A stretch of 64,000 bases of DNA. Origin: Planctomycetes bacterium MalM25. Its GTDB lineage: Bacteria; Planctomycetota; Planctomycetia; Pirellulales; Lacipirellulaceae. Position 1 is the stretch's first letter. Every line of letters begins with the position of its first letter. The notes below the pieces were generated by a model that saw only the letters and a program-made list of their open reading frames with translations, made no database searches and was not told where the DNA came from. A program made the position numbers and the translations under genes. This document shows positions 1 to 64,000 of this stretch, in pieces. The DNA lies in NCBI GenBank assembly GCA_007745835.1, contig CP036424.1, positions 1,697,001-1,761,000 on the forward strand, written 5' to 3'.

Positions 1-270
1 CACCCGGGTTCGACCACCGAATGGCCTTTGCGTTTTGCGGAGTCGAGATCATGCGACGGCTGCTGGGAGTGGCTCAGTTGCCGATCAACCTCACCTTGGA
101 TGAAAAGCGTCGGCACTTACTGTTTTGCCGCGATGAGCTGCTCAACGAGAATTCGACACTGATGCAGTCGTTCAGGTTTAAGCCGCCAGAACCCCCGGTG
201 ACTCTTCTAAGGGCGTCCGACGCCTTCTGAATGAAGACAGGCGACGGTGTGTGGCAAACGACGAGCGGGT
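1..270. other. No recognisable gene; short uncertain ORF at the window edge
   Basis: I see no convincing gene here. A 69-residue frame on the plus strand (21-230) starts with ATG and contains a basic and acidic middle section, but it has no family signature, no clear ribosome-binding site and no operon partner. It could be a small hypothetical gene or the tail of something that lies outside the window. Confidence 0.3.
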
Positions 271-2004
271 TCACTCCGCGTCGCGGCCGAAGACGCACAG
301 GCACATGTCGTCCGATTGCGCGAAGCCGTCGACGAACTTGCGGACATCGTCCAGCACGTGCTTGCCGAGCTCTTCGACGCTCGTCGTCGGTTGGCCGACC
401 TGGTCGAGCAGCCGTTCGATGCCGTAGAGGTCCTTATCGGAGTTCATCGCCTCGCTGAAGCCGTCCGTAAAGATCGTGAGCGACTCGCCGGGGCCCATGG
501 TGAAGGTGGCCTGATCGAAATCGAACTCGTCGATCACGCCGATTGGCAGGCCGGTGATCTCCTCGTGGATCTCTTCGACCTTCCCCTCGGCGTGGCGGAG
601 CATGGGGGGCATGTGGCCCGCATTGACCAGGGTGACCTCGTTGGTCGCCGGGTCGACGATCGTGAAGATCATCGTGACGAAGCGGTCGTCGAGGCCCTGC
701 TCGGCGAAGGCGCGGTTCACGTAGTTCACGGCGCTGCCCAGGTCGGGTTCGGTCGCCAGGGCGAAGCGGACGTCGCTCGACAGCTTCGCCATGATGATCG
801 CCGCAGCGACGCCCTTGCCGGCCACGTCGCCCAGGATGACCGCGAACCGGCCGTCCGGCAGGTTGATGTAGTCGTAGTAGTCGCCGCCGACCTGGCGGGC
901 CGAGTCGTAGTAGTCGAAGAACCCGAAGCCGTTGGCGTTGGGGGGGCTCGAGGGGAGCAGCGCCCGTTGCATGCGGGTCGCCAGCTCGAGGTCGCGCTCC
1001 AGCGCTTGCTGGGCGACCATCTGGTCGTGCATCCGCGCGTTGTCGACCGCGACCGACGCCTGGCTCGCGACGGCCGCGAGCACCTCCAGGTCGTCGTCGG
1101 TGAACCGGCTCCGCTGGTTCAGCGTGTCGATCTGGATGACGCCGAGCGCCTCGCCCTCATTGTCGATCAGCGGGACGCACATCATCGAGCGGATCTGGAA
1201 CTGAGCGATCGACTCGGCCATGCCGAACCGCTCGTCGCTGGCGGCGTCGGCGGAGAGGATCGCCTTCTTGCCGTTCATCGCCTCCTCGACGATGGTGCGG
1301 CTGATCCGCGCGCCCTCCTCCATGTCGCCCCGGCGGGTCTTGGCGGCGACCGGCACGAGCGGCGCGTCGGGCTCGGGACGCATGACGACGAAGCCGCGGT
1401 CGGCTTGCGTGAAGACCTTGAAGAGGCTGTCGAGCAGCTTCGGGAGGACCTCGTCGATCGAGATCGCCCGGCCGAGGCCCTGCGAGATCTCCACCAGCGC
1501 GGCGAGCTTCACCTCGGGGTGGGCGGACATCGACCAGCCGCCGCCCGTGTCGCCGGCGCCGCTACCGCCGCCGGTGAGCTGGATGGTCGCCATGTAGTCG
1601 GAGGGGCCGTCGTCGTCCTCGGCGGCCTCTTCGGCCGTGTCATCGACCAGCTGGACGAGGCTCGACGCGCTCGACGTCGGGCGCCCTCCCAGGAGGGACG
1701 GTTTGCCCGCCGAATCGGGCGTCTCGAACGCGAATTCCTGATCGCAGATCACGATCCGGTCGCCCGGCGCGAGGGCCTGCGGGGCGGCGATCTTCTGGCC
1801 ATTGACGAACGTGCCGTTGCGGCTGCCCAGGTCCTCGATGAGGAACGTCTCGCCCTGGCGGACGACGCGGGCGTGCCGGCGGCTGACGGCGGCCACGTCG
1901 AGCGCCACCTCGCAATCGCCGCTGCGGCCGATCGTCGAGATCTCCGCTTCCAGCTGGAAACTGCGGTCCGGTTCGACACCGTTGACGATGCGTAACGTGG
2001 CCAT
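271..2004 (-). CDS. FHA-GAF-PP2C (SpoIIE/RsbU-type) serine/threonine phosphatase
   Basis: This is a cytoplasmic three-domain signalling protein of 577 aa. Residues 1-95 form an FHA phosphothreonine-binding domain (GRSGDCEV, SRRHARV and RNGTFVNG are visible). About 165-330 is a GAF sensor domain. About 350-575 is a PP2C/SpoIIE phosphatase with the metal-binding patterns QVGGDYYDY, LGDVAGKGV and IFTDGFSEA. The family normally dephosphorylates an anti-sigma-factor antagonist in partner switching, but no such partner is in view. I placed the start at the ATG reading MATLRIVNG, where the FHA domain begins; the in-frame extension upstream is Arg/Pro-rich and unlike protein. The gene stands alone, with tRNA-Gln upstream on the other strand. 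Confidence 0.93.
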   Translation of the reverse strand: MATLRIVNGVEPDRSFQLEAEISTIGRSGDCEVALDVAAVSRRHARVVRQGETFLIEDLGSRNGTFVNGQKIAAPQALAPGDRIVICDQEFAFETPDSAGKPSLLGGRPTSSASSLVQLVDDTAEEAAEDDDGPSDYMATIQLTGGGSGAGDTGGGWSMSAHPEVKLAALVEISQGLGRAISIDEVLPKLLDSLFKVFTQADRGFVVMRPEPDAPLVPVAAKTRRGDMEEGARISRTIVEEAMNGKKAILSADAASDERFGMAESIAQFQIRSMMCVPLIDNEGEALGVIQIDTLNQRSRFTDDDLEVLAAVASQASVAVDNARMHDQMVAQQALERDLELATRMQRALLPSSPPNANGFGFFDYYDSARQVGGDYYDYINLPDGRFAVILGDVAGKGVAAAIIMAKLSSDVRFALATEPDLGSAVNYVNRAFAEQGLDDRFVTMIFTIVDPATNEVTLVNAGHMPPMLRHAEGKVEEIHEEITGLPIGVIDEFDFDQATFTMGPGESLTIFTDGFSEAMNSDKDLYGIERLLDQVGQPTTSVEELGKHVLDDVRKFVDGFAQSDDMCLCVFGRDAE

Positions 2005-2200
2005 GCGGCGTGGCCCGCGAGGGGCCCGGTCGGAGGATCGGGGGGGGCGGGGCGGCGCCTGCTGCCGCAACCCTCTCACACACCAGAGTTTAGGGCAGTC
2101 CGCAGCCGCCCGAAAGCGGGTCGCCCGAGGACTTGATCAAGAGCCGCCCGCGCCCTAGGCTTCCTGGCAGACGTCGTCCGCCCCCGGCGGGCCGTCGCAC

Positions 2201-2272
2201 TGGGGATTGGTGTAATCGGTAGCACGATGGATTCTGATTCCATTAGTCGGGGTTCAAGTCCCTGATCCCCAG
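2201..2272 (+). tRNA. tRNA-Gln (anticodon CTG)
   Basis: A complete cloverleaf can be folded by hand. The seven-base acceptor stem is TGGGGAT (2201-2207) with ATCCCCA (2265-2271). The anticodon stem ATGGA/TCCAT encloses the loop TTCTGAT, giving anticodon CTG. The T arm (2248-2264) has the standard TTCAAGT loop, with one G-T wobble in its stem. The discriminator base is G at 2272 and CCA is not encoded. A tyrosine-recombinase remnant lies 40 bases downstream, so the 3' end may once have served as an integration site. Confidence 0.96.
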
Positions 2273-2312
2273 CTCCTTCAATGCCGGGTTTAAGGCACTT
2301 TTAGCCTCCCGC

Positions 2313-2591
2313 TCATCCCGCTTCGACCGGTTCTGTCGCAGCAATTGTCGCACGGGCCGGCTTGCGGGCCATTTTGGCTGCCAGCTCTTTCGGCCGCTGT
2401 GTGACGTAGTAGTTCCGAGTTGTCTCGGGGTCGCGGTGTCGCATCACGGTGGTCAGGTCGAACACCGATAAGAGCCTATCCCAGAACTTCTGCGGTGCTG
2501 AGGGTGTTGTAGGCGAAGGCGTCGCGGATTCCGACGATCCGATCGAGAAGTGCTCGGTATCCGGGTCGATCACGAACGGTGCGCTGCTCAT
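2313..2591 (-). pseudogene. Chimeric 92-aa ORF ending in a tyrosine-recombinase (phage integrase) C-terminal tail
   Basis: The second half carries the end of a tyrosine recombinase: VMRHRDPETTRNYYV supplies the family's conserved RH, TT and catalytic-tyrosine region and is followed by a typical basic tail. All earlier catalytic parts (the Arg and Lys boxes) are missing, so it cannot recombine DNA. The first 40 residues (Ser/Pro/Thr-rich) are not integrase-like and may derive from a former last gene of the upstream operon. Its ATG overlaps the stop of the COG0523 gene in an ATGA arrangement, so it may still be translated by coupling. It lies 40 bp from the 3' end of tRNA-Gln, as expected for the scar of a tRNA-integrated element. 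Confidence 0.75.
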
Positions 2592-3835
2592 CCTCCGGCT
2601 CCCGCGGTCTCAATGTCTTCGGTATCGAACTCGATCTCTGGCAGTGGGTTCTCGTATCGGGCCCAGGCCGCTTGCCCCTGGGCCATCTCCTCGTCGGTCA
2701 GCAAGCACTCGTTGAGCAACGACTCGATGACGGGCCGATCCATCTCGATCCCGATAAAGACGATCTCCTGCCGGCGGTCCCCGTGGGGGCCTTCGAAGCT
2801 CGATCGGATATCGGCAAGCAACTCGGCGTTCTCGGGCGTCTCTTCGGGCCACTCCTCGTCCGGTGCGGCCGCCCACCACAGGCCGGCGGGGCTGAGCTGA
2901 TACGAAACGCCGGCTTGCCCCCACATGTATGCGGTGTCGTTCCGCTGCGCGAACCACGCGAACCCTTTCGAGCGGATCACGCCGGCCAGGAAACCTTCGT
3001 CGAGGTCAATCCTGGCCATGAACCGCTCCGCGTGCAGCGGCCGGCGAGCGCGGTAGACGAAGCTCGTGACGCCGTACTCGTCGGTTTCGGGTTGCTCTTT
3101 ACCACGCGGAACCTCCAGCCATCTCGGCTGGGCGCTCGCCTCGTCCATCGAGAAGAGACCGGTTCCCACGATCGCCGCGGGATCGATTTGTCCACGCATG
3201 GTCTCGATGATCCGCGTCTTCGGGTTGAGGTTGCGGATGATGCCGAGGACCTTGGTCTTGTCGGCCTCATCGACCAAGTCGCACTTGTTCAGCAGGATGA
3301 CGTTGGCGAACTCGACTTGGTCGGTCAGCAGGTCGACGACGTTCCGCACGTCCTCGTCGCTCAGGCCCATCCGCCGATCCACCAGGTCGTCCGACGACTC
3401 GAAGTCGCGGAGGAAGTTGGCGGCGTCGACGACCGTCACCATGGTGTCGAGCTCCGCGAGGTCCGAGAGGCTTTGCCCCGCTTCGTCGGCGAAGGTGAAC
3501 GTCTCGGCGACCGGCATCGGCTCGCTGATCCCGGTCGACTCGACAAGCAGGTAGTCGAAGCGGCCCTCGCCGGCCAGCTTCGCCACTTCTTCGAGCAGGT
3601 CTTCGCGTAGCGTGCAGCAGATGCACCCGTTCGACATCTCGACGAGCTTCTCCTCGGTCCTGCTCAAGCCGGCCTCGCCGCCACGCACGAGCGAGGCGTC
3701 GATGTTCACCTCGCTCATGTCGTTGACGATCACGGCGACACGCAGGCCTTGGCGGTTCGCCAACACATGATTGAGCACCGTCGTCTTGCCGGCTCCGAGG
3801 AAGCCTGAGAGGACGGTAACGGGGAGGCGTTTCAT
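2588..3835 (-). CDS. COG0523/CobW-family GTPase, probable zinc metallochaperone (ZigA-like)
   Basis: This is a 415-aa G3E-family P-loop GTPase. The Walker [11 protein letters not shown] lies at residues 10-19, the family's metal-binding CICC motif at 71-74, an ESTG switch near 100 and NKCD for guanine recognition further on, followed by a CobW C-terminal domain. Members deliver Zn, Ni or cobalamin-related metal. The neighbourhood (Fur-type regulator and All3515-like protein) favours zinc. Start: an ATG six bases upstream (reading MAMKRL) also exists, but ATG at 3835 overlaps the preceding stop as ATGA and is spaced 6 nt from AAGGA, so MKRLPV is preferred. It is the last intact gene of the minus-strand operon. 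Confidence 0.9.
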
Positions 3836-4800
3836 AGCCATTCCTTATGGTTTGGGGTTGTCCGCGGCTGACGCAGGCGGAAGGCGATTGGTGAGGCCAA
3901 ACAAGCAGCTATCAAACACGATGTCGGTTCAGGCACCGGGGCGCTCGCCAAGCCGAAAAAGATCACGTTGTCGTTCAAACCCACGAGGTCCCACGAGCCG
4001 TCCGACAGGTCGAAGCGGGCGATGCCACCCAGACGCACCGAACCGACCGGGCCGCCGGGATTGATGAAGTTCACCACACCGAAGAGCGACTCGTGCACGC
4101 CGTCGGAATCCTCATCGACTCCGGTCAGGCCCGCGTAGCCGCTAAAGATCCCGGCCCCCACGCCATCGACCGCCCCCAGCACACCGACAACCGATGCATC
4201 CCCCGTGGCCGGCTCGATCTCGATGAGCGAGTTGGTGCCCAGGTCGATGCCGTAGAGCGAATCGCCAACACTCCCGAACGAGATGATAAAGGCGTCCGGA
4301 TCGACCGCCCCGGCCGTCGCCAGGGCGGCGTTGACGGCGCCGGCGGAGCCCACAGCAGAAGCCACTCCGGTCGAGAGATCGACCCGGAAGAGTTGGTCGT
4401 CGCCGAGCGTGATTCCGTAGCCCACGCCGCTGGCCGTGACATCGAATCCCGTTGCAAAGAACTCGGTGACCGGGCCGGACGGAGTCGTTGTCCCAGTTGA
4501 AGGATCAACAACCTGAAGCCCGTTGCTGGCCCAGCCCCAGAGCGTTCCGTCGGCCGTGCCGCCCAGCGCTCCGGGCAGGCCGGTCGTGACGGGGCTGATG
4601 GGCGTCGCGTCGCCGGTCGTCGAGTCGATCTCGAATAGGTAGTTCTCGCGACTGTCGTCGTGCCCGGGCTGACCGGGTGGGATCTGCGGGTCGCCGGGGA
4701 CCAGGAGTTGACCCGAGGCGTAGAGCGTGGCGGCGTTGACCAAGGCGGGGCACAGGGCAGCGGCCAAGGCCCCGATCAGCAGGGCATGCTTCGTCTTCAT
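3832..4800 (-). CDS. Secreted PEP-CTERM protein with repeat-like beta structure
   Basis: A 322-aa exported protein. An N-terminal signal peptide ([20 protein letters not shown]) is followed by a Gly/Asp/Thr-rich body with recurring units such as [28 protein letters not shown] and [14 protein letters not shown], which resemble beta-propeller blades. The C terminus has [20 protein letters not shown], a PEP-CTERM sorting signal with a longer tail than usual. Function is unknown. It sits between the All3515-like gene and the COG0523 gene and shares an ATGA overlap with the latter, so it is probably expressed under the same metal control. The ATG at 4800 is chosen over an in-frame TTG nine bases upstream. 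Confidence 0.85.
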
Positions 4801-4893
4801 GAGATGCAACTCGATTACGGGACGTGGATTGGAACAACCGATGGCCGGCGCGGCAGAACCCTGCCGCGCCGGCCCCTTGAGGGAGTGAGGCGC

Positions 4894-5772
4894 TTAGCGG
4901 CGACGAACCAAGCCAGCCGCAACGGCTAGCAAACCGAGCACCGCCGTGGTCGGCTCGGGCACCGCGATGAAGCTGAAGGAGAACTCGGCCGAGTCGCCGT
5001 AGCCGGTCGATCCGAGGTCCTGCAGGATGAACGTCGCCTCGAAGGTCGATCCGAGCGGCGCCAAAGCGTCGACCGCAAAGACCGGCTCAAACGCCCAGTC
5101 GGCTCCCGGGCCGAGGGTGACCAGGTCATCGACGGCGTCCATGACGATGCCGCCTGCCGCGTCGTGGATCGTCAGGCCCGGGGTCAGGCCAACGAGCTTG
5201 AGGCCAACGGTCACGTCGGCGACCGACTCCTTGTAAGCCCCGCTGCTGGCGTTCAGCAGGTAGTGGCCGGGGTGGTAGTCATAGTCGCCGTCCGGGTCGG
5301 CAGCGTTGTCGTACTGGAAGAGGTTATCGATCGGCATGATCGTCGTGTTGCCGTACTCCTGCTCGATCTCGTCCCAGGGGCGGGCGTCCGGGCCAAGGCC
5401 CGAGATCAGCTTGCCGTCGAACACGCCGGAACCGGCGAGCAGCGAGAGGCCGTCGTCCATCTGGTACGGCTCGGGAACCCGGTTGTTGCCGCTGAAGCCG
5501 GGGACCGGGTTCAGCGGATCGCCCGAGTACGAGTAGGCCCCGATCCGGTGGAAGTGGTTCCGCGTGGCGTTGTCGACGAACGTGTGCGACAGCATGAAAG
5601 TGAGCCGCTGGTAGTTCGGGTTCGCCGCCCCGGTGTAGGCGCCGAAGTTCACCAGCGGGCTGTTGTCGTACGCGACGTGGAAGATGTTGATGCCCGGCTC
5701 GGGGCTCGCAACCGCCTTGAGGGCGGGGGTCAGCGCGACACAGAGCATCGCCATTGAAAGCACGCGTCTCAT
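4894..5772 (-). CDS. All3515-like, putatively Zur-repressed PEP-CTERM protein
   Basis: A 292-aa secreted protein: signal peptide (RRVLSMAMLCVALTPALKAVA), a His/Asn/Tyr-containing body, and the C-terminal sorting signal VPEPTTAVLGLLAVAAGL followed by RRR. The segment TRNHFHRIGAYSYSG and the later NNRVPEP are what I associate with the All3515 family, which in cyanobacteria is repressed by Zur and sits beside COG0523 GTPases. The assignment is from memory of the family and is supported by the neighbours. A surface or periplasmic zinc-binding role is inference. Start: the ATG at 5772 follows GGAGAG at suitable spacing; a longer in-frame start would overlap the upstream gene. Confidence 0.78.
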   Translation of the reverse strand: MRRVLSMAMLCVALTPALKAVASPEPGINIFHVAYDNSPLVNFGAYTGAANPNYQRLTFMLSHTFVDNATRNHFHRIGAYSYSGDPLNPVPGFSGNNRVPEPYQMDDGLSLLAGSGVFDGKLISGLGPDARPWDEIEQEYGNTTIMPIDNLFQYDNAADPDGDYDYHPGHYLLNASSGAYKESVADVTVGLKLVGLTPGLTIHDAAGGIVMDAVDDLVTLGPGADWAFEPVFAVDALAPLGSTFEATFILQDLGSTGYGDSAEFSFSFIAVPEPTTAVLGLLAVAAGLVRRR

Positions 5773-5809
5773 CAGATCTCTCTCCAGGTGATAATACTCA
5801 GCACGCAGG

Positions 5810-6751
5810 TCACGCACCGAAGGAAGGAATGGGGGATCGAAAGCAGGCGCCGCCTACGGCCGCGACGGCCATCAGCAAGCAACCGCTCGGCTCAGGCGCC
5901 TCGGCGCTGGACCCCGAGGAAACGCTCGCGCCGTAGTTGGCGGCCCAGACGTCGTAGTCGCTGGACTCGTAGGTGGTCCCGAGGCCATCGCGCCACACGG
6001 TGTAATCAGCGGCATCAACCAGGCCATCGGCGTTGAAGTCGCCCTCAAGCGGTTCGGCGAAGAGCGTATCGACCCGCTCGTTGACCCAGATCGCTGCCGG
6101 GCGGATCGCGGGCAGGACCGACAGCTCGGGAGTCGCCCAGACCATGAACACCGGATCGGAGGGCGCGAGTTCGCCGATCTCTAGCTGGAGGCCGACCAGG
6201 TAGATGCCCGCAGCCGGCAAGGTCGCGTTGGAGCCGTCCCCGTTGTCGTCGAGGAAGTAGTACCGGTGCTCGTGGATCGCGCCGCTCGGCGAGGTCGTAT
6301 CGATCACGCCCCCGGGCACGATCTGGTCGCCCCCGTCCGCGGTCGCGGGCCCGCCTTCGCCGAACAGGGAGAATTCATACGCGTCGGTGGGCGTCGGGCC
6401 GAACTCGGGAACCGCCCCCTCGCCGTCCCAGTACAGCAGCGTCGATTCGTAGCCGGCATGGGATCCGTCATCGACCGTCATCGGCAAGAAATCCCACCGC
6501 AGCTCGGCGTTCCCGGGGACGGCGTCGGGGCCAGCGAAGGCCGTAAATCCGGGGTTATTCACCGAGTAGAGGCTGTCGAACCGCGCCAGGTGCACGCGTG
6601 TTTCCGTGGCGATCAGGTTGTCGTAGTCGTAGAGGCCAACGCCGACCTTCCCGCCCTCGTCCCAAACGAGCACATCGACGTGCTGAGCCGACACGGTCGC
6701 GGTTGTCATCAGCAAGATCGCGAGCGACCTGCGGGGCATTCGGGTGTCCAT
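5810..6751 (-). CDS. Secreted protein with dockerin-like Ca-binding repeat and PEP-CTERM-like tail
   Basis: A 313-aa exported protein with a short signal peptide (RRSLAILLMTTATVSA) followed directly by HVDVLVWDEGGKVGVGLYDY. Near residues 250-285, GDFNADGLVDAADYTVWRDG is the planctomycete type of dockerin-like EF-hand repeat. The protein ends with PEPSGCLLMAVAAVGGACF, a sorting-signal-like segment. The N-terminal domain belongs to a group of planctomycete secreted proteins of unknown function. Its place between the DUF1559 gene (10-nt gap) and the All3515-like gene (37-nt gap) implies co-transcription and a role during metal limitation. Confidence 0.82.
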   Translation of the reverse strand: MDTRMPRRSLAILLMTTATVSAQHVDVLVWDEGGKVGVGLYDYDNLIATETRVHLARFDSLYSVNNPGFTAFAGPDAVPGNAELRWDFLPMTVDDGSHAGYESTLLYWDGEGAVPEFGPTPTDAYEFSLFGEGGPATADGGDQIVPGGVIDTTSPSGAIHEHRYYFLDDNGDGSNATLPAAGIYLVGLQLEIGELAPSDPVFMVWATPELSVLPAIRPAAIWVNERVDTLFAEPLEGDFNADGLVDAADYTVWRDGLGTTYESSDYDVWAANYGASVSSGSSAEAPEPSGCLLMAVAAVGGACFRSPIPSFGA

Positions 6752-6761
6752 CTCGTCGTTC

Positions 6762-7643
6762 CTATCGCGATAGATCGGCGTTGTCGGGCAAGGCGAAGTT
6801 GAAGCCCTCGTCGCACCATTCGGCGATCTGCGTGGCGGCGATCGCCTCGACGCGACCGCAGGCGAACAGGTAGTTCGCGACGCTGCCCTGGTGACGATTG
6901 ACGGCGAGTTCGACTTGCCTGCCGGTCTCGGGGTGTCCGGCGACGGCGCGCCACACGGCGCGCTGGGTTGGGGTGTTGTTTGCGAGATTCGAAGGGGTGA
7001 ACCACTCGTAGGTGTGGGCGTGGTCGTAGTTGTTGGTGACCGCGAAGGTCGTCGCTTCGAGGATCATCAGCGTGTCGTGTGTCGATCGCAGCTTGTCGAA
7101 GTCATCGACAACGCCGTCGTTGACCGAGGCCCACGCCGCCAGCACAGGCGGTGGCGCCCCGGCGGGCTTGGGGTCTGGGTCGCGCAGGTAGCCGTTCATC
7201 GCGTAGCTCGTCACCGCGACACGCCGGTTGTCGCCATCGTCGATCGCCCTGCCCGACTCGTCGTACTCGATTGCCTTGAAGCGAAAGCGCCCCTCGACGA
7301 CGTCGAGGTGCTCGGGGCACCGCCGCACCGAATCGACATCCTCCAGGTAGGGCGCCAAGGTTTCGATCCATGACATCTCTTCTTGGTTGACGCCCTCGGG
7401 GAGGTCGTGAATGTGTCCGGCCAAATGAGGCCAGTGCCCACGATTCACATCGACGAATTGCAGGGCGCCGAGGCCGATCTGCTTCAGGTTGTTCGCACAC
7501 TCCAAGCGACGCCCCGCCGCCCGAGCCGACTGCACGGCGGGCAGCAGCAGAGCGACGAGCACTCCAATGATGGCCACCACCACCAGCAGCTCGACGAGCG
7601 TGAAGGCTCTCGAAGTACGCACGGATCCACTGTCGCGCACCAT
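6762..7643 (-). CDS. DUF1559-type protein with type IV pilin-like N-terminus
   Basis: A 293-aa protein with a class III signal: [27 protein letters not shown] near the N terminus gives the prepilin-peptidase cleavage site and hydrophobic helix. The following [20 protein letters not shown] is characteristic of planctomycete DUF1559 proteins. These are very numerous in the phylum and are thought to form pseudopilin-like secretion or surface structures. The C-terminal part ([18 protein letters not shown]) matches the usual end of the family. Inclusion in a metal-regulated operon is unusual and suggests a dedicated role in presenting or exporting the neighbouring secreted proteins (inference). 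Confidence 0.87.
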
Positions 7644-7706
7644 TGGCCGCGAGTTTCCCTAAGAGGCAAGCAGAGGGGCGTTAGCCCTACACAAGCGGTC
7701 AGGCTG

Positions 7707-8114
7707 TTAGACCGCCGCGAGAATCGACGGCGGGCCTCTAGCGGCAGACGTCGCCGGCTGGGACGACGGCCTTCGGCGGTCCGACTCGACCCGAACCGGT
7801 CGATAGGCCCACTCGCCCTGCGGGCTCGTCGGCGGGGTCGCCTTGCCCAGTTCAAGCTGGGCGAGCGTTCGGCAGGCAACGCAGGCGCCCGGATCGTGAC
7901 CGGACAGCGGCGTTGTACGGGTCCACTCAAGCGAATCTGTAACAGCGGCTCCGTCGCCGCACGCGGTGTGATGCTGGCAGCAGCAACCGCATGCGGGCTT
8001 CGGGCCGGGCGAGTCCAGCGACGGCGCGTGTTGATGCAGGGCGTGCCCAAGCAGCCCCAGCGCGGTGTAGACCGCGGCGAGTGAGAGGCTCAGCAGGCGT
8101 TGGCGGGCGGGCAC
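7707..8114 (-). CDS. Small Cys/His-rich exported or membrane protein, first gene of the putative Zur operon
   Basis: With the GTG start at 8114 this is 135 aa. One hydrophobic N-terminal segment (LLSLSLAAVYTALGLLGHAL) is followed by a potential metal-binding region HQHAP, ACGCCCQHHTACG and CVACRT. I know no family for it. The open frame extends upstream to 8261 and contains an ATG at 8186, but that ATG falls in the spacer of the predicted promoter and next to the operator, so a start downstream is more likely. The GTG gives a well-formed signal or anchor sequence although no Shine-Dalgarno is visible. A zinc- or copper-binding periplasmic role is inference from residues and context. Confidence 0.6.
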   Translation of the reverse strand: MPARQRLLSLSLAAVYTALGLLGHALHQHAPSLDSPGPKPACGCCCQHHTACGDGAAVTDSLEWTRTTPLSGHDPGACVACRTLAQLELGKATPPTSPQGEWAYRPVRVESDRRRPSSQPATSAARGPPSILAAV

Positions 8115-8174
8115 GGTTGCGGTCGTCGGGCGGTGGGTCGGCAGATGCAGACCAAAGCGGTCAGCACAGCGACA

Positions 8175-8203
8175 AATATGACGCATATGCAATACGATTG
8201 CAA
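8175..8203 (-). promoter_or_regulatory. Putative Zur box and promoter of the metal operon
   Basis: A perfect inverted repeat TGCAATACGATTGCA occupies 8188-8202. Read on the minus strand, TTGCAA (8203-8198) fits a -35 and CATATT (8180-8175) fits a -10 with exactly 17 nt between them, so a bound repressor would cover the -35 and spacer. The same palindrome and spacing occur upstream of the Fur-family gene (8733-8749). Assignment to Zur is inference from that pairing. Confidence 0.65.
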
Positions 8204-8236
8204 GAGTGCCCGCAAGGCTTTTCTCGGAAGAGGCGA

Positions 8237-8683
8237 TTAATCCTCTAGGCAAGAACCGCACCGACCCCTCAGCAGCACTTCGGTGATCTCCCCCAGCGCC
8301 TTACGCCGTGGTCCTCGTTCGGGGGTCACCTTGATCTCGTAACCTTCCAGGCACGCCAAAGCACCGCAGTCCATGCACATAAAGTGGGCGTGCTCGGCTT
8401 CGCCCGCGCCGTCGGTCTTGGCCAGTTCAAAACGACGCAACTGGTCGCCGAGGTCGAGCCGAGCGACAAGATGGGCGTCGGCCAGTTCGTTGAGGCAGCG
8501 GAAGAGGGTGGATTGATCGAAGCCCGCGTCGCTCAGTGCTTCAACCACCTCGGCATGGCTCTGCGGTTTGCCCGCGTCCGCCAGCCGCCGCATCACCGCC
8601 ACGCGCGCCGCGGTCGCCCTAAGACCCGCGGAACGAAGTGATTCTTTGGCCCAGGCGGGAGTGGTCGTATCGGGTTTTGGCAT
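8237..8683 (-). CDS. zur: Fur-family metal regulator, probable Zur
   Basis: A 148-aa Fur-family repressor. A winged helix covers about residues 40-80 (SHAEVVEAL, QSTLFRCLNEL). The dimerisation half has HAHFMCMDC (CxxC at 103-106) and a C-terminal CGSC (142-145), the two halves of the structural zinc site. The start is the ATG reading MPKPDTTTPAWAKESL; the open frame runs 58 codons further but crosses the promoter. Divergence within the family makes Fur, Zur or Mur hard to separate by eye. Zur is favoured because the adjacent operon contains a COG0523 GTPase and an All3515-like protein, and both promoters carry the same palindrome, implying autoregulation. Confidence 0.82.
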   Translation of the reverse strand: MPKPDTTTPAWAKESLRSAGLRATAARVAVMRRLADAGKPQSHAEVVEALSDAGFDQSTLFRCLNELADAHLVARLDLGDQLRRFELAKTDGAGEAEHAHFMCMDCGALACLEGYEIKVTPERGPRRKALGEITEVLLRGRCGSCLED

Positions 8684-8720
8684 GATGGCATGTCGCAACG
8701 CAGCGGAGTACAGAAAACGT

Positions 8721-8749
8721 AGCATGAGCGAATTGCAAGTAGATTGCAA
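8721..8749 (-). promoter_or_regulatory. Putative autoregulatory Zur box and promoter of zur
   Basis: A 17-bp inverted repeat, TTGCAA-GTAGA-TTGCAA (8733-8749), lies 50 nt upstream of the zur start codon. On the minus strand, its upstream half supplies a -35 TTGCAA (8749-8744), followed after 17 nt by CATGCT (8726-8721) as a weak -10. The geometry is identical to that at 8175-8203. Confidence 0.65.
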
Positions 8750-8923
8750 ATGCATCAGCGCGGCCACCGAAATGGCTGCGGGGATGGACGGTTCTCTGCT
8801 AACCGGAAGCGACGGCAACTGCGTTTGGCAAAGCACGACTGCGGTCATCGTGCCCAATGGTTAAGACGGACGCAGCTGAGTTGTTCGCAGCGGCCCCCGC
8901 TTATACATCCCTCGCCGTCGTGC

Positions 8924-10240
8924 TCACTCTCCGAGGCAGTACAAACTCTGGTCCGTACGCAGGTACAGGCGCCCGTCATCTACCGCGGGGGTCGCCATGA
9001 TCGCGCCGTCCAGTTGGTTTTGACTCACGGTTCGTGCTTCATCCGACTTCGCGTCGAGGACGGTCGTGAGGCCTTCTTGATTGAAAAAGTAGACCAGTCC
9101 GCCAGCAAGCAGGGGCGAGGCCGAGTAGTTGCCACCCATCCGTTTCCTCCACACGAGGTTCTCGAGCGAGAGGTCAAGGCAAACGCCAACGCCCTTGTCG
9201 CTGACTGTCAGGAGCCGGTCGCCGATCAGCAGTGGCGAGGGCATGGTCGGCGCTTGGTGCCGGCTGCGAGCTATCAAGTGCGTCGAGGTGACATCCCCGC
9301 TGCCGTCGGCACGCACGGCGATGATCTCCGGCGATGTGAAGCCGCTGGAGAAGTAGACGATTCCGTCAGCCGCTACCGGCCTGGGCACAACGGAGAAGCC
9401 GTCCCCGTGATCGGCCCTCCACAGCTCTTCGCCGTTCCGTGGGTTGTACGAAACGATCCACTGCGCCCCGGTTACGGCAAGCTGGTCCCGCCCCGCAGCG
9501 TGGAACACGACGGGGGTGCAGTACGACTTGCGGAAGTCGGGCTCTTTGCTCCGAATGGCCGGCCGATCGGTACGCCAGACCGTTTCTCCGGTTCGCTTGT
9601 CCAGAGCGGTGACGAACTGCACGTTCGCCCCGTCGTAGGTGAGCACCATCAAGTCTTCGTACAGCACGGGCGAGCTGCCCGGCCCAACGTAGTGCTTGAC
9701 GGGTAGCACGCGTCTCCAGAGCACCTCGCCCGTCGTCGTGTCGACGCACGCGTTGCCGTAGGTCCCGAAGTGGCAGTACAGCCGGCCCGCCTCTACAACC
9801 GGGGTCGGAGAAGCGTAGCTGTTGAGCGAGTGGATGACGTCGATATCGGACGGCGTGAAGAGCTCGACCTGACGCCTTAGTTCGCCCGTACGCTTGTCGA
9901 GGCATAACGCCTGAAGCGACAACGAAGAGGCGAGCTCCGAATTCTTGGCAGTCATCAAGCCATCGGTCTTGCTCGCCAACTGGTCCTCGGTGGCCCCCAG
10001 TTTTTCGATGGCCGAGGTGACCCAGATCTGATTGCCCCGAATAACGGGGGACGACCAGCCGCGGCCGGGCAGGTCGGTCTTCCAGACGACGTTCTCCGTT
10101 TCGCTCCAGGTGGTCGGCGCCGGGCTCGGTGAATGCCCCTGCCCTCCCGGGCCCCGGAACTCGGGCCATCCGGCGGCATGACTCAGAATGGCCGACGAAG
10201 CAAGGCAGACAGCAGCGAGCAGGCGTAGCATGGCGGGCAT
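8924..10240 (-). CDS. PQQ-like beta-propeller repeat protein
   Basis: A 438-aa exported protein: signal peptide MLRLLAAVCLASSAILSHAA, then WPEFRGPGGQGHS, the usual opening of planctomycete PQQ-like propeller proteins. Successive blades end in motifs such as VVWKTDLPGRGWSSP, GEVLWRRVL, GETVWRTDRP, GEELWRADHG and ENLVWRKRMG. These proteins resemble BamB and PQQ dehydrogenase propellers but show no catalytic domain, so enzymatic activity cannot be assumed. The two close ATGs at 10240 and 10231 are equally possible. The gene is separated from zur by 240 bp and appears to be transcribed alone. Confidence 0.88.
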   Translation of the reverse strand: MPAMLRLLAAVCLASSAILSHAAGWPEFRGPGGQGHSPSPAPTTWSETENVVWKTDLPGRGWSSPVIRGNQIWVTSAIEKLGATEDQLASKTDGLMTAKNSELASSLSLQALCLDKRTGELRRQVELFTPSDIDVIHSLNSYASPTPVVEAGRLYCHFGTYGNACVDTTTGEVLWRRVLPVKHYVGPGSSPVLYEDLMVLTYDGANVQFVTALDKRTGETVWRTDRPAIRSKEPDFRKSYCTPVVFHAAGRDQLAVTGAQWIVSYNPRNGEELWRADHGDGFSVVPRPVAADGIVYFSSGFTSPEIIAVRADGSGDVTSTHLIARSRHQAPTMPSPLLIGDRLLTVSDKGVGVCLDLSLENLVWRKRMGGNYSASPLLAGGLVYFFNQEGLTTVLDAKSDEARTVSQNQLDGAIMATPAVDDGRLYLRTDQSLYCLGE

Positions 10241-10425
10241 ACCTGGGGAGACGTTGGCGGAGTGCTCGGCCAAGTATAGTGCCAGTTGCCCCCATTCCAT
10301 TGGGTGGGTAGTTCGGTCCGCGAACGCTACTTCTCCTAATTTGACCGTCCGTCAAGAACGCGGCCTGTGACCCAGAATGTGGCTAGGTGGAGATTCCGCG
10401 CGCTGTTTCGATGCTTTTTAGCAGC

Positions 10426-11697
10426 TCACGCCGCGGGCCAGCCCCGCTTGGTGAGCAGCCACTGCGACACGCCGATCTGGCGTTCGCGGAAACCGGCCTC
10501 GCAGTAGCTGAGGTAGTAGTCCCACAGCCGCAGGAAGCGCTCGTCGAAGCCGAGGGCCGACGCCTCGTCAAGCCGGCCGAACAGGTTGTCTCGCCACACC
10601 GCCAGCGTGCGGGCGTAGTGCTCGGCGAAGTCCTCCTGGTGGGCGAGGCGGAGGTCGGTCTCGCGGCGGAGGCAGTCGGTGATCGCGCCGGGGCTCGGCA
10701 AGAACCCGCCGGGGAAGATGTGCTTCTGGATGAAGTCGACGCGGTGACGGTAGGCGTCGTAGCGGCAGTCGGGGATGGTGATCGCCTGCAACGCCATGGC
10801 GCCGGTTGGCTTCAGCAGCCGCGAGCACTGGCGGAAGTACTCCGGCAGGTAACGCTGGCCGACCGCCTCGATCATCTCGATCGAGACCACTTTGTCGTAC
10901 GCGCCGCGCAGGTCGCGGTAGTCCTCCAGGAGCAGCTCGACCCGCTCGCCGACGCCCGCTTGGCGGAAGCGCTCGGCGGCGTAGTCGTGCTGCGCTTGGG
11001 AGATCGTTGTTGTGGTGACGCGGCAGCCGTACTCGGTCGCGGCGTGCAGCGCAAAGCCGCCCCAGCCCGTGCCGATTTCTAGAACGCGGTCGCCGGCGCC
11101 GAGGCGGAGTCGGCGGCACAAGCGGTCGTACTTCTCGCGTGAGGCCTCCTCCATCGTGCTGTCGGCCGATGGGAAGTAGCCGCTCGAGTAGGTCATCGTC
11201 GGGTCGAGCATCAACTCGTAGAAGTCGTTGCTCAGGTCGTAATGCTGCGCGATGTTGCTGCGGCTGCCGCTCGGCGTGTTGCGGCGGAGCCAGTGAGCGA
11301 ACGCGCGGAACGGCTTGAGCAGGACCGGCACGCCCCGCTCGACGCCCTGGATTGACTCGAGGTTCGCGGCGAAGACCCGGAGCGTGGCCGTCAGGTCGGG
11401 CGTGTCCCAGTCGCCATCGACGTACGCCTCGCCCGCGCCGATCGACCCTTGCAAAGCCACCCGGCGGTAGAAGCGGTCGCGGTGGACGGTGATCGCCCCC
11501 GTGGGCCCCTCGCCCCCCGGGCCGAGCGTCGCCTCGCCGTGCCGGTCGCGTAGGATGAGCCGGCCCTCCGTGAGGCGTTGCAGTCGGCGCAGCACCGGGC
11601 CGCGGAACCACGACGCGGCGCCCGTCTCGGCCGCTTGCGGCTGCGTCTTGGCCGGGGCTACTCGGGCTGTGGCGCCGGGTGCGGATAGTAAGGACAT
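10426..11697 (-). CDS. cfa: Cyclopropane-fatty-acyl-phospholipid synthase family SAM methyltransferase
   Basis: A 423-aa CFA synthase (COG2230). The N-terminal lipid-binding part (about 40-130: GAITVHRDRFYRRVALQGS, GEAYVDGDWDTPDL) precedes NIAQHYDLSNDFYELMLD and the SAM-binding motif VLEIGTGWGGFA near residue 205. The conserved tail YYLSYCEAGFRERQIGV is present. It methylates double bonds of membrane phospholipid acyl chains using SAM. The start is the ATG at 11697 (MSLLSAPG), which overlaps the DUF1365 gene by 40 nt. COG2907, DUF1365 and CFA genes side by side form a well-known bacterial cluster linked in some species to methylated or furan fatty acids and oxidative stress. Confidence 0.93.
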   Translation of the reverse strand: MSLLSAPGATARVAPAKTQPQAAETGAASWFRGPVLRRLQRLTEGRLILRDRHGEATLGPGGEGPTGAITVHRDRFYRRVALQGSIGAGEAYVDGDWDTPDLTATLRVFAANLESIQGVERGVPVLLKPFRAFAHWLRRNTPSGSRSNIAQHYDLSNDFYELMLDPTMTYSSGYFPSADSTMEEASREKYDRLCRRLRLGAGDRVLEIGTGWGGFALHAATEYGCRVTTTTISQAQHDYAAERFRQAGVGERVELLLEDYRDLRGAYDKVVSIEMIEAVGQRYLPEYFRQCSRLLKPTGAMALQAITIPDCRYDAYRHRVDFIQKHIFPGGFLPSPGAITDCLRRETDLRLAHQEDFAEHYARTLAVWRDNLFGRLDEASALGFDERFLRLWDYYLSYCEAGFRERQIGVSQWLLTKRGWPAA

Positions 11698-12416
11698 TGC
11701 TTCCACCAGAGTTTCAGGGCCTGGTAATAGATCGCGGTGGTGATTTGCGCGGTCATCAGCGGGTAACGGACCGCCGCGCGGCGGAGAGACGCTTTGGTGA
11801 GCGGGACGCGACGGAGCAGCAGGTTGGCGTCGAACGAGCGCTGCCCCGGCGCCTGCCTCGCCAGCGAGACCCGCAGGCGGTTGCTCGGCTCGCTCAGCCG
11901 CCAGCGGTACCGACCGTCCATGCTCATGAACGGCGAGACATGGAACGCTTTTGCGTGGCCGAAGCGGAGTTCGCCCTGCGAGGAAGCTCGCTCCGCGCCG
12001 GATAGCACGTAGGCGTGGCGTTCGTTCCATGGGGTGTTGCTCACCTCCGCGAGCACGTGCTCGACGCGCTCGCCCGCGGCGTCGAAAGTGTAGTAGAGGT
12101 TGAGCGGGCTGAAGTAGTAGCCGAACCAGCGGAGCTGGGTCAGCAGCCGGATCGGCCCCGCGGGCTCGGCGCCGGTCGCCTCACCGATCGTCTGTCGGAC
12201 CTCGTCTTGCAAGCCGATCGAGGGATCGAACAGCCGGTCCTCACGGCGGAAGCAGGCGGCGGACCACCTGCGATCGGACAAGACGCGACCCGGCCCGACG
12301 AGACTCGGAAGCTCGTCGAGGTCGAGGTACGCCAGCACCAAGCCGTAGCGGAACCGGTGGGTCACCGGGTCGCGGCGGTGGTGGGCGACGGCGCCTTGGT
12401 ACAGGCAGCTGTGCAT
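11658..12416 (-). CDS. DUF1365 family protein
   Basis: A 252-aa COG3496 protein. It has the family opening MHSCLYQGAVAHHRRDPVTHRFRYGL, then FGYYFSPLNLYYTF and the AKAFHVSPFMSMDGRYRW motif in the second half. Biochemical function is unsettled, but it is nearly always next to the FAD oxidoreductase (COG2907) and the CFA synthase, as here, and is assumed to work on acyl chains at the membrane. It overlaps both neighbours (55 nt with the upstream gene, 40 nt with the downstream one), so translation is probably coupled. Confidence 0.9.
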   Translation of the reverse strand: MHSCLYQGAVAHHRRDPVTHRFRYGLVLAYLDLDELPSLVGPGRVLSDRRWSAACFRREDRLFDPSIGLQDEVRQTIGEATGAEPAGPIRLLTQLRWFGYYFSPLNLYYTFDAAGERVEHVLAEVSNTPWNERHAYVLSGAERASSQGELRFGHAKAFHVSPFMSMDGRYRWRLSEPSNRLRVSLARQAPGQRSFDANLLLRRVPLTKASLRRAAVRYPLMTAQITTAIYYQALKLWWKQCPYYPHPAPQPE

Positions 12417-13669
12417 GCCTCCAGACCGATCCCGAAGTGATTGGCGACGGCCAGCGCACTGCGCACGCCGTCTTCGTGAAAACCGTAGCCCCAGTAGGCT
12501 CCGCAGAAATGAACGCCCCGTTGGCCGCTGATCTCCGCCCAGCGGTTCTGGGCCGCGATCGACTCCAGCGAGTACGCGGGGTGGGCGAACTCGAACCGCC
12601 GGTGCACCCGGTCGGGGTCGATCGCGTCGTCCTGGTTGAGCGTGAGCAGCAGGCGTCCTGGTTCGGCGACGCCCTGCAGCCGGCCGAGGTCGTAGGTCAC
12701 CGAAGCGGGCTGCTCCGCGTCGCCGGTGAGGCGGTAGTTCCAGCTCGCCCACGCGTCGCGCCGCTTCGGCAACAGCGACGCGTCCGTGTGCAGCACGGCG
12801 GTGTTGCCGGCGTACGGCAGGTCGCCGAGGATCGCCTGCTCTTCCGCTTCGAGCGGGTCGAGCAATCGGCGTGCTTGGTCGGCGTGCGTTGCGAACACGA
12901 CCTCGTCGAACGTCTCCGCGTCGCCGTTCTCGCTATGGATCGTGAAGCCGGTGGGCGTGCGTTCGACGCGTGCGATCGTTTGGATCAACCGGATCGATGC
13001 TTCCATACCCGCGAGCAAACGCCGAACGTACTCGCGCGAGCCGCCGACGATCGTCCGCCATTGCGGCCGGTCGCGGAGTTGCAGCAGCCCGTGGTTGGCG
13101 AAGAAACCGAGCAGGAACCGCGCCGGGAAACGATCGATCTGCCCCGGCGTGCTCGACCAGATGGCCGACGCCATCGGCAACAGGTAGCACCGGCGGAAGC
13201 GCTCGCTGAAACCGCCTGCGTCGAGGAAGTCGCCGACCGTCGTTTGCGAAGGAAGGGCGGAGGAGGCGGCCGCCGCGGTCGCTTCGCGGTTGAAACGGGC
13301 GATCTCGCCGAGCATCCGCCAGAACGAGGACCGCAGGGCGTTCGTGCGTTGGGCGAAGAGCCCGCGGAGACCGCTCCCTTGGTACTCCAGGCCCGACTCG
13401 GGGTCCTGCACGCTGAAGCTCATGTCGCTCGCGCGCGACTCGACGCCTAGCAGGTCGAGCATCCGACAGAAGTTCGGGTAGGTCCGCTCGTTGAAGACCA
13501 TGAAGCCGACGTCGGCCCGACGGGGCCGGCCGTCCAGCTCGACATCGACCGTCAGCGCGTGCCCGCCGGCGTGGCGGCCCGCCTCGAAGAGGGTGACCTC
13601 GTGTCGGGACGCCAAGAGCCGGGCGGTCACGCATCCGCTCACGCCGGCGCCGAGGACCGCGATCCGCAT
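12362..13669 (-). CDS. FAD-dependent amine-oxidase-like oxidoreductase (COG2907)
   Basis: A 435-aa flavoprotein. The N-terminal Rossmann motif VLGAGVSGCVTARLL (residues 5-19) is followed by FEAGRHAGGHALTVDVELDG, the GG-doublet of the amine oxidase/phytoene desaturase superfamily. The C-terminal FAD-contact motif GVHFCGAYWGYGFHEDGVRSAL is typical of COG2907. It is likely to oxidise or desaturate a fatty acyl or polyprenyl substrate; the exact reaction is unknown. Its start codon abuts the stop of the desaturase gene, and its end overlaps DUF1365. Confidence 0.9.
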   Translation of the reverse strand: MRIAVLGAGVSGCVTARLLASRHEVTLFEAGRHAGGHALTVDVELDGRPRRADVGFMVFNERTYPNFCRMLDLLGVESRASDMSFSVQDPESGLEYQGSGLRGLFAQRTNALRSSFWRMLGEIARFNREATAAAASSALPSQTTVGDFLDAGGFSERFRRCYLLPMASAIWSSTPGQIDRFPARFLLGFFANHGLLQLRDRPQWRTIVGGSREYVRRLLAGMEASIRLIQTIARVERTPTGFTIHSENGDAETFDEVVFATHADQARRLLDPLEAEEQAILGDLPYAGNTAVLHTDASLLPKRRDAWASWNYRLTGDAEQPASVTYDLGRLQGVAEPGRLLLTLNQDDAIDPDRVHRRFEFAHPAYSLESIAAQNRWAEISGQRGVHFCGAYWGYGFHEDGVRSALAVANHFGIGLEACTAACTKAPSPTTAATR

Positions 13670-14611
13670 CTAGGCGTCTCCCGGGGCGTGGCGGCGGCGG
13701 CGTTGCGAGGCCGCGTTTGCCGGCGCCGGTTTCAAGTCCCACACCAACCCGAGGCACGACATCAGGTAGAGGCCGTAATACGAGAGGTCTATCTCCCACC
13801 AACGGAAACCCTGGCGGGCCGAGTTCGGAAAGAAGTGGTGGTTGTTGTGCCACCCTTCGCCGAAGGTGAGCAACGCGAGCCAGAAGTTGTTCCGGCTGTC
13901 GTCGTTCGTGTCGTAGGGACGCGTGCCGAATTTGTGCGCCAGCGAGTTGATCGAGAAGGTGACGTGGTACAGCGTGACCGTCGAGATGACAAACCCCCAA
14001 ACAAGCATCTGCGGCCCGCTCGTGCCGAGCTGTGGCGCCGTCCGCTCAAGCAAGACGCCGAGGCCGTACATCGCCCCCGCCAAGAGAGCCGGCGCGGCGA
14101 AGTCGAACCGGTCGAGCAACCGCAGCTCCGGAAACTTCGTCAGGTCCTTCACCATGCGGGTGTCGGTCTGATAGTTCTTATCGGTCATGAACCAGAGCAT
14201 GTGGCTCCACCAGAAACCGTCCTGCACGGGCGAGTGGATGTCGCCCGGCTTGTCCGACGCCCGATGGTGGTGCCGGTGGTGGGCGGCCCACCAGATCGGC
14301 CCGCGTTGCCCCGCCGCGCTGCCGAGCAGCGCGCCGAGGAACTGGACCGGGCGGCTCGTCTTGAAGGCGCGGTGTGAGAAGTAGCGGTGGTAGAACGCCG
14401 TCAGCCCGAAGACCCGCGCGAAGTGAACCCCCGCCGCCACCAGGACCGCCGTCCAGCTCCAGCCGACGAAGATTACGCCGAAGCAGGCGAGGTGCAGCAG
14501 GAAGAAGGGGGCGACCCGGAACCACTCGACCTGATTCGCTTTGGAAGCGTCCGCCTTGGAGGCGGCCACTTCGTCGGTTGGAGCCGGGGTGTGGTGAGTC
14601 GATTCGAGCAT
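13670..14611 (-). CDS. Membrane fatty-acid desaturase (delta-9 type)
   Basis: A 313-aa integral membrane di-iron desaturase. The three histidine boxes are intact: HRYFSH, HHRHH and HNNHH. Hydrophobic segments around residues 35-80 and 175-225 form the transmembrane hairpins. It would insert a cis double bond in acyl-CoA or acyl-lipid chains, creating the substrate that the two CFA-type methyltransferases of this cluster modify. The ATG reading MLESTHHTP is chosen; the frame extends 16 codons further without support. Gap to the next gene is zero bases. Confidence 0.93.
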   Translation of the reverse strand: MLESTHHTPAPTDEVAASKADASKANQVEWFRVAPFFLLHLACFGVIFVGWSWTAVLVAAGVHFARVFGLTAFYHRYFSHRAFKTSRPVQFLGALLGSAAGQRGPIWWAAHHRHHHRASDKPGDIHSPVQDGFWWSHMLWFMTDKNYQTDTRMVKDLTKFPELRLLDRFDFAAPALLAGAMYGLGVLLERTAPQLGTSGPQMLVWGFVISTVTLYHVTFSINSLAHKFGTRPYDTNDDSRNNFWLALLTFGEGWHNNHHFFPNSARQGFRWWEIDLSYYGLYLMSCLGLVWDLKPAPANAASQRRRRHAPGDA

Positions 14612-14663
14612 GACGTGTTGTAGGCCTCGTGGGGGGGCTGACCAGCCTGAATCGTCCATCCGG

Positions 14664-15425
14664 CTAGCCGGCCGCCTTAGGCCGCCAGGGGAAAAAGGCG
14701 TTCGTGCGGCGGGTGTACTCGCCGTAGGCGCCGAGGCGTTCGCCGAGCGATTTCTCGAGCAGCGTGACCCCCGAGACCTTCATCAGCAGGATCGACATCA
14801 CGACCGGACCGATCAGCGTCCACCAAACGAAGCCGGCCTGCACGGAGACGAGGTAGACCCCCCACCAGACGAGGAAATCGCCGAAGTAATTGGGGTGCCG
14901 CGTGTACCGCCAGAGCCCGGAGTCGAGCACCCTGCCGCGGTTCGCGGGGTCCGCCTTGAAGTGGGCGAGCTGGTAGTCGCCAACCGACTCGAAGAAGAGT
15001 CCGGTCGCGTAGACGACCACGCCGGCCAACGCCCAACCGCTGATTGGCCCGCCGTGGAGGATCGCCGTTTGGAGCGGCAGGGCTACGATCCAAGTGAGCA
15101 CCGCTTGCAGAACGAACACGATCAGCAGGCTGGCGAGCGGGAAGCTCGGCCCCCAGCGGTCGCGCATCGCGGCGTAGCGTTTATCCTCGGGCTCGCCCCA
15201 GTTTCGCCAAGTTAGGTAACCACTCAACCTGAACGCCCACACCGTCACCATGCCGACCAGCAGCCAGCCAAGTGGGGTGGGAGTCGTTGTGAGCAGGCTC
15301 AGCCAAGTGATGACCGCAAAGCCGATGCCCCAGAAGAGGTCGACGATGCTGACGTCCCGCTTGGCGAGGCTCACGAGCCAGACCACGCTGTGCATCAGCA
15401 GGACGGCGGCCAAGTTGGTTAGCAT
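14664..15425 (-). CDS. DUF1295 membrane protein (steroid 5-alpha-reductase-like, COG3752)
   Basis: A 253-aa multi-pass membrane protein (about six hydrophobic segments). The DUF1295/ICMT-like C-terminal motif is visible: SGLWRYTRHPNYFGDFLVWWGV, with the His-Pro-Asn-Tyr-Phe-Gly core. Relatives reduce enone double bonds or methylate prenyl groups; here the reaction is unknown. It is the first gene of the minus-strand lipid operon and is divergent from a CFA-like gene across a 75-bp gap. Confidence 0.9.
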   Translation of the reverse strand: MLTNLAAVLLMHSVVWLVSLAKRDVSIVDLFWGIGFAVITWLSLLTTTPTPLGWLLVGMVTVWAFRLSGYLTWRNWGEPEDKRYAAMRDRWGPSFPLASLLIVFVLQAVLTWIVALPLQTAILHGGPISGWALAGVVVYATGLFFESVGDYQLAHFKADPANRGRVLDSGLWRYTRHPNYFGDFLVWWGVYLVSVQAGFVWWTLIGPVVMSILLMKVSGVTLLEKSLGERLGAYGEYTRRTNAFFPWRPKAAG

Positions 15426-15500
15426 CGCAGACGGTCCAAGAGAGCTTTCAAGACGGCCGATTCTAGTCGATCACCACAACCGACAGCCCGGGGACTTGCG

Positions 15501-16619
15501 ATGAGTCTGATCTCACTGGCCGAAGCGGGCTGGCTCCCCGACGCGGTGATCCGCCTGGGTATTCGCCGTTTGCTCCGCAAGCGGATGCAGCCGACCCGCG
15601 AAGATCGCGCGAACCTGGAACGCTTCGTCGAGAACCTCAAGCGATCGCCCCTCGCGGTTCACACCCAGGCGGCGAACGATCAGCACTACGAAACCCCCGC
15701 CGATTTCTTCGAGCGGGTGCTCGGTCCGCGGCTGAAGTACAGCTGCTGTCACTACGAGGCGCCCGATTCGACGCTCGCCGAAGCCGAGGAGTCGATGCTC
15801 CGACTCACCTGCCAGCGGGCGGGGCTTGCCGAGGGGCAGCGCATCCTCGAGCTCGGTTGCGGCTGGGGGTCGCTCACGCTCTGGATGGCGGAGCAGTACC
15901 CCGGGGCGCAGGTCACGGCGGTCTCCAACTCGCACAGCCAGCGTGAGTTCATCGAAGGCCGCGCCGCGCAGCGAGGGCTTACGAATCTCAAGGTCCTCAC
16001 CGCGGACATGATCGACTTCGCGCCGCCCGGTGAGTACGACCGGATCGTCTCGGTCGAGATGTTCGAGCACATGCGGAACTACGAGCTGCTGTTCCAGCGG
16101 GTCGCCAGCTGGCTGGCGCCGGGGGGCGAGGCGTTCGTGCATGTCTTCTGCCACGCTAAGGAGCCTTACCTTTTCGAAACCGAGGGGGAGGACAACTGGA
16201 TGGGCCGGCATTTCTTTACCGGCGGGGTGATGCCTTCGGAGAACCTCTTCGATCAGTTCCCCGACGACCTGAGGATCGTCGAGCGCTGGCGCGTCGACGG
16301 CACGCACTACTGGCGGACGTGCGAGCACTGGCTGCTCAACTTGGACCAGCATATCCATGCGATCCGCCAGGGTTTTAAGCGGACGCTCCCCCCCGCGGAG
16401 GCTCGCGTCGCGGTGCAGCGTTGGAGGATGTTTTTCTTGGCCTGCGCTGAACTCTTCCGTTACGAGGGGGGGCTGCGGTGGTTTGTCGCCCACTACCGTT
16501 TTCAGCCTGTCTCGCCGTTAAAACCGCGAAAAAACGGACGTTCCCCGGTAGATCGCCCCGCGGATTCGGCCGGATCGACCGCGCCGCCTGCCGATGGCGT
16601 CGTGCAGACGAGTCGATAG
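15501..16619 (+). CDS. Second CFA-type SAM-dependent methyltransferase
   Basis: A 372-aa protein related to CFA synthases but shorter at the N terminus. It starts MSLISLAEAGWLPDAVIRLG, has NDQHYETPADFFERVLGP in place of the usual HYDLSNDFY region, and the SAM motif ILELGCGWGSLTLW near residue 117. The end (about 345-372) is Pro/Ser-rich and probably disordered. In other bacteria this subgroup accompanies DUF1295 and COG2907 genes, as here. It may methylate an unsaturated acyl chain at a different position or chain length from the other CFA protein (inference). Confidence 0.88.
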   Translation: MSLISLAEAGWLPDAVIRLGIRRLLRKRMQPTREDRANLERFVENLKRSPLAVHTQAANDQHYETPADFFERVLGPRLKYSCCHYEAPDSTLAEAEESMLRLTCQRAGLAEGQRILELGCGWGSLTLWMAEQYPGAQVTAVSNSHSQREFIEGRAAQRGLTNLKVLTADMIDFAPPGEYDRIVSVEMFEHMRNYELLFQRVASWLAPGGEAFVHVFCHAKEPYLFETEGEDNWMGRHFFTGGVMPSENLFDQFPDDLRIVERWRVDGTHYWRTCEHWLLNLDQHIHAIRQGFKRTLPPAEARVAVQRWRMFFLACAELFRYEGGLRWFVAHYRFQPVSPLKPRKNGRSPVDRPADSAGSTAPPADGVVQTSR

Positions 16620-16648
16620 ACCGCTGCCCGGAACACCGCCACGCGATC

Positions 16649-16654
16649 TATAAT
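16649..16654 (+). promoter_or_regulatory. Possible -10 element upstream of the PSD1 gene
   Basis: A perfect TATAAT sits 48 nt before the PSD1 start codon. No good -35 is seen at 17 nt spacing, so it is only a candidate. Confidence 0.35.
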
Positions 16655-16701
16655 GCGAGCTTGCCCTTTAGGCGTTCGCCTTCGGTCTCGTGAGATATGG
16701 C

Positions 16702-19700
16702 ATGACAATCGACTCGGCCCTTCCAGGCACCTACTCGCATCGATCCGCCCAGCGTCAGACGCTCGTCCGCTTGGTCGTTGCGTTTATTGTCCTCGGCGCA
16801 AGCTCCCTAGCGGTGGCCAAACCGAACCCCGACGCCGAGGGCGAGGTCCGGTTCAACCGCGACATCCGCCCGCTGCTCTCGGACCGCTGCTTCGCTTGCC
16901 ACGGTCCCGACGCGGAGAACGCCGCCTCGGGGCTGCGGCTCGACGTGGCCGAGGAGGCCCTCGACTACGGCGCCATCGCACCGGGTGAGCCCGACGAGAG
17001 CGAGATGATCGCTCGCATCGAGAGCGACGATCACGACCTTGTCATGCCCCCGGAAGAGCTGCACAAGCCGCTCACCGACGAAGAGAAGGCCCTGCTCAGG
17101 CGGTGGGTCGCACAGGGCGCCGAGTACGAGCCGCACTGGGCCTACACGCCGATGCGGGCGAAGCCGGAAGAGCTCACGAAGAACCTCGTCGATCACTTCG
17201 TCGAGGCGAAGCTGCGGAGCGAGGGGATCACGCCGGTCGGCGCCGCGGACCGGGTCACGCTGATCCGTCGCCTGTCGCTCGACTTGACCGGCATCCCGCC
17301 GACCGTCGAGGAGGTCGAGTCGTTCGTCAGCGACGTGTCGCCCGACGCCTACGGCCGGCTGGTCGATCGCTTGCTCGACTCGCCACGCTACGGCGAGCGG
17401 ATGGCGTCATACTGGCTCGACCTGGTGCGCTACGCCGACACGGTTGGCTACCACGGCGACCAGGAGATCTCGCAGTGGGCGTACCGCGACTATGTGATCG
17501 ACTCTTTCAACGAGAACCTGCCGTACGATCAGTTCGTCCGCGAACAGCTCGCCGGCGACCTGCTGCCCGAGGCGACCGACCGGCAGCTCATCGCCTCGGG
17601 TTACAATCGCATGAACCAGACGACCGAGGAGGGGGGCGCGCAGGCGAAGGAGTACCTGGCGATCTACTTCGCCGACCGCGTTCGCAACACGTCGCAAGTC
17701 TTCCTCGGTTCGACGCTCGGCTGCGCTCAATGCCACGACCACAAGTACGACCCCTTCACGATCAAGGACTTCTATTCGTTTGGTGCGTTCTTCGCCGATC
17801 TTGAAGAACGGGGCGTCTACTACGGCAGGGGGAACCGGCCGCCGGTCCTGTCGTTGCCCAGCGAAGATCAGCGGCGGCGGATCGAGGAGCTGAAACCCCG
17901 GATCGCCTCGAAGGAAGCGGCGAGGCAGAAGCTGCGTGACGAGCTCCTGGCGGGACTCGACAGCTGGCGGCCAGACGAGGGCGACGAGTTCGCCTGGGTC
18001 GAAGACGCCAAGGCCGAGGGCCGACGCTACCACGGCGAATGGTGGTTCGTTGATGCCTCCTCCAACGACCCGGTCTACAGCGGCGCCCGCTCACGCCGGC
18101 AGGAGAGCGACCGGTTGGTGCAGCACTTCTTCACCCACGCCGAGGACGCGATCACCCTGTCGGCCAAGACCCAGTTCTTCGCTTGGGTCTACCTCGACCC
18201 GAAGAACCCGCCCGACGCCATCATGGTGCAGTTCCACGACGGCAAGGACTGGTCGCACCGCGTCGTCTGGGGCGGGGATCAGATCGTCTACGGCCGCGAC
18301 AAAGAGAGCTGGGCCGGTTACCGCCGGAAGGGCGCCCTGCCCGAGGCGGGCAAGTGGGTCCGCCTCGAAATCGATCCCGCCGAGATCGGCCTGAAGACCG
18401 GCGGAGAGGGCGAGGAGCCGTCGGTCGTGAGCGGCATGGCGTTCACCCAGCACGGCGGGCTCGCGTGGTGGGACCGCGCGGGCTGGAGCCAGAACGCCCC
18501 CGCGGAGGTGCTCGCCGCCCACCAGACTCCCGCCGAGGAGCGCACCGAGGAGCAAGCCAAGGCGCTCACCGATTACTTCTTGCGGACCTCGGCCGAGATG
18601 ACCGAGTTCGATCAGCAGCTCGAGAACCTGCGAGCGGAGCTGAAGGAAGTCGAGGCGTCGGTCCCAACGACCGTCGTCAGCCGCTCCGTGAAGCCCCGGG
18701 CCATTCGCATCCTGCCGCGTGGCAACTGGATGGACGACTCGGGGGACGTGGTGCAGCCGGCCGTGCCCGAGTTCCTGGGGGACCTCGACACGGGAGATCG
18801 GCGGGCGACCCGGCTCGACTTGGCCAACTGGATCGGCAGCGAGGAGAACCCGCTCACCGCCCGAACGATGGCCAACCGCCTGTGGGCGGTGTTGTTCGGG
18901 CGGGGCGTCTGCTCGAGCATCGACGACTTCGGCGGTCAGGGGACGTACCCGTCGGACCCCGACCTGCTCGACGCGCTTGCCGTCGAGTTCGTCGAATCGG
19001 GCTGGGACGTCAAGCACCTGCTCCGCACGATCGCCAACAGCGAGGCGTACCGGCGCAGCTCGCGACCCACGCCCGAGTTGCGTGAGAACGACCCATACAA
19101 CGACGCGTTCGCTCGGCAGGGTCGGTTCCGTGTCGATGCGGAAGTCGTCCGCGACGCGGCGCTCGCGGCGAGCGGCCTGCTCGTGGAACGTGTCGGCGGT
19201 CCGAGCGTGCATCCCTATCAGCCCGCCGGCTACTACGCGCAGCTGAACTTCCCGAAGCGAACCTATCAATCCGACAAGGGCGAATCCCAGTACCGCCGGG
19301 CACTGTACACGCACTGGCAGCGGACCTTCTTGCACCCAATGCTCAAGGCGTTCGACGCCCCGAGCCGCGAAGAATGCACCGCCCAACGCGCCCGCAGCAG
19401 CACGCCGTTGCAAGCGCTGACGCTGCTGAACGATCCGACCTTCGTCGAGGCGGCCCGCGTCTTCGCCGAGCGGATTCTCCGCGAGGGGGGCGCGAGCCTG
19501 CGTGAGCGGATCGTTTGGGCTTACCGGAGCGTCGTCTCGCACGAACCGGAGGCGGAGATCGTCGACGCCCTCGCCGAGGTCTACGAGAACCACCTCGACG
19601 AATACCGCGCGAACCCGACCGCCGCCAAGCAGCTGCTGAGCACCGGCCTGAGCCCGGCCGCGACCGACCTGGACCGCGCCGAGCTGGCCGCATGGACCGG

Positions 19701-19749
19701 CGTCGCTCGCACGATCATGAACCTTCACGAGACCACCACCCGCTACTGA
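16702..19749 (+). CDS. PSD1 protein (cytochrome c-like head, DUF1549, DUF1553)
   Basis: A large planctomycete-type secreted protein of 1,015 aa. After a signal or anchor segment (LVVAFIVLGASSLAVA), VRFNRDIRPLLSDRCFACHG gives the single CxxCH heme site of the PSCyt1 domain. DUF1549 (PSCyt2) covers roughly residues 145-370 and includes GCAQCHDHKYDPFT, a second CxxCH. A beta-rich segment (about 430-600) follows, and then DUF1553 (PSD1, about 680-990). The function of these proteins is not established. Each usually pairs with a DUF1501 gene, as here. ATG at 16702 is preferred to an in-frame GTG 12 nt upstream. Confidence 0.92.
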   Translation: MTIDSALPGTYSHRSAQRQTLVRLVVAFIVLGASSLAVAKPNPDAEGEVRFNRDIRPLLSDRCFACHGPDAENAASGLRLDVAEEALDYGAIAPGEPDESEMIARIESDDHDLVMPPEELHKPLTDEEKALLRRWVAQGAEYEPHWAYTPMRAKPEELTKNLVDHFVEAKLRSEGITPVGAADRVTLIRRLSLDLTGIPPTVEEVESFVSDVSPDAYGRLVDRLLDSPRYGERMASYWLDLVRYADTVGYHGDQEISQWAYRDYVIDSFNENLPYDQFVREQLAGDLLPEATDRQLIASGYNRMNQTTEEGGAQAKEYLAIYFADRVRNTSQVFLGSTLGCAQCHDHKYDPFTIKDFYSFGAFFADLEERGVYYGRGNRPPVLSLPSEDQRRRIEELKPRIASKEAARQKLRDELLAGLDSWRPDEGDEFAWVEDAKAEGRRYHGEWWFVDASSNDPVYSGARSRRQESDRLVQHFFTHAEDAITLSAKTQFFAWVYLDPKNPPDAIMVQFHDGKDWSHRVVWGGDQIVYGRDKESWAGYRRKGALPEAGKWVRLEIDPAEIGLKTGGEGEEPSVVSGMAFTQHGGLAWWDRAGWSQNAPAEVLAAHQTPAEERTEEQAKALTDYFLRTSAEMTEFDQQLENLRAELKEVEASVPTTVVSRSVKPRAIRILPRGNWMDDSGDVVQPAVPEFLGDLDTGDRRATRLDLANWIGSEENPLTARTMANRLWAVLFGRGVCSSIDDFGGQGTYPSDPDLLDALAVEFVESGWDVKHLLRTIANSEAYRRSSRPTPELRENDPYNDAFARQGRFRVDAEVVRDAALAASGLLVERVGGPSVHPYQPAGYYAQLNFPKRTYQSDKGESQYRRALYTHWQRTFLHPMLKAFDAPSREECTAQRARSSTPLQALTLLNDPTFVEAARVFAERILREGGASLRERIVWAYRSVVSHEPEAEIVDALAEVYENHLDEYRANPTAAKQLLSTGLSPAATDLDRAELAAWTGVARTIMNLHETTTRY

Positions 19750-19805
19750 GCCCCAGGGGGATCGCGCCCGCCGGCGCGGCCCCCGGAGCCCGAGGCAGCC
19801 CCGAT

Positions 19806-21248
19806 ATGAACTCACCAAGCCAAGATTCGGCCCGCGCCCTGACACGCCGCACCTTCCTGCGCCAGACCGGCATCGGCTCGGCGGCGCTCGGGTCGCTGCT
19901 CTACCCCGAGTTGCTGGGATCGGCGCTGGCCGGCGCCGAAAAGCCCGCCCCGGGGGGGCGCGGGATCCTCAGCCCGCTGCACCATGAGCCCCGCATCAAA
20001 CGGGTCATCCACCTCTGCATGGCGGGCGGGCCGAGCCACCTCGAGACGTTCGACTACAAGCCGGTCCTCGAACGGCTCGACGGCGAGGCGATGCCCGCTT
20101 CGATGACCGAGGGACGCCCGATCGCCCAGCTGCAGGGCAAGGAGCTGCGGGTCATGGGGCCGCAGCACCCGTTCACGCCGCGCGGCGAGAGCGGGCTGAT
20201 GGTGTCGGACGTCTTCCCGCACCTCGGCGAGCTGGCGGACGAGATGTGCGTCATCAAGTCGATGCACACCGAGCAGATCAACCACGACCCGGCCCACACG
20301 TTCTTCAACACGGGGACGGCGATCAGCGGCCGTCCGTCGATGGGGGCGTGGGTGCTGTACGGGCTCGGCGCGGAGACCGAAGAGCTGCCCGGGTTCATCG
20401 TGCTCACCAGCGAGGGGGGCGGGCAGAGCCAGCCGATCAGCTCGCGGCAGTGGCACTCCGGCTTCCTCCCCAGCCAGCACCAGGGGGTACAGCTGCACGC
20501 GAGCGGGAATCCGGTCCACTACGTCGGCAACCCGGCCGGTGTGAACGAGCGCCAGCAGCGCGAGATCGTCGACACCGTCGGGCGTATCAACAACCTGCGC
20601 GACCGGCAACTCGATGACCCGGAGATCGCCGCGAAGCTCTCGGCCTACGAGATGGCCTTCCGCATGCAGTCGTCGGTCCCCGAGCTGACCGACATGTCGG
20701 GCGAGCCGGAGAGCGTCATCAAGATGTACGGCTGCACGCCGGGCGACGGGTCGTTCGCCAGCAACTGCCTGCAGGCCCGGCGGCTCGCGGAGCGGGGCGT
20801 CCGGTTCATCCAGCTCTACCACCGCGGCTGGGACCACCACGGCGAAGTGAAGAAGGGCGTCGCCTCGACCGCCAAGCTGGTCGATCAGGGCGCCGCCGCG
20901 CTGATCACCGACCTGAAGCAACGCGGCATGCTGGACGACACGCTCGTCATCTGGGGTGGCGAGTTCGGCCGCACGCCGATGGCGCAAGGCACCGGTCGCG
21001 ACCACCACATCCAGGGCTTCTCGATGTTCCTCGCCGGCGGAGGCGTGAAGAGCGGCTTCTCGTACGGCGCGACCGACGAGTTCGGCTACGACGCCGTGGA
21101 CGACAAGGTCCACGTCCGCGACTTCCACGCCACGATGCTCCATCTGCTGGGCATCGACCACAAACGCTTCACGTACAAGTTCCAGGGCCTCGACTTCCGC
21201 CTCACCGGGGTCGAGGAAGCGCACGTCGTGAAGGACGTGCTGGCTTAA
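19806..21248 (+). CDS. DUF1501 protein with Tat signal
   Basis: A 480-aa secreted protein of the alkaline-phosphatase/sulfatase-like fold family DUF1501. The N terminus has a twin-arginine signal (LTRRTFLRQTGIGSAALGSL). Characteristic motifs are CMAGGPSHLETFDYKP, GVRFIQLYHRGWDHHG and LVIWGGEFGRTPMAQG. It is probably folded in the cytoplasm and exported with the upstream PSD1 product. The true start is the ATG at 19806, 57 nt after the PSD1 stop; the open frame extends upstream only as a shadow. Confidence 0.93.
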   Translation: MNSPSQDSARALTRRTFLRQTGIGSAALGSLLYPELLGSALAGAEKPAPGGRGILSPLHHEPRIKRVIHLCMAGGPSHLETFDYKPVLERLDGEAMPASMTEGRPIAQLQGKELRVMGPQHPFTPRGESGLMVSDVFPHLGELADEMCVIKSMHTEQINHDPAHTFFNTGTAISGRPSMGAWVLYGLGAETEELPGFIVLTSEGGGQSQPISSRQWHSGFLPSQHQGVQLHASGNPVHYVGNPAGVNERQQREIVDTVGRINNLRDRQLDDPEIAAKLSAYEMAFRMQSSVPELTDMSGEPESVIKMYGCTPGDGSFASNCLQARRLAERGVRFIQLYHRGWDHHGEVKKGVASTAKLVDQGAAALITDLKQRGMLDDTLVIWGGEFGRTPMAQGTGRDHHIQGFSMFLAGGGVKSGFSYGATDEFGYDAVDDKVHVRDFHATMLHLLGIDHKRFTYKFQGLDFRLTGVEEAHVVKDVLA

Positions 21249-21266
21249 TCCACCGCCGGTTGCGGG

Positions 21267-22726
<1,460 letters not shown>

Positions 22727-22736
<10 letters not shown>

Positions 22737-25700
22737 CGGAGGCACTCGTCGAGGTTCATGACCGAGTTGACCAGGACGGTCGCCGCCGCGTGGGGGGCGA
22801 CCGGCAGGTCGTGTTCGTTGGGCGCCGAGCCGACCTGGAGCAGCTCGGCGGCCCGTTCCGGCTTGGCTTGGTATTCGGCCAGTTGTTCTTCGTAGGCGGC
22901 GACCAGGATGTCCGCTTCGTCCGGTCCGGGATCGCGGCCGATCAGCTTGCGGAACAGCACGGGGACGAACCGCTGTGGGTCGGCGTCGTGCTCGGCGACG
23001 AGCGTGGCGGCCAGCATGCGCGACGCCTCGATGAACTGCGTGCCGTTCAGCAGCACGAGCGCCTGCAGCGGCGACGACGTCACTTCTCGCTTCAGCATGC
23101 AGACCTCACGCCGGCTGGCGTTCATCGTCATCATCACCGGCGACGGCGACGTCCGCTTCCAGAACGTGTACAGGCTGCGGCGGTAGAGCTTCTCGTCCTT
23201 GTCCGCGTCGAGCGGCGTGTAGGCGAGCGGCAGGTCGTACGGCTTGACCGGCGGGCCGCCGACCCGATCGACCAGCAGCCCGCTCACCGCCAGGGCGTTG
23301 TCGCGGAGCATCTCGGCGGTGAGGCGTTTGCCCGGGGCGCGGCTGAGCAGGCGGTTCTCGGGGTCGATCTCGCGGACCCGCGGATCAACGACCGAGCTCT
23401 GACGGTACGTCGAAGAGAGAACGATCTCCCGCAGCATCCGCCGCACGTCCCAGCCGTGGTCGACGAAGTCGCGGGCGAGCCAGTCGAGCAGCTCGGGGTG
23501 CGTCGGCGGGGCGCCCTGGCTGCCGAAGTCTTCGGGCGTGCGGACGAGCCCCTCGCCGAAGAGCATCTGCCAGTAGCGGTTCACGACGACCCGTGCGGTG
23601 AGCGGGTGGTCCGGGTCGAGCAGCCACTGCGCGAGGCCGAGGCGGTTGCGCGAGGCGTCGGCGGGGAAGGGTGGGAGTGACGCCGGCGTGCCGGCCGTGA
23701 CCTCTTCGCCGTGAGAGTCGTACACGCCCCGCTCCAGCACGTAGGCGGGGCGCGGTTCGGGCTGCTCACGCATCACGGTGATCGCGGGGATGGCGTCCAT
23801 CGCGTCGTTGGCCGCCTTACGGGCTGCGCTCAGGGCGGCTCGGGTCGAACGCAACGGCTCGTCGATCGCCGCGAGGTAGTACTCGAGCAACTGATCGCGT
23901 TGCTGCGTCGAGGTCTCTTCGGCCGCGAGGGCGGCGGTCAGCGACTCCTCGTCGAGGGCGTGGCGGACTTCGATCGGGCTGAGGCAGCGGTCGTAGACGC
24001 GGAAGTCATCAACGACGCCCTCCTTGAAACCGCGGTCGCGGTAACGTGTGCCGATCGCCAGGTCGAGGTAGCCGCCCCGCCAGTTGCTGGCGTCGCGGGT
24101 CAGGTGGTCCTGCACGACGTGGGCGGTGGCGTCCTCGCCATCGACGTAGATCTTGAGGCCGGCCGCCTGGCTCGATCCGTCGTACGTGAACGTGATGTGC
24201 CGCCATTCGTCCGGCTTGAGCAGATCGTCGGTCTCCACGGCGATCGCGTTCCCCGGCCAGAAGTGGACCAGGTTCGCCCGCAGCCGCGCGCCCCGCTTCA
24301 CGAGGGCGTAGCCCCGGCTGCCGGCGTCGTCCCAGCCGCCCGAGCGGCGGAAGATGACGGCGCGCTCGTCGATCTCGGACGGCTTGATCCAGATCGAGAC
24401 GCTCAGCGGCTCGTGCCGGCGGATCTGCCCGACCTTGGGGATGACGATCGAGTCGTCGCCCGTGAGTCGAACGGCCTGCCCATCGCGGCCGGGGATCAGC
24501 TGATTCGGCTTCCTCACCAACGCCGGCATGCCTTCGGCGACGCCGTTCTTGAAGGCGATCAGCTTGTCCGTGCTGACCTTCTTCTTCTCGACCGCCACGA
24601 AGCCGGTGTCCTCGTCGTGCAGCAGCTCTTCGGGGATCTCCTCGGCGTTCTCCTCGAATTGGATGTGGGTCACGAGGCCGGCGACCTTGGCGTCGGCCGG
24701 CCCCGCCGTGGCGAGCCACGCCTCGAAGCGCTCGGCGGCGCGCTGCGTCTCCGCGGCGTGCTGTGACTCGGCTTCGGCGAGCTTCGCGGCCGTCGCTTCG
24801 AGTCGCTCCTCCTGCTTGGGGGAGGGGAGCGGCATCGCGGGGGTGGGGGTCGCGTCGGTGAAGTAGGAGATCAGGCCACGCTCGTCCAGGTTCGCGAAGA
24901 ACGACGACAGCTCGTAGTACTCCTTGGTCGTGAGCGGGTCGTACTTGTGGTCGTGGCACCGGGCGCACTCCATCGTGAGCCCGAGGAAGGCGGCGGAGAA
25001 CGTGTGCGTGCGGTCCGCCACGTTCTCGACGCGGAACTCCTCGACGGCGACCCCTCCCTCTTTCTTATGCGAATGCAGCCGACAGAAGGCGGTCGCCAGC
25101 TTCTGCTCGCGCGTAGCCTCGGGCAGCAGGTCGCCCGCCAACTGCCAAGTGACGAACTCGTCGTACGGTTGGTTCCGTTTGAACGACTTCACGACCCAGT
25201 CCCGCCACGGCCAGACGTACCGCTTGTCGTCACGCTGGTAGCCGTACGAGTCGGAGTAGCGGGCGACGTCGAGCCATTCACTCGCCATCCGTTCGGCGTG
25301 GGCGTCGCTCTCAAGCAGGCGATCAACGACTCGTTCGTACGCCTTCGCCGTTTGATCGTCGAGGAAAGCGTCGATCTCCGCCGGGGTCGGCGGCATCCCC
25401 GTCAGGTCAAAGGTGACTCGGCGGAGCCAGGTCTCGCGATCGGCTTCGAGGTTCGGCGCGAGGCCGGCCTCTTCGAGCCGCTGCTCGACGAAGTGGTCGA
25501 GATCGCTCCGCGCCCACACGCTGCGGTCCGAGGGGACCAGGGTCTCTTTTGGTAGCGGGCTGAGAGACCAGTGCGCCTCGTACTCGGCGCCCTCCTCGAT
25601 CCACCGGCGGAGGACGGCGCGTTGCTTATCGGTCAGCGTCCGCTTGGAGGCGGGCGGCGGCATGAGCAGGTCGGCGTCGTCGCTGTCGATCCGTTCGAGC

Positions 25701-25978
25701 AGCGTGCTCTCCTCGGTCTCGTGCGGCGTGATCGCCCCGAAGTCGATCGCCTCGTCCCGCACGTCGAGCCGCAGGCCCGACCCGCGGGACTCCTCGTCGG
25801 GTCCGTGGCAGTGGAAGCACTTCTCCGACAGGATCGGCCGCACGTCGAGGTTGAACGACAGCGGCTTCGGCTCGGCCGAGAAGCCGACCGTGGGGAAGGC
25901 GCCCGCGAGGCTCACGAAGGCGAGCAACAGGGGCGTTAATGAGCGGGCGGGGCGGTTGTCTTGGTGATTCGGCATCAT
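22727..25978 (-). CDS. PSD1 protein with LamG-type insertion (cytochrome c-like head, DUF1549, LamG, DUF1553)
   Basis: A 1,083-aa exported protein. After a signal segment, SFNLDVRPILSEKCFHCHG provides the first CxxCH heme motif. DUF1549 spans about residues 150-370 with CARCHDHKYDPLT. A laminin-G/concanavalin-like domain occupies about 430-670 (PLSVSIWIKPSEIDERAVIF, LKIYVDGEDATAH, GVVDDFRVYDRCLSP). DUF1553 fills about 780-1040. The LamG insertion points to polysaccharide binding. Together with the downstream DUF1501 gene it forms the second of two opposing pairs. Only this copy has a recognisable LamG domain. Confidence 0.92.
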
Positions 25979-26176
25979 CTAGAGATTATGTCGCAGGGTG
26001 ATACCTTTTAATGTCGCAGGGCTTTCTTTCTTGCCCAGCCACAAGAGCCGCGGCGTGGTTTCCGCTGGATGGCTGTTCGAAGGCTGCGGACTGAGCCGAT
26101 ACCACCACGATGGAGTTCGGTGAGCCCGCGATTGTGGACTACCGGCCTCATTCGCCTGGGCAGAGGAGCAGGGCGT

Positions 26177-26200
26177 CATTTTGTATGTAAAATGCATTTT
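26177..26200 (+). promoter_or_regulatory. Stacked AT-rich palindromes upstream of ferredoxin operon
   Basis: CATTTT-GTATGT-AAAATG (26177-26194) is a perfect 6+6 inverted repeat, and AAAATGCATTTT (26189-26200) is a second palindrome sharing its right arm. It is probably a regulatory site, but the regulator is unknown. Confidence 0.4.
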
Positions 26201-26310
26201 TAGAGTACCCTGCGTCTTCCTCGGCCGTCAAGGAATCCCGGGGCCTGCGCAGCGGGAGCCGACGCCACAGTGAAAGCGGTAGCCTTGCAGATAGACGGGG
26301 GTGCTGTAAA

Positions 26311-26320
26311 TTGTATGCAA
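26311..26320 (+). promoter_or_regulatory. Possible FCD/GntR operator TTGTATGCAA
   Basis: TTGTATGCAA resembles the TTGTnnACAA sites found upstream of both GntR genes in this window (38427-38436 and 39317-39326). It overlaps a possible sigma70 -10 (TAAATT, 26307-26312) preceded at 16 nt by TTGCAG. It lies 91 nt upstream of the ferredoxin start and could place the P450 system under the same control as the agar genes. Confidence 0.4.
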
Positions 26321-26410
26321 TGTGGCAGCCGGAGTCTTTTCCTGCGTCACTATGAGTCGCGGCAGCGACTTGCACCCCCCTTTTCCCAATCGTCTTTGAG
26401 CAGCCGAGCC

Positions 26411-26722
26411 ATGCCGAAAGTCACCTACATCACCCCGAGCGGCGAAGAGAAAGTGGTCGCCGACGCCCAGGGCAACCTCATGACCGCCGCTGTGGCGAAC
26501 CAAGTCGAAGGGATCGATGGCGATTGCGGTGGGGTCTGCTCGTGCGCAACCTGCCATGTCCATATCGACCCGGAGTGGGCGGAGCGTGTCGGTTCGGCGA
26601 CCGACATCGAGACCGGCATGCTGGAGCTGGAAGATAGCGCCGGTGAGAACAGCCGGCTCGGTTGCCAGGTTGAGCTGACGCCCGAGCTGGACGGCTTGGT
26701 TGTCCGCGTGGTCGGCCGATGA
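26411..26722 (+). CDS. [2Fe-2S] ferredoxin (adrenodoxin/putidaredoxin type)
   Basis: A 103-aa electron carrier. The four cluster ligands are Cys39, Cys45, Cys48 (CGGVCSCATC, the CX5CX2C pattern with an additional Cys43) and Cys85. Sequence features such as HIDPEWAERVG and LELEDSAGENSRLGCQV match ferredoxins serving class I P450s. It begins at the ATG reading MPKVTYITPSG. The stop overlaps the start of the reductase gene in ATGA fashion. It would shuttle electrons from the reductase to the P450 encoded two genes on. Confidence 0.95.
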   Translation: MPKVTYITPSGEEKVVADAQGNLMTAAVANQVEGIDGDCGGVCSCATCHVHIDPEWAERVGSATDIETGMLELEDSAGENSRLGCQVELTPELDGLVVRVVGR

Positions 26723-27954
26723 GCGGGCCGCACTGCGTCGTCGTTGGGGCGGGCCACGCCGCCGCTCAGCTGTGCGCGTCACTCGTGCAGGCGAAGTGGC
26801 CCGGGCGGGTGACCGTCATCGGCGACGAGCCGCACGCGCCCTACCACCGTCCGCCGCTGTCGAAGACTCAGCTCGACGCCTCCCGCGAGCAGCCGCTCCA
26901 GGCGATTCGCCCCGACGCGTTCTACGACGACAACGGGATTGAGCTGCTGCTCGGCAATCGCGTCGACGCGATCGATCGCGACGCGAAGCACGTGCGAGTC
27001 GGCGACCGGACGATCGACTACGACGCCTTGGTCTTGGCGACCGGCTCGACGCACCACAAGCCACCGATCGCCGGCGTCGAGCACCCACGGGTGCTCACCC
27101 TGCAAACGGCGCAGCAAGCCGCCGTGGTGCGTCGCCTGGCCGCCGACGCGCACTCCGCGGTGATCATCGGCGCCGGATTTATCGGCTTGGAAGTCGCGTC
27201 GTCGCTGCGGAAGCTCCGTCTGGAAGTGACCGTGCTCGAGCTCGCCGAGCGGGTGCTGTCCCGCGTGACGTGCCCCGAGGTCTCGGCGTTCTTCGCGCGG
27301 TTGCATCGCGATCACGGCGTCGACTTGCGGACGGGCGTCGCCGCGGAGGGGATCGAGGAGCGGGGCGGCCGCTTGAGCGTCGCCACGAAGGGGGGCGACG
27401 CTTTCCCGGCCGACTTCGTGGTCATCGGCGCCGGCGCCACGCCGAACGTGAAACTCGCCCTCGACGCCGGCCTGGAGGTCGATAACGGGGTGGTGGTCAA
27501 CGAGTTCAACCAGACCTCCGACCCGGCGGTGTACGCGGTGGGCGATTGCTGCAACCAGCACCAACCACGGTACGGGGCGCGGATGCGGCTCGAATCCGTG
27601 CAGAACGCAAACGACCAAGCGAAGACCGTCGCCGCCGCCCTCGCCGGCGAGCCGCGCCCGCACGACGCTTTGCCCTGGTTCTGGTCCGACCAGTACGACG
27701 TGAAGCTGCAGATCGCCGGCGTCTCGACCGGGTACGATCAGCTGGTTCTGCGTGGCGACCCGGAGAGTGGTCCCCCCTTCTCGGCCTGGTACCTGAAGGA
27801 TGGTCGCCTGTTGGCGGTCGATGCGATCAACGACCCGCGCGCCTACGCCGTCGCCAGCCGGCTGATCCCCGCCCGCAAGAGGCCTGACCTGGCGCAGGTC
27901 GCCGACCCGGGCGCCGATCTCAAAATGGTTCTCAACACCGCTCAGGAGTCTTGA
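26719..27954 (+). CDS. FAD-dependent ferredoxin reductase (putidaredoxin/rhodocoxin reductase type)
   Basis: A 411-aa NAD(P)H:ferredoxin reductase. FAD-binding CVVVGAGHAAAQL opens the protein (residues 6-18). YHRPPLSK is the hallmark of this subfamily, VIIGAGFIGLEVASSL (about 150) is the NAD-binding motif, and YAVGDCCNQ (about 275) is the second FAD contact. It is coupled by ATGA to the ferredoxin gene and directly followed by the P450 gene, so the three make a complete class I monooxygenase. Confidence 0.95.
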   Translation: MSGPHCVVVGAGHAAAQLCASLVQAKWPGRVTVIGDEPHAPYHRPPLSKTQLDASREQPLQAIRPDAFYDDNGIELLLGNRVDAIDRDAKHVRVGDRTIDYDALVLATGSTHHKPPIAGVEHPRVLTLQTAQQAAVVRRLAADAHSAVIIGAGFIGLEVASSLRKLRLEVTVLELAERVLSRVTCPEVSAFFARLHRDHGVDLRTGVAAEGIEERGGRLSVATKGGDAFPADFVVIGAGATPNVKLALDAGLEVDNGVVVNEFNQTSDPAVYAVGDCCNQHQPRYGARMRLESVQNANDQAKTVAAALAGEPRPHDALPWFWSDQYDVKLQIAGVSTGYDQLVLRGDPESGPPFSAWYLKDGRLLAVDAINDPRAYAVASRLIPARKRPDLAQVADPGADLKMVLNTAQES

Positions 27955-27956
27955 AC

Positions 27957-29099
27957 GTGTCCGATCCGCTCGATCCGTTCCGCGAAGACCGCGAGGCCGA
28001 CGGTTACAAGTACGTCGAGGCGGAGGGGCAGGACGTGCCGCTCGTCTTGCGGCTGCAGGACGTTCGAAAGACGTGCAAGGACACGAAGACCTTCAGCAAC
28101 GACAACCCGTTGATGATCGTCCTGCACTCCGAGGCCCACGTCCGCGACGTGCGTCAGCTGCCGATCGAGACCGATCCGCCCGATCACACCGAGTATCGCA
28201 AGCTGGTCGAGCCGATGTTCCGCCAGCCGAACGACCCTGATTACCAGGCCGGCATGCGCGCTCTGGTGCGGGACATGGTCGCCCAGGTGTTGGCCGCCGA
28301 CGAGGTCGAGGCGGTGCGCCAATTCGCTCTGCCTTTGCAGTCGCGGGCGCTGACCCGGTTGCTGGGCGTAGACGAGTCGGAGGCCGATCTCTGGATCGGT
28401 TGGGGCGTGCACGTCTTCCGCGACGGCGAGCTCGGACCGAAGGGCTCGGAGCTCGACCAGTACATCCTCGCCAAGTTTGAGGAGCTGAAGGACTCCGACG
28501 CCGACGACTTCTTCAGCCAGCTGAACCGGATCGACTTCCGCGGACGGAAGCTCACCCTCGAGGAGAAGCACGGTTTCGCGAACATGGCGTTCGCCGGCGG
28601 ACGTGACACGGTGATCAACACGGTCAGCAGCATTCTCGCCTACCTCTACGAAAACCACGAGGCGCTCGACTTCCTGCGTGGGGATGAGAAGCGGTTGGTG
28701 ACAGCGACCGAAGAGTTCGTCCGCTTCGTCAGCCCGCTGACGGTCATCTCTCGGACCTGCCCGCACGCCGCGGAGATCCTCGACCAGCCGGTCAAAGAGG
28801 GGGACCGCATCGGCCTCTGCTGGCCATCGGCCAACCGCGACGCCTCGGTCTTCGATCGCGCGGACGAGGTCGTGCTAGACCGGGCGCCGAACCCGCACGT
28901 CGGTTTCGGCTTCGGGGCGCACAACTGCCTGGGCCAGCACCAGGCCCGCCTGATCATCCGCAGCCTCCTCGCCGAACTGTGCGAGCAGGTCGAGCGTCTC
29001 GAACTGGTCGAAGCGGTGCCTGAAATGGAGCACGAGTCGTCGTACTCCCGTCAGGTCGGCTACAAGAAACTGCGTGTGCGTTTCGTTCCAAAAGGCTGA
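27957..29099 (+). CDS. Cytochrome P450, candidate 6-O-methyl-galactose demethylase
   Basis: A soluble 380-aa P450. The heme-ligand loop GFGFGAHNCLGQHQAR places the cysteine near residue 324. The I-helix reads AFAGGRDTVIN near 211, with Arg in the usual AGxxT turn, and EEFVR gives the K-helix ExxR. A P450 with its own ferredoxin and reductase inside an agar locus matches the systems described in marine Bacteroidetes that oxidatively demethylate 6-O-methyl-D-galactose, releasing formaldehyde. That substrate is inference from context. The start is either GTG at 27957 (used) or TTG at 27951 overlapping the reductase stop. Confidence 0.9.
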   Translation: MSDPLDPFREDREADGYKYVEAEGQDVPLVLRLQDVRKTCKDTKTFSNDNPLMIVLHSEAHVRDVRQLPIETDPPDHTEYRKLVEPMFRQPNDPDYQAGMRALVRDMVAQVLAADEVEAVRQFALPLQSRALTRLLGVDESEADLWIGWGVHVFRDGELGPKGSELDQYILAKFEELKDSDADDFFSQLNRIDFRGRKLTLEEKHGFANMAFAGGRDTVINTVSSILAYLYENHEALDFLRGDEKRLVTATEEFVRFVSPLTVISRTCPHAAEILDQPVKEGDRIGLCWPSANRDASVFDRADEVVLDRAPNPHVGFGFGAHNCLGQHQARLIIRSLLAELCEQVERLELVEAVPEMEHESSYSRQVGYKKLRVRFVPKG

Positions 29100-29236
29100 A
29101 CCACGTTTCGACACGCCTTGAGTATTTAGCTCTAGCGTTAGAAGACGCGACGGATGAGTATGTAGGCCGTAGGAAGGCAAGCTGCCTAACTAGCGACTTA
29201 TCTAGGACACCGCTTGGCGGATAAGAGGGGACCCCC

Positions 29237-30508
29237 GTGACGATCCGATTAGCACTTGTTGCGGCTCTGGCGTTTGTTTGGCTCGACGCAGGCGTGGCTC
29301 GGGAACCCAAGGTCTTTCCTTACGGGGAAGTGCCCGAAGAGAAGCCCGAGATGCCGCTCAGCAAGGCCATGGACCGGGTTTACGAGGGCAGCTACACCGG
29401 GCTCGATTGCGCTCGCAACGAGCTGTTCTCGAATTTCAAGTACACTCCACTGAAGGGCTTCGATTACCACGGCCACGACGGGACCGTTTCGCGTCGAGAC
29501 GCGACCAAGGTCATCCGCGTTGATGGCAAGTACTACGTCTGGTACACGCACCGCGAGACGCCCACCCCGCCGGATTACGACGGGGGCGCGAACGAGACGA
29601 TCCCGTCGCGCGACTGGGACTTGGCCGAAATCTGGTACGCCACCAGCGACGACGGCTTCGTCTGGGAAGAGCAGGGCGTCGCGGTGAAGCGGATGGAGAA
29701 GCCGCACGCCGGCTGGCGGTCGGTCTCCACGCCCGACATCCTCATCTGGAAGGGGAAGTACTACCTCTACTACCAGGCCTATCTGGAGATGCCCGGCAGC
29801 CGGACGTCGAGCGCGACCAACGGCGATGACTGCCCGGTCTCAGTCTCGGTGGCCGATTCACCGAACGGCCCGTGGAAGCCCTCGAACAAGATCGTGGTCG
29901 AGAACGGCCCCCCCGGCTCGTGGGATCAGTACGTGATCCACGACCCGTACCCGCTGGTCTTCAACGACAAGATCTACCTGTACTACAAGGGCGAGATGGG
30001 CGGCAGCCCCCCGGTGCGGGCGCAGGGGCTGGCGATCGCCGAGGATCCCATGGGCCCGTTCGTGAAGCACCCCCTCAATCCCGTGATCAACTCGGGCCAC
30101 GAGACGTCGCTGTTCCCGTTCAAGTCGGGGCTGGCGGCGTTGGTCAGCCGCCACGGGCTGGAGCACAACACGATCCAGTACTCGCCCGACGGCGTGAACT
30201 TTGAAATCGCCGCCATCACCGGCCTGATGCCGATCGCCCCGGGCGCTCACGTGCCGGACGCCTTCACAGGAACCAAGGACGGACGCGGCATCACCTGGGG
30301 CCTTTGCCACTTCCGCAACCTCAAGCGAGGCGAGGGCAAGAGCCACAGCATGCTCGCCCGCTTCGACTGTGACCTCAGCCTCGACGTCCACGACCTCGAG
30401 ATGAAGGAGAGCGACATCTTCAACGACCCGGAGATCAACTTCCGTTTCGGCCTCAGCGATGAGCAACGCGAGCGCATCGAAGCCGCCGCCCGCAAAGCGG
30501 ACGAGTAA
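29237..30508 (+). CDS. Secreted GH117-like glycoside hydrolase (neoagarobiose hydrolase family or relative)
   Basis: A 423-aa five-bladed-propeller hydrolase with a signal peptide (IRLALVAALAFVWLDAGVA). It shares with the GH117 protein at 45419-46486 the motifs RRDATKVI, VSTPDIL, YYLYYQAY, HDPYPLV and NSGHETSLF. GH117 enzymes release 3,6-anhydro-L-galactose from the non-reducing end of neoagaro-oligosaccharides. This copy is more divergent and exported, so its substrate could be a sulfated or methylated variant. GTG start at 29237 follows AGAGGGG by six bases. The C terminus (DEQRERIEAAARKADE) is helical. Confidence 0.85.
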   Translation: MTIRLALVAALAFVWLDAGVAREPKVFPYGEVPEEKPEMPLSKAMDRVYEGSYTGLDCARNELFSNFKYTPLKGFDYHGHDGTVSRRDATKVIRVDGKYYVWYTHRETPTPPDYDGGANETIPSRDWDLAEIWYATSDDGFVWEEQGVAVKRMEKPHAGWRSVSTPDILIWKGKYYLYYQAYLEMPGSRTSSATNGDDCPVSVSVADSPNGPWKPSNKIVVENGPPGSWDQYVIHDPYPLVFNDKIYLYYKGEMGGSPPVRAQGLAIAEDPMGPFVKHPLNPVINSGHETSLFPFKSGLAALVSRHGLEHNTIQYSPDGVNFEIAAITGLMPIAPGAHVPDAFTGTKDGRGITWGLCHFRNLKRGEGKSHSMLARFDCDLSLDVHDLEMKESDIFNDPEINFRFGLSDEQRERIEAAARKADE

Positions 30509-30510
30509 TT

Positions 30511-30543
30511 CCCCTCCCTTCCAGGGAGGGGATAGGGGAGGGT
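30511..30543 (+). repeat. Dispersed G/C-tract repeat, copy A (hairpin)
   Basis: CCCCTCCC-TTCCA-GGGAGGGG forms an 8-bp hairpin just after the GH117-like stop, followed by ATAGGGGAGGG. An inverted, slightly altered copy lies at 31297-31328. It has no T-tract, so intrinsic termination is doubtful. Confidence 0.7.
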
Positions 30544-30607
30544 CGCGTTCCGCCTGGCCTCAGCCCGACGCCTACGCGGGAGGCACGCGCCGCGGTTGTC
30601 ACCCCGA

Positions 30608-31171
30608 TCACTTGTATTCGGTCAGGCCGATGATCTCGCCGTTGGGGCCGGTGAAGAAGGAGTACTTGTCGCGGGCGTATTCTTCGTTCTCCAAGGCGTA
30701 GCCCTCTTCTTTTAGTTGGTCGCAGATCGGGACGATGTTGTCGACCAGCAGCATGAAGTGGTTGTGGTTCGTGTTGCCGATCGGCCGCAGGCTGTCGCCC
30801 GTTCCGGGCGCCGGTAGCGAGAGGCAGACGGTGAAGTCATTCGCCTTCATCTTCATGATGAGCATCCCCTCGATCCCCTTGGCGTGCAGGACCTCGGCGT
30901 CCGCCATCTTGAAGCCCAAGATCTCGCCGTAGAGCTTGAGGGTCTTCTCGAGCTGCAGGACGTGGACGCAGTTGTACTTGATGCCGATGACTTTCCCGGC
31001 CGGCTCGGTAGCTTGAGCCTCTTGTGAGCCGCCGACCTCGGCCTCTTGGGGGTTGGCTCGAACGGGCGACGGTGACAACGTCACGAGGCACGCCACTGCG
31101 ATCGGGATCCAAACCGCGTGCTGTTTGGCGACGCGTCGTCCAGTGGGATGCGGTTGTCGATCGGTAGACAT
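30608..31171 (-). CDS. Exported VOC (glyoxalase/bleomycin-resistance) family protein
   Basis: A 187-aa protein: a hydrophobic export or anchor segment (AVWIPIAVACLVTLSPSPVRA), a short acidic linker, then one VOC domain (about 60-187; VHVLQLEKTLKLYGEILGFKMAD, NHFMLLVDNIVPICDQL, YSFFTGPNGEIIGLTEY). VOC enzymes use a divalent metal for isomerisation, dioxygenation or lyase chemistry; export is unusual for the family. Start is the ATG at 31171. The gene is bounded by inverted copies of the same G/C-tract repeat, so it may have been inserted or shuffled as a unit between the two arms of the agar locus. Confidence 0.83.
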   Translation of the reverse strand: MSTDRQPHPTGRRVAKQHAVWIPIAVACLVTLSPSPVRANPQEAEVGGSQEAQATEPAGKVIGIKYNCVHVLQLEKTLKLYGEILGFKMADAEVLHAKGIEGMLIMKMKANDFTVCLSLPAPGTGDSLRPIGNTNHNHFMLLVDNIVPICDQLKEEGYALENEEYARDKYSFFTGPNGEIIGLTEYK

Positions 31172-31296
31172 CGTTGAGATCTCAGTGAGGAGGAGGGGCC
31201 GCAAGCAGGTGACTCCCGGCTTCACCCTATAATCGAAACCAGGGGGGCGTTTCCTTCTTGATCGAGCAGGGAAGAGGAACTGTGTAGCGCGCGACT

Positions 31297-31328
31297 CTCC
31301 CCTATCCCTGGCCTGGAAGGGAGGGGGG
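31297..31328 (-). repeat. Dispersed G/C-tract repeat, copy B (inverted)
   Basis: Reverse-complement relative of 30511-30543; both contain CCTCCCTTCCAGG and GGGATAGGGGAG. It separates the VOC gene from the KDG kinase gene. Confidence 0.7.
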
Positions 31329-31339
31329 TAAGAGATCGC

Positions 31340-32440
31340 TCAGCGATCCACACGTGCCGAGCCGCCGCCGACCAGCTTCTCGACCTCGGCGAGGCTCGCC
31401 ATCGAGGTGTCGCCCGGGGTGGTCATCGCCAGGGCGCCGTGCGCGGCGCCGTACTCAACGGCCCGCTCGGCGCCGTAGCCCTGCATGAGCCCGTAGATCA
31501 GGCCCGAGGCGAAGCTGTCGCCGCCGCCGACGCGGTCGAAGATCTCCAGGCCGGTGCGGTGGGTCGCCTCGAAGCACTCGCCGGCCGACCAGCAGAGCGC
31601 GCCCCAGTCGTTGTTGCTCGCGGAGTGGACGGTGCGGAGCGTGGTGGCGATGGCTTTGAAGTTCGGATAGGTGGCGGACGCCTTCTCGATCATCCGCTTG
31701 TAGCCTTCGATCGGCAGGTGCGAGAGCCCCTCGTCGACGCCTTCAACCGACAAGCCGAGGCACGCGGTGAAGTCCTCTTCGTTGCCGAACATCACATCGA
31801 CCAGCGGGGCCAGTTCCTTGTTCACCTGCTGCGCCCGCTCGGCGCCGCCGTTCGCTTTCCACAGCGAGGGGCGGTAGTTCAGGTCGTACGACGTGACGAC
31901 GCCCGCCTCGCGGGCGGCGGTGAGCGCTTCCTTCGCGACGGCGGGGCTCGTGTCGGACAGCGCGGCGAAGACGCCCCCCGTATGGAACCAGCGGGCGCCC
32001 TGGTCCAGGAAAATCGACTTCCAATCGATCTCGCCCGGCTGTAGTTGGGCGACGGCCGTCATGCCCCGGTCGCTGCAGCCCACGGCGCCGCGGACGCCGT
32101 AGCCGCGTTCGGTGAAGTTGAGCCCGTTGCGGACGCCGCGGCCGACGCCGTCGTAGGGGGCCCATCGCACGTGGCTCACGTCGACCCCGCCCTGGAGCAT
32201 GAGATCCTCGACCAGACGGCCGACCTCGTTGTCGGCCAGCGCGGTGATGATCGCCGTTCGCTTGCCGAAGCAGCGACGCATCCCGCGGGCGACGTTGTAC
32301 TCGCCTCCGCCTTCCCAAGCGGTGAAGCGGCGCGCGGTGCGGACGCGGCCGGGCCCGGGGTCAAGCCGGAGCATCACCTCGCCCAGCGAGACCAGGTCGT
32401 AGCGGCATGAGTCGGCGTCGCGGAGAGTGAGGGTCGCCAT
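31340..32440 (-). CDS. kdgK: PfkB-family sugar kinase, probable 2-keto-3-deoxygluconate (KDG) kinase
   Basis: A 366-aa ribokinase-fold kinase. The substrate-side glycine motif WEGGGEYNVARGM is near residue 45, and the catalytic signature DRVGGGDSFASGLIYG lies near 310. It would phosphorylate the C6 hydroxyl of KDG to KDPG, which the adjacent aldolase (19 nt upstream) then cleaves. The C-terminal MTTPGDTSMASLAEVEKL is typical of KDG kinases. ATG at 32440 (MATLTLRD) is used; the frame continues 22 codons upstream across the aldolase stop. Specificity for KDG rather than KDGal is inferred from the full pathway in this operon. Confidence 0.88.
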   Translation of the reverse strand: MATLTLRDADSCRYDLVSLGEVMLRLDPGPGRVRTARRFTAWEGGGEYNVARGMRRCFGKRTAIITALADNEVGRLVEDLMLQGGVDVSHVRWAPYDGVGRGVRNGLNFTERGYGVRGAVGCSDRGMTAVAQLQPGEIDWKSIFLDQGARWFHTGGVFAALSDTSPAVAKEALTAAREAGVVTSYDLNYRPSLWKANGGAERAQQVNKELAPLVDVMFGNEEDFTACLGLSVEGVDEGLSHLPIEGYKRMIEKASATYPNFKAIATTLRTVHSASNNDWGALCWSAGECFEATHRTGLEIFDRVGGGDSFASGLIYGLMQGYGAERAVEYGAAHGALAMTTPGDTSMASLAEVEKLVGGGSARVDR

Positions 32441-32459
32441 CGTCTCGGTGGGGGTTGGC

Positions 32460-33098
32460 TTAGTGTGAGGCGGCCAGCGTGACCGCTTCGCGAACCGCCT
32501 GCTCAACGCGGTCGAAGGCGCCGTCCTCGTACAGTTTCGGGGAGACCATCCAGCTGCCGCCGCACGCGATCACGGCGTCGAGCTTCAGGTAGTCGAGCAG
32601 GTTGTCGGCGGAGACGCCGCCGGTGGGCATGAACCGGGCCTGAGGGAAGGGGGCCGAGAGCGCCTTGAGCATGCCGACCCCGCCCGCGGCGCCCGCGGGG
32701 AAGAACTTCAGAACGTCGACTCCCGCCGCGAGGGCGGCCTGCAACTCGCTCGGCGTGCAAACGCCCGGGCAGATCGGCACGCCGAGTTGCTGCGCCCGCT
32801 CGACGACGCTCGGGCTGAAGCCTGGCGAGACGATCATCTTGGCGCCGGCGTCGACGGCCGCCTCGACCTGTTGGGCGTTGATCACCGTGCCGGCGATGGC
32901 GAGCACGTCGTCGCGGCGGCCGACGGCCCGCAGGGCCTCGATCGCGCCGGGCTTGCGGAGCGTCATCTCGGCGATCGGCAGTCCGCCCGCGACCAACGCG
33001 TCGGTCAGACCCATCGCCCGATCGACGTCCGCCTCGGAAACGACCGGCACCACGCGATGCTTGCCGATGAGTTCGTACACCTCTTGCGGGTCGGACAT
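32460..33098 (-). CDS. eda: KDPG/KHG aldolase (Eda family)
   Basis: A 212-aa class I aldolase. The Schiff-base lysine is Lys131 in VLKFFPA, and the proton-transfer glutamate is Glu44 in IAEMTLR. GTVINAQQVEAAVDAGA and FMPTGGVSADN are the usual phosphate- and substrate-binding regions. It splits KDPG into pyruvate and glyceraldehyde-3-phosphate, the last step of 3,6-anhydrogalactose breakdown. It is sited between the cycloisomerase and kinase genes with short gaps. Confidence 0.93.
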   Translation of the reverse strand: MSDPQEVYELIGKHRVVPVVSEADVDRAMGLTDALVAGGLPIAEMTLRKPGAIEALRAVGRRDDVLAIAGTVINAQQVEAAVDAGAKMIVSPGFSPSVVERAQQLGVPICPGVCTPSELQAALAAGVDVLKFFPAGAAGGVGMLKALSAPFPQARFMPTGGVSADNLLDYLKLDAVIACGGSWMVSPKLYEDGAFDRVEQAVREAVTLAASH

Positions 33099-33145
33099 CG
33101 CTCGCTTGGCTTGGTGGGTAGAGAGTTGGGCCGGCTAAACAAGCG

Positions 33146-34297
33146 TCAGATGAGCGTCTTCTTCATTGCGGTCGGCTTCACGCGGTGCGGCGTGTTGACC
33201 GCCGCCTTGCCGACCCGGCAGCGCTCGATCCGCTCCCAGTCGATCTCGACGCCGTGGCCCGGGCGGTCCGAGGCGTACGCGTAGCCGTCGACGATCTCCA
33301 GCTGGTGGACGAGGAACTCGTCCAAGCGGAAGGCGTGGATCTCCAGCAGCGAGGCGTTGGGGATCGCCGCGAGGATGTTCACGTGCATCTCTTGGATGCC
33401 GTGCGTCGTGACGTTGCGGTTGTGGGCCTCGGCGATGTGGGCGACCTTCATCGTCGCGGTGATGCCACCCAGGTTCGACACGTCGACGTCCGGGAACGAG
33501 ATGCCCCCTTCGGCGATCATCCGGCGGAACTCGTACACCGTGTGCAGGTTCTCGCCCGAGGCGACCGGGGTCGGTCCCTCGGTTTCGATGCGGCGGTTGC
33601 CCTCGATGTCGTCGGGGATGGTCGGCTCTTCGAGCCAGTAGACGTTGTAGTCGGCGAAGGCGCGGGAGGCCTTGATCGCTTGATCGACGCTCCACTTCAT
33701 GTTGGCGTCGACCATGAGCTTGCGCTCCTCGCCGATGAGGCCTCGCATGGCGGCCAGACGCTGGCACTCTTCGGCGATCGACTCGCGGCCGACCTTGATC
33801 TTGAAGGCGTTCAGCCCCGCTTCCATGAAGCCGTTGGTTTGCTCGAGCAGCTCGTCGATCGACAGGTGGAAGTCGATGCCGCCGCCGTAGGCTTCGGCCT
33901 TGTTGTCTTCGCCGCCCAGGTAACGCCAGAGGGGCTCGTTGGCGGCCCGAGACTTGAGGTCCCAGAGGGCGACGTCGATCGCCGAGGCGGCGAAGGTGGC
34001 GATGCCGCCGCGGCCGACGTAGTGGGTTGCCCACCACATCTTCTTCCACAGCCGTTCGATGTTGCGTGGGTCCTCGCCCACGATGAGCGGCGCCAGGTTG
34101 TCCTGGAGCATGGCGGCGATCGCCGTGCCGCCCGTCTTGCCGACGGCGTACGTGTAGCCCATGCCGGTCGCGCCGTCGTCCGTCGTGAGACGGACGGTCA
34201 CCAGCGAGAACTCCCGTTGCACGCCGTGGATGGCGTCCTCCAGGGGTTGCGCCAGCGGCACGTGGTAGAGCGCGATATCGATGTGGCTAACTTTCAT
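33146..34297 (-). CDS. Enolase-superfamily enzyme, probable 3,6-anhydro-L-galactonate cycloisomerase
   Basis: A 383-aa mandelate racemase/muconate lactonising-type enzyme. The N-terminal capping domain is followed by a barrel with the KxK pair Lys166/Lys168 (FKIKVG), metal ligands Asp197 (VDAN), Glu223 (WLEEP) and Glu249 (SGEN), and His299 (THGIQEMHVN). The family opens or dehydrates sugar acids. Next to a dehydrogenase that would make anhydrogalactonate, and with KDG enzymes downstream, the cycloisomerase that converts it to 2-keto-3-deoxy-L-galactonate is by far the best fit. A galactonate dehydratase is the alternative. Confidence 0.85.
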   Translation of the reverse strand: MKVSHIDIALYHVPLAQPLEDAIHGVQREFSLVTVRLTTDDGATGMGYTYAVGKTGGTAIAAMLQDNLAPLIVGEDPRNIERLWKKMWWATHYVGRGGIATFAASAIDVALWDLKSRAANEPLWRYLGGEDNKAEAYGGGIDFHLSIDELLEQTNGFMEAGLNAFKIKVGRESIAEECQRLAAMRGLIGEERKLMVDANMKWSVDQAIKASRAFADYNVYWLEEPTIPDDIEGNRRIETEGPTPVASGENLHTVYEFRRMIAEGGISFPDVDVSNLGGITATMKVAHIAEAHNRNVTTHGIQEMHVNILAAIPNASLLEIHAFRLDEFLVHQLEIVDGYAYASDRPGHGVEIDWERIERCRVGKAAVNTPHRVKPTAMKKTLI

Positions 34298-34360
34298 AGG
34301 ACACTCAGCGTGACTCTGGTTCTCTGCTGGCCGTCGTAAGGACGCTTGCGTTTATTGACG

Positions 34361-35815
34361 TCAAGCGAAGTTGACGTACATCGTTTTCTTCTCGAGGTAG
34401 TTATCCATGCCGTAGCGGCCGTCTTCTCCGCCGGTGCCGCTCAGCTTGTGGCCGTTGTGGAAGCCCTGGCGTTGCTCGCCCATCGGCCGGTTCACGTAGA
34501 TCTCGCCAAACTCCAGCTCGGCGACGGCGCGTTGTACGCACCGCAGATCGCTTGTGAAGAGGAACGCGGCCAGGCCGTAATCGCAGTCGTTCGCCAGGGC
34601 GAGTGCCTCGTCGTAGGACCCGACCCGCATGATCGGGCTCACCACGCCGAAGACCTCCTCCCGCATCACTTCCATCTGGTTGTTGCAGCCGGTCAGGACG
34701 GTCGGCTCGTACCAGTGGCCGCGTTCGAACTGGGCGCCCTCGGGGCGTTTGCCGCCGACCTCCAGTTTGGCGCCCTCGTCGATCGCCCGTTTGACCATCG
34801 CCTCGAGGTTGTCGGTTTCGTACGCGTTGACCTTGGGCCCGATGTCGGTCCCCTCTTCCATCGGGTCGCCGATCTTGAGCTGGCGGACGCGGTCGCAGTA
34901 CTTCTGCACGAACTCGTCGTAAACGGCGTCGTGGATGTAGAAACGCTCGGGGCAGGTGCAGACCTGACCGCTGTTCAGGTGCCGCGACACGACCGCGCAG
35001 TCGACCGCTTTATCGACGTCGCCGTCGGCGAGCAGGATGAAGGGCGCCTTGCCCCCCAGCTCGAGCCGCACGGCGGTCAGGTTGTCGGCCGCCTTCTTGA
35101 AGATCTGCTGGCCCGTGGCGGTCGAGCCGGTCATCGTCACGAGGCTGGTCAGCTTGTTGGTGACCAATTCTTCGCCCATGGTCGAGCCGCCGCCGGTGAC
35201 CAAGCCGAGCACCCCCTTCGGGATGCCCGCTTGCTCGGCGAGCTCGCCCAGGCAGAGTACGGCGACGGGCGTCACGGAGGGGGGCTTCACCACCATCGTG
35301 TTGCCGGTCGTCAGCGCGGGCCCGATCTTGCGGCACGAGAGCGCCAGCGGGAAGTTCCAGGCCGCGATGCCCACGGTCACACCGTAAGGCACCCGGTGGA
35401 TCATGAGGTGCTCGCTCGGGTTGTCGGAGGGGAGGATGTCCCCCTCGACACGCCGCGCGGCTTGGGCGGGGAAGTTGATGAAGTCGGCCGACACATCCAC
35501 CTCGCCCAGGGCGAGGCTGTAGGTCTTGCCCATCTCGTGAACGAGGGTCTTCGCGAGTCGTTCGCGGTTCTCGAGGATCAGCTCGGCGAAGCGGGCGAGG
35601 ATCTTGCCACGCTCGACCGCGGGCGTCGCCGCCCAGGCGGGTTGCGCGCGCTTGGCAGCCTCGAGCGCGGCGATGGCGTCCTGCTGGCTGCCGTTGGGCA
35701 CGGTGTACAGCACCTCCTCGGTCGTCGGGCTGGCGACCTCGATGACGCCTCCCGACGCGGCGTCGCCGAAGCGGCCGTCGATGTACATCCGGTGGTGTTG
35801 CGGTCCGTCGTTCAT
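34361..35815 (-). CDS. Aldehyde dehydrogenase, probable 3,6-anhydro-L-galactose dehydrogenase
   Basis: A 484-aa NAD(P)-dependent ALDH. Asn154 (WNFPL), Glu252 (LELGGKAP) and nucleophile Cys286 (NSGQVCTC) are in place; the second Cys288 is noteworthy. The sequence resembles lactaldehyde/glycolaldehyde dehydrogenases (AldA group), to which characterised anhydrogalactose dehydrogenases also belong. It would oxidise L-3,6-anhydrogalactose to anhydrogalactonate, the committed step. The gene lies directly upstream of the cycloisomerase gene. Confidence 0.88.
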   Translation of the reverse strand: MNDGPQHHRMYIDGRFGDAASGGVIEVASPTTEEVLYTVPNGSQQDAIAALEAAKRAQPAWAATPAVERGKILARFAELILENRERLAKTLVHEMGKTYSLALGEVDVSADFINFPAQAARRVEGDILPSDNPSEHLMIHRVPYGVTVGIAAWNFPLALSCRKIGPALTTGNTMVVKPPSVTPVAVLCLGELAEQAGIPKGVLGLVTGGGSTMGEELVTNKLTSLVTMTGSTATGQQIFKKAADNLTAVRLELGGKAPFILLADGDVDKAVDCAVVSRHLNSGQVCTCPERFYIHDAVYDEFVQKYCDRVRQLKIGDPMEEGTDIGPKVNAYETDNLEAMVKRAIDEGAKLEVGGKRPEGAQFERGHWYEPTVLTGCNNQMEVMREEVFGVVSPIMRVGSYDEALALANDCDYGLAAFLFTSDLRCVQRAVAELEFGEIYVNRPMGEQRQGFHNGHKLSGTGGEDGRYGMDNYLEKKTMYVNFA

Positions 35816-35860
35816 TTCAGATCGAAGAGTTGAAACGTTGGTTTAAAGGTGGGGGGGAGG

Positions 35861-36631
35861 TCAGCGTCCCATCCAGCCGCCATCGACCAGCACCGTCGTG
35901 CCGTGCATGTAGTCCGAGGCGCTCGACGCGAGGAAGACGGCGGGACCCTTGAAGTCTTCTGGCTCGCCCCAGCGTCCCGCCGGGATGCGGCCGAGGATTT
36001 GCTCGCTGCGGACCGGGTCGTTGCGGAGCGCCTCGGTGTTGTCGGTGGCGATGTAGCCGGGGGCGATGGCGTTGACGTTCACGCCCTTCGACGCCCACTC
36101 GTTGGCCAGGGCCATCGTGAGCTGGCCGATGCCCCCCTTGCTCGCCGCGTAGCCGGGGACGGTGATGCCGCCTTGGAACGTGAGCAACGAGGCGGTGAAG
36201 ATGATCTTGCCCGAGCCCCGCTCGACCATCCGCTTGCCGAACTCGCGCGACAGCACGAACTGGGCGTTGAGGTTCACCTCGATGACCTTGTCCCAGTACT
36301 CGTCCGGGTGCTCGGCGGCCGGCTCGCGAAGGATGGTCCCCGCGTTGTTGATCAGGATGTCGATCCGCGGGTTCTCGGCGAGCGCCTTCTCGGCGAAGGC
36401 CCGGACCGAGTCGCGGCTGGAGAAGTCGCACTGGTACGCCTTGAACGAACGCCCCGTGGCGGCGACCTCGTCGGCGACGGCGCTGCCCGTTTCGGGCAAC
36501 GAAGCCGACACGCCGAGCACGTCCGCCCCCGCCTCGGCGAGGGCGACCGCCATCGACTTGCCGATGCCGCGCGAGCAACCGGTCACGAGGGCCGTCTTGC
36601 CGGCGAGCGAAAAGAGGTCGAGCGTGCCCAT
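35861..36631 (-). CDS. SDR oxidoreductase, KduD-like; probable 2,5-diketo-3-deoxygalactonate reductase
   Basis: A 256-aa classical short-chain dehydrogenase. TGCSRGIG (residues 18-25) binds the cofactor, NNAG sits near 95, and catalytic Ser148, Tyr161 and Lys165 (YAASK) are present. The C terminus SDYMHGTTVLVDGGWMGR matches KduD-type 2-deoxy-D-gluconate 3-dehydrogenases. In the known bacterial route, L-KDGal is oxidised at C5 to a diketo acid and re-reduced to D-KDG; this SDR and the adjacent zinc-type dehydrogenase would be the pair that does so. A galactose dehydrogenase is a weaker alternative. Confidence 0.85.
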   Translation of the reverse strand: MGTLDLFSLAGKTALVTGCSRGIGKSMAVALAEAGADVLGVSASLPETGSAVADEVAATGRSFKAYQCDFSSRDSVRAFAEKALAENPRIDILINNAGTILREPAAEHPDEYWDKVIEVNLNAQFVLSREFGKRMVERGSGKIIFTASLLTFQGGITVPGYAASKGGIGQLTMALANEWASKGVNVNAIAPGYIATDNTEALRNDPVRSEQILGRIPAGRWGEPEDFKGPAVFLASSASDYMHGTTVLVDGGWMGR

Positions 36632-36680
36632 GGGCTGGTGTTCCGTTCCTTGGCTTGGTGTGGTTGTTGGGTGGGGGGGG

Positions 36681-37694
36681 TCAGCGGCAGTCGATCAGGT
36701 ACTTCACGCCGTCCGGGTTGGAATCGACGGTCTCGAAGACCCGCTGCACTTCGTCGATCGGGTTGATCTGCGTGATGAGCTTGTCGAGGTGGAGCTTGCC
36801 CGCGGCGGACAGGGCGATCGCCTCGTCGAAATCGCACGGCTCGTAGAGCCGCGTGCCGATCAGTTTCAGCTCGCACCAGAAGAAACGGAAGAGATCGACC
36901 GGACGGGGCTCGGGGTGGACGGCCACCATTACGAGGCGGCCCCGCACGCCCGTTAGCTGGGTCATCGCCTCGACGCCCTGCTTGGATCCGGAGACCTCGA
37001 AGACACAGTCCGCCATCGCTCCGCCGGTCAGCTCGGTAACCATGGCGACCGGGTCGGCGTTGAGCGGATTGACCGTCTCGATGCCGAGCGTCTCCGCCAG
37101 GGCGAGACGCGATTCATTGATCTCGGAGAGGATGACGCGGGCGCCCTTCTCGATGGCGACCAACGCGATGAGCAGGCCGATCGGTCCTCCGCCGATGACG
37201 ACGCACGTCTCGCCGTCGGTCACCTCGGCGAGGCGGACGTCGTGGCAGGCGACGGCGGCCGGCTCGATCATCGCGCCGTGCGTCATCGACAGGTCGGCAG
37301 GGAGGTGGTGCAGCGTGTAGGCGGGCACCGTCCAAGACGATTGCATGCCGCCCGGCTGGTCGATCCCGATGAACTTCAGGTTCTTGCCGACGTGCGCCGC
37401 GCCACGGTCGAAGGCTTCCGCCTGGCCAAACAGCAGCGGACGCACGGCGACCCGGTCACCCACCGCGACGTTCGTCACCCCGTCGCCGATTTCGGCGACC
37501 GTACCGGACACCTCGTGCCCGAGGATCTGGGGCGGGCCGACGCGCTGGTCCATCGAGCCGTGAAAGATGTGCAGGTCGGTGCCGCAGACGCCGCAGTACG
37601 AGACGTCGAGGCGCACCTGGCCGCTGTCCGGCGCGATCGGTTCACTCGGAACCACCGCGACGGTGCGATCGCCTTGGTACTGGGCTGCTCCCAT
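36681..37694 (-). CDS. Medium-chain dehydrogenase (Zn-ADH superfamily), probable L-KDGal 5-dehydrogenase
   Basis: A 337-aa MDR enzyme. Catalytic zinc ligands are suggested by CGVCGTD and GHEVSG and the glutamate in MIEPAAVACH; the NAD fold has VVIGGGPIGLL. The structural-zinc lobe is abnormal: where four cysteines are usual, the sequence reads PLLFGQAEAFDRGAAHVGKN, with none. That loss occurs in some LgoD/galactonate-dehydrogenase-like relatives. It probably oxidises C5 of 2-keto-3-deoxy-L-galactonate. ATG at 37694 is chosen. The gene is immediately downstream of a GntR regulator. Confidence 0.83.
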   Translation of the reverse strand: MGAAQYQGDRTVAVVPSEPIAPDSGQVRLDVSYCGVCGTDLHIFHGSMDQRVGPPQILGHEVSGTVAEIGDGVTNVAVGDRVAVRPLLFGQAEAFDRGAAHVGKNLKFIGIDQPGGMQSSWTVPAYTLHHLPADLSMTHGAMIEPAAVACHDVRLAEVTDGETCVVIGGGPIGLLIALVAIEKGARVILSEINESRLALAETLGIETVNPLNADPVAMVTELTGGAMADCVFEVSGSKQGVEAMTQLTGVRGRLVMVAVHPEPRPVDLFRFFWCELKLIGTRLYEPCDFDEAIALSAAGKLHLDKLITQINPIDEVQRVFETVDSNPDGVKYLIDCR

Positions 37695-37749
37695 GCCGTG
37701 TTGCTGTTGTGAGTTGGGGTGGGCCACGCCGCGAGGCGGGCGTTGTGGT

Positions 37750-38349
37750 TTAAGTGATGTTGTCGCTGAGCGCCTTGATCAGGCCGTCGAGGTCCTCGGA
37801 GCGGAACGCCTCGTAGATCTGCTGGTGCTCGGCGTGCACCAGGCCGATGTCCGAGAAGCGGTCGTACACCAGGATCATCCGCGAGCAGAGCTGCTTCCAG
37901 GCGGGCAGCAGGCTCTCACCGCCGCACGCCGACAAGATCGCCTCGTGGAAGTCGAGGTCGCACCGCTTGATCGCGGCGAGGTCCCCGGCGAGGCACGCTT
38001 CGTGCAGCGCGGCCAGGGAGTCTTCGACTTGGCTTTGACCGTCATTCGTGACTTGGCTGACGCCCTTCGTCACCACGTGCAGCTCGATCTGCCGACGCAG
38101 CTCGGCGATGAACTCGCGGTCCGACTGGTCGGGCGGGTGACGCACGGTCACGCCCCGATTCGCCTGGTAGGCCAGGTAGCCTTCGTTGGACAGTTGGAGG
38201 AACGCATCCCGGATCGGTCCTCGGCTCACGCCGAAGCGCGTCGCGAGGTCGTTCTCGCGCAGCACGGCCCCTGGCGCGATGGCGCCGGCGATCACTTCAT
38301 CGCGCAGTTGGCAGGTGACCTGCTCTCGGATGGTTCGCGAAATGGGCAC
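37750..38349 (-). CDS. GntR-family (FadR/FCD) transcriptional regulator 1
   Basis: A 199-aa regulator with an N-terminal winged helix (RTIREQVTCQLRDEVIAG, ATRFGVSRGPIRDAFLQL) and an all-helical FCD ligand domain (about 80-199; metal-type residues in DLDFHEAIL and HAEHQQIYEAF). I start it at GTG 38349, giving MPISRTIREQV; this aligns with the paralogue at 39268 and has AGGAA ten bases upstream. It is the first gene before the anhydrogalactose operon (55 nt gap) and probably represses it until an acid-sugar intermediate binds. A perfect palindrome TTGTTAACAA lies upstream. Confidence 0.88.
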   Translation of the reverse strand: MPISRTIREQVTCQLRDEVIAGAIAPGAVLRENDLATRFGVSRGPIRDAFLQLSNEGYLAYQANRGVTVRHPPDQSDREFIAELRRQIELHVVTKGVSQVTNDGQSQVEDSLAALHEACLAGDLAAIKRCDLDFHEAILSACGGESLLPAWKQLCSRMILVYDRFSDIGLVHAEHQQIYEAFRSEDLDGLIKALSDNIT

Positions 38350-38426
38350 GATTGTGCGTTCCTGTTTGAAACCCGCTGCGGCTGCGCAGAAGGAGGATAA
38401 GGTGACAGCCTCGCGCCGACTGTCGG

Positions 38427-38436
38427 TTGTTAACAA
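38427..38436. promoter_or_regulatory. Palindromic GntR operator candidate TTGTTAACAA
   Basis: A perfect 10-bp palindrome 78 nt upstream of the regulator-1 start, fitting the TnGTnnnACnA-like pattern bound by FCD-type GntR proteins. A related site precedes the second GntR gene. Confidence 0.5.
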
Positions 38437-38470
38437 TAGACAAGAGGCTCCGCCAGTTCAAGGGACCAAC

Positions 38471-38493
38471 AAAAAACAGCCCCGAAAGGGCTG
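38471..38493 (-). terminator. Rho-independent terminator after GntR regulator 2
   Basis: On the minus strand CAGCCC-TTTC-GGGGCTG forms a stem followed by six T residues (complement of 38471-38476). It lies 170 nt past the stop of the regulator-2 gene and would separate its transcript from regulator 1. Confidence 0.72.
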
Positions 38494-38525
38494 CACAGCG
38501 AGAGAATCGATCACGGTCCGCGAAG

Positions 38526-38590
38526 AGTCCGGCTTGGGCGCCGGACTGCAAGGCCAGCAGGGGCTTGGGAAGCCCGATCCCGCTGGCCTT
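38526..38590. repeat. Tandem hairpins between the two GntR genes
   Basis: Two strong stems lie in a row. AGTCCGGC/GCCGGACT (38526-38533 with 38540-38547) has a 6-nt loop. AAGGCCAGC/GCTGGCCTT (38550-38558 with 38582-38590) encloses an inner GGGCTT/AAGCCC stem. With the terminator at 38471-38493 they make a 120-nt structured leader/trailer in the 313-bp gap; no coding potential is evident there. Confidence 0.6.
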
Positions 38591-38662
38591 GAACTGCTGA
38601 TGGCAGTCGGCTTCCGTCGGCAGAGGCCTTCGGGGGGCTAGCAGGCGGGAGTTCGCTGGGAG

Positions 38663-39268
38663 CTACTGGATGTTCGCTTCGAGCGCCTTGATGGCCGCCT
38701 TTTCGCTGCCTGCGCGGATCGCATCCACGATCTCCGCGTGCTCGCGGTGGCTCTCCATCATGCTGTTGTGGCGGCTGTAGTGGAGCATCATGCGGCTCAC
38801 GATTGGCAGCCAGATCGCGATCAGATCGCGGTTCCCGGCCGACTCGATGATGAGCCGGTGTAGGGCCATGTCCTCATCGACCACGGCCCCGAGGTCTTCC
38901 GCCTCGCAGGCGATTTTCAGTCGGTCCACGGTGGCCTGCATCGCTTCGATCGCCGCGTCGTCGATGCTCGAAAAGCCTTTCTTTAAGGCGAATACCTCGA
39001 TTTGCCGACGCATATTGACCAACAGCTCCTGCGTCTCCTCCTTCACCGCTGCGACACGAACGCCGCAGTTGGGTTTGGCGACGAGCAAGCCTTCTTGGGT
39101 CAGCTGGAGCAGGGCGTCGCGGATGGGGGCGCGGCTGACACGGTACTGCTTGGCGAGGGCGTGCTCGCGGAGGCTGGTGCCTTCGGCGAGGCGTCCGGAC
39201 AGAACATCGGCACGGATGCGATCGGCGACTTGCTCGCGGATCGTGCGTGCGACCGGAATCTCTGTCAT
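38663..39268 (-). CDS. GntR-family (FadR/FCD) transcriptional regulator 2
   Basis: A 201-aa paralogue of the regulator at 37750-38349: winged helix (RTIREQVADRIRADVLSG, AKQYRVSRAPIRDALLQL) and FCD domain (EDMALHRLIIESAGN, HREHAEIVDAI). It lies between the catabolic operon and the divergently transcribed agarase operon, so it could control either or both. A TTGTCTACAA site is 49 nt upstream of its start, consistent with autoregulation. It is transcribed separately from regulator 1, judging by the terminator between them. Confidence 0.9.
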   Translation of the reverse strand: MTEIPVARTIREQVADRIRADVLSGRLAEGTSLREHALAKQYRVSRAPIRDALLQLTQEGLLVAKPNCGVRVAAVKEETQELLVNMRRQIEVFALKKGFSSIDDAAIEAMQATVDRLKIACEAEDLGAVVDEDMALHRLIIESAGNRDLIAIWLPIVSRMMLHYSRHNSMMESHREHAEIVDAIRAGSEKAAIKALEANIQ

Positions 39269-39316
39269 GCCTTACCCCTTATATGTCGGGCCGCTAGTTG
39301 ACCCTGCGTTCGCAGA

Positions 39317-39326
39317 TTGTCTACAA
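39317..39326. promoter_or_regulatory. GntR operator candidate TTGTCTACAA
   Basis: An imperfect palindrome in the 294-bp divergent gap between regulator 2 and the agarase gene; it could serve both directions. Same half-sites (TTGT/ACAA) as at 38427-38436. Confidence 0.45.
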
Positions 39327-39467
39327 TTGACGGTCTGCTGTCTCTTGTTGATCGTTGTTTAGTATATCGTCAGCCGGTGCTGACGCTACTAAAGACCGGG
39401 TTGTCGACTCAAGAACCTGATTCACCTTGCTTCGCTAAGCCGACTCATCGCCAAGCGTTAACACGGT

Positions 39468-39494
39468 CTATCCCCTTATACTGACTGGGGATAG
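39468..39494. repeat. Hairpin upstream of the agarase operon
   Basis: CTATCCCC (39468-39475) pairs with GGGGATAG (39487-39494) around an 11-nt AT-rich loop, 69 nt upstream of the agarase start. It could be an mRNA leader hairpin or part of a dispersed repeat. Confidence 0.5.
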
Positions 39495-39562
39495 GGAGAT
39501 GAGCCTAGTTCTGCGCAGCTCTCTCACTCGTCTTATCCCTTCTAGCTCTCGCTAAACCTAAT

Positions 39563-41896
39563 ATGTCCCCACTTCGCTTGGCGCCCCTTCTGCGCGGTCT
39601 CGCCGTGTTTGCCCTGCTGGTCGCATCCCTTCAGGGCGTGTCGGGCGCGGCTGACTCGCTGGCTGAGATACCGCTCTTCTCCTTCGAGGCGGAGCAACTG
39701 CCTTCCGAGATGCATCAGGCGGGAGCCACGGTCTCCCTCGGGCGGGGCGAGGGGGTCACCCAGGGGCAGCAAGCTCTGCGGATCGAGTTCCCAAAGGACA
39801 CAGGCGGATCGTTCGTCCGGTTCAAGGCGGATCAGCCTTGGGATTGCACCGAACTCGGCCCCTGCCGTTTGGCGTTCGACGTGACCAACACCGGGGAGAG
39901 CTCGATCCATCTGCGGGGAACCGTCAAGGCGGCCGGCGGCGCCCACGTGAAGCGGTCGGTCAGCTTGCCGGTTGGCGGTCCTTATCAGGTCTATTTCGAA
40001 CTGTTGGGGGATGGCCTCACAAAGGACACCGGGCTCCGCGACGACCCCCCGTCGTTGCCGGCCGAGTGCGGCCGCAAGATGATCATCAACGGCGTGAAGC
40101 CGAAGTACGCCAAGCTGACCAAGGTGAGGTCGTTTGAACTGCACGTGGCCGGCACGGCGCAAGCCGACACCGTGGTCGTCGATAACCTGCGGATCGTCGC
40201 GAACCCGCCGATCATCGAGGGGTACATGGAGGGGCTCGTCGACCGTTTCGGTCAGAGCACCCGCGATGACTACCCGCAGAAGGTCTCGTCCGAAGCCGAG
40301 TTGAAACGCCTCGCCGACGAAGAGCTCGCCACCCTGGCGGAGGAGGGCCCGATGGCCGACCGGAGCCGCTTCGGCGGGTGGAAGGAGGGTCCGCGGCTCG
40401 AGGCGACCGGTTACTTCCGCGCTGAGAAAGTGGGCGATCGTTGGGCGCTGGTGGACCCCGAGGGGTACCTCTACTTCTCCAACGGCCTCGACAACATCCG
40501 CATGGCCAACACCTCGACCTTCACCGGCGTCGATTACCGCGATGACTCGGTCCGCTACCGCGACCCGGAAGAGGTCACCCCCGAGGACTCGTTGCCGATC
40601 GTGCCGGCCTCGGCCGAGGCGATGAAGACCGCCTACGTCAGTGCCGAGTGGCGCCGCAAGATGTTCACCTGGCTGCCCGAGTACGGCGACCCACTGGCGA
40701 AGTACTACGGCTACCGCCGCTCGGCCCACAAGGGCCCGCTGCCGCACGGCGAGGTCTTCAGCTTCTACATGGCGAACCTCGAACGCCGCTACGGCGCGGA
40801 GACACCCGAGAAGGCGTTTCAGAACTGGTGCGACGTCACGATCGACCGGATGATCAACTGGGGCTTCACCTCGTTTGGCAACTGGGTCGACCCGGCCTTC
40901 TATCACGCCAACCGCTACCCCTACTTCGCCAACGGCTGGATCATCGGCGAGTTCAAGACGGTCAGCTCGGGGAACGATTACTGGGGGGCGATGCCGGACC
41001 CGTTCGACCCCGAATTCGCGCGTCGGGCCTTGGTGACCACGAAAGTCGTCGCCGAGGAAGTGCGGGACAACCCGTGGTGCGTCGGCATCTTCATCGATAA
41101 CGAGAAGAGCTGGGGCAACCCTCAGGCGACGAAATCGCACTACGGCATCGTCATCAACACGCTCCCCCTCGACGCGGCCGAGTCGCCGACCAAGGCGGCT
41201 TGGGTTGGGCTCCTGAAGGAGAAGTACGACACGATCGACGCCCTCAACGCGGCGTGGGGCAGCCAAATCGCCTCGTGGGACGCCTTCGCCAAGACGGGCT
41301 ACGAGTGGGCCGACGGCGACGAAAACCCGAAGCTGATCGCCGACTTCTCGATGCTGCTCGAAGCTTACGCCGACAAGTACTTCCACGTCGTCCACGACGC
41401 CCTCGAAGAGGTGCTGCCGAACCACATGTACCTGGGCGTCCGCATGACCCCCTGGGGCATGACCCCGGAGACCCGCCGCGCCGCCGCCCGCTACGCGGAC
41501 GTGATGAGCTACAACTACTACCGCGAGGCGCTCGGCGAGCGGGACTGGGGCTTCTTGGAAGAGATCGATAAGCCGAGCCTGATCGGTGAGTTCCACATGG
41601 GGGCGACCGACGCCGGGCTGCCCCACCCCGGGATCGTCGCGGCGAGCGACCAAGAGGACCGGGGCCGGATGTACAAGACCTACGTTGAGTCGGTGATCGA
41701 CAACCCCTACTTCGTGGGCGTCCACTGCTTCCAGTACATCGACTCGCCCCTTACGGGCCGCGCTCACGACGGCGAGAATTACAACATCGGCTTTGTCAGC
41801 ACCACGGACGTCCCGTACGCCCCGATGATCAAGGCGGCGAAAGAGGTGAACCGCGATCTGTACCCGCGCCGCTACGGCCCGGTGACCGATCGCTGA
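39563..41896 (+). CDS. Secreted GH50 family exo-beta-agarase
   Basis: A 777-aa enzyme with a signal peptide (RGLAVFALLVASLQGVSG), an N-terminal beta-sandwich CBM-like domain (about 30-230) and a GH50 TIM barrel (about 260-777). The catalytic acid/base is most likely the Glu of DNEKSWG (near residue 514), and the nucleophile the Glu of GEFHMGA (near 676). Length matches characterised GH50 enzymes, which release neoagarobiose from agarose or neoagaro-oligosaccharides. It opens the plus-strand operon. Periplasmic or extracellular location is inferred. No other agarase family (GH16, GH86) is in the window. Confidence 0.93.
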   Translation: MSPLRLAPLLRGLAVFALLVASLQGVSGAADSLAEIPLFSFEAEQLPSEMHQAGATVSLGRGEGVTQGQQALRIEFPKDTGGSFVRFKADQPWDCTELGPCRLAFDVTNTGESSIHLRGTVKAAGGAHVKRSVSLPVGGPYQVYFELLGDGLTKDTGLRDDPPSLPAECGRKMIINGVKPKYAKLTKVRSFELHVAGTAQADTVVVDNLRIVANPPIIEGYMEGLVDRFGQSTRDDYPQKVSSEAELKRLADEELATLAEEGPMADRSRFGGWKEGPRLEATGYFRAEKVGDRWALVDPEGYLYFSNGLDNIRMANTSTFTGVDYRDDSVRYRDPEEVTPEDSLPIVPASAEAMKTAYVSAEWRRKMFTWLPEYGDPLAKYYGYRRSAHKGPLPHGEVFSFYMANLERRYGAETPEKAFQNWCDVTIDRMINWGFTSFGNWVDPAFYHANRYPYFANGWIIGEFKTVSSGNDYWGAMPDPFDPEFARRALVTTKVVAEEVRDNPWCVGIFIDNEKSWGNPQATKSHYGIVINTLPLDAAESPTKAAWVGLLKEKYDTIDALNAAWGSQIASWDAFAKTGYEWADGDENPKLIADFSMLLEAYADKYFHVVHDALEEVLPNHMYLGVRMTPWGMTPETRRAAARYADVMSYNYYREALGERDWGFLEEIDKPSLIGEFHMGATDAGLPHPGIVAASDQEDRGRMYKTYVESVIDNPYFVGVHCFQYIDSPLTGRAHDGENYNIGFVSTTDVPYAPMIKAAKEVNRDLYPRRYGPVTDR

Positions 41897-41946
41897 GCCG
41901 AGCCGCGTCTCTTTCCGCCCCGCGAACCTCCTCCGAGTCGCCCTTC

Positions 41947-43794
41947 ATGTCGCGTCTGCTCTTCGTAGGCTCGTTGCTTGTCCTCGCGCTATTGACCGGA
42001 GGGGCGCACGCCCAGGGCTTCTCCCCGTCTTTGTACGAACGGAAGCCGAAGGACCGGATCGCCTTCGCGCTGTACACGGTCCATGACCGGACGCTCAAGC
42101 TGACGGCGCAGTTCTACCCGCTCAGTGATCACGAGCCCTTCGAGGCCCGCCTCCAGGTCCGGGAGAACGACGCGTGGCGTAACGTCGCCACAGCGAGGAT
42201 CGGCTACCCCGGCTTCGCGGCGACTTTCCGCGTCGACGACTGGGACGACCGAAGCACGCTAGAGTACCGCGTCGCGCACAACAGGACCGCCTTCTACCGC
42301 GGGACCATCCGGAAGAACCCGCAAGATAAGGACGCGTTCGTCCTCGCCGCGCTCTCCTGCAACTCGGTGCGTCCCAATCACGGGGGCGACCTCTCCAAGC
42401 AGGACATCGTCGACAACCTCAAGGCGATCGACCCCGACCTGCTCTTCTTCGCGGGCGACCAGGTCTACGACCACAGCCGGCACTACTTGTACTGGCTCCG
42501 GTTCGGGCATGATTTCGGCGAGCTGATGCGCGACCGGCCGACCGTCTGCCTGCCGGACGACCACGACGTCGGCCAGGCCAACCTCTGGGGCGCCGGCGGC
42601 ATTCCTTGCGAGAAACGCGACGGCCAGGCGGGCGGCTACTACATGTCGCCGGAGTACGTCAAAGAGGTCGAGCGCGCCCAGACAAGCCACCTGCCCGACC
42701 CGGTCGATCCGACACCCATCGAGCAGGGCATCGGCGTCTACTACACGCACCTCAAGTGGGGCGGCATGAGCTTCGCCATCCTGGAGGATCGCAAGTTCAA
42801 ATCGGGCCCGCTCCAGTTCATGCGTGGCCGCCAGGGACGCCCCGACTCGATCACCGAGCCGGGCTACGACAAGCGGGGCCTCGACTCGCCCGACGCGGTG
42901 CTCCTGGGCGATCGGCAGCTCCGCTTCTTGGAAGAGTGGGTGACCGACTGGGAGGGCGCCCAGATGAAGTGCGTGCTCTCGCAGACCCCCTTCGCCCAGG
43001 CGTGCAACTACTCGGGTCAGCACGAGCGTCAGCTCTACGCCGACTTCGACTCGAACGGCTGGCCCCAGACGGGCCGCGACAAGGCGCTGCGCCTCATCCG
43101 CAAGGGCTTCGCCTGCCACGTGGCGGGGGACCAGCACCTGGCGACGACCCTTCAGCACGGCATCGACGGCTGGCGCGACGCCCCCTACTCGTTCGCCTCG
43201 CCGGCGATCGCCAACTACTGGACGCGCTGGTGGGACCCCGACGAGCCAGGCCAGAACCGCGCGCCGGGCGCGCCCGACTACACGGGCGACTTCTTGGACG
43301 GCTTCGGCAATCGCATGACGATGCTCGCCGCCGCCAACCCGACCGACGCCGATCGCGCCGCGGACGGCGACAAGCTGAGCACCCGCGCCGCCGGCTACGG
43401 CGTGGTCCGCTTCGACAAGGCGGCCCGGACCACCACGTTCGAGTGCTGGCCACGGAACGTCGACATCACCGACCCGGATTCGAAGCAGTACCCGGGCTGG
43501 CCGATCACCTTCAACCAGGCCGACAACTACCCTCAAGCAGGATTGCCTCGTCTCCCCAAGCTCCAGTTGTCGAAGCCGGGGCAGGTCGTCACCGTGCACG
43601 ATCAAGCGACCGGCGAGGTGGTCTCCTCCTTGCGGGTCTTGGGAGAGACCTACCAGCCCGCCACGCCCCGCGAGGGGCTCTACCGGATCGAGATCGGCGA
43701 GGGGAACGACCGCCGGTCGTTGCGATCGGTGCGCAGCTCGTCCCCTAATCGCGACTCGATCGATCTCGCCGCGGACGCACGGAGCCTCCAGTAG
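41947..43794 (+). CDS. Secreted PhoD-like metallophosphoesterase
   Basis: A 615-aa exported protein (signal LLFVGSLLVLALLTGGAHA). The metal-site motifs of alkaline phosphatase D relatives are present: FFAGDQVYDH, CLPDDHDVGQ and HVAGDQHLATTL. An N-terminal Fn3-like domain (about 25-115) and a C-terminal beta domain frame the catalytic core. PhoD enzymes hydrolyse phosphodiesters or phosphomonoesters with Fe/Ca. Its fixed place between agarase (50-nt gap) and the sugar porter (7-nt gap) suggests a task in algal polysaccharide processing, perhaps removing an ester substituent (inference). Confidence 0.87.
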   Translation: MSRLLFVGSLLVLALLTGGAHAQGFSPSLYERKPKDRIAFALYTVHDRTLKLTAQFYPLSDHEPFEARLQVRENDAWRNVATARIGYPGFAATFRVDDWDDRSTLEYRVAHNRTAFYRGTIRKNPQDKDAFVLAALSCNSVRPNHGGDLSKQDIVDNLKAIDPDLLFFAGDQVYDHSRHYLYWLRFGHDFGELMRDRPTVCLPDDHDVGQANLWGAGGIPCEKRDGQAGGYYMSPEYVKEVERAQTSHLPDPVDPTPIEQGIGVYYTHLKWGGMSFAILEDRKFKSGPLQFMRGRQGRPDSITEPGYDKRGLDSPDAVLLGDRQLRFLEEWVTDWEGAQMKCVLSQTPFAQACNYSGQHERQLYADFDSNGWPQTGRDKALRLIRKGFACHVAGDQHLATTLQHGIDGWRDAPYSFASPAIANYWTRWWDPDEPGQNRAPGAPDYTGDFLDGFGNRMTMLAAANPTDADRAADGDKLSTRAAGYGVVRFDKAARTTTFECWPRNVDITDPDSKQYPGWPITFNQADNYPQAGLPRLPKLQLSKPGQVVTVHDQATGEVVSSLRVLGETYQPATPREGLYRIEIGEGNDRRSLRSVRSSSPNRDSIDLAADARSLQ

Positions 43795-43801
43795 GAAACG
43801 C

Positions 43802-45385
43802 ATGATGTCATCGCCACACGCCCGCGCCATCCTGTACTCGGTGATCGTCGCCCTCGGGGGGCTGATCTTCGGGCTCGACGCCGTCTTGATCTCCGGCGGG
43901 GTCGATCAGATCCGCGAAGAGTTCGGCTTGAGTGACTGGTGGCTGGGCTTCGCCGTCAGCGCGCCGGGCTTTGGGGTGCTGCTGGCGTTGCTGCTCACCG
44001 GCTGGCTCTGCAACTCGCTGGGCCGCAAGAAGACGCTGCTGCTGATCGCCTTCCTGTACGTCCTCTCCGCCATCTGGTCGACCGTGGCGCCGAGCTACTG
44101 GCAGCTGGTCGTCGCGCGTCTGCTGGGCGGGCTGGCGTTCACATCGCTCTCGCTCGGTCCGATGTACATCGGCGAGATCGCCCCCGCGCGGCTCCGCGGC
44201 AAACTGGTCGCGATCAACCAGATCAACACGGTGATCGGTCTCTCCGGCGCCTACTTCATCAATCTGGCGATCCTCAACGCGAGCCAGAGCACGGCCCCCT
44301 GGCTCCAGTCCCTCAACATCGGCGACAACCTCTGGCGCTACATGCTCGGCTCGGAGATCCTCCCCGCTCTGATCTGGTTCTTGCTGCTGTTCCTGATCCC
44401 CGAGAGCCCGCGGTGGCTGCTTTTCCGCGGCCGCGACGCCGAAGCGAAGGAAGCCCTGCGGCGGATCGTTCCGGAAGAGGAAGTCGATACCCAGATCGAG
44501 GAGATGCGACAGGGCATCGATGAGGAGACGAAGGACCTGCCGGTCATGACCCAGATCGCCGAGTTGCTCGGCTCCGGGCTCCGCATCGCGGTCCTCGTCG
44601 GGGCGACGATCGCCATCGCCCAGCAAGCGACCGGCATCAACGCGATCTACTTCTACGCTCCGACCGTCTTCAAGCAGCTCGGCTACGACGCCAACGCCGC
44701 GTTCATGCAAGCAGCGGTGATGGGCGTGGTGAGCCTGGTCTTCGCGTTGCTGGCCCTGTCGGTCGTCGACAGCCTCGGCCGCCGGCCGGTCGCCGTGCTC
44801 GGATTCTTGTGGATCATCGCCAGCCTCGGCCTGTGCGCGTACGGCTTCAGCCAAGCCAAGTACGAACTGACGGACGAAGCCCTCGCGGCGTTGCCCGAGG
44901 AGGCCGACGCCGGCGCGCTCCGCGAACTGGTCGGTAAGCCGTTCGGCAGCGACATCGAGTTCAAAGAAGCGATCGGCGAGACGATCGGCGTCGACGAGGC
45001 CCGCAAGCACGAGAGCGCCCTCTTGGAGGGATCGGTCGAACTGCCCGCCGGGCTCATCGTCGCCGGCATCCTGAGCTTCATCGCGGCGTTTCAGTTCTCC
45101 GTTGGACCGGTGATGTGGATCTTGCTGTCGGAAATCTTCCCGACCTCGGTCCGGGGCGTGGCGATCCCGCTGTTCCACTTCATCACCGGCGTGACGAGCT
45201 ACCTGGTCCAGTTGCTCTTCCCCGTGGCGTTGTCGACCTTCGGCGCCGCGACGGTGTTTGCCTCGTTCGTGGCGATCCCGCTCGTCGGGCTGCTGGTTCT
45301 CTACGTCTACCTGCCCGAGACGAAGAACCTGTCGATCGAAGAGATCCACGAAGCCTTCACCAAGAAGAGCCAGCCGGCCGTCTAA
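43802..45385 (+). CDS. MFS sugar porter (D-xylose/galactose:H+ symporter type)
   Basis: A 527-aa, 12-helix transporter with all sugar-porter signatures: GRKKTLL after TM2, RLLGGLAFTSLSLGPMYIGE, PESPRWLLFRGR before the central loop, GRRPVAV in the second half and PETKNLSIEEI at the end. A periplasmic insertion of about 80 residues before TM10 (LAALPEEADAGALRE onward) is unusual. It probably imports galactose, anhydrogalactose or neoagarobiose produced outside. No SusC/D system is present, as expected for this phylum. Confidence 0.92.
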   Translation: MMSSPHARAILYSVIVALGGLIFGLDAVLISGGVDQIREEFGLSDWWLGFAVSAPGFGVLLALLLTGWLCNSLGRKKTLLLIAFLYVLSAIWSTVAPSYWQLVVARLLGGLAFTSLSLGPMYIGEIAPARLRGKLVAINQINTVIGLSGAYFINLAILNASQSTAPWLQSLNIGDNLWRYMLGSEILPALIWFLLLFLIPESPRWLLFRGRDAEAKEALRRIVPEEEVDTQIEEMRQGIDEETKDLPVMTQIAELLGSGLRIAVLVGATIAIAQQATGINAIYFYAPTVFKQLGYDANAAFMQAAVMGVVSLVFALLALSVVDSLGRRPVAVLGFLWIIASLGLCAYGFSQAKYELTDEALAALPEEADAGALRELVGKPFGSDIEFKEAIGETIGVDEARKHESALLEGSVELPAGLIVAGILSFIAAFQFSVGPVMWILLSEIFPTSVRGVAIPLFHFITGVTSYLVQLLFPVALSTFGAATVFASFVAIPLVGLLVLYVYLPETKNLSIEEIHEAFTKKSQPAV

Positions 45386-45418
45386 CGCTCTCCCCCTTCA
45401 AGAACCGAGACCCACACC

Positions 45419-46486
45419 GTGTCGCAGAAGCTCAGCGCCGCCACGCTCCGCGCCAAGAACTACCCGCTTGGTCCCGAGTGGTACTGCGAGATCGTCACCA
45501 AGCCGATCACGGGCGACCTGGCCGAGCACCAGGACGGCATCGTCCGCCGCGACCCGAGCGCGGTCATCCAGGTCGATGGCGTCTATCACGTCTGGTACAG
45601 CCGCTCGACCGGCATGAGCGCCGGCTTCGGCAGCGGCGACCTCGACGCGAAGACCTTCCCCTGGGACCACTGCGACCTCTGGCACGCCACGAGCGAAGAC
45701 GGCTGGCACTGGGTCGAGCAGGGCCCCGCGGTCCTGCGCGGCGAGGCCGGATCGTACGACGATCGCAGCGTCTTCACGCCCGAGGTGCTCGCCCACGAGG
45801 GCAAATACTACCTCGTCTACCAGGTCGTGCAGTCGCCCTACCTGCGGCGTTCGTACGAGCACGTCTCGCTGGCGGTCGCCGACAGCCCCGAGGGTCCGTG
45901 GAGAAAGGTGGACGGCCCGATCCTCGAGACCGCTCAAGACGGCGAGTGGGACGGCGACGCCGACAACCGTTTCCTGGTGAAGTCGAAGGGGAGCTTCGAC
46001 AGCCACAAGACGCACGACCCGACCCTCATGGCCTACAGCGGCAAGTTCTACCTTTACTACAAGGGCGAGCCGATGGGCGAAGAGATGTTCATGGGCGGGC
46101 GGGAAACGAAGTGGGGCGTCGCCATCGCGGACCAGCCCGAGGGCCCCTACGTCCGCAGCGAGTACAACCCGATCACCAACTCGGGCCACGAGGTCTGCGT
46201 TTGGCACTACGACGGCGGCATCGCCGCGATGCTCACGACCGACGGCCCCGAGCGCAACACGATCCAGTGGGCGCCCGACGGCATCAACTTCGAGATCAAG
46301 GCCTACATCAAGGGCGCGCCCGAGGCGAACGGCCTGTTCCGCACGCCCGACCACGAGAAGGGCCCGCTCGAAGGCCTCCGCTGGGGGCTCTGCCACGAGG
46401 TGGGCGACCATTCGGGATTCATGCGGCGATTCGAAGTCGACGAAGAGCTGAAGAACTACTTTCTGAGGCGTGAGACCTACGAGTGA
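45419..46486 (+). CDS. GH117 family alpha-1,3-(3,6-anhydro)-L-galactosidase (neoagarobiose hydrolase)
   Basis: A 355-aa protein without a signal peptide. The helical N terminus ([18 protein letters not shown]) is the domain-swapped element of GH117 dimers. The five-bladed propeller contains [33 protein letters not shown] and NSGHEVCVW, where the Asp residues and the His of SGHE are the expected active-site groups. It would split imported neoagarobiose into D-galactose and 3,6-anhydro-L-galactose in the cytoplasm, feeding the divergent catabolic operon. GTG start; 33 nt after the porter gene. Confidence 0.92.
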
Positions 46487-46498
46487 GCCTTCTCTTTG

Positions 46499-46574
46499 GC
46501 GCCCGCGGCTAGCGCCGTCGGCTCAAAGCACGCGTGAACGCAATGACTGAGCCGAAGGCGCTAGCCTCGGGCGC
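46499..46574. repeat. Long stem-loop of a dispersed palindromic repeat
   Basis: Arms 46499-46525 and 46548-46574 (27 nt each, two mismatches) pair around a 22-nt loop. The core is GGCTAGCGCC with GGCTCA at the inner end. It sits between the GH117 and ADH genes and might act as terminator or mRNA stabiliser, splitting the operon. Confidence 0.8.
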
Positions 46575-46606
46575 ACCACGTCAGGCTTTGCCAGCACAAC
46601 AACGCT

Positions 46607-47716
46607 ATGACCCATTCCGTTGCCGCCGCCGTCAGCGACTCGCAGGGCGGATTCAAGATCCGCGAGATTGAGGTCGGCGAGCCCGGGCCGGGCGAGGTCG
46701 CCGTGCGGGTGATGGCGTCGGGCGTCTGCCACACCGACTTCGACTCGATGAGTTGGGACCGCCCCGTGGTGATGGGCCACGAGGGGGCGGGCGTGGTCAC
46801 GGCCGTTGGCGAGGGCGTCGCCGGCTACCGCGAGGGGGACCGCGTCCTGCTCAACTGGGCGATCCCCTGCCTGGAGTGCCCGATGTGCCTCCGCGGCCAT
46901 CAGAACCTCTGCCAAACGAACAACACCGTCACCGCCCCCGCGCCCGCCCGCGGCCACGCCCACGCCGAGGCGACGCGGCTCGACGGGGCCCCGGTCGAGC
47001 GCTCGTTCGCGCTGGGCACGATGTGCCCGCACACCATCGTCCGCGAGGCGGCCCTCGTGCCGATCCACGTCGACATCCCCTGGGAGTCGGCCTGCATCAT
47101 CGGCTGCGGCGTGATGACCGGCTACGGCTCGGCGGTGAACGCCGGCCGCGTGAAGGCGGGCGACAACGCGGTCGTCATCGGCTGCGGAGGCGTCGGCCTC
47201 AACGCGGTGCAGGGCTGCCGCATCGCCGGGGCGCGGAAGGTCATCGCGATCGACCTGAGCGAGGCCCGCCTCGCGATGGCCAAGTCGTTCGGCGCCACCG
47301 ACACCATCCAAGCCGACCGCGACGACGCCGGTCTGCTCCGCGCCGCCGGGCAAGTCGCCGAGCTCTGCGGCGGGATCGGCGCCGACGTGGCCGTCGAGGC
47401 GACCGCGGTGCCGGCGCTCGGCGCGGCGCCGCTAGCGATGGTCCGCTCGGGGGGCGTCGCGGTGCAGGCCTCCGGCATCGAGCAGGAGGTCACGATCGAC
47501 ATGGAGCTGTTCGAGTGGGATAAGACCTACATCAACCCGCTCTACGGCGGCTGTCGCCCCGCGATCGACCTGCCGATCCTGCTGGACCTCTACGCCCGTG
47601 GCGAGCTGCTGCTCGACGAGATGATCAGCCGGCGTTACCCGCTCGACCAACTCGGCGAAGCGTTCGAGGACATGCACCACGGGCGGATCGCGAAGGGCGT
47701 GATTGTCTTCGACTGA
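46607..47716 (+). CDS. Zn-dependent class III-like alcohol dehydrogenase
   Basis: A 369-aa MDR enzyme. Catalytic-zinc ligands appear in GVCHTDF, GHEGAG and GCGVMTGYG. The structural-zinc lobe PCLECPMCLRGHQNLC has all four cysteines, and the cofactor fold has VIGCGGVGLNAVQG. The layout is that of class III ADHs, which oxidise formaldehyde adducts (glutathione- or mycothiol-dependent). In an agar locus with a P450 demethylase, a role in formaldehyde or methanol disposal is attractive. Direct oxidation of a sugar alcohol is an alternative. It is followed 22 nt later by an esterase-D-like gene. Confidence 0.88.
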   Translation: MTHSVAAAVSDSQGGFKIREIEVGEPGPGEVAVRVMASGVCHTDFDSMSWDRPVVMGHEGAGVVTAVGEGVAGYREGDRVLLNWAIPCLECPMCLRGHQNLCQTNNTVTAPAPARGHAHAEATRLDGAPVERSFALGTMCPHTIVREAALVPIHVDIPWESACIIGCGVMTGYGSAVNAGRVKAGDNAVVIGCGGVGLNAVQGCRIAGARKVIAIDLSEARLAMAKSFGATDTIQADRDDAGLLRAAGQVAELCGGIGADVAVEATAVPALGAAPLAMVRSGGVAVQASGIEQEVTIDMELFEWDKTYINPLYGGCRPAIDLPILLDLYARGELLLDEMISRRYPLDQLGEAFEDMHHGRIAKGVIVFD

Positions 47717-47738
47717 AGTTCGCTCGATAATCGCTGCC

Positions 47739-48539
47739 ATGACACGCTTCCGCACGATCGAAGTCTCCGACCCGCCGTACGAATCGGCCGGGCTACGCTA
47801 CGTCACGGTGCAGACGCCGAACCTCGTTGGGCGGGGCGACCTGAGCGTCTTCGTGCCGCGGCAAGCGGGGGCCGTCGATGGGCCATTGCCGGTCGTCACG
47901 CTGTTGCACGGCGTGTACGGCAGCCACTGGGTCTGGTCGCAGAAGGCGGGCGTCCACCTCACGGCCCAACGGATGATCGACGCGGGCGAATTGCCGCCGC
48001 TGCTGATCGCGATGCCCTCCGACGGGCTGATGTTCGACGGCTCCGCCTACCTGCCGCACAACGGCCGGCGGTTCGACTCTTGGATCGTCGAAGACACGCA
48101 CGACGCGCTGATCGAGGCCGGCTTGCCGACCGCGGCCGACGCGCCCCGCTTCCTCGCCGGCCTATCGATGGGGGGCTACGGCGCGTTGCGGCTCGGCGCG
48201 GCGCATCCCGAACGCTTCGCTGCCTTCGCCGGGCACTCCTCGATCACCGAGCTGGAGCAGATGAAGCTCTTCGTCGAAGAGGACCTGTCGGTTTACGGCG
48301 ATCAGACGGGCGCCGATTCGGTGATCGAGACGATGAAGCGGCACGCCGACCGACTGCCGCCCTTCCGCTTCGATTGCGGCGTTGAGGACGAACTGATCGA
48401 CGCCAACCGGACGCTGCACCAACAGCTCAACGACGCCGGCATCGGGCACGAGTACGCGGAGCACCCGGGCGGGCACGAGTGGCCCTACTGGGCGGAGCAT
48501 ATCCGCACGACGCTGAAGTTCTTCGCCGCGCAGCTGTGA
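47739..48539 (+). CDS. Esterase D/S-formylglutathione hydrolase-like alpha/beta hydrolase
   Basis: A 266-aa alpha/beta hydrolase of the esterase family. The nucleophile elbow is GLSMGGYG, the oxyanion region VTLLHGVYGSHWVW, and the C-terminal HPGGHEWPYW supplies the catalytic His. Adjacent class III ADH plus esterase D is the classical formaldehyde oxidation pair, which fits the P450 demethylation idea. A carbohydrate esterase acting on acylated oligosaccharide is also possible because the same fold is common in polysaccharide loci. Start is the ATG reading MTRFRTIEV. Confidence 0.86.
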   Translation: MTRFRTIEVSDPPYESAGLRYVTVQTPNLVGRGDLSVFVPRQAGAVDGPLPVVTLLHGVYGSHWVWSQKAGVHLTAQRMIDAGELPPLLIAMPSDGLMFDGSAYLPHNGRRFDSWIVEDTHDALIEAGLPTAADAPRFLAGLSMGGYGALRLGAAHPERFAAFAGHSSITELEQMKLFVEEDLSVYGDQTGADSVIETMKRHADRLPPFRFDCGVEDELIDANRTLHQQLNDAGIGHEYAEHPGGHEWPYWAEHIRTTLKFFAAQL

Positions 48540-48568
48540 GCCTGTAGGGGAAGAAAAGGCGACCAGCT

Positions 48569-49099
48569 CTACGTCGCTTCGATGCCGGCGGCGGCGAGCA
48601 GCAAGCCCTCGCTGCGGGTGACGCCCAGCTTGTCTCGCATGTTCTTCAGGTGGGCGCGGACGGTCGCCTCGCTCGTGTTCAGGAGCCGAGCGATCTCCCC
48701 GTTCGCCGCGCCGCCGGCGACCAGCGTAAGCACCTCGCGCTCGCGCGGGGTGAGCGTCTCGCCGAACCGGCGCACGAGGCGGCCGATCACCAGGTCGTCG
48801 CCCGCCGGGTCGAGCCAGACGCGGAACTCGTAGCAGCGCTCGCCGACGCGGAGCGAAGCGGCGACGTCCGCCCGGCGGCGGCGGAACATGCAGGCGTCGA
48901 CGAACGCCTCGCGCAGGCATTCCATCCCCTCGTGGTCCCAGCAGAGCTCCCACGGGTAGGCGTCCGCCAGACCGGGCAGGTTCGGGCTGTAGAGGCACCG
49001 CCCGTCGCGCGAGACGACGATCACCGCGTAGGCGGCGGCGTGCTCGTGGCGGTTGTTCGCGTCTTGGGAGGGGGCGTGCAGCAGGGGCGGGGCAACCAT
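48569..49099 (-). CDS. LuxR-type HTH regulator with short sensor region
   Basis: A 176-aa protein. The C-terminal 65 residues are a LuxR/FixJ helix-turn-helix: LTPREREVLTLVAGGAANGEIARLL and TVRAHLKNMRDKLGV. The N-terminal 100 residues contain AYAVIVVSRDGRCLYSPNLP, which looks like a small PAS-like fold. No phosphoacceptor receiver is present. The start is taken at ATG 49099; a longer frame to 49456 is low-complexity and overlaps a divergent ORF. It points tail-to-tail at the agar operon end (29 nt), so a functional link is uncertain. A palindrome lies upstream. Confidence 0.82.
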   Translation of the reverse strand: MVAPPLLHAPSQDANNRHEHAAAYAVIVVSRDGRCLYSPNLPGLADAYPWELCWDHEGMECLREAFVDACMFRRRRADVAASLRVGERCYEFRVWLDPAGDDLVIGRLVRRFGETLTPREREVLTLVAGGAANGEIARLLNTSEATVRAHLKNMRDKLGVTRSEGLLLAAAGIEAT

Positions 49100-49223
49100 C
49101 GCGACGGCGCTCGCAGGCTGTGGATCAATCGAGGCAAAAAACACCCGACCTCTCAGCAGTTGTGAATAGCCACCCCCTGCCGAACCGGGCAGGATGGGGT
49201 CCTCACCACCGCAGCGAGGGGGT

Positions 49224-49239
49224 GTGTTCGCATGAACAC
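49224..49239. promoter_or_regulatory. Palindrome GTGTTC-GCAT-GAACAC
   Basis: A perfect 6+6 inverted repeat with a 4-nt spacer in the divergent region between the LuxR-type gene and a small plus-strand ORF; the length suits a dimeric HTH protein. Confidence 0.45.
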
Positions 49240-49277
49240 TACCCTCGCGGTTCTCGCTTGTCAAACTCCCACCGCCG

Positions 49278-49508
49278 ATGACGTCGCCAACGGACCCTCC
49301 AGACGACTCTCCGGCGGAGAATGGCTCGCTCGATCTGGCCGTTATCCAGGCGCTCGCGCGGATCACGGGGGGCGACATCGCCGCGTTCAGCGAAGCGACC
49401 GACCCTCCCGAGGAGGTCGTCCGCTGGCTTGGCAAAGCCGATCGTGCGCAGGTCAACGGGCTGCTGATCCAGACACTCAGGCGATGGAATCAGCTCCGCC
49501 GCTCTTAA
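49278..49508 (+). CDS. Small hypothetical protein
   Basis: A 76-aa frame beginning with ATG. The first 18 residues are acidic and Pro/Ser-rich; the remainder is predicted helical (LDLAVIQALARITGGDIAAF, VNGLLIQTLRRWNQLRR). No family is recognised. It is convergent with hpt and divergent from the LuxR-type gene. The amphipathic composition and a tidy fit between neighbours make it plausible, but there is no independent proof of expression. Confidence 0.5.
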   Translation: MTSPTDPPDDSPAENGSLDLAVIQALARITGGDIAAFSEATDPPEEVVRWLGKADRAQVNGLLIQTLRRWNQLRRS

Positions 49509-49519
49509 GAGTCGGCGGT

Positions 49520-50074
49520 TTAAGAGTCGGTGGCGCCCACCAGCTCCTGGTGCTTGTCCAGGTCTTCCTGGTCGAGCACGCCGAGGAAGGGGAGGTTGCG
49601 GTAATGGTCGTCGTAGTCGAGGCCGTAGCCGACGACGAACTCGTCCGGGATCTCGAAGGCGACGAAATCGGGCTGCTGGGTCACCTCCTGCCGGCCGTGC
49701 TTGCGGAGCAGCACCGCGGAGCGGATCGACTTGGGGCCGAACTCGTGCATCTTCTCGATCACCTTCACGAGGGTGTGCCCCGTGTCGAAGATGTCATCGA
49801 CCAGCAGCACTTCGCGGTCCTTGATGTCGAACAGCAGCTCCGAGTTGATGCTCAGCTCGCCACGGGTGGTGGTCTCGCCCCCGTAGCTGGAGGCCTCGAT
49901 CACGCCGACCCGCAGGGGCATCTCGAGCTTGCGGATCAGGTCCGCCAGCAGGACGACGCTGCCGGTCAGCACGCAGACGATCGACAGCGGTCGGTCGCCG
50001 TAGACCTCGGCGATCTGGGCGGCCATCCGCTCGACGCCTTCTTGCAGTTCGGATTCGCTGTGGAGGACGTGCAT
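49520..50074 (-). CDS. hpt: Hypoxanthine phosphoribosyltransferase
   Basis: A 184-aa type I PRTase. The PRPP-binding motif VLLVDDIFDTGHTL lies near residue 100, EASSYGGETTTRGEL is the flexible loop typical of Hpt, and FVVGYGLDYDDHYRNLPFLGVL closes the active site. It converts hypoxanthine or guanine with PRPP to IMP/GMP. Nearby nucleoside transporter and upp genes suggest a salvage cluster, though the intergenic repeat at 50108-50356 separates them. Confidence 0.95.
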   Translation of the reverse strand: MHVLHSESELQEGVERMAAQIAEVYGDRPLSIVCVLTGSVVLLADLIRKLEMPLRVGVIEASSYGGETTTRGELSINSELLFDIKDREVLLVDDIFDTGHTLVKVIEKMHEFGPKSIRSAVLLRKHGRQEVTQQPDFVAFEIPDEFVVGYGLDYDDHYRNLPFLGVLDQEDLDKHQELVGATDS

Positions 50075-50107
50075 TGTAAGGAGGCTTCAGGGAGATGGGG
50101 GCTTTAA

Positions 50108-50356
50108 GAAGGGAGATAGGGGGATGTTTGGAGATGGGGGGATCGCAAGCGGAATTTTCGAGTCGTTGGATGGGGCAAAGCCGATCCGTCGCAGAACACC
50201 AAGCGTTATCGATTTGTAACGGTAAGGCAGTCGCTCTGCGACTGCCGCCAATCAACTAAACCAATGGCTGTCGCTCCCAAGGGGCAAACGAAGCCGTTTG
50301 ACTTTCAGCAACGAACGGCCATCCCGTCATCCCCAAATATCCCCCTATCTCCCTTC
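50108..50356. repeat. 249-bp element bounded by G-rich terminal inverted repeats (copy 1)
   Basis: The left arm 50108-50131 and the right arm 50333-50356 are 24-nt inverted repeats with one mismatch, sharing GAAGGGAGATAGGGGGAT. The interior has no ORF; it holds a GCAGTCGC/GCGACTGC hairpin near 50227-50246. A sister element lies at 60546-60757 in an equivalent position between same-strand genes. Confidence 0.7.
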
Positions 50357-50367
50357 GTAATGTCTGC

Positions 50368-51639
50368 CTACAAGAGCAGGCTCGCGATGCAAGCGGTCAT
50401 GAAGGCCGCCAGCGTGCCGCCTATCATCGCTCGTAAGCCGAGCGTCGCCAAGTCACTGCGGCGTTCGGGGGCGATGCCGCCGATGCCGCCCAGCTGGATG
50501 CCGATCGAGCTGAAGTTGGCGAAGCCGCACAGGGCGTAGGTCATGATCTGGCGGGTCCGCTCGCTGATCATCTCGGCGTTGACCGTGCCGTCCGCGGCGA
50601 CCGGCGCCCACTCGGCGAGGCGGCCGTAGGCGACGAACTCGTTGGTCGCCATCTTGAGGCCCATGAGCTCCCCCGCCTTGCCGCAGTCGGTCGACTCGAT
50701 GCCGATGAGCCACGCCAGGGGGGCGAACAGCGTGCCGAGGATCCCCTCCAGGGACCAGGCGGACGGGTCTTCGGGGACGTCCTGACCGAGCTGGGCGGCG
50801 AGCCACCAGAAGCCGTCCCCGGTGAGGCCGAGCAGGACGTTCACGACCGCGATCAGCGCGAGGAAGACGATCAGCATGGCGCCGACGTTCAGCGCAAGTT
50901 GCAGGCCGCCGGTGGTCCCTTTGGCGATCGCCTCGAGGACGTTGACGCTGTCGTCGTCCACGTCGACGCCGACGTGGCCCAGCGTGCGGGGCGTCTCGGT
51001 CTCGGGCTGCATCACCTTGGCGAGCAGCAGGGCGCCGGGCGCCGAGATAACCGAAGCGGACAGCAGGTGCCCCGCGTTGATGCCCATCGCCGAGAGCGCG
51101 CCGAGCACGCCCCCCGCCATGGTGGCGAAGCCGCCGACCATCACCGCGTTGAGCTCCGAGCGGGTCATCGTGCTGATGTAGGGCCGGATCACGAGGGGCG
51201 CCTCGGTCTGGCCGACGAAGATGTTCGCCGCGGAAGAGAGGGTCTCGGCGCCGGACGTGCCCAGCGTCTTCTGCATGACGATCGCTAGCGCGCCGACGAC
51301 CTTCTGGATCACGCCCAGGTAGTAGAAGATCGACATGAACGCCGAGAAGAAGATGATCGTTGGCAGCACGCGGAACGCGAAGAAGTGATCCTTGAAATTG
51401 GCGCCGAACATGAACTCCGCGCCCGAGTCGACGCAGTTCAGCAGGCCGACGAAGACGTCGTCGATCTTCTCGAAGACGATCCGCCCCGGGTCGGTGCGGA
51501 GGATCAGAAACGCGAAGGCGAATTGCAACAGCAATCCGCAGACGACGATCCGCACGGGGAACCGCTTCTTGTGCGAGCTCATCAGCCAGGCGAGGCCGAT
51601 GATCACCGCGAGGCCGAGCAGGCTGGTGTAGCGTTCCAT
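50368..51639 (-). CDS. CNT-family nucleoside transporter (NupC type)
   Basis: A 423-aa multi-pass membrane protein. Family motifs are visible: GQTEAPLVIRPYISTMTRSE, MVGGFATMAGGVLGAL, GTTGGLQLALNVGAML, LMGLKMATNEFVAYGRL and YALCGFANFSSIGIQLGGIG. It would import nucleosides with Na+ or H+. ATG at 51639 (MERYTSLLG) is used; further upstream sequence is Arg/Pro-rich. Together with hpt and upp it forms a nucleobase and nucleoside salvage group. Confidence 0.94.
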   Translation of the reverse strand: MERYTSLLGLAVIIGLAWLMSSHKKRFPVRIVVCGLLLQFAFAFLILRTDPGRIVFEKIDDVFVGLLNCVDSGAEFMFGANFKDHFFAFRVLPTIIFFSAFMSIFYYLGVIQKVVGALAIVMQKTLGTSGAETLSSAANIFVGQTEAPLVIRPYISTMTRSELNAVMVGGFATMAGGVLGALSAMGINAGHLLSASVISAPGALLLAKVMQPETETPRTLGHVGVDVDDDSVNVLEAIAKGTTGGLQLALNVGAMLIVFLALIAVVNVLLGLTGDGFWWLAAQLGQDVPEDPSAWSLEGILGTLFAPLAWLIGIESTDCGKAGELMGLKMATNEFVAYGRLAEWAPVAADGTVNAEMISERTRQIMTYALCGFANFSSIGIQLGGIGGIAPERRSDLATLGLRAMIGGTLAAFMTACIASLLL

Positions 51640-51669
51640 GCGAGTCGTGGGGTTGCAGGATAGATTTCC

Positions 51670-51739
51670 GGGAGGGCGAGGCTCCCGCCGAGCTTCGACT
51701 CGTTGCACGGCGCCGGCTCGGCGAGAGCCTCGCCCTCCC
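51670..51739. repeat. Long stem-loop of a dispersed palindromic repeat
   Basis: GGGAGGGCGAGGCTC (51670-51684) pairs with 51725-51739, and CGCCGAGC (51686-51693) pairs with 51716-51723, giving a 23-bp stem with one mismatch and a 22-nt loop. It lies between the nucleoside transporter start and the upp stop. Confidence 0.82.
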
Positions 51740-51750
51740 GTGTCTTTGGC

Positions 51751-52380
51751 CTAGCCCGGTGTGTTGAAGATCCGGTCGCCCGCGTCGCCGAGGCCGGGGA
51801 CGATGTAGTTGTGGTCGTTGAGCACGGGGTCGATCCGGCAGACGTAGACCTGCAGGTCGGGGAACGCCTCGGAGACCCGGTCGATCCCCTTCTGGGCCGC
51901 GAGGACCGAGAGCATCTTCACGCGGCCGACGCCCCATCGCTTGAGCGTCTCGAGCGCCGCCAGGACCGAGCCCCCAGTGGCGAGCATCGGGTCGAGGATC
52001 AACGCCGTGTCGACGGGGTGCCCGGGGGGCAGCTTGCTGTAGTACTCGACCGGTTGGGCGGTCGCCTCGTCGCGGTAGAGGCCGAGGTGCCAGACCTCGG
52101 CGGTCGGGATCAGGTCGAGGACCGGATCGACCATGCCGAGCCCGGCGCGGAGGATCGGCACGATGCCGACCCGCTCGCCGAGGCGGCTCCCCTCGGTTGT
52201 GGTGAGCGGCGTGGAGACCTCCGTCTGCTCGCAGCGGAGGTCGTTGGTCGCCTCGTACGCCAGGAGGGTCGATAGCCGCCGGATCAGGTGGCGGAACTCG
52301 TCCGACGGGGTCCGCGCGTCGCGGAGCCGGGTCAGGTGACAGTCGATCAGCGGGTGCTGGACCTCGAAGACGCCACTCAC
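51751..52380 (-). CDS. upp: Uracil phosphoribosyltransferase
   Basis: A 209-aa PRTase with the standard Upp landmarks: HPLIDCHLTRLRD at the N terminus, VPILRAGLGMVDPVL, the PRPP loop ALILDPMLATGGSVLAA and the uracil-binding end YIVPGLGDAGDRIF. It converts uracil and PRPP to UMP. It has full family length. Confidence 0.96.
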   Translation of the reverse strand: MSGVFEVQHPLIDCHLTRLRDARTPSDEFRHLIRRLSTLLAYEATNDLRCEQTEVSTPLTTTEGSRLGERVGIVPILRAGLGMVDPVLDLIPTAEVWHLGLYRDEATAQPVEYYSKLPPGHPVDTALILDPMLATGGSVLAALETLKRWGVGRVKMLSVLAAQKGIDRVSEAFPDLQVYVCRIDPVLNDHNYIVPGLGDAGDRIFNTPG

Positions 52381-52468
52381 AGAAGCTCACCTCGCACGTA
52401 AGAACGGTTGCATCGCCCGCGGCGTGGCAGTCTAACGGGGTGAGCAGCGAAACGGAAGAAGTTGTTGG

Positions 52469-52497
52469 GAACCGCCAAGACGCCAAGAGCGCCAAGA
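52469..52497 (+). repeat. CGCCAAG-type dispersed repeat, copy 1
   Basis: A diverged copy of the 29-nt repeat beginning GAACCGCCAAG, lacking one G and followed by an additional CGCCAAG. It precedes the endonuclease/phosphatase-family gene. Confidence 0.7.
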
Positions 52498-52527
52498 TAC
52501 GCCAAGTGATTGCTGGAGAAGAGGAAC

Positions 52528-53748
52528 GTGCTGGATAAGAGAACGATCGCTGGTGGTTGGTTCCTCCTGGGGATGGTGACCGTCTCCCTCGCGAAAGACC
52601 CGCCGGCGCCCGCCGAGGGGGCGATCCGCGTGGCGACCTACAACGTGGCGATGTACCGCGACCGAGCGGGGCTGCTGACCGAGGAACTCCGCACCGGCCG
52701 GTCACGCCAGGCCGAGCGGATCGCGGAGGTGATCCAACGCGTGCGGCCCGATCTCCTGCTGCTCTGCGAGATCGACTACGCGGCCGAGAAGGGCCCGATC
52801 AAGCCGTTGATCGCGAGCTACCTCGCCCTGCCGCAAGCCGAGGGGCTTCGTGGCATCGACTATCCCAGCAGCTTCACGGCGCCGGTCAACACGGGGGACC
52901 CCTCGGGCCTCGACCTCGATTTCGACGGCCGGACCGACGGCCCGAACGACGCCTGGGGGTTCGGGCGCTACCCGGGGCAGTACGGCATGGCGGTGCTGTC
53001 TCGCTATCCGATCGACCACGAGGCGACGCGGTCGTTCCGAGAGTTGCTCTGGAGCGCTTTGCCCGACGCCAGGCAGCCGATCGACCCCAAGACGGGCCAG
53101 CCTTACTACCCCGACGGGCTGTGGCGGAAGCTCCGCCTGTCGTCGAAGAGCTTCTGGGACGTCGTTGTCACGACGCCGTATGGCAGGATCAGCCTGCTCT
53201 GCTCGCACCCGACACCCCCCGTGTTCGACGGGCCCGAGGACCGCAACGGCTGCCGCAACGCGGACGAGATCGCGCTCGTCGACCACTACGTGAACCGGCC
53301 GACGGCCGAGTTCTTGGTCGACGACCAGGGTCTCCTGGGTGGTCTCGACGCCTCGCGTGAGTTCGTGATCCTCGGCGACCTGAACGCGGACCCGGTCGAT
53401 GGCGACGATCGGCACGGGGCGATCGATGCGTTGCTCACGAGCGAGCGTGTCGCTCGATTCGAGGCCCCGCGCAGCCAGGGCGCCGTGGCGGCCGCCGAAC
53501 GCGGGATCGCGCTCAACGCTCAGCAGAAGGGCGATCCCTCGGTTGATACGGCCGACTTCGGCGGTGACGGCGTCGCGAACATGCGCGTTGACTACGCGCT
53601 CCCCTCACGCGGCCTGGAGGTGAAAGCCACGGGCGTCTACTGGCCCAAGCCGGGTGAACCGGGCGCCGAGGCGATCACCGCTTCAGATCACCGGATGGTC
53701 TGGGTCGATCTCGTGATCAAACACGACGACCCGCCAAGCCCGCAGTGA
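52528..53748 (+). CDS. Secreted endonuclease/exonuclease/phosphatase (EEP) family protein
   Basis: A 406-aa exported protein (TIAGGWFLLGMVTVSLA signal). The EEP fold is shown by VATYNVAMYRD, LLLLCEID, FVILGDLNADPVDGD and ITASDHRMVWVDL, that is, the metal and catalytic Asn/Glu/Asp/His positions. The insert GLDLDFDGRTDGPNDAWG may bind calcium. It could be an extracellular nuclease or a phosphodiesterase. GTG at 52528 is used, with GGAG nine bases upstream; a TTG at 52510 is possible. Its last 32 bases overlap the 3' end of the convergent haloperoxidase-like gene. Confidence 0.88.
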   Translation: MLDKRTIAGGWFLLGMVTVSLAKDPPAPAEGAIRVATYNVAMYRDRAGLLTEELRTGRSRQAERIAEVIQRVRPDLLLLCEIDYAAEKGPIKPLIASYLALPQAEGLRGIDYPSSFTAPVNTGDPSGLDLDFDGRTDGPNDAWGFGRYPGQYGMAVLSRYPIDHEATRSFRELLWSALPDARQPIDPKTGQPYYPDGLWRKLRLSSKSFWDVVVTTPYGRISLLCSHPTPPVFDGPEDRNGCRNADEIALVDHYVNRPTAEFLVDDQGLLGGLDASREFVILGDLNADPVDGDDRHGAIDALLTSERVARFEAPRSQGAVAAAERGIALNAQQKGDPSVDTADFGGDGVANMRVDYALPSRGLEVKATGVYWPKPGEPGAEAITASDHRMVWVDLVIKHDDPPSPQ

Positions 53749-55102
53749 CGCCCAACAGGAGCAAACCCAAAGCGCTCGGCTCCGGGACGACCGTCGCCGC
53801 GATGAAGGGGTTCTCGAACAGGTACTCAGCGATCTCGTTGCCGGTCACCTGGGCGACCGTGTCGTCGAAGTTCCAGTGGATGCCAAGGTAGACGCGGCTG
53901 CGGCCGTTCTCGGCCATCGCCTCGCTGAACGAGTCGAAGGAGCGCGTGGCGACGGCGCCTTCGAGTTCCTCGGAGGTCAGCTCGAAGGTGATGTCGTCGG
54001 TCCCGTAGAACTCTTCCAGCACACCGAACAGCGCCCCGCCGAAGGTGGCGTGGCCCGACAGGTAGGTCGGGAAGGGGGGGGTGAAGTCCGTGCCTTCGCC
54101 GCCGGGGGCGCCGAGCGGCGTCCAGTCCTCGTCAGCGATCGTGTCCGGGTTGCCGTCGGTGTCCGCCTCGCGGATGCCGGTCACCGGGCGCCAGAAGTCG
54201 TACTCGAACTTCGAGTTCCATGCCGTGATGCCCGCGTCCGCCACGGCGACGGTCGCCTTCGCGAACAGCTCGGCGTTCTCTTTGACCGTGTTGCCCTCTT
54301 GGACCGCCACGTTCTGCAGCGCTTGGTTGAACAGCCGGTGCGGCGTCCCCATGCCGAGGCGGTCGTACGCCCAGAAGTAGCCGATGTCGGTCTGCTCCTG
54401 GGTGCGCGTTGCGCTATCCACCGAGCCGAGCGCTTTCACCTCGTTGAAGGCGTCGGTGTACTGTTGGCTGGTCATGTCCGGCATGGGGGCGGGCATGAAC
54501 TGGGTGTTCGACTTAACGGCGAACGTGTCGACGTTCCCCCAGTCGGGACCCCACGCCTCTTGGTCCGGGTTGAGGGGGTCGACCTGCCAGTGGCCCGGCT
54601 CGTTGGTCGGCATGTACTGCGACATGGTGTCGTAGCCATCGCCGGCGCGGCGGTCGAGGATCGACTGGCCGATCGAGGCGCCGAGCGTCACGCCGTCGGC
54701 CTTCGCCTGGCCGTCGGGGATCAACGCCAGCTGGCTCGTCAGGGCGGCGTCGAGGGCCGCCTGCTGATCGGTGTAAAGGTTGCTCAGGACGGTGTGGGCG
54801 GCTTGGGAAGCGGCCGCTTTGTTCGAGTAGCCGTAGCCGGGCGAGGTGTGCCCGCCGCCGTAGTCGTAGAACATCGTGGCGCCGGGCGCGGTCATCGCGA
54901 AGGCGTCGTAGATCGCGAGGTTCATCATCGCCATCGACCGCGACGCCATGCCCGGGTTCTGTAGCGACGTGTTGTCGCGCAGCACGTCCGAGGCGACGCG
55001 ATTCCATTCCAGGACGACGTCCGCCGTCGCAGCGCCCGGCAACAGGGCGGCGAGCGAGGCGGCGAGGATCAGCAGCGTTTTTATCGGTGAGGTGGCGTAC
55101 AT
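53717..55102 (-). CDS. Vanadium-dependent haloperoxidase/PAP2-like protein with PEP-CTERM
   Basis: A 461-aa exported protein. After the signal peptide, the helical core carries the vanadate/phosphate-binding residues in three blocks: KFEYDFWRPVTGIR, PTYLSGHATFGGALF and GRSRVYLGIHWNFDDTVAQ. It ends with VVPEPSALGLLLLGVTAGLAGRR, a PEP-CTERM anchor. Haloperoxidases oxidise halides with hydrogen peroxide; relatives act as acid phosphatases, and the choice cannot be made by eye. The gene is converging on, and overlapping, the EEP gene by 32 nt, which is unusual for unrelated genes. Confidence 0.88.
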   Translation of the reverse strand: MYATSPIKTLLILAASLAALLPGAATADVVLEWNRVASDVLRDNTSLQNPGMASRSMAMMNLAIYDAFAMTAPGATMFYDYGGGHTSPGYGYSNKAAASQAAHTVLSNLYTDQQAALDAALTSQLALIPDGQAKADGVTLGASIGQSILDRRAGDGYDTMSQYMPTNEPGHWQVDPLNPDQEAWGPDWGNVDTFAVKSNTQFMPAPMPDMTSQQYTDAFNEVKALGSVDSATRTQEQTDIGYFWAYDRLGMGTPHRLFNQALQNVAVQEGNTVKENAELFAKATVAVADAGITAWNSKFEYDFWRPVTGIREADTDGNPDTIADEDWTPLGAPGGEGTDFTPPFPTYLSGHATFGGALFGVLEEFYGTDDITFELTSEELEGAVATRSFDSFSEAMAENGRSRVYLGIHWNFDDTVAQVTGNEIAEYLFENPFIAATVVPEPSALGLLLLGVTAGLAGRRV

Positions 55103-55228
55103 AGGTGCGGTGGGGGCGTGAAGGGGCCCCGATTCGAAACCTAGGTGCAGACCCGGAGCAGAGGGCTCGGGGCCGATGAGGACGGGGCGATTGGCGGTAA
55201 TCGGTGGCGTCCCTCGGACGCCGGGCGA

Positions 55229-56098
55229 TTAGCTTCTCACGTGGCAGTGCTTGAGCAGTTGATCGGCGTCGCAGACGTAGCCGATCAGGAAGGGACCGAA
55301 CTCCGCGTACCGGGCGGACGCCTCGTCAAACCGCATCTGGTAGACGATGTCTTTTAGATAGGCTGGGTTCGCTCCCCATAGCGTAACCCCCCACTCCCAA
55401 TCGTCCAAACCCAGGCCGACGGTAATCAGCTGGCTCACCTTGCCGGCGAACGCCATCCCACTGCGGGCGTGCTCGCCCATCATCCGGGAGCGTTCTTCCT
55501 TGGAGAGGCTAAACCAGTTTTCGCCAACCTTCCGTTTTTTATTCATCGGGTAGAAGCAGACCGACGGATAGGGCGGCAATTCGGGCGTAAGTCGTTGCCG
55601 GTTCATGCCTTCCAGCCGATCGGCGTACGCCTTCACCTTGGCCTCGTAGGCCGGAGAACCCGCCTCCTCCCCCTCGCGGACTAGACGCTTGCCGTAGTCC
55701 TCTGGCGAGGGGACGTACTCGCTGATCTCGGTCACCGAGACGAACGAGTAACCGGTCGTGAGGACGACGCCGGCTGCACCGGACATCAGGCGTTGATGGA
55801 CCGCATCGATTGTGAGCGGGTTCGGGTCGAGCATCATGACCCCGAAGTCCGCCTTGTGCCCGCTGGTGATCGACAGCTGGAGGCGCATCGGCGCGCCCTC
55901 GGCCGCCGGATCGAGCGCCGCGGCGAAGGTCTCTGCCACCTGATCGCGATGCGACGGAGCCATCGCGTTCAGCTTCTCGCGGTCCCACGAATAGTAGAGG
56001 TGGCTGCAGTGCCACCCGCCGTCGTACGGGGCGAGCGGATCGCCATCGGTGGCGGGCTCGGGCTGCGTGGCGGCGGGGCGGGCGGGAGCTTGGGACAT
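55229..56098 (-). CDS. chdC: Coproheme decarboxylase (ChdC/HemQ, chlorite-dismutase family)
   Basis: A 289-aa protein with a disordered 25-residue N terminus. The catalytic Tyr lies in VCFYPMNKKR, and the heme-ligand His is expected in RSRMMGEHARSGMAFAGKV. ITVGLGLDDWEWGVTLW and YQMRFDEASARYAEFGPFLIGY are signature blocks of HemQ rather than true chlorite dismutase. It performs the last step of the coproporphyrin-dependent heme pathway. The gene stands alone. Confidence 0.93.
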   Translation of the reverse strand: MSQAPARPAATQPEPATDGDPLAPYDGGWHCSHLYYSWDREKLNAMAPSHRDQVAETFAAALDPAAEGAPMRLQLSITSGHKADFGVMMLDPNPLTIDAVHQRLMSGAAGVVLTTGYSFVSVTEISEYVPSPEDYGKRLVREGEEAGSPAYEAKVKAYADRLEGMNRQRLTPELPPYPSVCFYPMNKKRKVGENWFSLSKEERSRMMGEHARSGMAFAGKVSQLITVGLGLDDWEWGVTLWGANPAYLKDIVYQMRFDEASARYAEFGPFLIGYVCDADQLLKHCHVRS

Positions 56099-56213
56099 GC
56101 TAAGACGCGGCTGGCGTTGAAGGCGTGTTGGGGGCCTCAGCCTAGCAAAAATCGCGTGTTGCTGGCATCCCGACGCGTATACTAGGGTTATTCCGACTCT
56201 AAGGGCTTACCGC

Positions 56214-56867
56214 ATGACCGCCATACCCACACCTCCGCAGGGCGAAGCCGCTCAAGGTGACTACGCTTGGGCGATCGCGACACGTTTTCCTTTGCAGGGG
56301 GCGTGGAGTGAGAATGATTACTTCGCGCTGCTCGACCAATCGGGATCGAAAGGGTTCGAGCTCGTCCAAGGCAAGATCGAGGTGCTGCCGGTGCCAACGC
56401 GACTTCACCAGCTGCTGAGCAAGTACCTGTTCCTCGCGCTCGACCACTTCGTCGAGATGTCAGGCCTTGGAGAAGTCCATTTCTCGGGCCTTCGATTGCG
56501 TATTCGCACGGGACAGATCCGCGAACCCGACGTGTTATTCCTCTCAAATGAAAGGATGCACCTCGCCAAGAATAAAGCCTTCGATGGTGCTGACCTCTGC
56601 ATGGAAGTGGTCAGTGGGAGCGAAGAAGACCGGCGACGGGACTACATCGATAAGAGGAAAGACTACGCTTCGCGTGGCGTGGCAGAGTACTGGATTGTCG
56701 ATCCGACCGAGCGGCAGGTGCTTGTCTATCGCCTTAACGGCGAGGAGTACGTCGAGGCTAGTCGTTGCTCGCAAGGCGACGTCGCGACATCGGTACTCCT
56801 GTCAGGATTCACCGTGAGCGTTGATGGGTTGTTCGCCGTGATCGATCAAATCACTCAGGACGACTAA
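56214..56867 (+). CDS. Uma2-family (DUF820) restriction-endonuclease-fold protein
   Basis: A 217-aa protein with the PD-(D/E)xK fold typical of Uma2: FELVQGKIEVLPVPTRLHQ, REPDVLFLSNERM, CMEVVSGSEEDRRRDYIDKRKDYASRGVAEYWIVDPTERQV is spread over about residues 105-165. Role unknown; such genes are abundant in planctomycetes and cyanobacteria. TATACT at 56178-56183 may be its -10. The 3' end overlaps the convergent small gene by 17 nt. GC content is slightly lower than its neighbours, hinting at acquisition. Confidence 0.88.
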   Translation: MTAIPTPPQGEAAQGDYAWAIATRFPLQGAWSENDYFALLDQSGSKGFELVQGKIEVLPVPTRLHQLLSKYLFLALDHFVEMSGLGEVHFSGLRLRIRTGQIREPDVLFLSNERMHLAKNKAFDGADLCMEVVSGSEEDRRRDYIDKRKDYASRGVAEYWIVDPTERQVLVYRLNGEEYVEASRCSQGDVATSVLLSGFTVSVDGLFAVIDQITQDD

Positions 56868-57327
56868 CAGCGACGAAATCCCCGACCAAACGCCCTAGCA
56901 CCTCGCGGGTCACGGTCGCGTCGATCGGCTCGCGCAGCACGCCGCGCGGCTTGCGGTAGCGGCGCAGCGAGAGGCTGCCGCCCGTTTTGACCAGCAGCTC
57001 GTAGTACGCGCTGCTCTCGTTGTCTTGCTGCGGCGTGGTGCTGCGCAGCTGCACGACCGCCAAGTCGCGGTCGATCTCGATCGGCGTGAGCGGCTCCAGC
57101 AGGTAGGTCACCCGCTCGGTGAGCCGCTCGGCGACGGCGCGGACGCGCTCCACCGGCGCACCGGCTAGCCGATCGGTCTCCAGCCGCAGCTCGGTGAACG
57201 CGATCGCCAGCGGCCCGGCGGACGACAAGCCGAGTGTCAGCCGGTCGCCGCCGTCCGACGCGACGACGCTCGCCCCGCCCGGGGCGGCATCCAGCTCGGT
57301 CATCAGGTTGTCGGTCAGTTGGCTCAC
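56851..57327 (-). CDS. Hypothetical protein coupled to SpoVR
   Basis: A 158-aa cytoplasmic protein with no recognised family. It is predicted as mixed alpha/beta; notable segments are RVTYLLEPLTPIEIDRDLAVVQLRS and AYYELLVKTGGSLSLRRYRK. Its ATG overlaps the stop of spoVR as ATGA, so translation is coupled and it probably acts with the PrkA-YeaH-SpoVR module. The overlap at its 3' end with the Uma2 gene is 17 nt. Confidence 0.8.
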   Translation of the reverse strand: MSQLTDNLMTELDAAPGGASVVASDGGDRLTLGLSSAGPLAIAFTELRLETDRLAGAPVERVRAVAERLTERVTYLLEPLTPIEIDRDLAVVQLRSTTPQQDNESSAYYELLVKTGGSLSLRRYRKPRGVLREPIDATVTREVLGRLVGDFVAVSRPE

Positions 57328-58874
57328 GGCGTCGACTCCTCACCGAACAGGTCGGCCAGCGGATCGTCGGAGGAGGCCTCGCTCCGCTTCACCGTCAGCT
57401 CCTCGCCATCGAAGGAGAGCAACGCCTCGGCGTCGTCGAGCACGGTCTGGAGGTGCACGGGACGCTTCCACAGCCGGTGCAGGTTGCGGAGCGTGTCTTG
57501 GGCCTCGGCCACGTCGAGCTCGACGCCCGCGTACTCGTGCTCCAGCAGCAACTCGCCGCGGTTCTGGTGGTTCCCGTCGACGACCGCGATCATCGGACGC
57601 CCCGCGTTGGTGAGGCTCGTGAGCAACTGCTGCTTCACCTTCGGGAACGCGTGGCTCTCGATCTCGTACTGCTCCGCCGACTCGTTGTAGCCGAAGCGGA
57701 AGAGCTTCTGCTCGCGCACGAAGTCGAGCGTCAAGAACGTGTCGATGAATGTCAGGTCGTTGTGAGTGCGGCGGACCTCGAAGATCTTGTCGCGGCCCGA
57801 GCCCTCGCCCGTGTCCCACTCGGCACGCTCGCGGGCGTCGTCGCACTCGTCGTACGCCTTGCCGTAGGCGCCCCGGTTCCAGCGGTCCTCGATGTCGCGG
57901 AACAGTTCGATGCCGACCTTGTACGGGTTCAGCCGGTCGGGCGAGCTCGCCATCGTGCCCGAGTGGTGGTCGCAGTAGCAGATGAAGTCCGAAGCGGTCA
58001 GGCCGTGGCGGGTCATGATCGTGCTGTGCCAGTAGCTGGCCCAGCCCTCGTTCATGATCTTCGTTTGCCCCTGCGGGGCGAAGTAGTACGCCTCGTCGCG
58101 GAGGATCGCCAGGATGTCGTGCTGCCACGGCGTCAGCGGCGCTTGCTCAAGCAGGAAGAGCAGCACGTCGCGCTCGGGCCGCTCCGGCACGCGGCGGGGC
58201 GTGTCATTCGGCGCTGACGTCTCGTCCGCTTCTTGCGCTGGGTTAATGAACGAGTCCATGTAGCCCTTCGCGGCGAACTTCTGCGACGGCTTCTTGCGCT
58301 CGGGCTGCTGGTCGGGGTCGAAGTCGTACCGGCAGCAGTCCTCGCGCCGTTTGATGTGGGGCGAGTGGATGTCGATCAGGTCGTCGAGCGATAGGCAGGC
58401 ATCGATGAACTCCTCGACCGCCTCAACGCCGACCTCGTCCATGTGCCGGCGGACGCGGTTGCCGTGGTTGGCCATCTCGTCCATCATCTTGCGGCTGGTC
58501 TTCGCGAACCACGCGTTGTTCTTGAAGAAGTCGCAGTGACCGTACACGTGGGCCATCACCAGCCGCTGATCGACTGGCATGTTGCTCCGCATCAGGTACG
58601 CGTAGCAGGGGTCGTTGTTGATGACCAGCTCGTAGATCTTGCCCAGGCCGTAGTCGTACTGCTTGCTGAGCCGGTCGTACTCCATCCCGAACCGCCAGTG
58701 CGGGTAGCGGGTGGGGAAGCCCCCCTTGGCGGCGATCTCGTTGAGCCGGTCGGCGTCGACCAGCTCGAAAACCGTGGGGAAGCAGTCGAGCCCGTACGAG
58801 CGCGCAATCGGCTCGATCTCCGCCTGCATGGCGGCGAGGTCGGGCGGCAGCGGGGCGAGTTCGTGGAGGGGCAT
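57324..58874 (-). CDS. SpoVR family protein
   Basis: A 516-aa SpoVR homologue (COG2719). It opens with the conserved IARSYGLDCFPTVFELVD and has TRYPHWRFGMEYDRLSKQYDYG, MAHVYGHCDFFKNNAWF, LRDEAYYFAPQGQTKIMNEGWASYWHS and EIESHAFPKVKQQLLTSLTN. The biochemical role is unknown; in Bacillus it affects the spore cortex, and in many Gram-negatives it is encoded with the PrkA kinase and the YeaH protein, as here. The start at 58874 (MPLHELAPLPPDL) fits the family. Confidence 0.94.
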   Translation of the reverse strand: MPLHELAPLPPDLAAMQAEIEPIARSYGLDCFPTVFELVDADRLNEIAAKGGFPTRYPHWRFGMEYDRLSKQYDYGLGKIYELVINNDPCYAYLMRSNMPVDQRLVMAHVYGHCDFFKNNAWFAKTSRKMMDEMANHGNRVRRHMDEVGVEAVEEFIDACLSLDDLIDIHSPHIKRREDCCRYDFDPDQQPERKKPSQKFAAKGYMDSFINPAQEADETSAPNDTPRRVPERPERDVLLFLLEQAPLTPWQHDILAILRDEAYYFAPQGQTKIMNEGWASYWHSTIMTRHGLTASDFICYCDHHSGTMASSPDRLNPYKVGIELFRDIEDRWNRGAYGKAYDECDDARERAEWDTGEGSGRDKIFEVRRTHNDLTFIDTFLTLDFVREQKLFRFGYNESAEQYEIESHAFPKVKQQLLTSLTNAGRPMIAVVDGNHQNRGELLLEHEYAGVELDVAEAQDTLRNLHRLWKRPVHLQTVLDDAEALLSFDGEELTVKRSEASSDDPLADLFGEESTP

Positions 58875-58891
58875 TGTTTGGTGGGTTATTG

Positions 58892-58920
58892 AACCGCCAA
58901 GGACGCCAAGAGCGCCAAGG
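58892..58920 (+). repeat. CGCCAAG-type dispersed repeat, copy 2
   Basis: A 29-nt repeat beginning GAACCGCCAAGGACGCCAAG. An identical copy in reverse orientation is at 59379-59407; together they bracket the small membrane-protein gene. Confidence 0.85.
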
Positions 58921-58979
58921 ATTGCCAGGACAGTGGTTTCACTACGGAGTCACGGAGTCGTGGGACATCGTGATCGAAC

Positions 58980-59288
58980 TCATAGATACTCAATTTGTGG
59001 AGTGGCTAAAAACGCGTAAGGCAGTAGGAAGGCGATCGCAAAGAACCAAACGAGCACGCCGAACCGGACGATTGCGAAATCAACAGCGCTCGGGCGCCTC
59101 GATCGGCGGATTAGGATGATTGCCGAGGTAAGGCACTGACAGAGCATGGCGGCGAGAAAGACCCTGGCGGTCCATCCACCGTCGAGGACCAACAATGCGA
59201 CGACCAACAAGATTGCCTGCAAAGAGAACGACGAGACAAACGCTCTTTGCAACGCGGGATCGCAGCGGTTCCAGTCAGCAGTTTGCAT
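58980..59288 (-). CDS. Small four-helix membrane protein
   Basis: A 102-aa protein with hydrophobic segments at about residues 17-37 (SFSLQAILLVVALLVLDGGW), 38-55 (ARVFLAAMLCQCLTSAIILI) and 68-98 (FAIVRFGVLVWFFAIAFLLP). ATG at 59288 gives the natural N terminus MQTADWNRCDPALQ; the longer open frame upstream runs through dispersed repeats. No family is known to me. It lies within the prkA-yeaH-spoVR group but between inverted repeats, so it may be a later insertion. Confidence 0.7.
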   Translation of the reverse strand: MQTADWNRCDPALQRAFVSSFSLQAILLVVALLVLDGGWTARVFLAAMLCQCLTSAIILIRRSRRPSAVDFAIVRFGVLVWFFAIAFLLPYAFLATPQIEYL

Positions 59289-59378
59289 GGTATGTGGATC
59301 CTTCATTCCTTCGTGGTTCCCTTCACATCCCTCCGTGTCCTCTGTGCTCTCTGTGGTGAAGCCTACGTCCTGGCGATG

Positions 59379-59407
59379 CTTGGCGCTCTTGGCGTCCTTG
59401 GCGGTTC
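59379..59407 (-). repeat. CGCCAAG-type dispersed repeat, copy 3 (inverted)
   Basis: Exact reverse complement of 58892-58920. It is preceded (59333-59363) by a CCGTGTCCTCTGTGCTCTCT-type sequence also common as an intergenic repeat in environmental bacteria. Confidence 0.85.
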
Positions 59408-59419
59408 CCTCAGTAGCGC

Positions 59420-60529
59420 TCATCGCCCCGCCCCCAGGAACGTCTTGATCGCCGCGTAGATCGCCTCGCGGTCTTCGATCTCCGCCAGCACCAGGTTCTC
59501 GTGGTCCGCGGCGAAGCGGCCGGCGATCTGGCCGAGCAGCTCTCCGCTGCCGTACGGGCTCTCGACCTGACCGTACGCGAACTGATTCACGTGCGGCAGG
59601 ATCTTCTCGCCCAGCAGATCGAACGCCTGGTCGTTGTCCTCGCCCCAGTTGTCGCCGTCGGAGAACTGGAAGACGTACAGGTTCCACTCGGCGGGGGGGA
59701 GGTCGCCCGCGATCAGGTCGGCGCACACACGGTAGCCGCTGCTCACCCGCGTGCCGCCACTCTCGCGGGTGTGGTAGAAGCTGTGCTCGTCGACCTGCTT
59801 GCCGACCGCGTCGTGGATGATGTAGCGGCGTTCGAGGCCGGTGTACTGCGACTTGAGCCACGCGTCGATCCAGAACGCCGCGTTGCGGACGACGCGCTTC
59901 TGCTCGTCGGTCATGCTGCCCGAAACGTCCATCACGTAGATCACCGCCGCGTTCACGAGCGGTTCGTCGACGGTGGTCCACGAGCGGTACCGCTTGTCCC
60001 CCTTCACGGGGATGATCGCGGGGCGGTTCGGGTTGTACCCGCCGGTGGAGATCTCGCGTTGCAGCGCCTTGAGGTAGGTCCGCTTGTTGTGCCGCAACGA
60101 TTCGGGCCCGGTCGAGCGGACCGAGTTGTATTTCGACTTGGCCGCCTCGATGGTCGACTTGCCACGCGGCTCGATGTTGGGCAGCTCGAGCTCTTCGCCC
60201 AAGAGTTGAGCCAGCTCCTCGAGCGTGACGTCGACTTCCGTGTAGTGCTCCGCGCCCGCCTCGCCCCCGGCGCCGCCCGCGCCGGATTGCCCCTGGCCCT
60301 TGCCGACGGCGTCCCCCTCCTCGCCCTCGCCCTGCCCGACGCCCCCGTTGCCGTTGTCGCCGAACCGGAACCGGGGCGTGCCGAGCGAGGGCACCGGGAT
60401 CGAGACGATCTCCTTCCCCTTCCGCCCCAGCATCTCGCCGTGCGAGACGTACTTCTTCAAGTTCTCGCGCACCTTCCCCTTCACGATCTGCTGAAAGCGC
60501 CGGACGTCTCTTTCAATCGGAAGCGACAT
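59420..60529 (-). CDS. YeaH/YhbH family protein (DUF444, von Willebrand A-like)
   Basis: A 369-aa protein. The N-terminal part contains RDVRRFQQIVKGKVRENLKKY and a Gly/Glu-rich low-complexity linker (about 60-100). The C-terminal half is a VWA-like domain with the MIDAS motif DVSGSMTDEQK, then FWIDAWLKSQYTGLERRYIIHDA. YeaH is a partner and probable substrate of the PrkA kinase. It is transcribed after prkA, separated by the repeat element 60546-60757. Confidence 0.94.
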   Translation of the reverse strand: MSLPIERDVRRFQQIVKGKVRENLKKYVSHGEMLGRKGKEIVSIPVPSLGTPRFRFGDNGNGGVGQGEGEEGDAVGKGQGQSGAGGAGGEAGAEHYTEVDVTLEELAQLLGEELELPNIEPRGKSTIEAAKSKYNSVRSTGPESLRHNKRTYLKALQREISTGGYNPNRPAIIPVKGDKRYRSWTTVDEPLVNAAVIYVMDVSGSMTDEQKRVVRNAAFWIDAWLKSQYTGLERRYIIHDAVGKQVDEHSFYHTRESGGTRVSSGYRVCADLIAGDLPPAEWNLYVFQFSDGDNWGEDNDQAFDLLGEKILPHVNQFAYGQVESPYGSGELLGQIAGRFAADHENLVLAEIEDREAIYAAIKTFLGAGR

Positions 60530-60545
60530 GGCTGGCGAGCGTTAG

Positions 60546-60757
60546 GAAGGGAGATGGGGGGATGATTGGGGGATAGGGTGATGGTCAACTGGCGGGGCGA
60601 AGTCTTGCGGCTTGTGTTGCAGTGGATCGATTTAGAAAGAGGGGAGAGGGTGAGCGACAGCTAGAAAACTCTTTGTCTTGGAAGCTGTTTCAGCCGTTTG
60701 GCGTTAGTTCACCGAGTTGCCATCACCTTATCCCCAATCATCCCCTCATCTGCCTTC
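60546..60757. repeat. 212-bp element bounded by G-rich terminal inverted repeats (copy 2)
   Basis: Arms 60546-60569 and 60734-60757 (24 nt, two mismatches) share GAAGGGAGATGGGGGGAT with the element at 50108-50356. The interior is unlike that of copy 1 and contains no ORF. Confidence 0.7.
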
Positions 60758-60767
60758 CTAAGATCTC

Positions 60768-62837
<2,070 letters not shown>

Positions 62838-63179
62838 CGGCTCCTGCGTTGCGGCGGATAGAACGCGCGTCGCGATGCCCTTGGTGCATGCCGGCAACCG
62901 CGAGCCCAACACAAGAAAGAAGCCAACTGCGAGGCGACTTAAGACGCGTCGCCACGGCAGCCCCGGAGAGAGGGGGCTGCGCCGTTACCCTCGGTCACGA
63001 GGGGCTCACCATTGCGGGGTTGGCAAAGAGCGGTGGCGGCGGATGGCGGGGTGAAAGGAGGGCGTGTCGCGGGGCGACCCGCTGCGACGCTCGGCCACAG
63101 CGAGAAGGCGACCCGTGCCTCTTCTCTTCCTAGTATCCCTACGATGGCGTAAAGCCAGCAAGAGAAATGTAGCTCACGG
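62838..63179. other. Non-coding region upstream of prkA
   Basis: About 340 bp with no convincing gene on either strand. It includes a GC-rich imperfect hairpin around 62960-62985 (GCAGCCCC/GGGGGCTGC) and should contain the prkA promoter; I cannot pick a clear -10/-35 pair. Confidence 0.5.
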
Positions 63180-63198
63180 AAAACCGCCAAACGGGCGG
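63180..63198 (-). terminator. Rho-independent terminator
   Basis: On the minus strand CCGCC-CGTTT-GGCGG is followed by TTTT (complement of 63180-63183). It is 117 nt beyond the stop of the edge gene and would end its transcript; a second GC-rich palindrome (63213-63232) lies between. Confidence 0.6.
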
Positions 63199-63314
63199 AT
63201 CCGTAGCGAGGCGGAAGCCCCTTGGGGCCTTCTACTTACGTTCAATCCGGCCAAGCGGCGCAGGCCGCCGGCGGGCCCCCCGCGGAGGACCGAAAGGCCT
63301 AAAAATCGGCCCGA

Positions 63315-64000
63315 TCAGCTAGACGCTTCGCCGCCCGAGCCGTTGCCCGAGCCGTTTGACGTCGCGCCCGAACTGCGACGGCGGCGTCCGCCACGCGAAC
63401 GCCCGCCGCGCCCCGAGCCGCCCCGGCCGCCTCCGCCCGGAGGTGTGCGGCGCCGCTCGGAGCGGGCCGCGATGTTGGCGTCGACGATCACGCCGATCGC
63501 TTCCTTCCAGGGCGTGATGTTCTTGTGGCTGGCGGCGGGCGCCGCTTCGCCCGACTCGTCTTCGTCGTCCTCTTCTTCGTCGAGATCGCTGCTGACGCGC
63601 GGGCTCGGCCGCGGGTCGTCTTGGGGCTTCTCGTCTTGCGACTCTTCGGCTCCCTCGCGTGCTTCGCTCGAACGGCCGCGTCCGCCACGCCGGCGACGCC
63701 TGCGGCGGCGTTTGGGCTTTTCTTCGCCCTCTTCCGAGTCGCCCTCGGCCGAGTCGGACTCCCCGTCCGCCGCGGCGATCGGGGCGAGCCCGGCGCCAAA
63801 GCCCTCCTCGGCGACGGCCGTCTCGGCGAAGCCTTCGTCGCGGGCGGACGTCTCGCCGTCGGCGCTCGACCCGCCTTCAGTGTTCGTCGAGTCCTCGGCG
63901 GTGCCGTCGCTCGACTTCTTCCGGCGGCGGCGTCCGCCCCGGCGGCGACGGCGTTTGGGCTTCTCTTCAGAGCCCTCCTCGTCGGTCGCTTCGGCGGGCT
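63315..64000 (-). CDS. Partial low-complexity Arg/Glu-rich protein, C-terminal end only
   Basis: The frame is open from the window edge to a TGA at about 63315-63317. It encodes about 227 residues of alternating basic blocks (KPKRRRRRGGRRRRKK, KPKRRRRRRRRGGRGR) and acidic blocks (DEEEDDEDESG), then one ordered segment HKNITPWKEAIGVIVDANIA, and a Gly/Arg/Ser-rich tail ending GGEASS. The internal duplication of the EEKPKRRRRRRR unit is clear. The pattern resembles RNA-binding tails of RNase E/G-, Rho- or helicase-type proteins, but the catalytic part lies outside the window, so no function is assigned. The exact stop position could be off by one base. Confidence 0.7.
   Translation of the reverse strand, partial: PAEATDEEGSEEKPKRRRRRGGRRRRKKSSDGTAEDSTNTEGGSSADGETSARDEGFAETAVAEEGFGAGLAPIAAADGESDSAEGDSEEGEEKPKRRRRRRRRGGRGRSSEAREGAEESQDEKPQDDPRPSPRVSSDLDEEEDDEDESGEAAPAASHKNITPWKEAIGVIVDANIAARSERRRTPPGGGGRGGSGRGGRSRGGRRRRSSGATSNGSGNGSGGEASS

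Follow-up and report, generated by a model that had tools for sequence, protein, structure and literature searches.

Introduction

Flavobacterial cytochrome P450s of the kind represented by the solved structure 6g5o demethylate 6-O-methyl-D-galactose, and knock-out of the alcohol dehydrogenase (ADH) causes a strong growth defect on this sugar, according to the excerpts available of two studies (PMC10033563, PMC8360166). In Zobellia galactanivorans, the demethylation cluster carries the locus tag zgal_4674 (PMC10033563, in excerpt), and ZGAL_4657-4669 form an agar-induced cluster with GH117 and anhydrogalactose genes. The demethylation cluster is numbered right after the GH117/anhydrogalactose cluster, an adjacency that is also seen in the planctomycete MalM25. 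A preliminary description of the MalM25 locus had proposed that it would newly extend this chemistry to another phylum. This claim of novelty fails because a 2025 paper (PMC12316285), in the portion accessible, already reports, with reference to Reisky 2018, that agarose loci of Pseudomonadota, Bacteroidota and Planctomycetota contain the system.

Results

Our analysis confirmed, as the preliminary description had stated, that the window (the whole 64,000-nucleotide stretch of the MalM25 genome analysed here) carries ferredoxin, reductase and P450 genes as one coupled operon adjoining an agar cluster. Three plus-strand ORFs follow one another: a [2Fe-2S] ferredoxin of the putidaredoxin type (Fdx, 26411..26722; Fer2, 28.1 bits), the predicted electron carrier to the P450; an NAD(P)H-dependent ferredoxin reductase with FAD (FdR, 26719..27954; Pyr_redox_2, 221.9 bits; Reductase_C, 112.8 bits); and a cytochrome P450, predicted to be a 6-O-methyl-D-galactose O-demethylase (27957..29099; PF00067, 53.4 bits). 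With ORF scores this high for all three, chance is no concern. Fdx, whose cysteine motif is CGGVCSCATC...C, has 3hui ferredoxin and putidaredoxin as its best PDB relatives, the best solved relatives of FdR include putidaredoxin reductase (313 bits), and the heme-ligand cysteine of the P450 is residue 324. The Fdx stop overlaps the FdR start in an ATGA at 26719-26722. For the P450 there are two start options, a TTG at 27951 that overlaps the FdR stop and, more likely, a GTG at 27957, located 2 bases past the FdR stop and 8 bases past an AGGAG.

The agar setting of this operon is real. A plus-strand GH117-type glycoside hydrolase with a GH43-clan domain follows at 29237..30508, with 4u6d/4u6b as its nearest solved relatives (553 and 452 bits, versus 188-210 bits for chains named anhydro-galactosidase). 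The minus-strand genes at 31340..36631 would, from their domain matches, fit the anhydro-L-galactose pathway: they encode a PfkB-type kinase, a KDPG-type aldolase, an MR/MLE cycloisomerase-like protein, an aldehyde dehydrogenase and an SDR. The cycloisomerase-like protein matched 5xd7 with 344 bits, yet it matched the 'putative racemase' 2ovl with 382 bits. Two GntR/FCD regulators lie at 37750-38436 and at 38663..39268 (minus strand), the latter (GntR2) being by its domain match a candidate controller. Further along are an agarase-domain protein that we take to be GH86-type (39563..41896, plus strand; Agarase_CBM, 87.3 bits), a sugar porter (43802-45382) and a second GH117-type enzyme (45419..46486, plus strand). 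A minus-strand ORF at 45398-46411 was rejected as a false gene, the true gene being the plus-strand GH117-type ORF from 45419.

Directly downstream of this second GH117-type gene, we found a Zn alcohol dehydrogenase of the type present in flavobacterial demethylation clusters (46607..47716, plus strand). Its best solved relatives were 8h2a/8h2b, presumably Zo/FoADH, with 460/457 bits, the next match scoring 191 bits. The ADH gene is overlapped by an esterase gene (47703..48539, plus strand; PF00756, 64.6 bits). The MalM25 agar locus thus holds both auxiliary genes known from the flavobacterial system, 17.5 kb downstream of the P450. Another ADH, at 36684-37727, was ruled out as the partner enzyme, as it is threonine-dehydrogenase-like.

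Compared with the Zobellia galactanivorans/Formosa agariphila system, MalM25 has in common the P450 fold, the AGGRDT motif, the polar family residues, the Fdx and FdR partners, the red-algal galactan setting and the ADH and esterase in the locus; it differs in the sequence and clade of its P450, in gene order and in the distance of the ADH-esterase pair. The agar plasmid pSD15 of Microscilla sp. PRE1 (NC_002806.1) carries P450, Fdx, FdR, ADH, esterase and beta-agarase in ~12 kb, with identities to MalM25 of 43% for the P450, 56% for the ADH, whose gene sits near the P450 there, and 48% for the esterase; unlike MalM25, it is a mobilizable plasmid of a bacteroidote, and two alpha-L-fucosidases are annotated close to the set, together with an arylsulfatase. 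A further counterpart was a planctomycete from another family of the phylum (G412), which has the same Fdx-FdR-P450 order (Fdx 80%, FdR 64%, P450 66-68%, ADH 67-68% and esterase 64% identical) and all five genes within ~7 kb. There, in contrast to MalM25, the ADH-esterase pair lies 1.9 kb past the P450, two small ORFs separating them, and the GH117-type gene is elsewhere; as in Microscilla, its esterase gene adjoins the ADH gene. The order is P450-Fdx-FdR in Microscilla and Catenovulum, whose FdRs are 42-43% identical to that of MalM25, and in Catenovulum these genes are ~200 kb from the ADH.

To place the P450, we compared it with solved structures and built a tree. Its best solved relative was the 'carbohydrate active P450' 6g5o/6g5q (324 bits), which we take to be the 6-O-methyl-D-galactose P450 monooxygenase of Z. 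galactanivorans and to bear the name CYP236A; a literature search on that name gave no match. The phylogeny, a check proposed in the preliminary description, placed the MalM25 P450 in a 24-row clade with 6g5o (100/99). The tree left out loci L002, L003 (MalM25 window), L004 (same contig as L018) and L001, a second P450 of the MalM25 genome that had no match at 1e-5, and the two weakest genomes of the P450 genome search yielded no locus. The arginine of AGGRDT (R216), which had been suggested as a possible subfamily mark, marks the family, with the motif present in 24/24 family rows and 0/14 outgroup rows. Moreover, 83 alignment positions were invariant in all 24 family rows, including polar B-C loop and I-helix residues that most or all of the 14 outgroup rows lack. 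Among the invariant residues, S58, E59, R63, R66, Q67, E71, H152, R216, T262 and R365 are candidates for contacting the sugar. In agreement with this, the predicted fold was nearest to 6g5o/6g5q (TM 0.91, versus ≤0.83 for the others among the matches listed; Z 42.1 and rmsd 2.2 over 370, versus Z 32.2 for the next family), in a model built with 14/23 family sequences whose mean pLDDT was 75.9 and whose B-C and heme loops fell below 50, so that the pocket is poorly modelled.

Taken by sequence, the nearest structure, the clade and AGGRDT make the proposed role as a 6-O-methyl-galactose demethylase the best function call, and the operon is in all likelihood a class I P450 system that would free 6-O-methyl-D-galactose of its methyl group during agar or porphyran breakdown.

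The P450 is no near-copy of its marine counterparts, being 43.5% identical to 6g5o and in a different clade. Identity above 55% places P450s in the same subfamily, and 40% in the same family; by these rules, the MalM25 P450 is assigned to the family of 6g5o but to another subfamily. Its closest relatives outside Planctomycetota are from lichen Acidobacteria, and this planctomycete/lichen clade groups with Verrucomicrobia rows (90/82), apart from the marine rows, leaving direct horizontal transfer from marine Bacteroidota unsupported. Within the clade, the join of MalM25 with Botrimarina hoheduenensis was weak (86/28). We considered whether, through drift of this clade away from the marine enzymes, the P450 demethylates mainly some other sugar, be it one methylated at a different position, an oligosaccharide or a furanose. 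The lichen Acidobacteria P450 (65% identical) comes with Fdx and FdR (the latter 59% identical) and sits beside a GH127-type enzyme, with none of the agar genes of the window at that locus, and a lichen review (PMC8042158) has in its reference list an entry on an O-methylated mannogalactan from a lichen alga. Against this, the setting is agar in MalM25, B. hoheduenensis and flavobacteria, 6-O-methyl-galactose is the methylated sugar described there in the excerpts consulted, and the polar family residues are common to the MalM25 P450 and 6g5o, all of which makes a different main substrate unlikely.

An ordinary steroid, fatty acid or terpene hydroxylase that lies beside agar genes by chance would be highly improbable: a class I P450 with putidaredoxin-type partners is a common layout, but CYP125 and CYP109B4 fell outside the clade and scored only 126 and 122 bits against the 324 bits of 6g5o, P450terp and P450cin (scored by sequence search, absent from the tree) reached 101 and 95 bits, and the ADH and esterase co-occur with the P450.

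This co-occurrence was assessed across genomes. Among 392 planctomycete genomes, the P450 was found in two (E ≤ 1e-60) and the ADH in four, both P450 genomes among them (p 8e-5; 0.008 without the MalM25 genome); the other two ADH genomes, G098 and G336, lack the P450. In the marine and planctomycete/lichen clades, all seven P450-bearing genomes or records carry the ADH, as against only 3/9 tested genomes in the Verrucomicrobia/G041 clade, giving 10/16 tested for all clades together. The Verrucomicrobia P450s, ~50% identical and without adjoining Fdx and FdR, come from bacteria that are probably of lake origin. B. hoheduenensis (G003), of the same genus as MalM25, carries Fdx-P450, ADH and agar genes; no FdR was found beside its Fdx-P450 and no close FdR genome-wide. 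In genomes G001 and G002 there were zero P450 matches, and a close ADH and a GH117-type gene were absent as well.

Finally, we searched for regulatory sites. A candidate operator, TTGTCTACAA, lies at 39317..39326 in the gap that separates the agarase gene from the GntR2 gene, and an imperfect copy, TTGTATGCAA, at 26311..26320, ~90 bp upstream of the Fdx start (neither with an assigned strand). The imperfect copy draws in part on a later pattern that was picked after the sites had been seen. The first operator pattern matched five times in the window (mean 1.6), a count reached by 6/100 shuffles, so within the window by itself the evidence for the operator is weak. Its main support comes from B. 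hoheduenensis, where the exact 10-mer of 39317 occurs twice in 20 kb of the locus (0/200 shuffles) and four times genome-wide, two of these in the agar locus. One copy is ~180 bp upstream of Fdx, close to where a divergent ORF begins, though the true start of that ORF is uncertain. The 10-mer has two copies in the MalM25 genome; the reversed control pattern had two in the B. hoheduenensis genome and none in MalM25. No operator site was found upstream of the G412 operon. A link of the P450 operon to the agarase gene through this candidate operator is possible. That Fdx-FdR-P450 is a recent non-functional import, which its rarity in the phylum and the missing FdR of B. hoheduenensis could suggest, is scarcely credible given three intact frames, conserved catalytic and cluster cysteines, tight coupling and the possible common operator.

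Discussion

In this analysis, we observed the gene set and its homology, the clade, the agar setting and the co-occurrence with ADH and esterase genes. The substrate, the reaction, import and the role of ADH and esterase are inferred from what the flavobacterial system does. The agarase and GH117-type enzymes would help to release sugars, and methylated galactose would then enter the cell, for which the sugar porter at 43802-45382 is a candidate. Electrons would pass from NAD(P)H via FdR and then Fdx to the P450, which would hydroxylate the methyl group, and the resulting hemiacetal would fall apart into D-galactose and formaldehyde.

Formaldehyde handling via tetrahydromethanopterin is a planctomycete trait. 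A search of the MalM25 genome found neither Fae nor Mch, and nothing scored above the cut-off for glutathione-dependent formaldehyde dehydrogenase (TIGR02818) in the three genomes searched. The curated cut-off is 543.95 bits, passed by 3/14 control genomes, and the best score in the MalM25 genome, 212.7 bits, belonged to the ADH at 46607. With none of the three families searched supplying a recognised route for formaldehyde, what the ADH does becomes testable. We tentatively suggest, while regarding it as somewhat doubtful, that the MalM25 P450 forms a single branch within a broader sugar O-demethylase family also active outside the sea and agar, in lichen Acidobacteria and in Verrucomicrobia, with the ADH doing a further pathway reaction that in these planctomycetes is perhaps the formaldehyde step.

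Digestion of galactans is blocked by methyl groups, and the published demonstrations of their oxidative removal that we found, in partly available sources, concern enzymes from flavobacteria only. That a planctomycete carries the same five parts, with two located farther off, supports the ADH and esterase as pathway members. Should the relatives from lichens and lakes act on methyl sugars as well, this chemistry would not be confined to marine red algae.

P450 family assignment

When the window P450 was compared with every solved chain, 6g5o/6g5q, titled 'The structure of a carbohydrate active P450', came first (324 bits; 43.5% identity to 6g5o) and CYP125MRCA second (126 bits). In a tree of 38 rows, the window P450, 22 proteins from P450-bearing loci and 6g5o formed one clade (support 100/99), and 12 planctomycete P450s, CYP125MRCA and CYP109B4 fell outside it. 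The preliminary description had proposed a 6-O-methyl-galactose demethylase, and the bit scores together with the grouping with 6g5o suggest that this predicted function is likely right. The arginine-bearing motif AGGRDT, put forward at the same time as a marker, does serve as one for the family, since it occurs in 24/24 rows of the 6g5o-type clade and 0/14 of the others. An AlphaFold2 model built from 14 sequences (mean pLDDT 75.9, below 50 in the substrate loop, residues 45–76) matched 6g5q with a Z of 42.1 and an rmsd of 2.2 across 370 residues; the next family reached a Z of 32.2.

Within this clade, 6g5o grouped with the Catenovulum and Microscilla proteins (marine group, 100/99). Planctomycete and lichen Acidobacteria proteins formed a group of five rows (100/100), and Verrucomicrobia proteins together with one planctomycete (G041) a group of 16 (98/99); these two united at 90/82. 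On this tree, the planctomycete enzymes are separate in lineage from their marine counterparts.

The operon and its agar locus

The three genes were located as previously described: a [2Fe-2S] ferredoxin (Fdx, 26411–26722), a putidaredoxin-reductase-like flavoprotein (FdR, 26719–27954), joined to Fdx by an ATGA overlap, and the P450, which ends at 29099 and probably starts at GTG 27957, 2 bases past the FdR stop. The genome, a single 4.72 Mb contig, contains only one further Pfam P450 match. Downstream, a GH117-type enzyme (29237–30508) and genes fitting an anhydro-L-galactose pathway are accompanied by a pair of GntR regulators, a protein with an agarase domain and a sugar porter. As the GH117-type enzyme is nearer to 4u6d (553 bits) and 4u6b (452 bits) than to chains named anhydro-galactosidase (188–210 bits), its substrate may differ from theirs. 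Both nearest relatives entered the database as conserved hypothetical proteins. Located between the agarase-domain protein and the porter is a protein with a PhoD-like phosphatase domain (41947–43794).

Further on, directly after a second GH117-type gene, we found an alcohol dehydrogenase (ADH, 46607–47716) overlapped by an esterase gene (47703–48539). The best solved relatives of the ADH were 8h2a (460 bits) and 8h2b (457 bits), which we take to be the Z. galactanivorans and F. agariphila enzymes; the next scored 191.

Elsewhere in the window, at 53720–56098, a protein resembling vanadium chloroperoxidase and weakly matching PEP-CTERM adjoins a chlorite dismutase family protein. At 10429–16616, two cyclopropane-synthase-type methyltransferases, a flavoprotein of the amine-oxidase type and a fatty acid desaturase perhaps form a lipid-modification cluster.

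In flavobacteria, one study describes a recurrent set of CYP, redox partners, esterase and ADH, a strong growth defect of an ADH knock-out on methylated galactose, and no activity of the ADH seen on formaldehyde (PMC10033563). The Z. galactanivorans demethylation cluster carries the tag zgal_4674 (same study), numbered just after ZGAL_4657–4669, a cluster that is induced by agar and contains a GH117 as well as anhydrogalactose genes (PMC5613140). The window setting is comparable, and all five parts (P450, Fdx, FdR, ADH and esterase) are therefore present in it in a similar neighbourhood. We thus predict, with good confidence, that the operon encodes a 6-O-methyl-galactose demethylase system.

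Demethylation by the P450 would be expected to release formaldehyde. Neither Fae nor Mch was found in the window's own genome, where the closest match to glutathione-dependent formaldehyde dehydrogenase was the ADH at 46607–47716, below threshold. Likewise, the best such match in Botrimarina hoheduenensis (G003) and in another planctomycete, G412, was an ADH of this type, again sub-threshold.

Occurrence across genomes

The P450 (E ≤ 1e-60) was found in 2/392 planctomycete genomes and the ADH (E ≤ 1e-80) in four, including both P450 genomes (hypergeometric p 8e-5; 0.008 when the window's own genome is left out); of the two genes, G098 and G336 carry only the ADH. G412 carries Fdx-FdR-P450 followed, 1.9 kb on and past two small ORFs, by ADH and esterase. 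Of three same-genus genomes searched, B. hoheduenensis, which has its genus code in common with the window genome, contains the P450, ADH, a GH117-type gene and agar genes; the other two (G001, G002) gave no P450 match, close ADH or GH117-type gene. In B. hoheduenensis the P450 directly follows Fdx (L018 9648–11140, contig 11), with no adjoining reductase and no close FdR in the rest of the genome (best match, 113 bits).

An ADH of this type (52–57%) was present in 7/12 other P450-bearing genomes or records, namely both lichen Acidobacteria, three Verrucomicrobia and both plasmids. Of the remaining five, G453, G454 and G456 had no match above 34–35%, and G450 and G455 had none at E ≤ 1e-30. 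Beyond these 12, the match in G041 was of just 35%. By P450 clade, the ADH accompanies 7/7 marine and planctomycete/lichen members and 3/9 of the Verrucomicrobia/G041 group.

A candidate operator

The 10-mer TTGTCTACAA occurs at 39317, between a GntR/FCD regulator gene (GntR2) and the agarase gene. In B. hoheduenensis one copy occupies the corresponding gap and another is located ~180 bp upstream of Fdx-P450 (L041 3046 and 18125); the whole genome has four copies, and two of a control, the pattern read backwards. A variant, TTGTATGCAA, precedes Fdx by ~90 bp at window 26311; the pattern that covers both sequences was chosen after the fact, and no such site was found in G412. TTGTCTACAA is a possible GntR operator common to the P450 operon and the gap between the GntR and agarase genes, B. 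hoheduenensis offering the clearest case. Shared control of the operon and the agar genes is a lead, no more.

Relatives beyond the sea

The lichen Acidobacteria P450s are 64–66% identical to the window P450. In two lichen Acidobacteriaceae MAGs (L019, L020; about 2800–20000), Fdx-FdR-P450 adjoins a GH127-type enzyme, joined in L019 by a TonB-type outer-membrane barrel and, further on, a GH43-type gene; the window's agar genes had no match in 21 kb of L019. These loci are possibly a land version of sugar demethylation. In Verrucomicrobia and Opitutae (L021–L035), several with lake-like record names, the P450 is about 50% identical. The window Fdx and FdR had no match in the DNA of these 15 loci, and P450 neighbours in the two examined were mixed, with ABC ATPase, sulfatase and methyltransferase genes among them. 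Among the papers listed by literature searches aimed at the lichen and Verrucomicrobia P450s, none dealt with these.

The proposed extension of this chemistry to a new phylum did not hold, because a published article that cites Reisky 2018 already places demethylation in the agarose loci of aerobic members of Pseudomonadota, Bacteroidota and Planctomycetota (PMC12316285). The window system is a real, well-placed representative of an already known type, and the family's spread beyond the sea is the more interesting lead.
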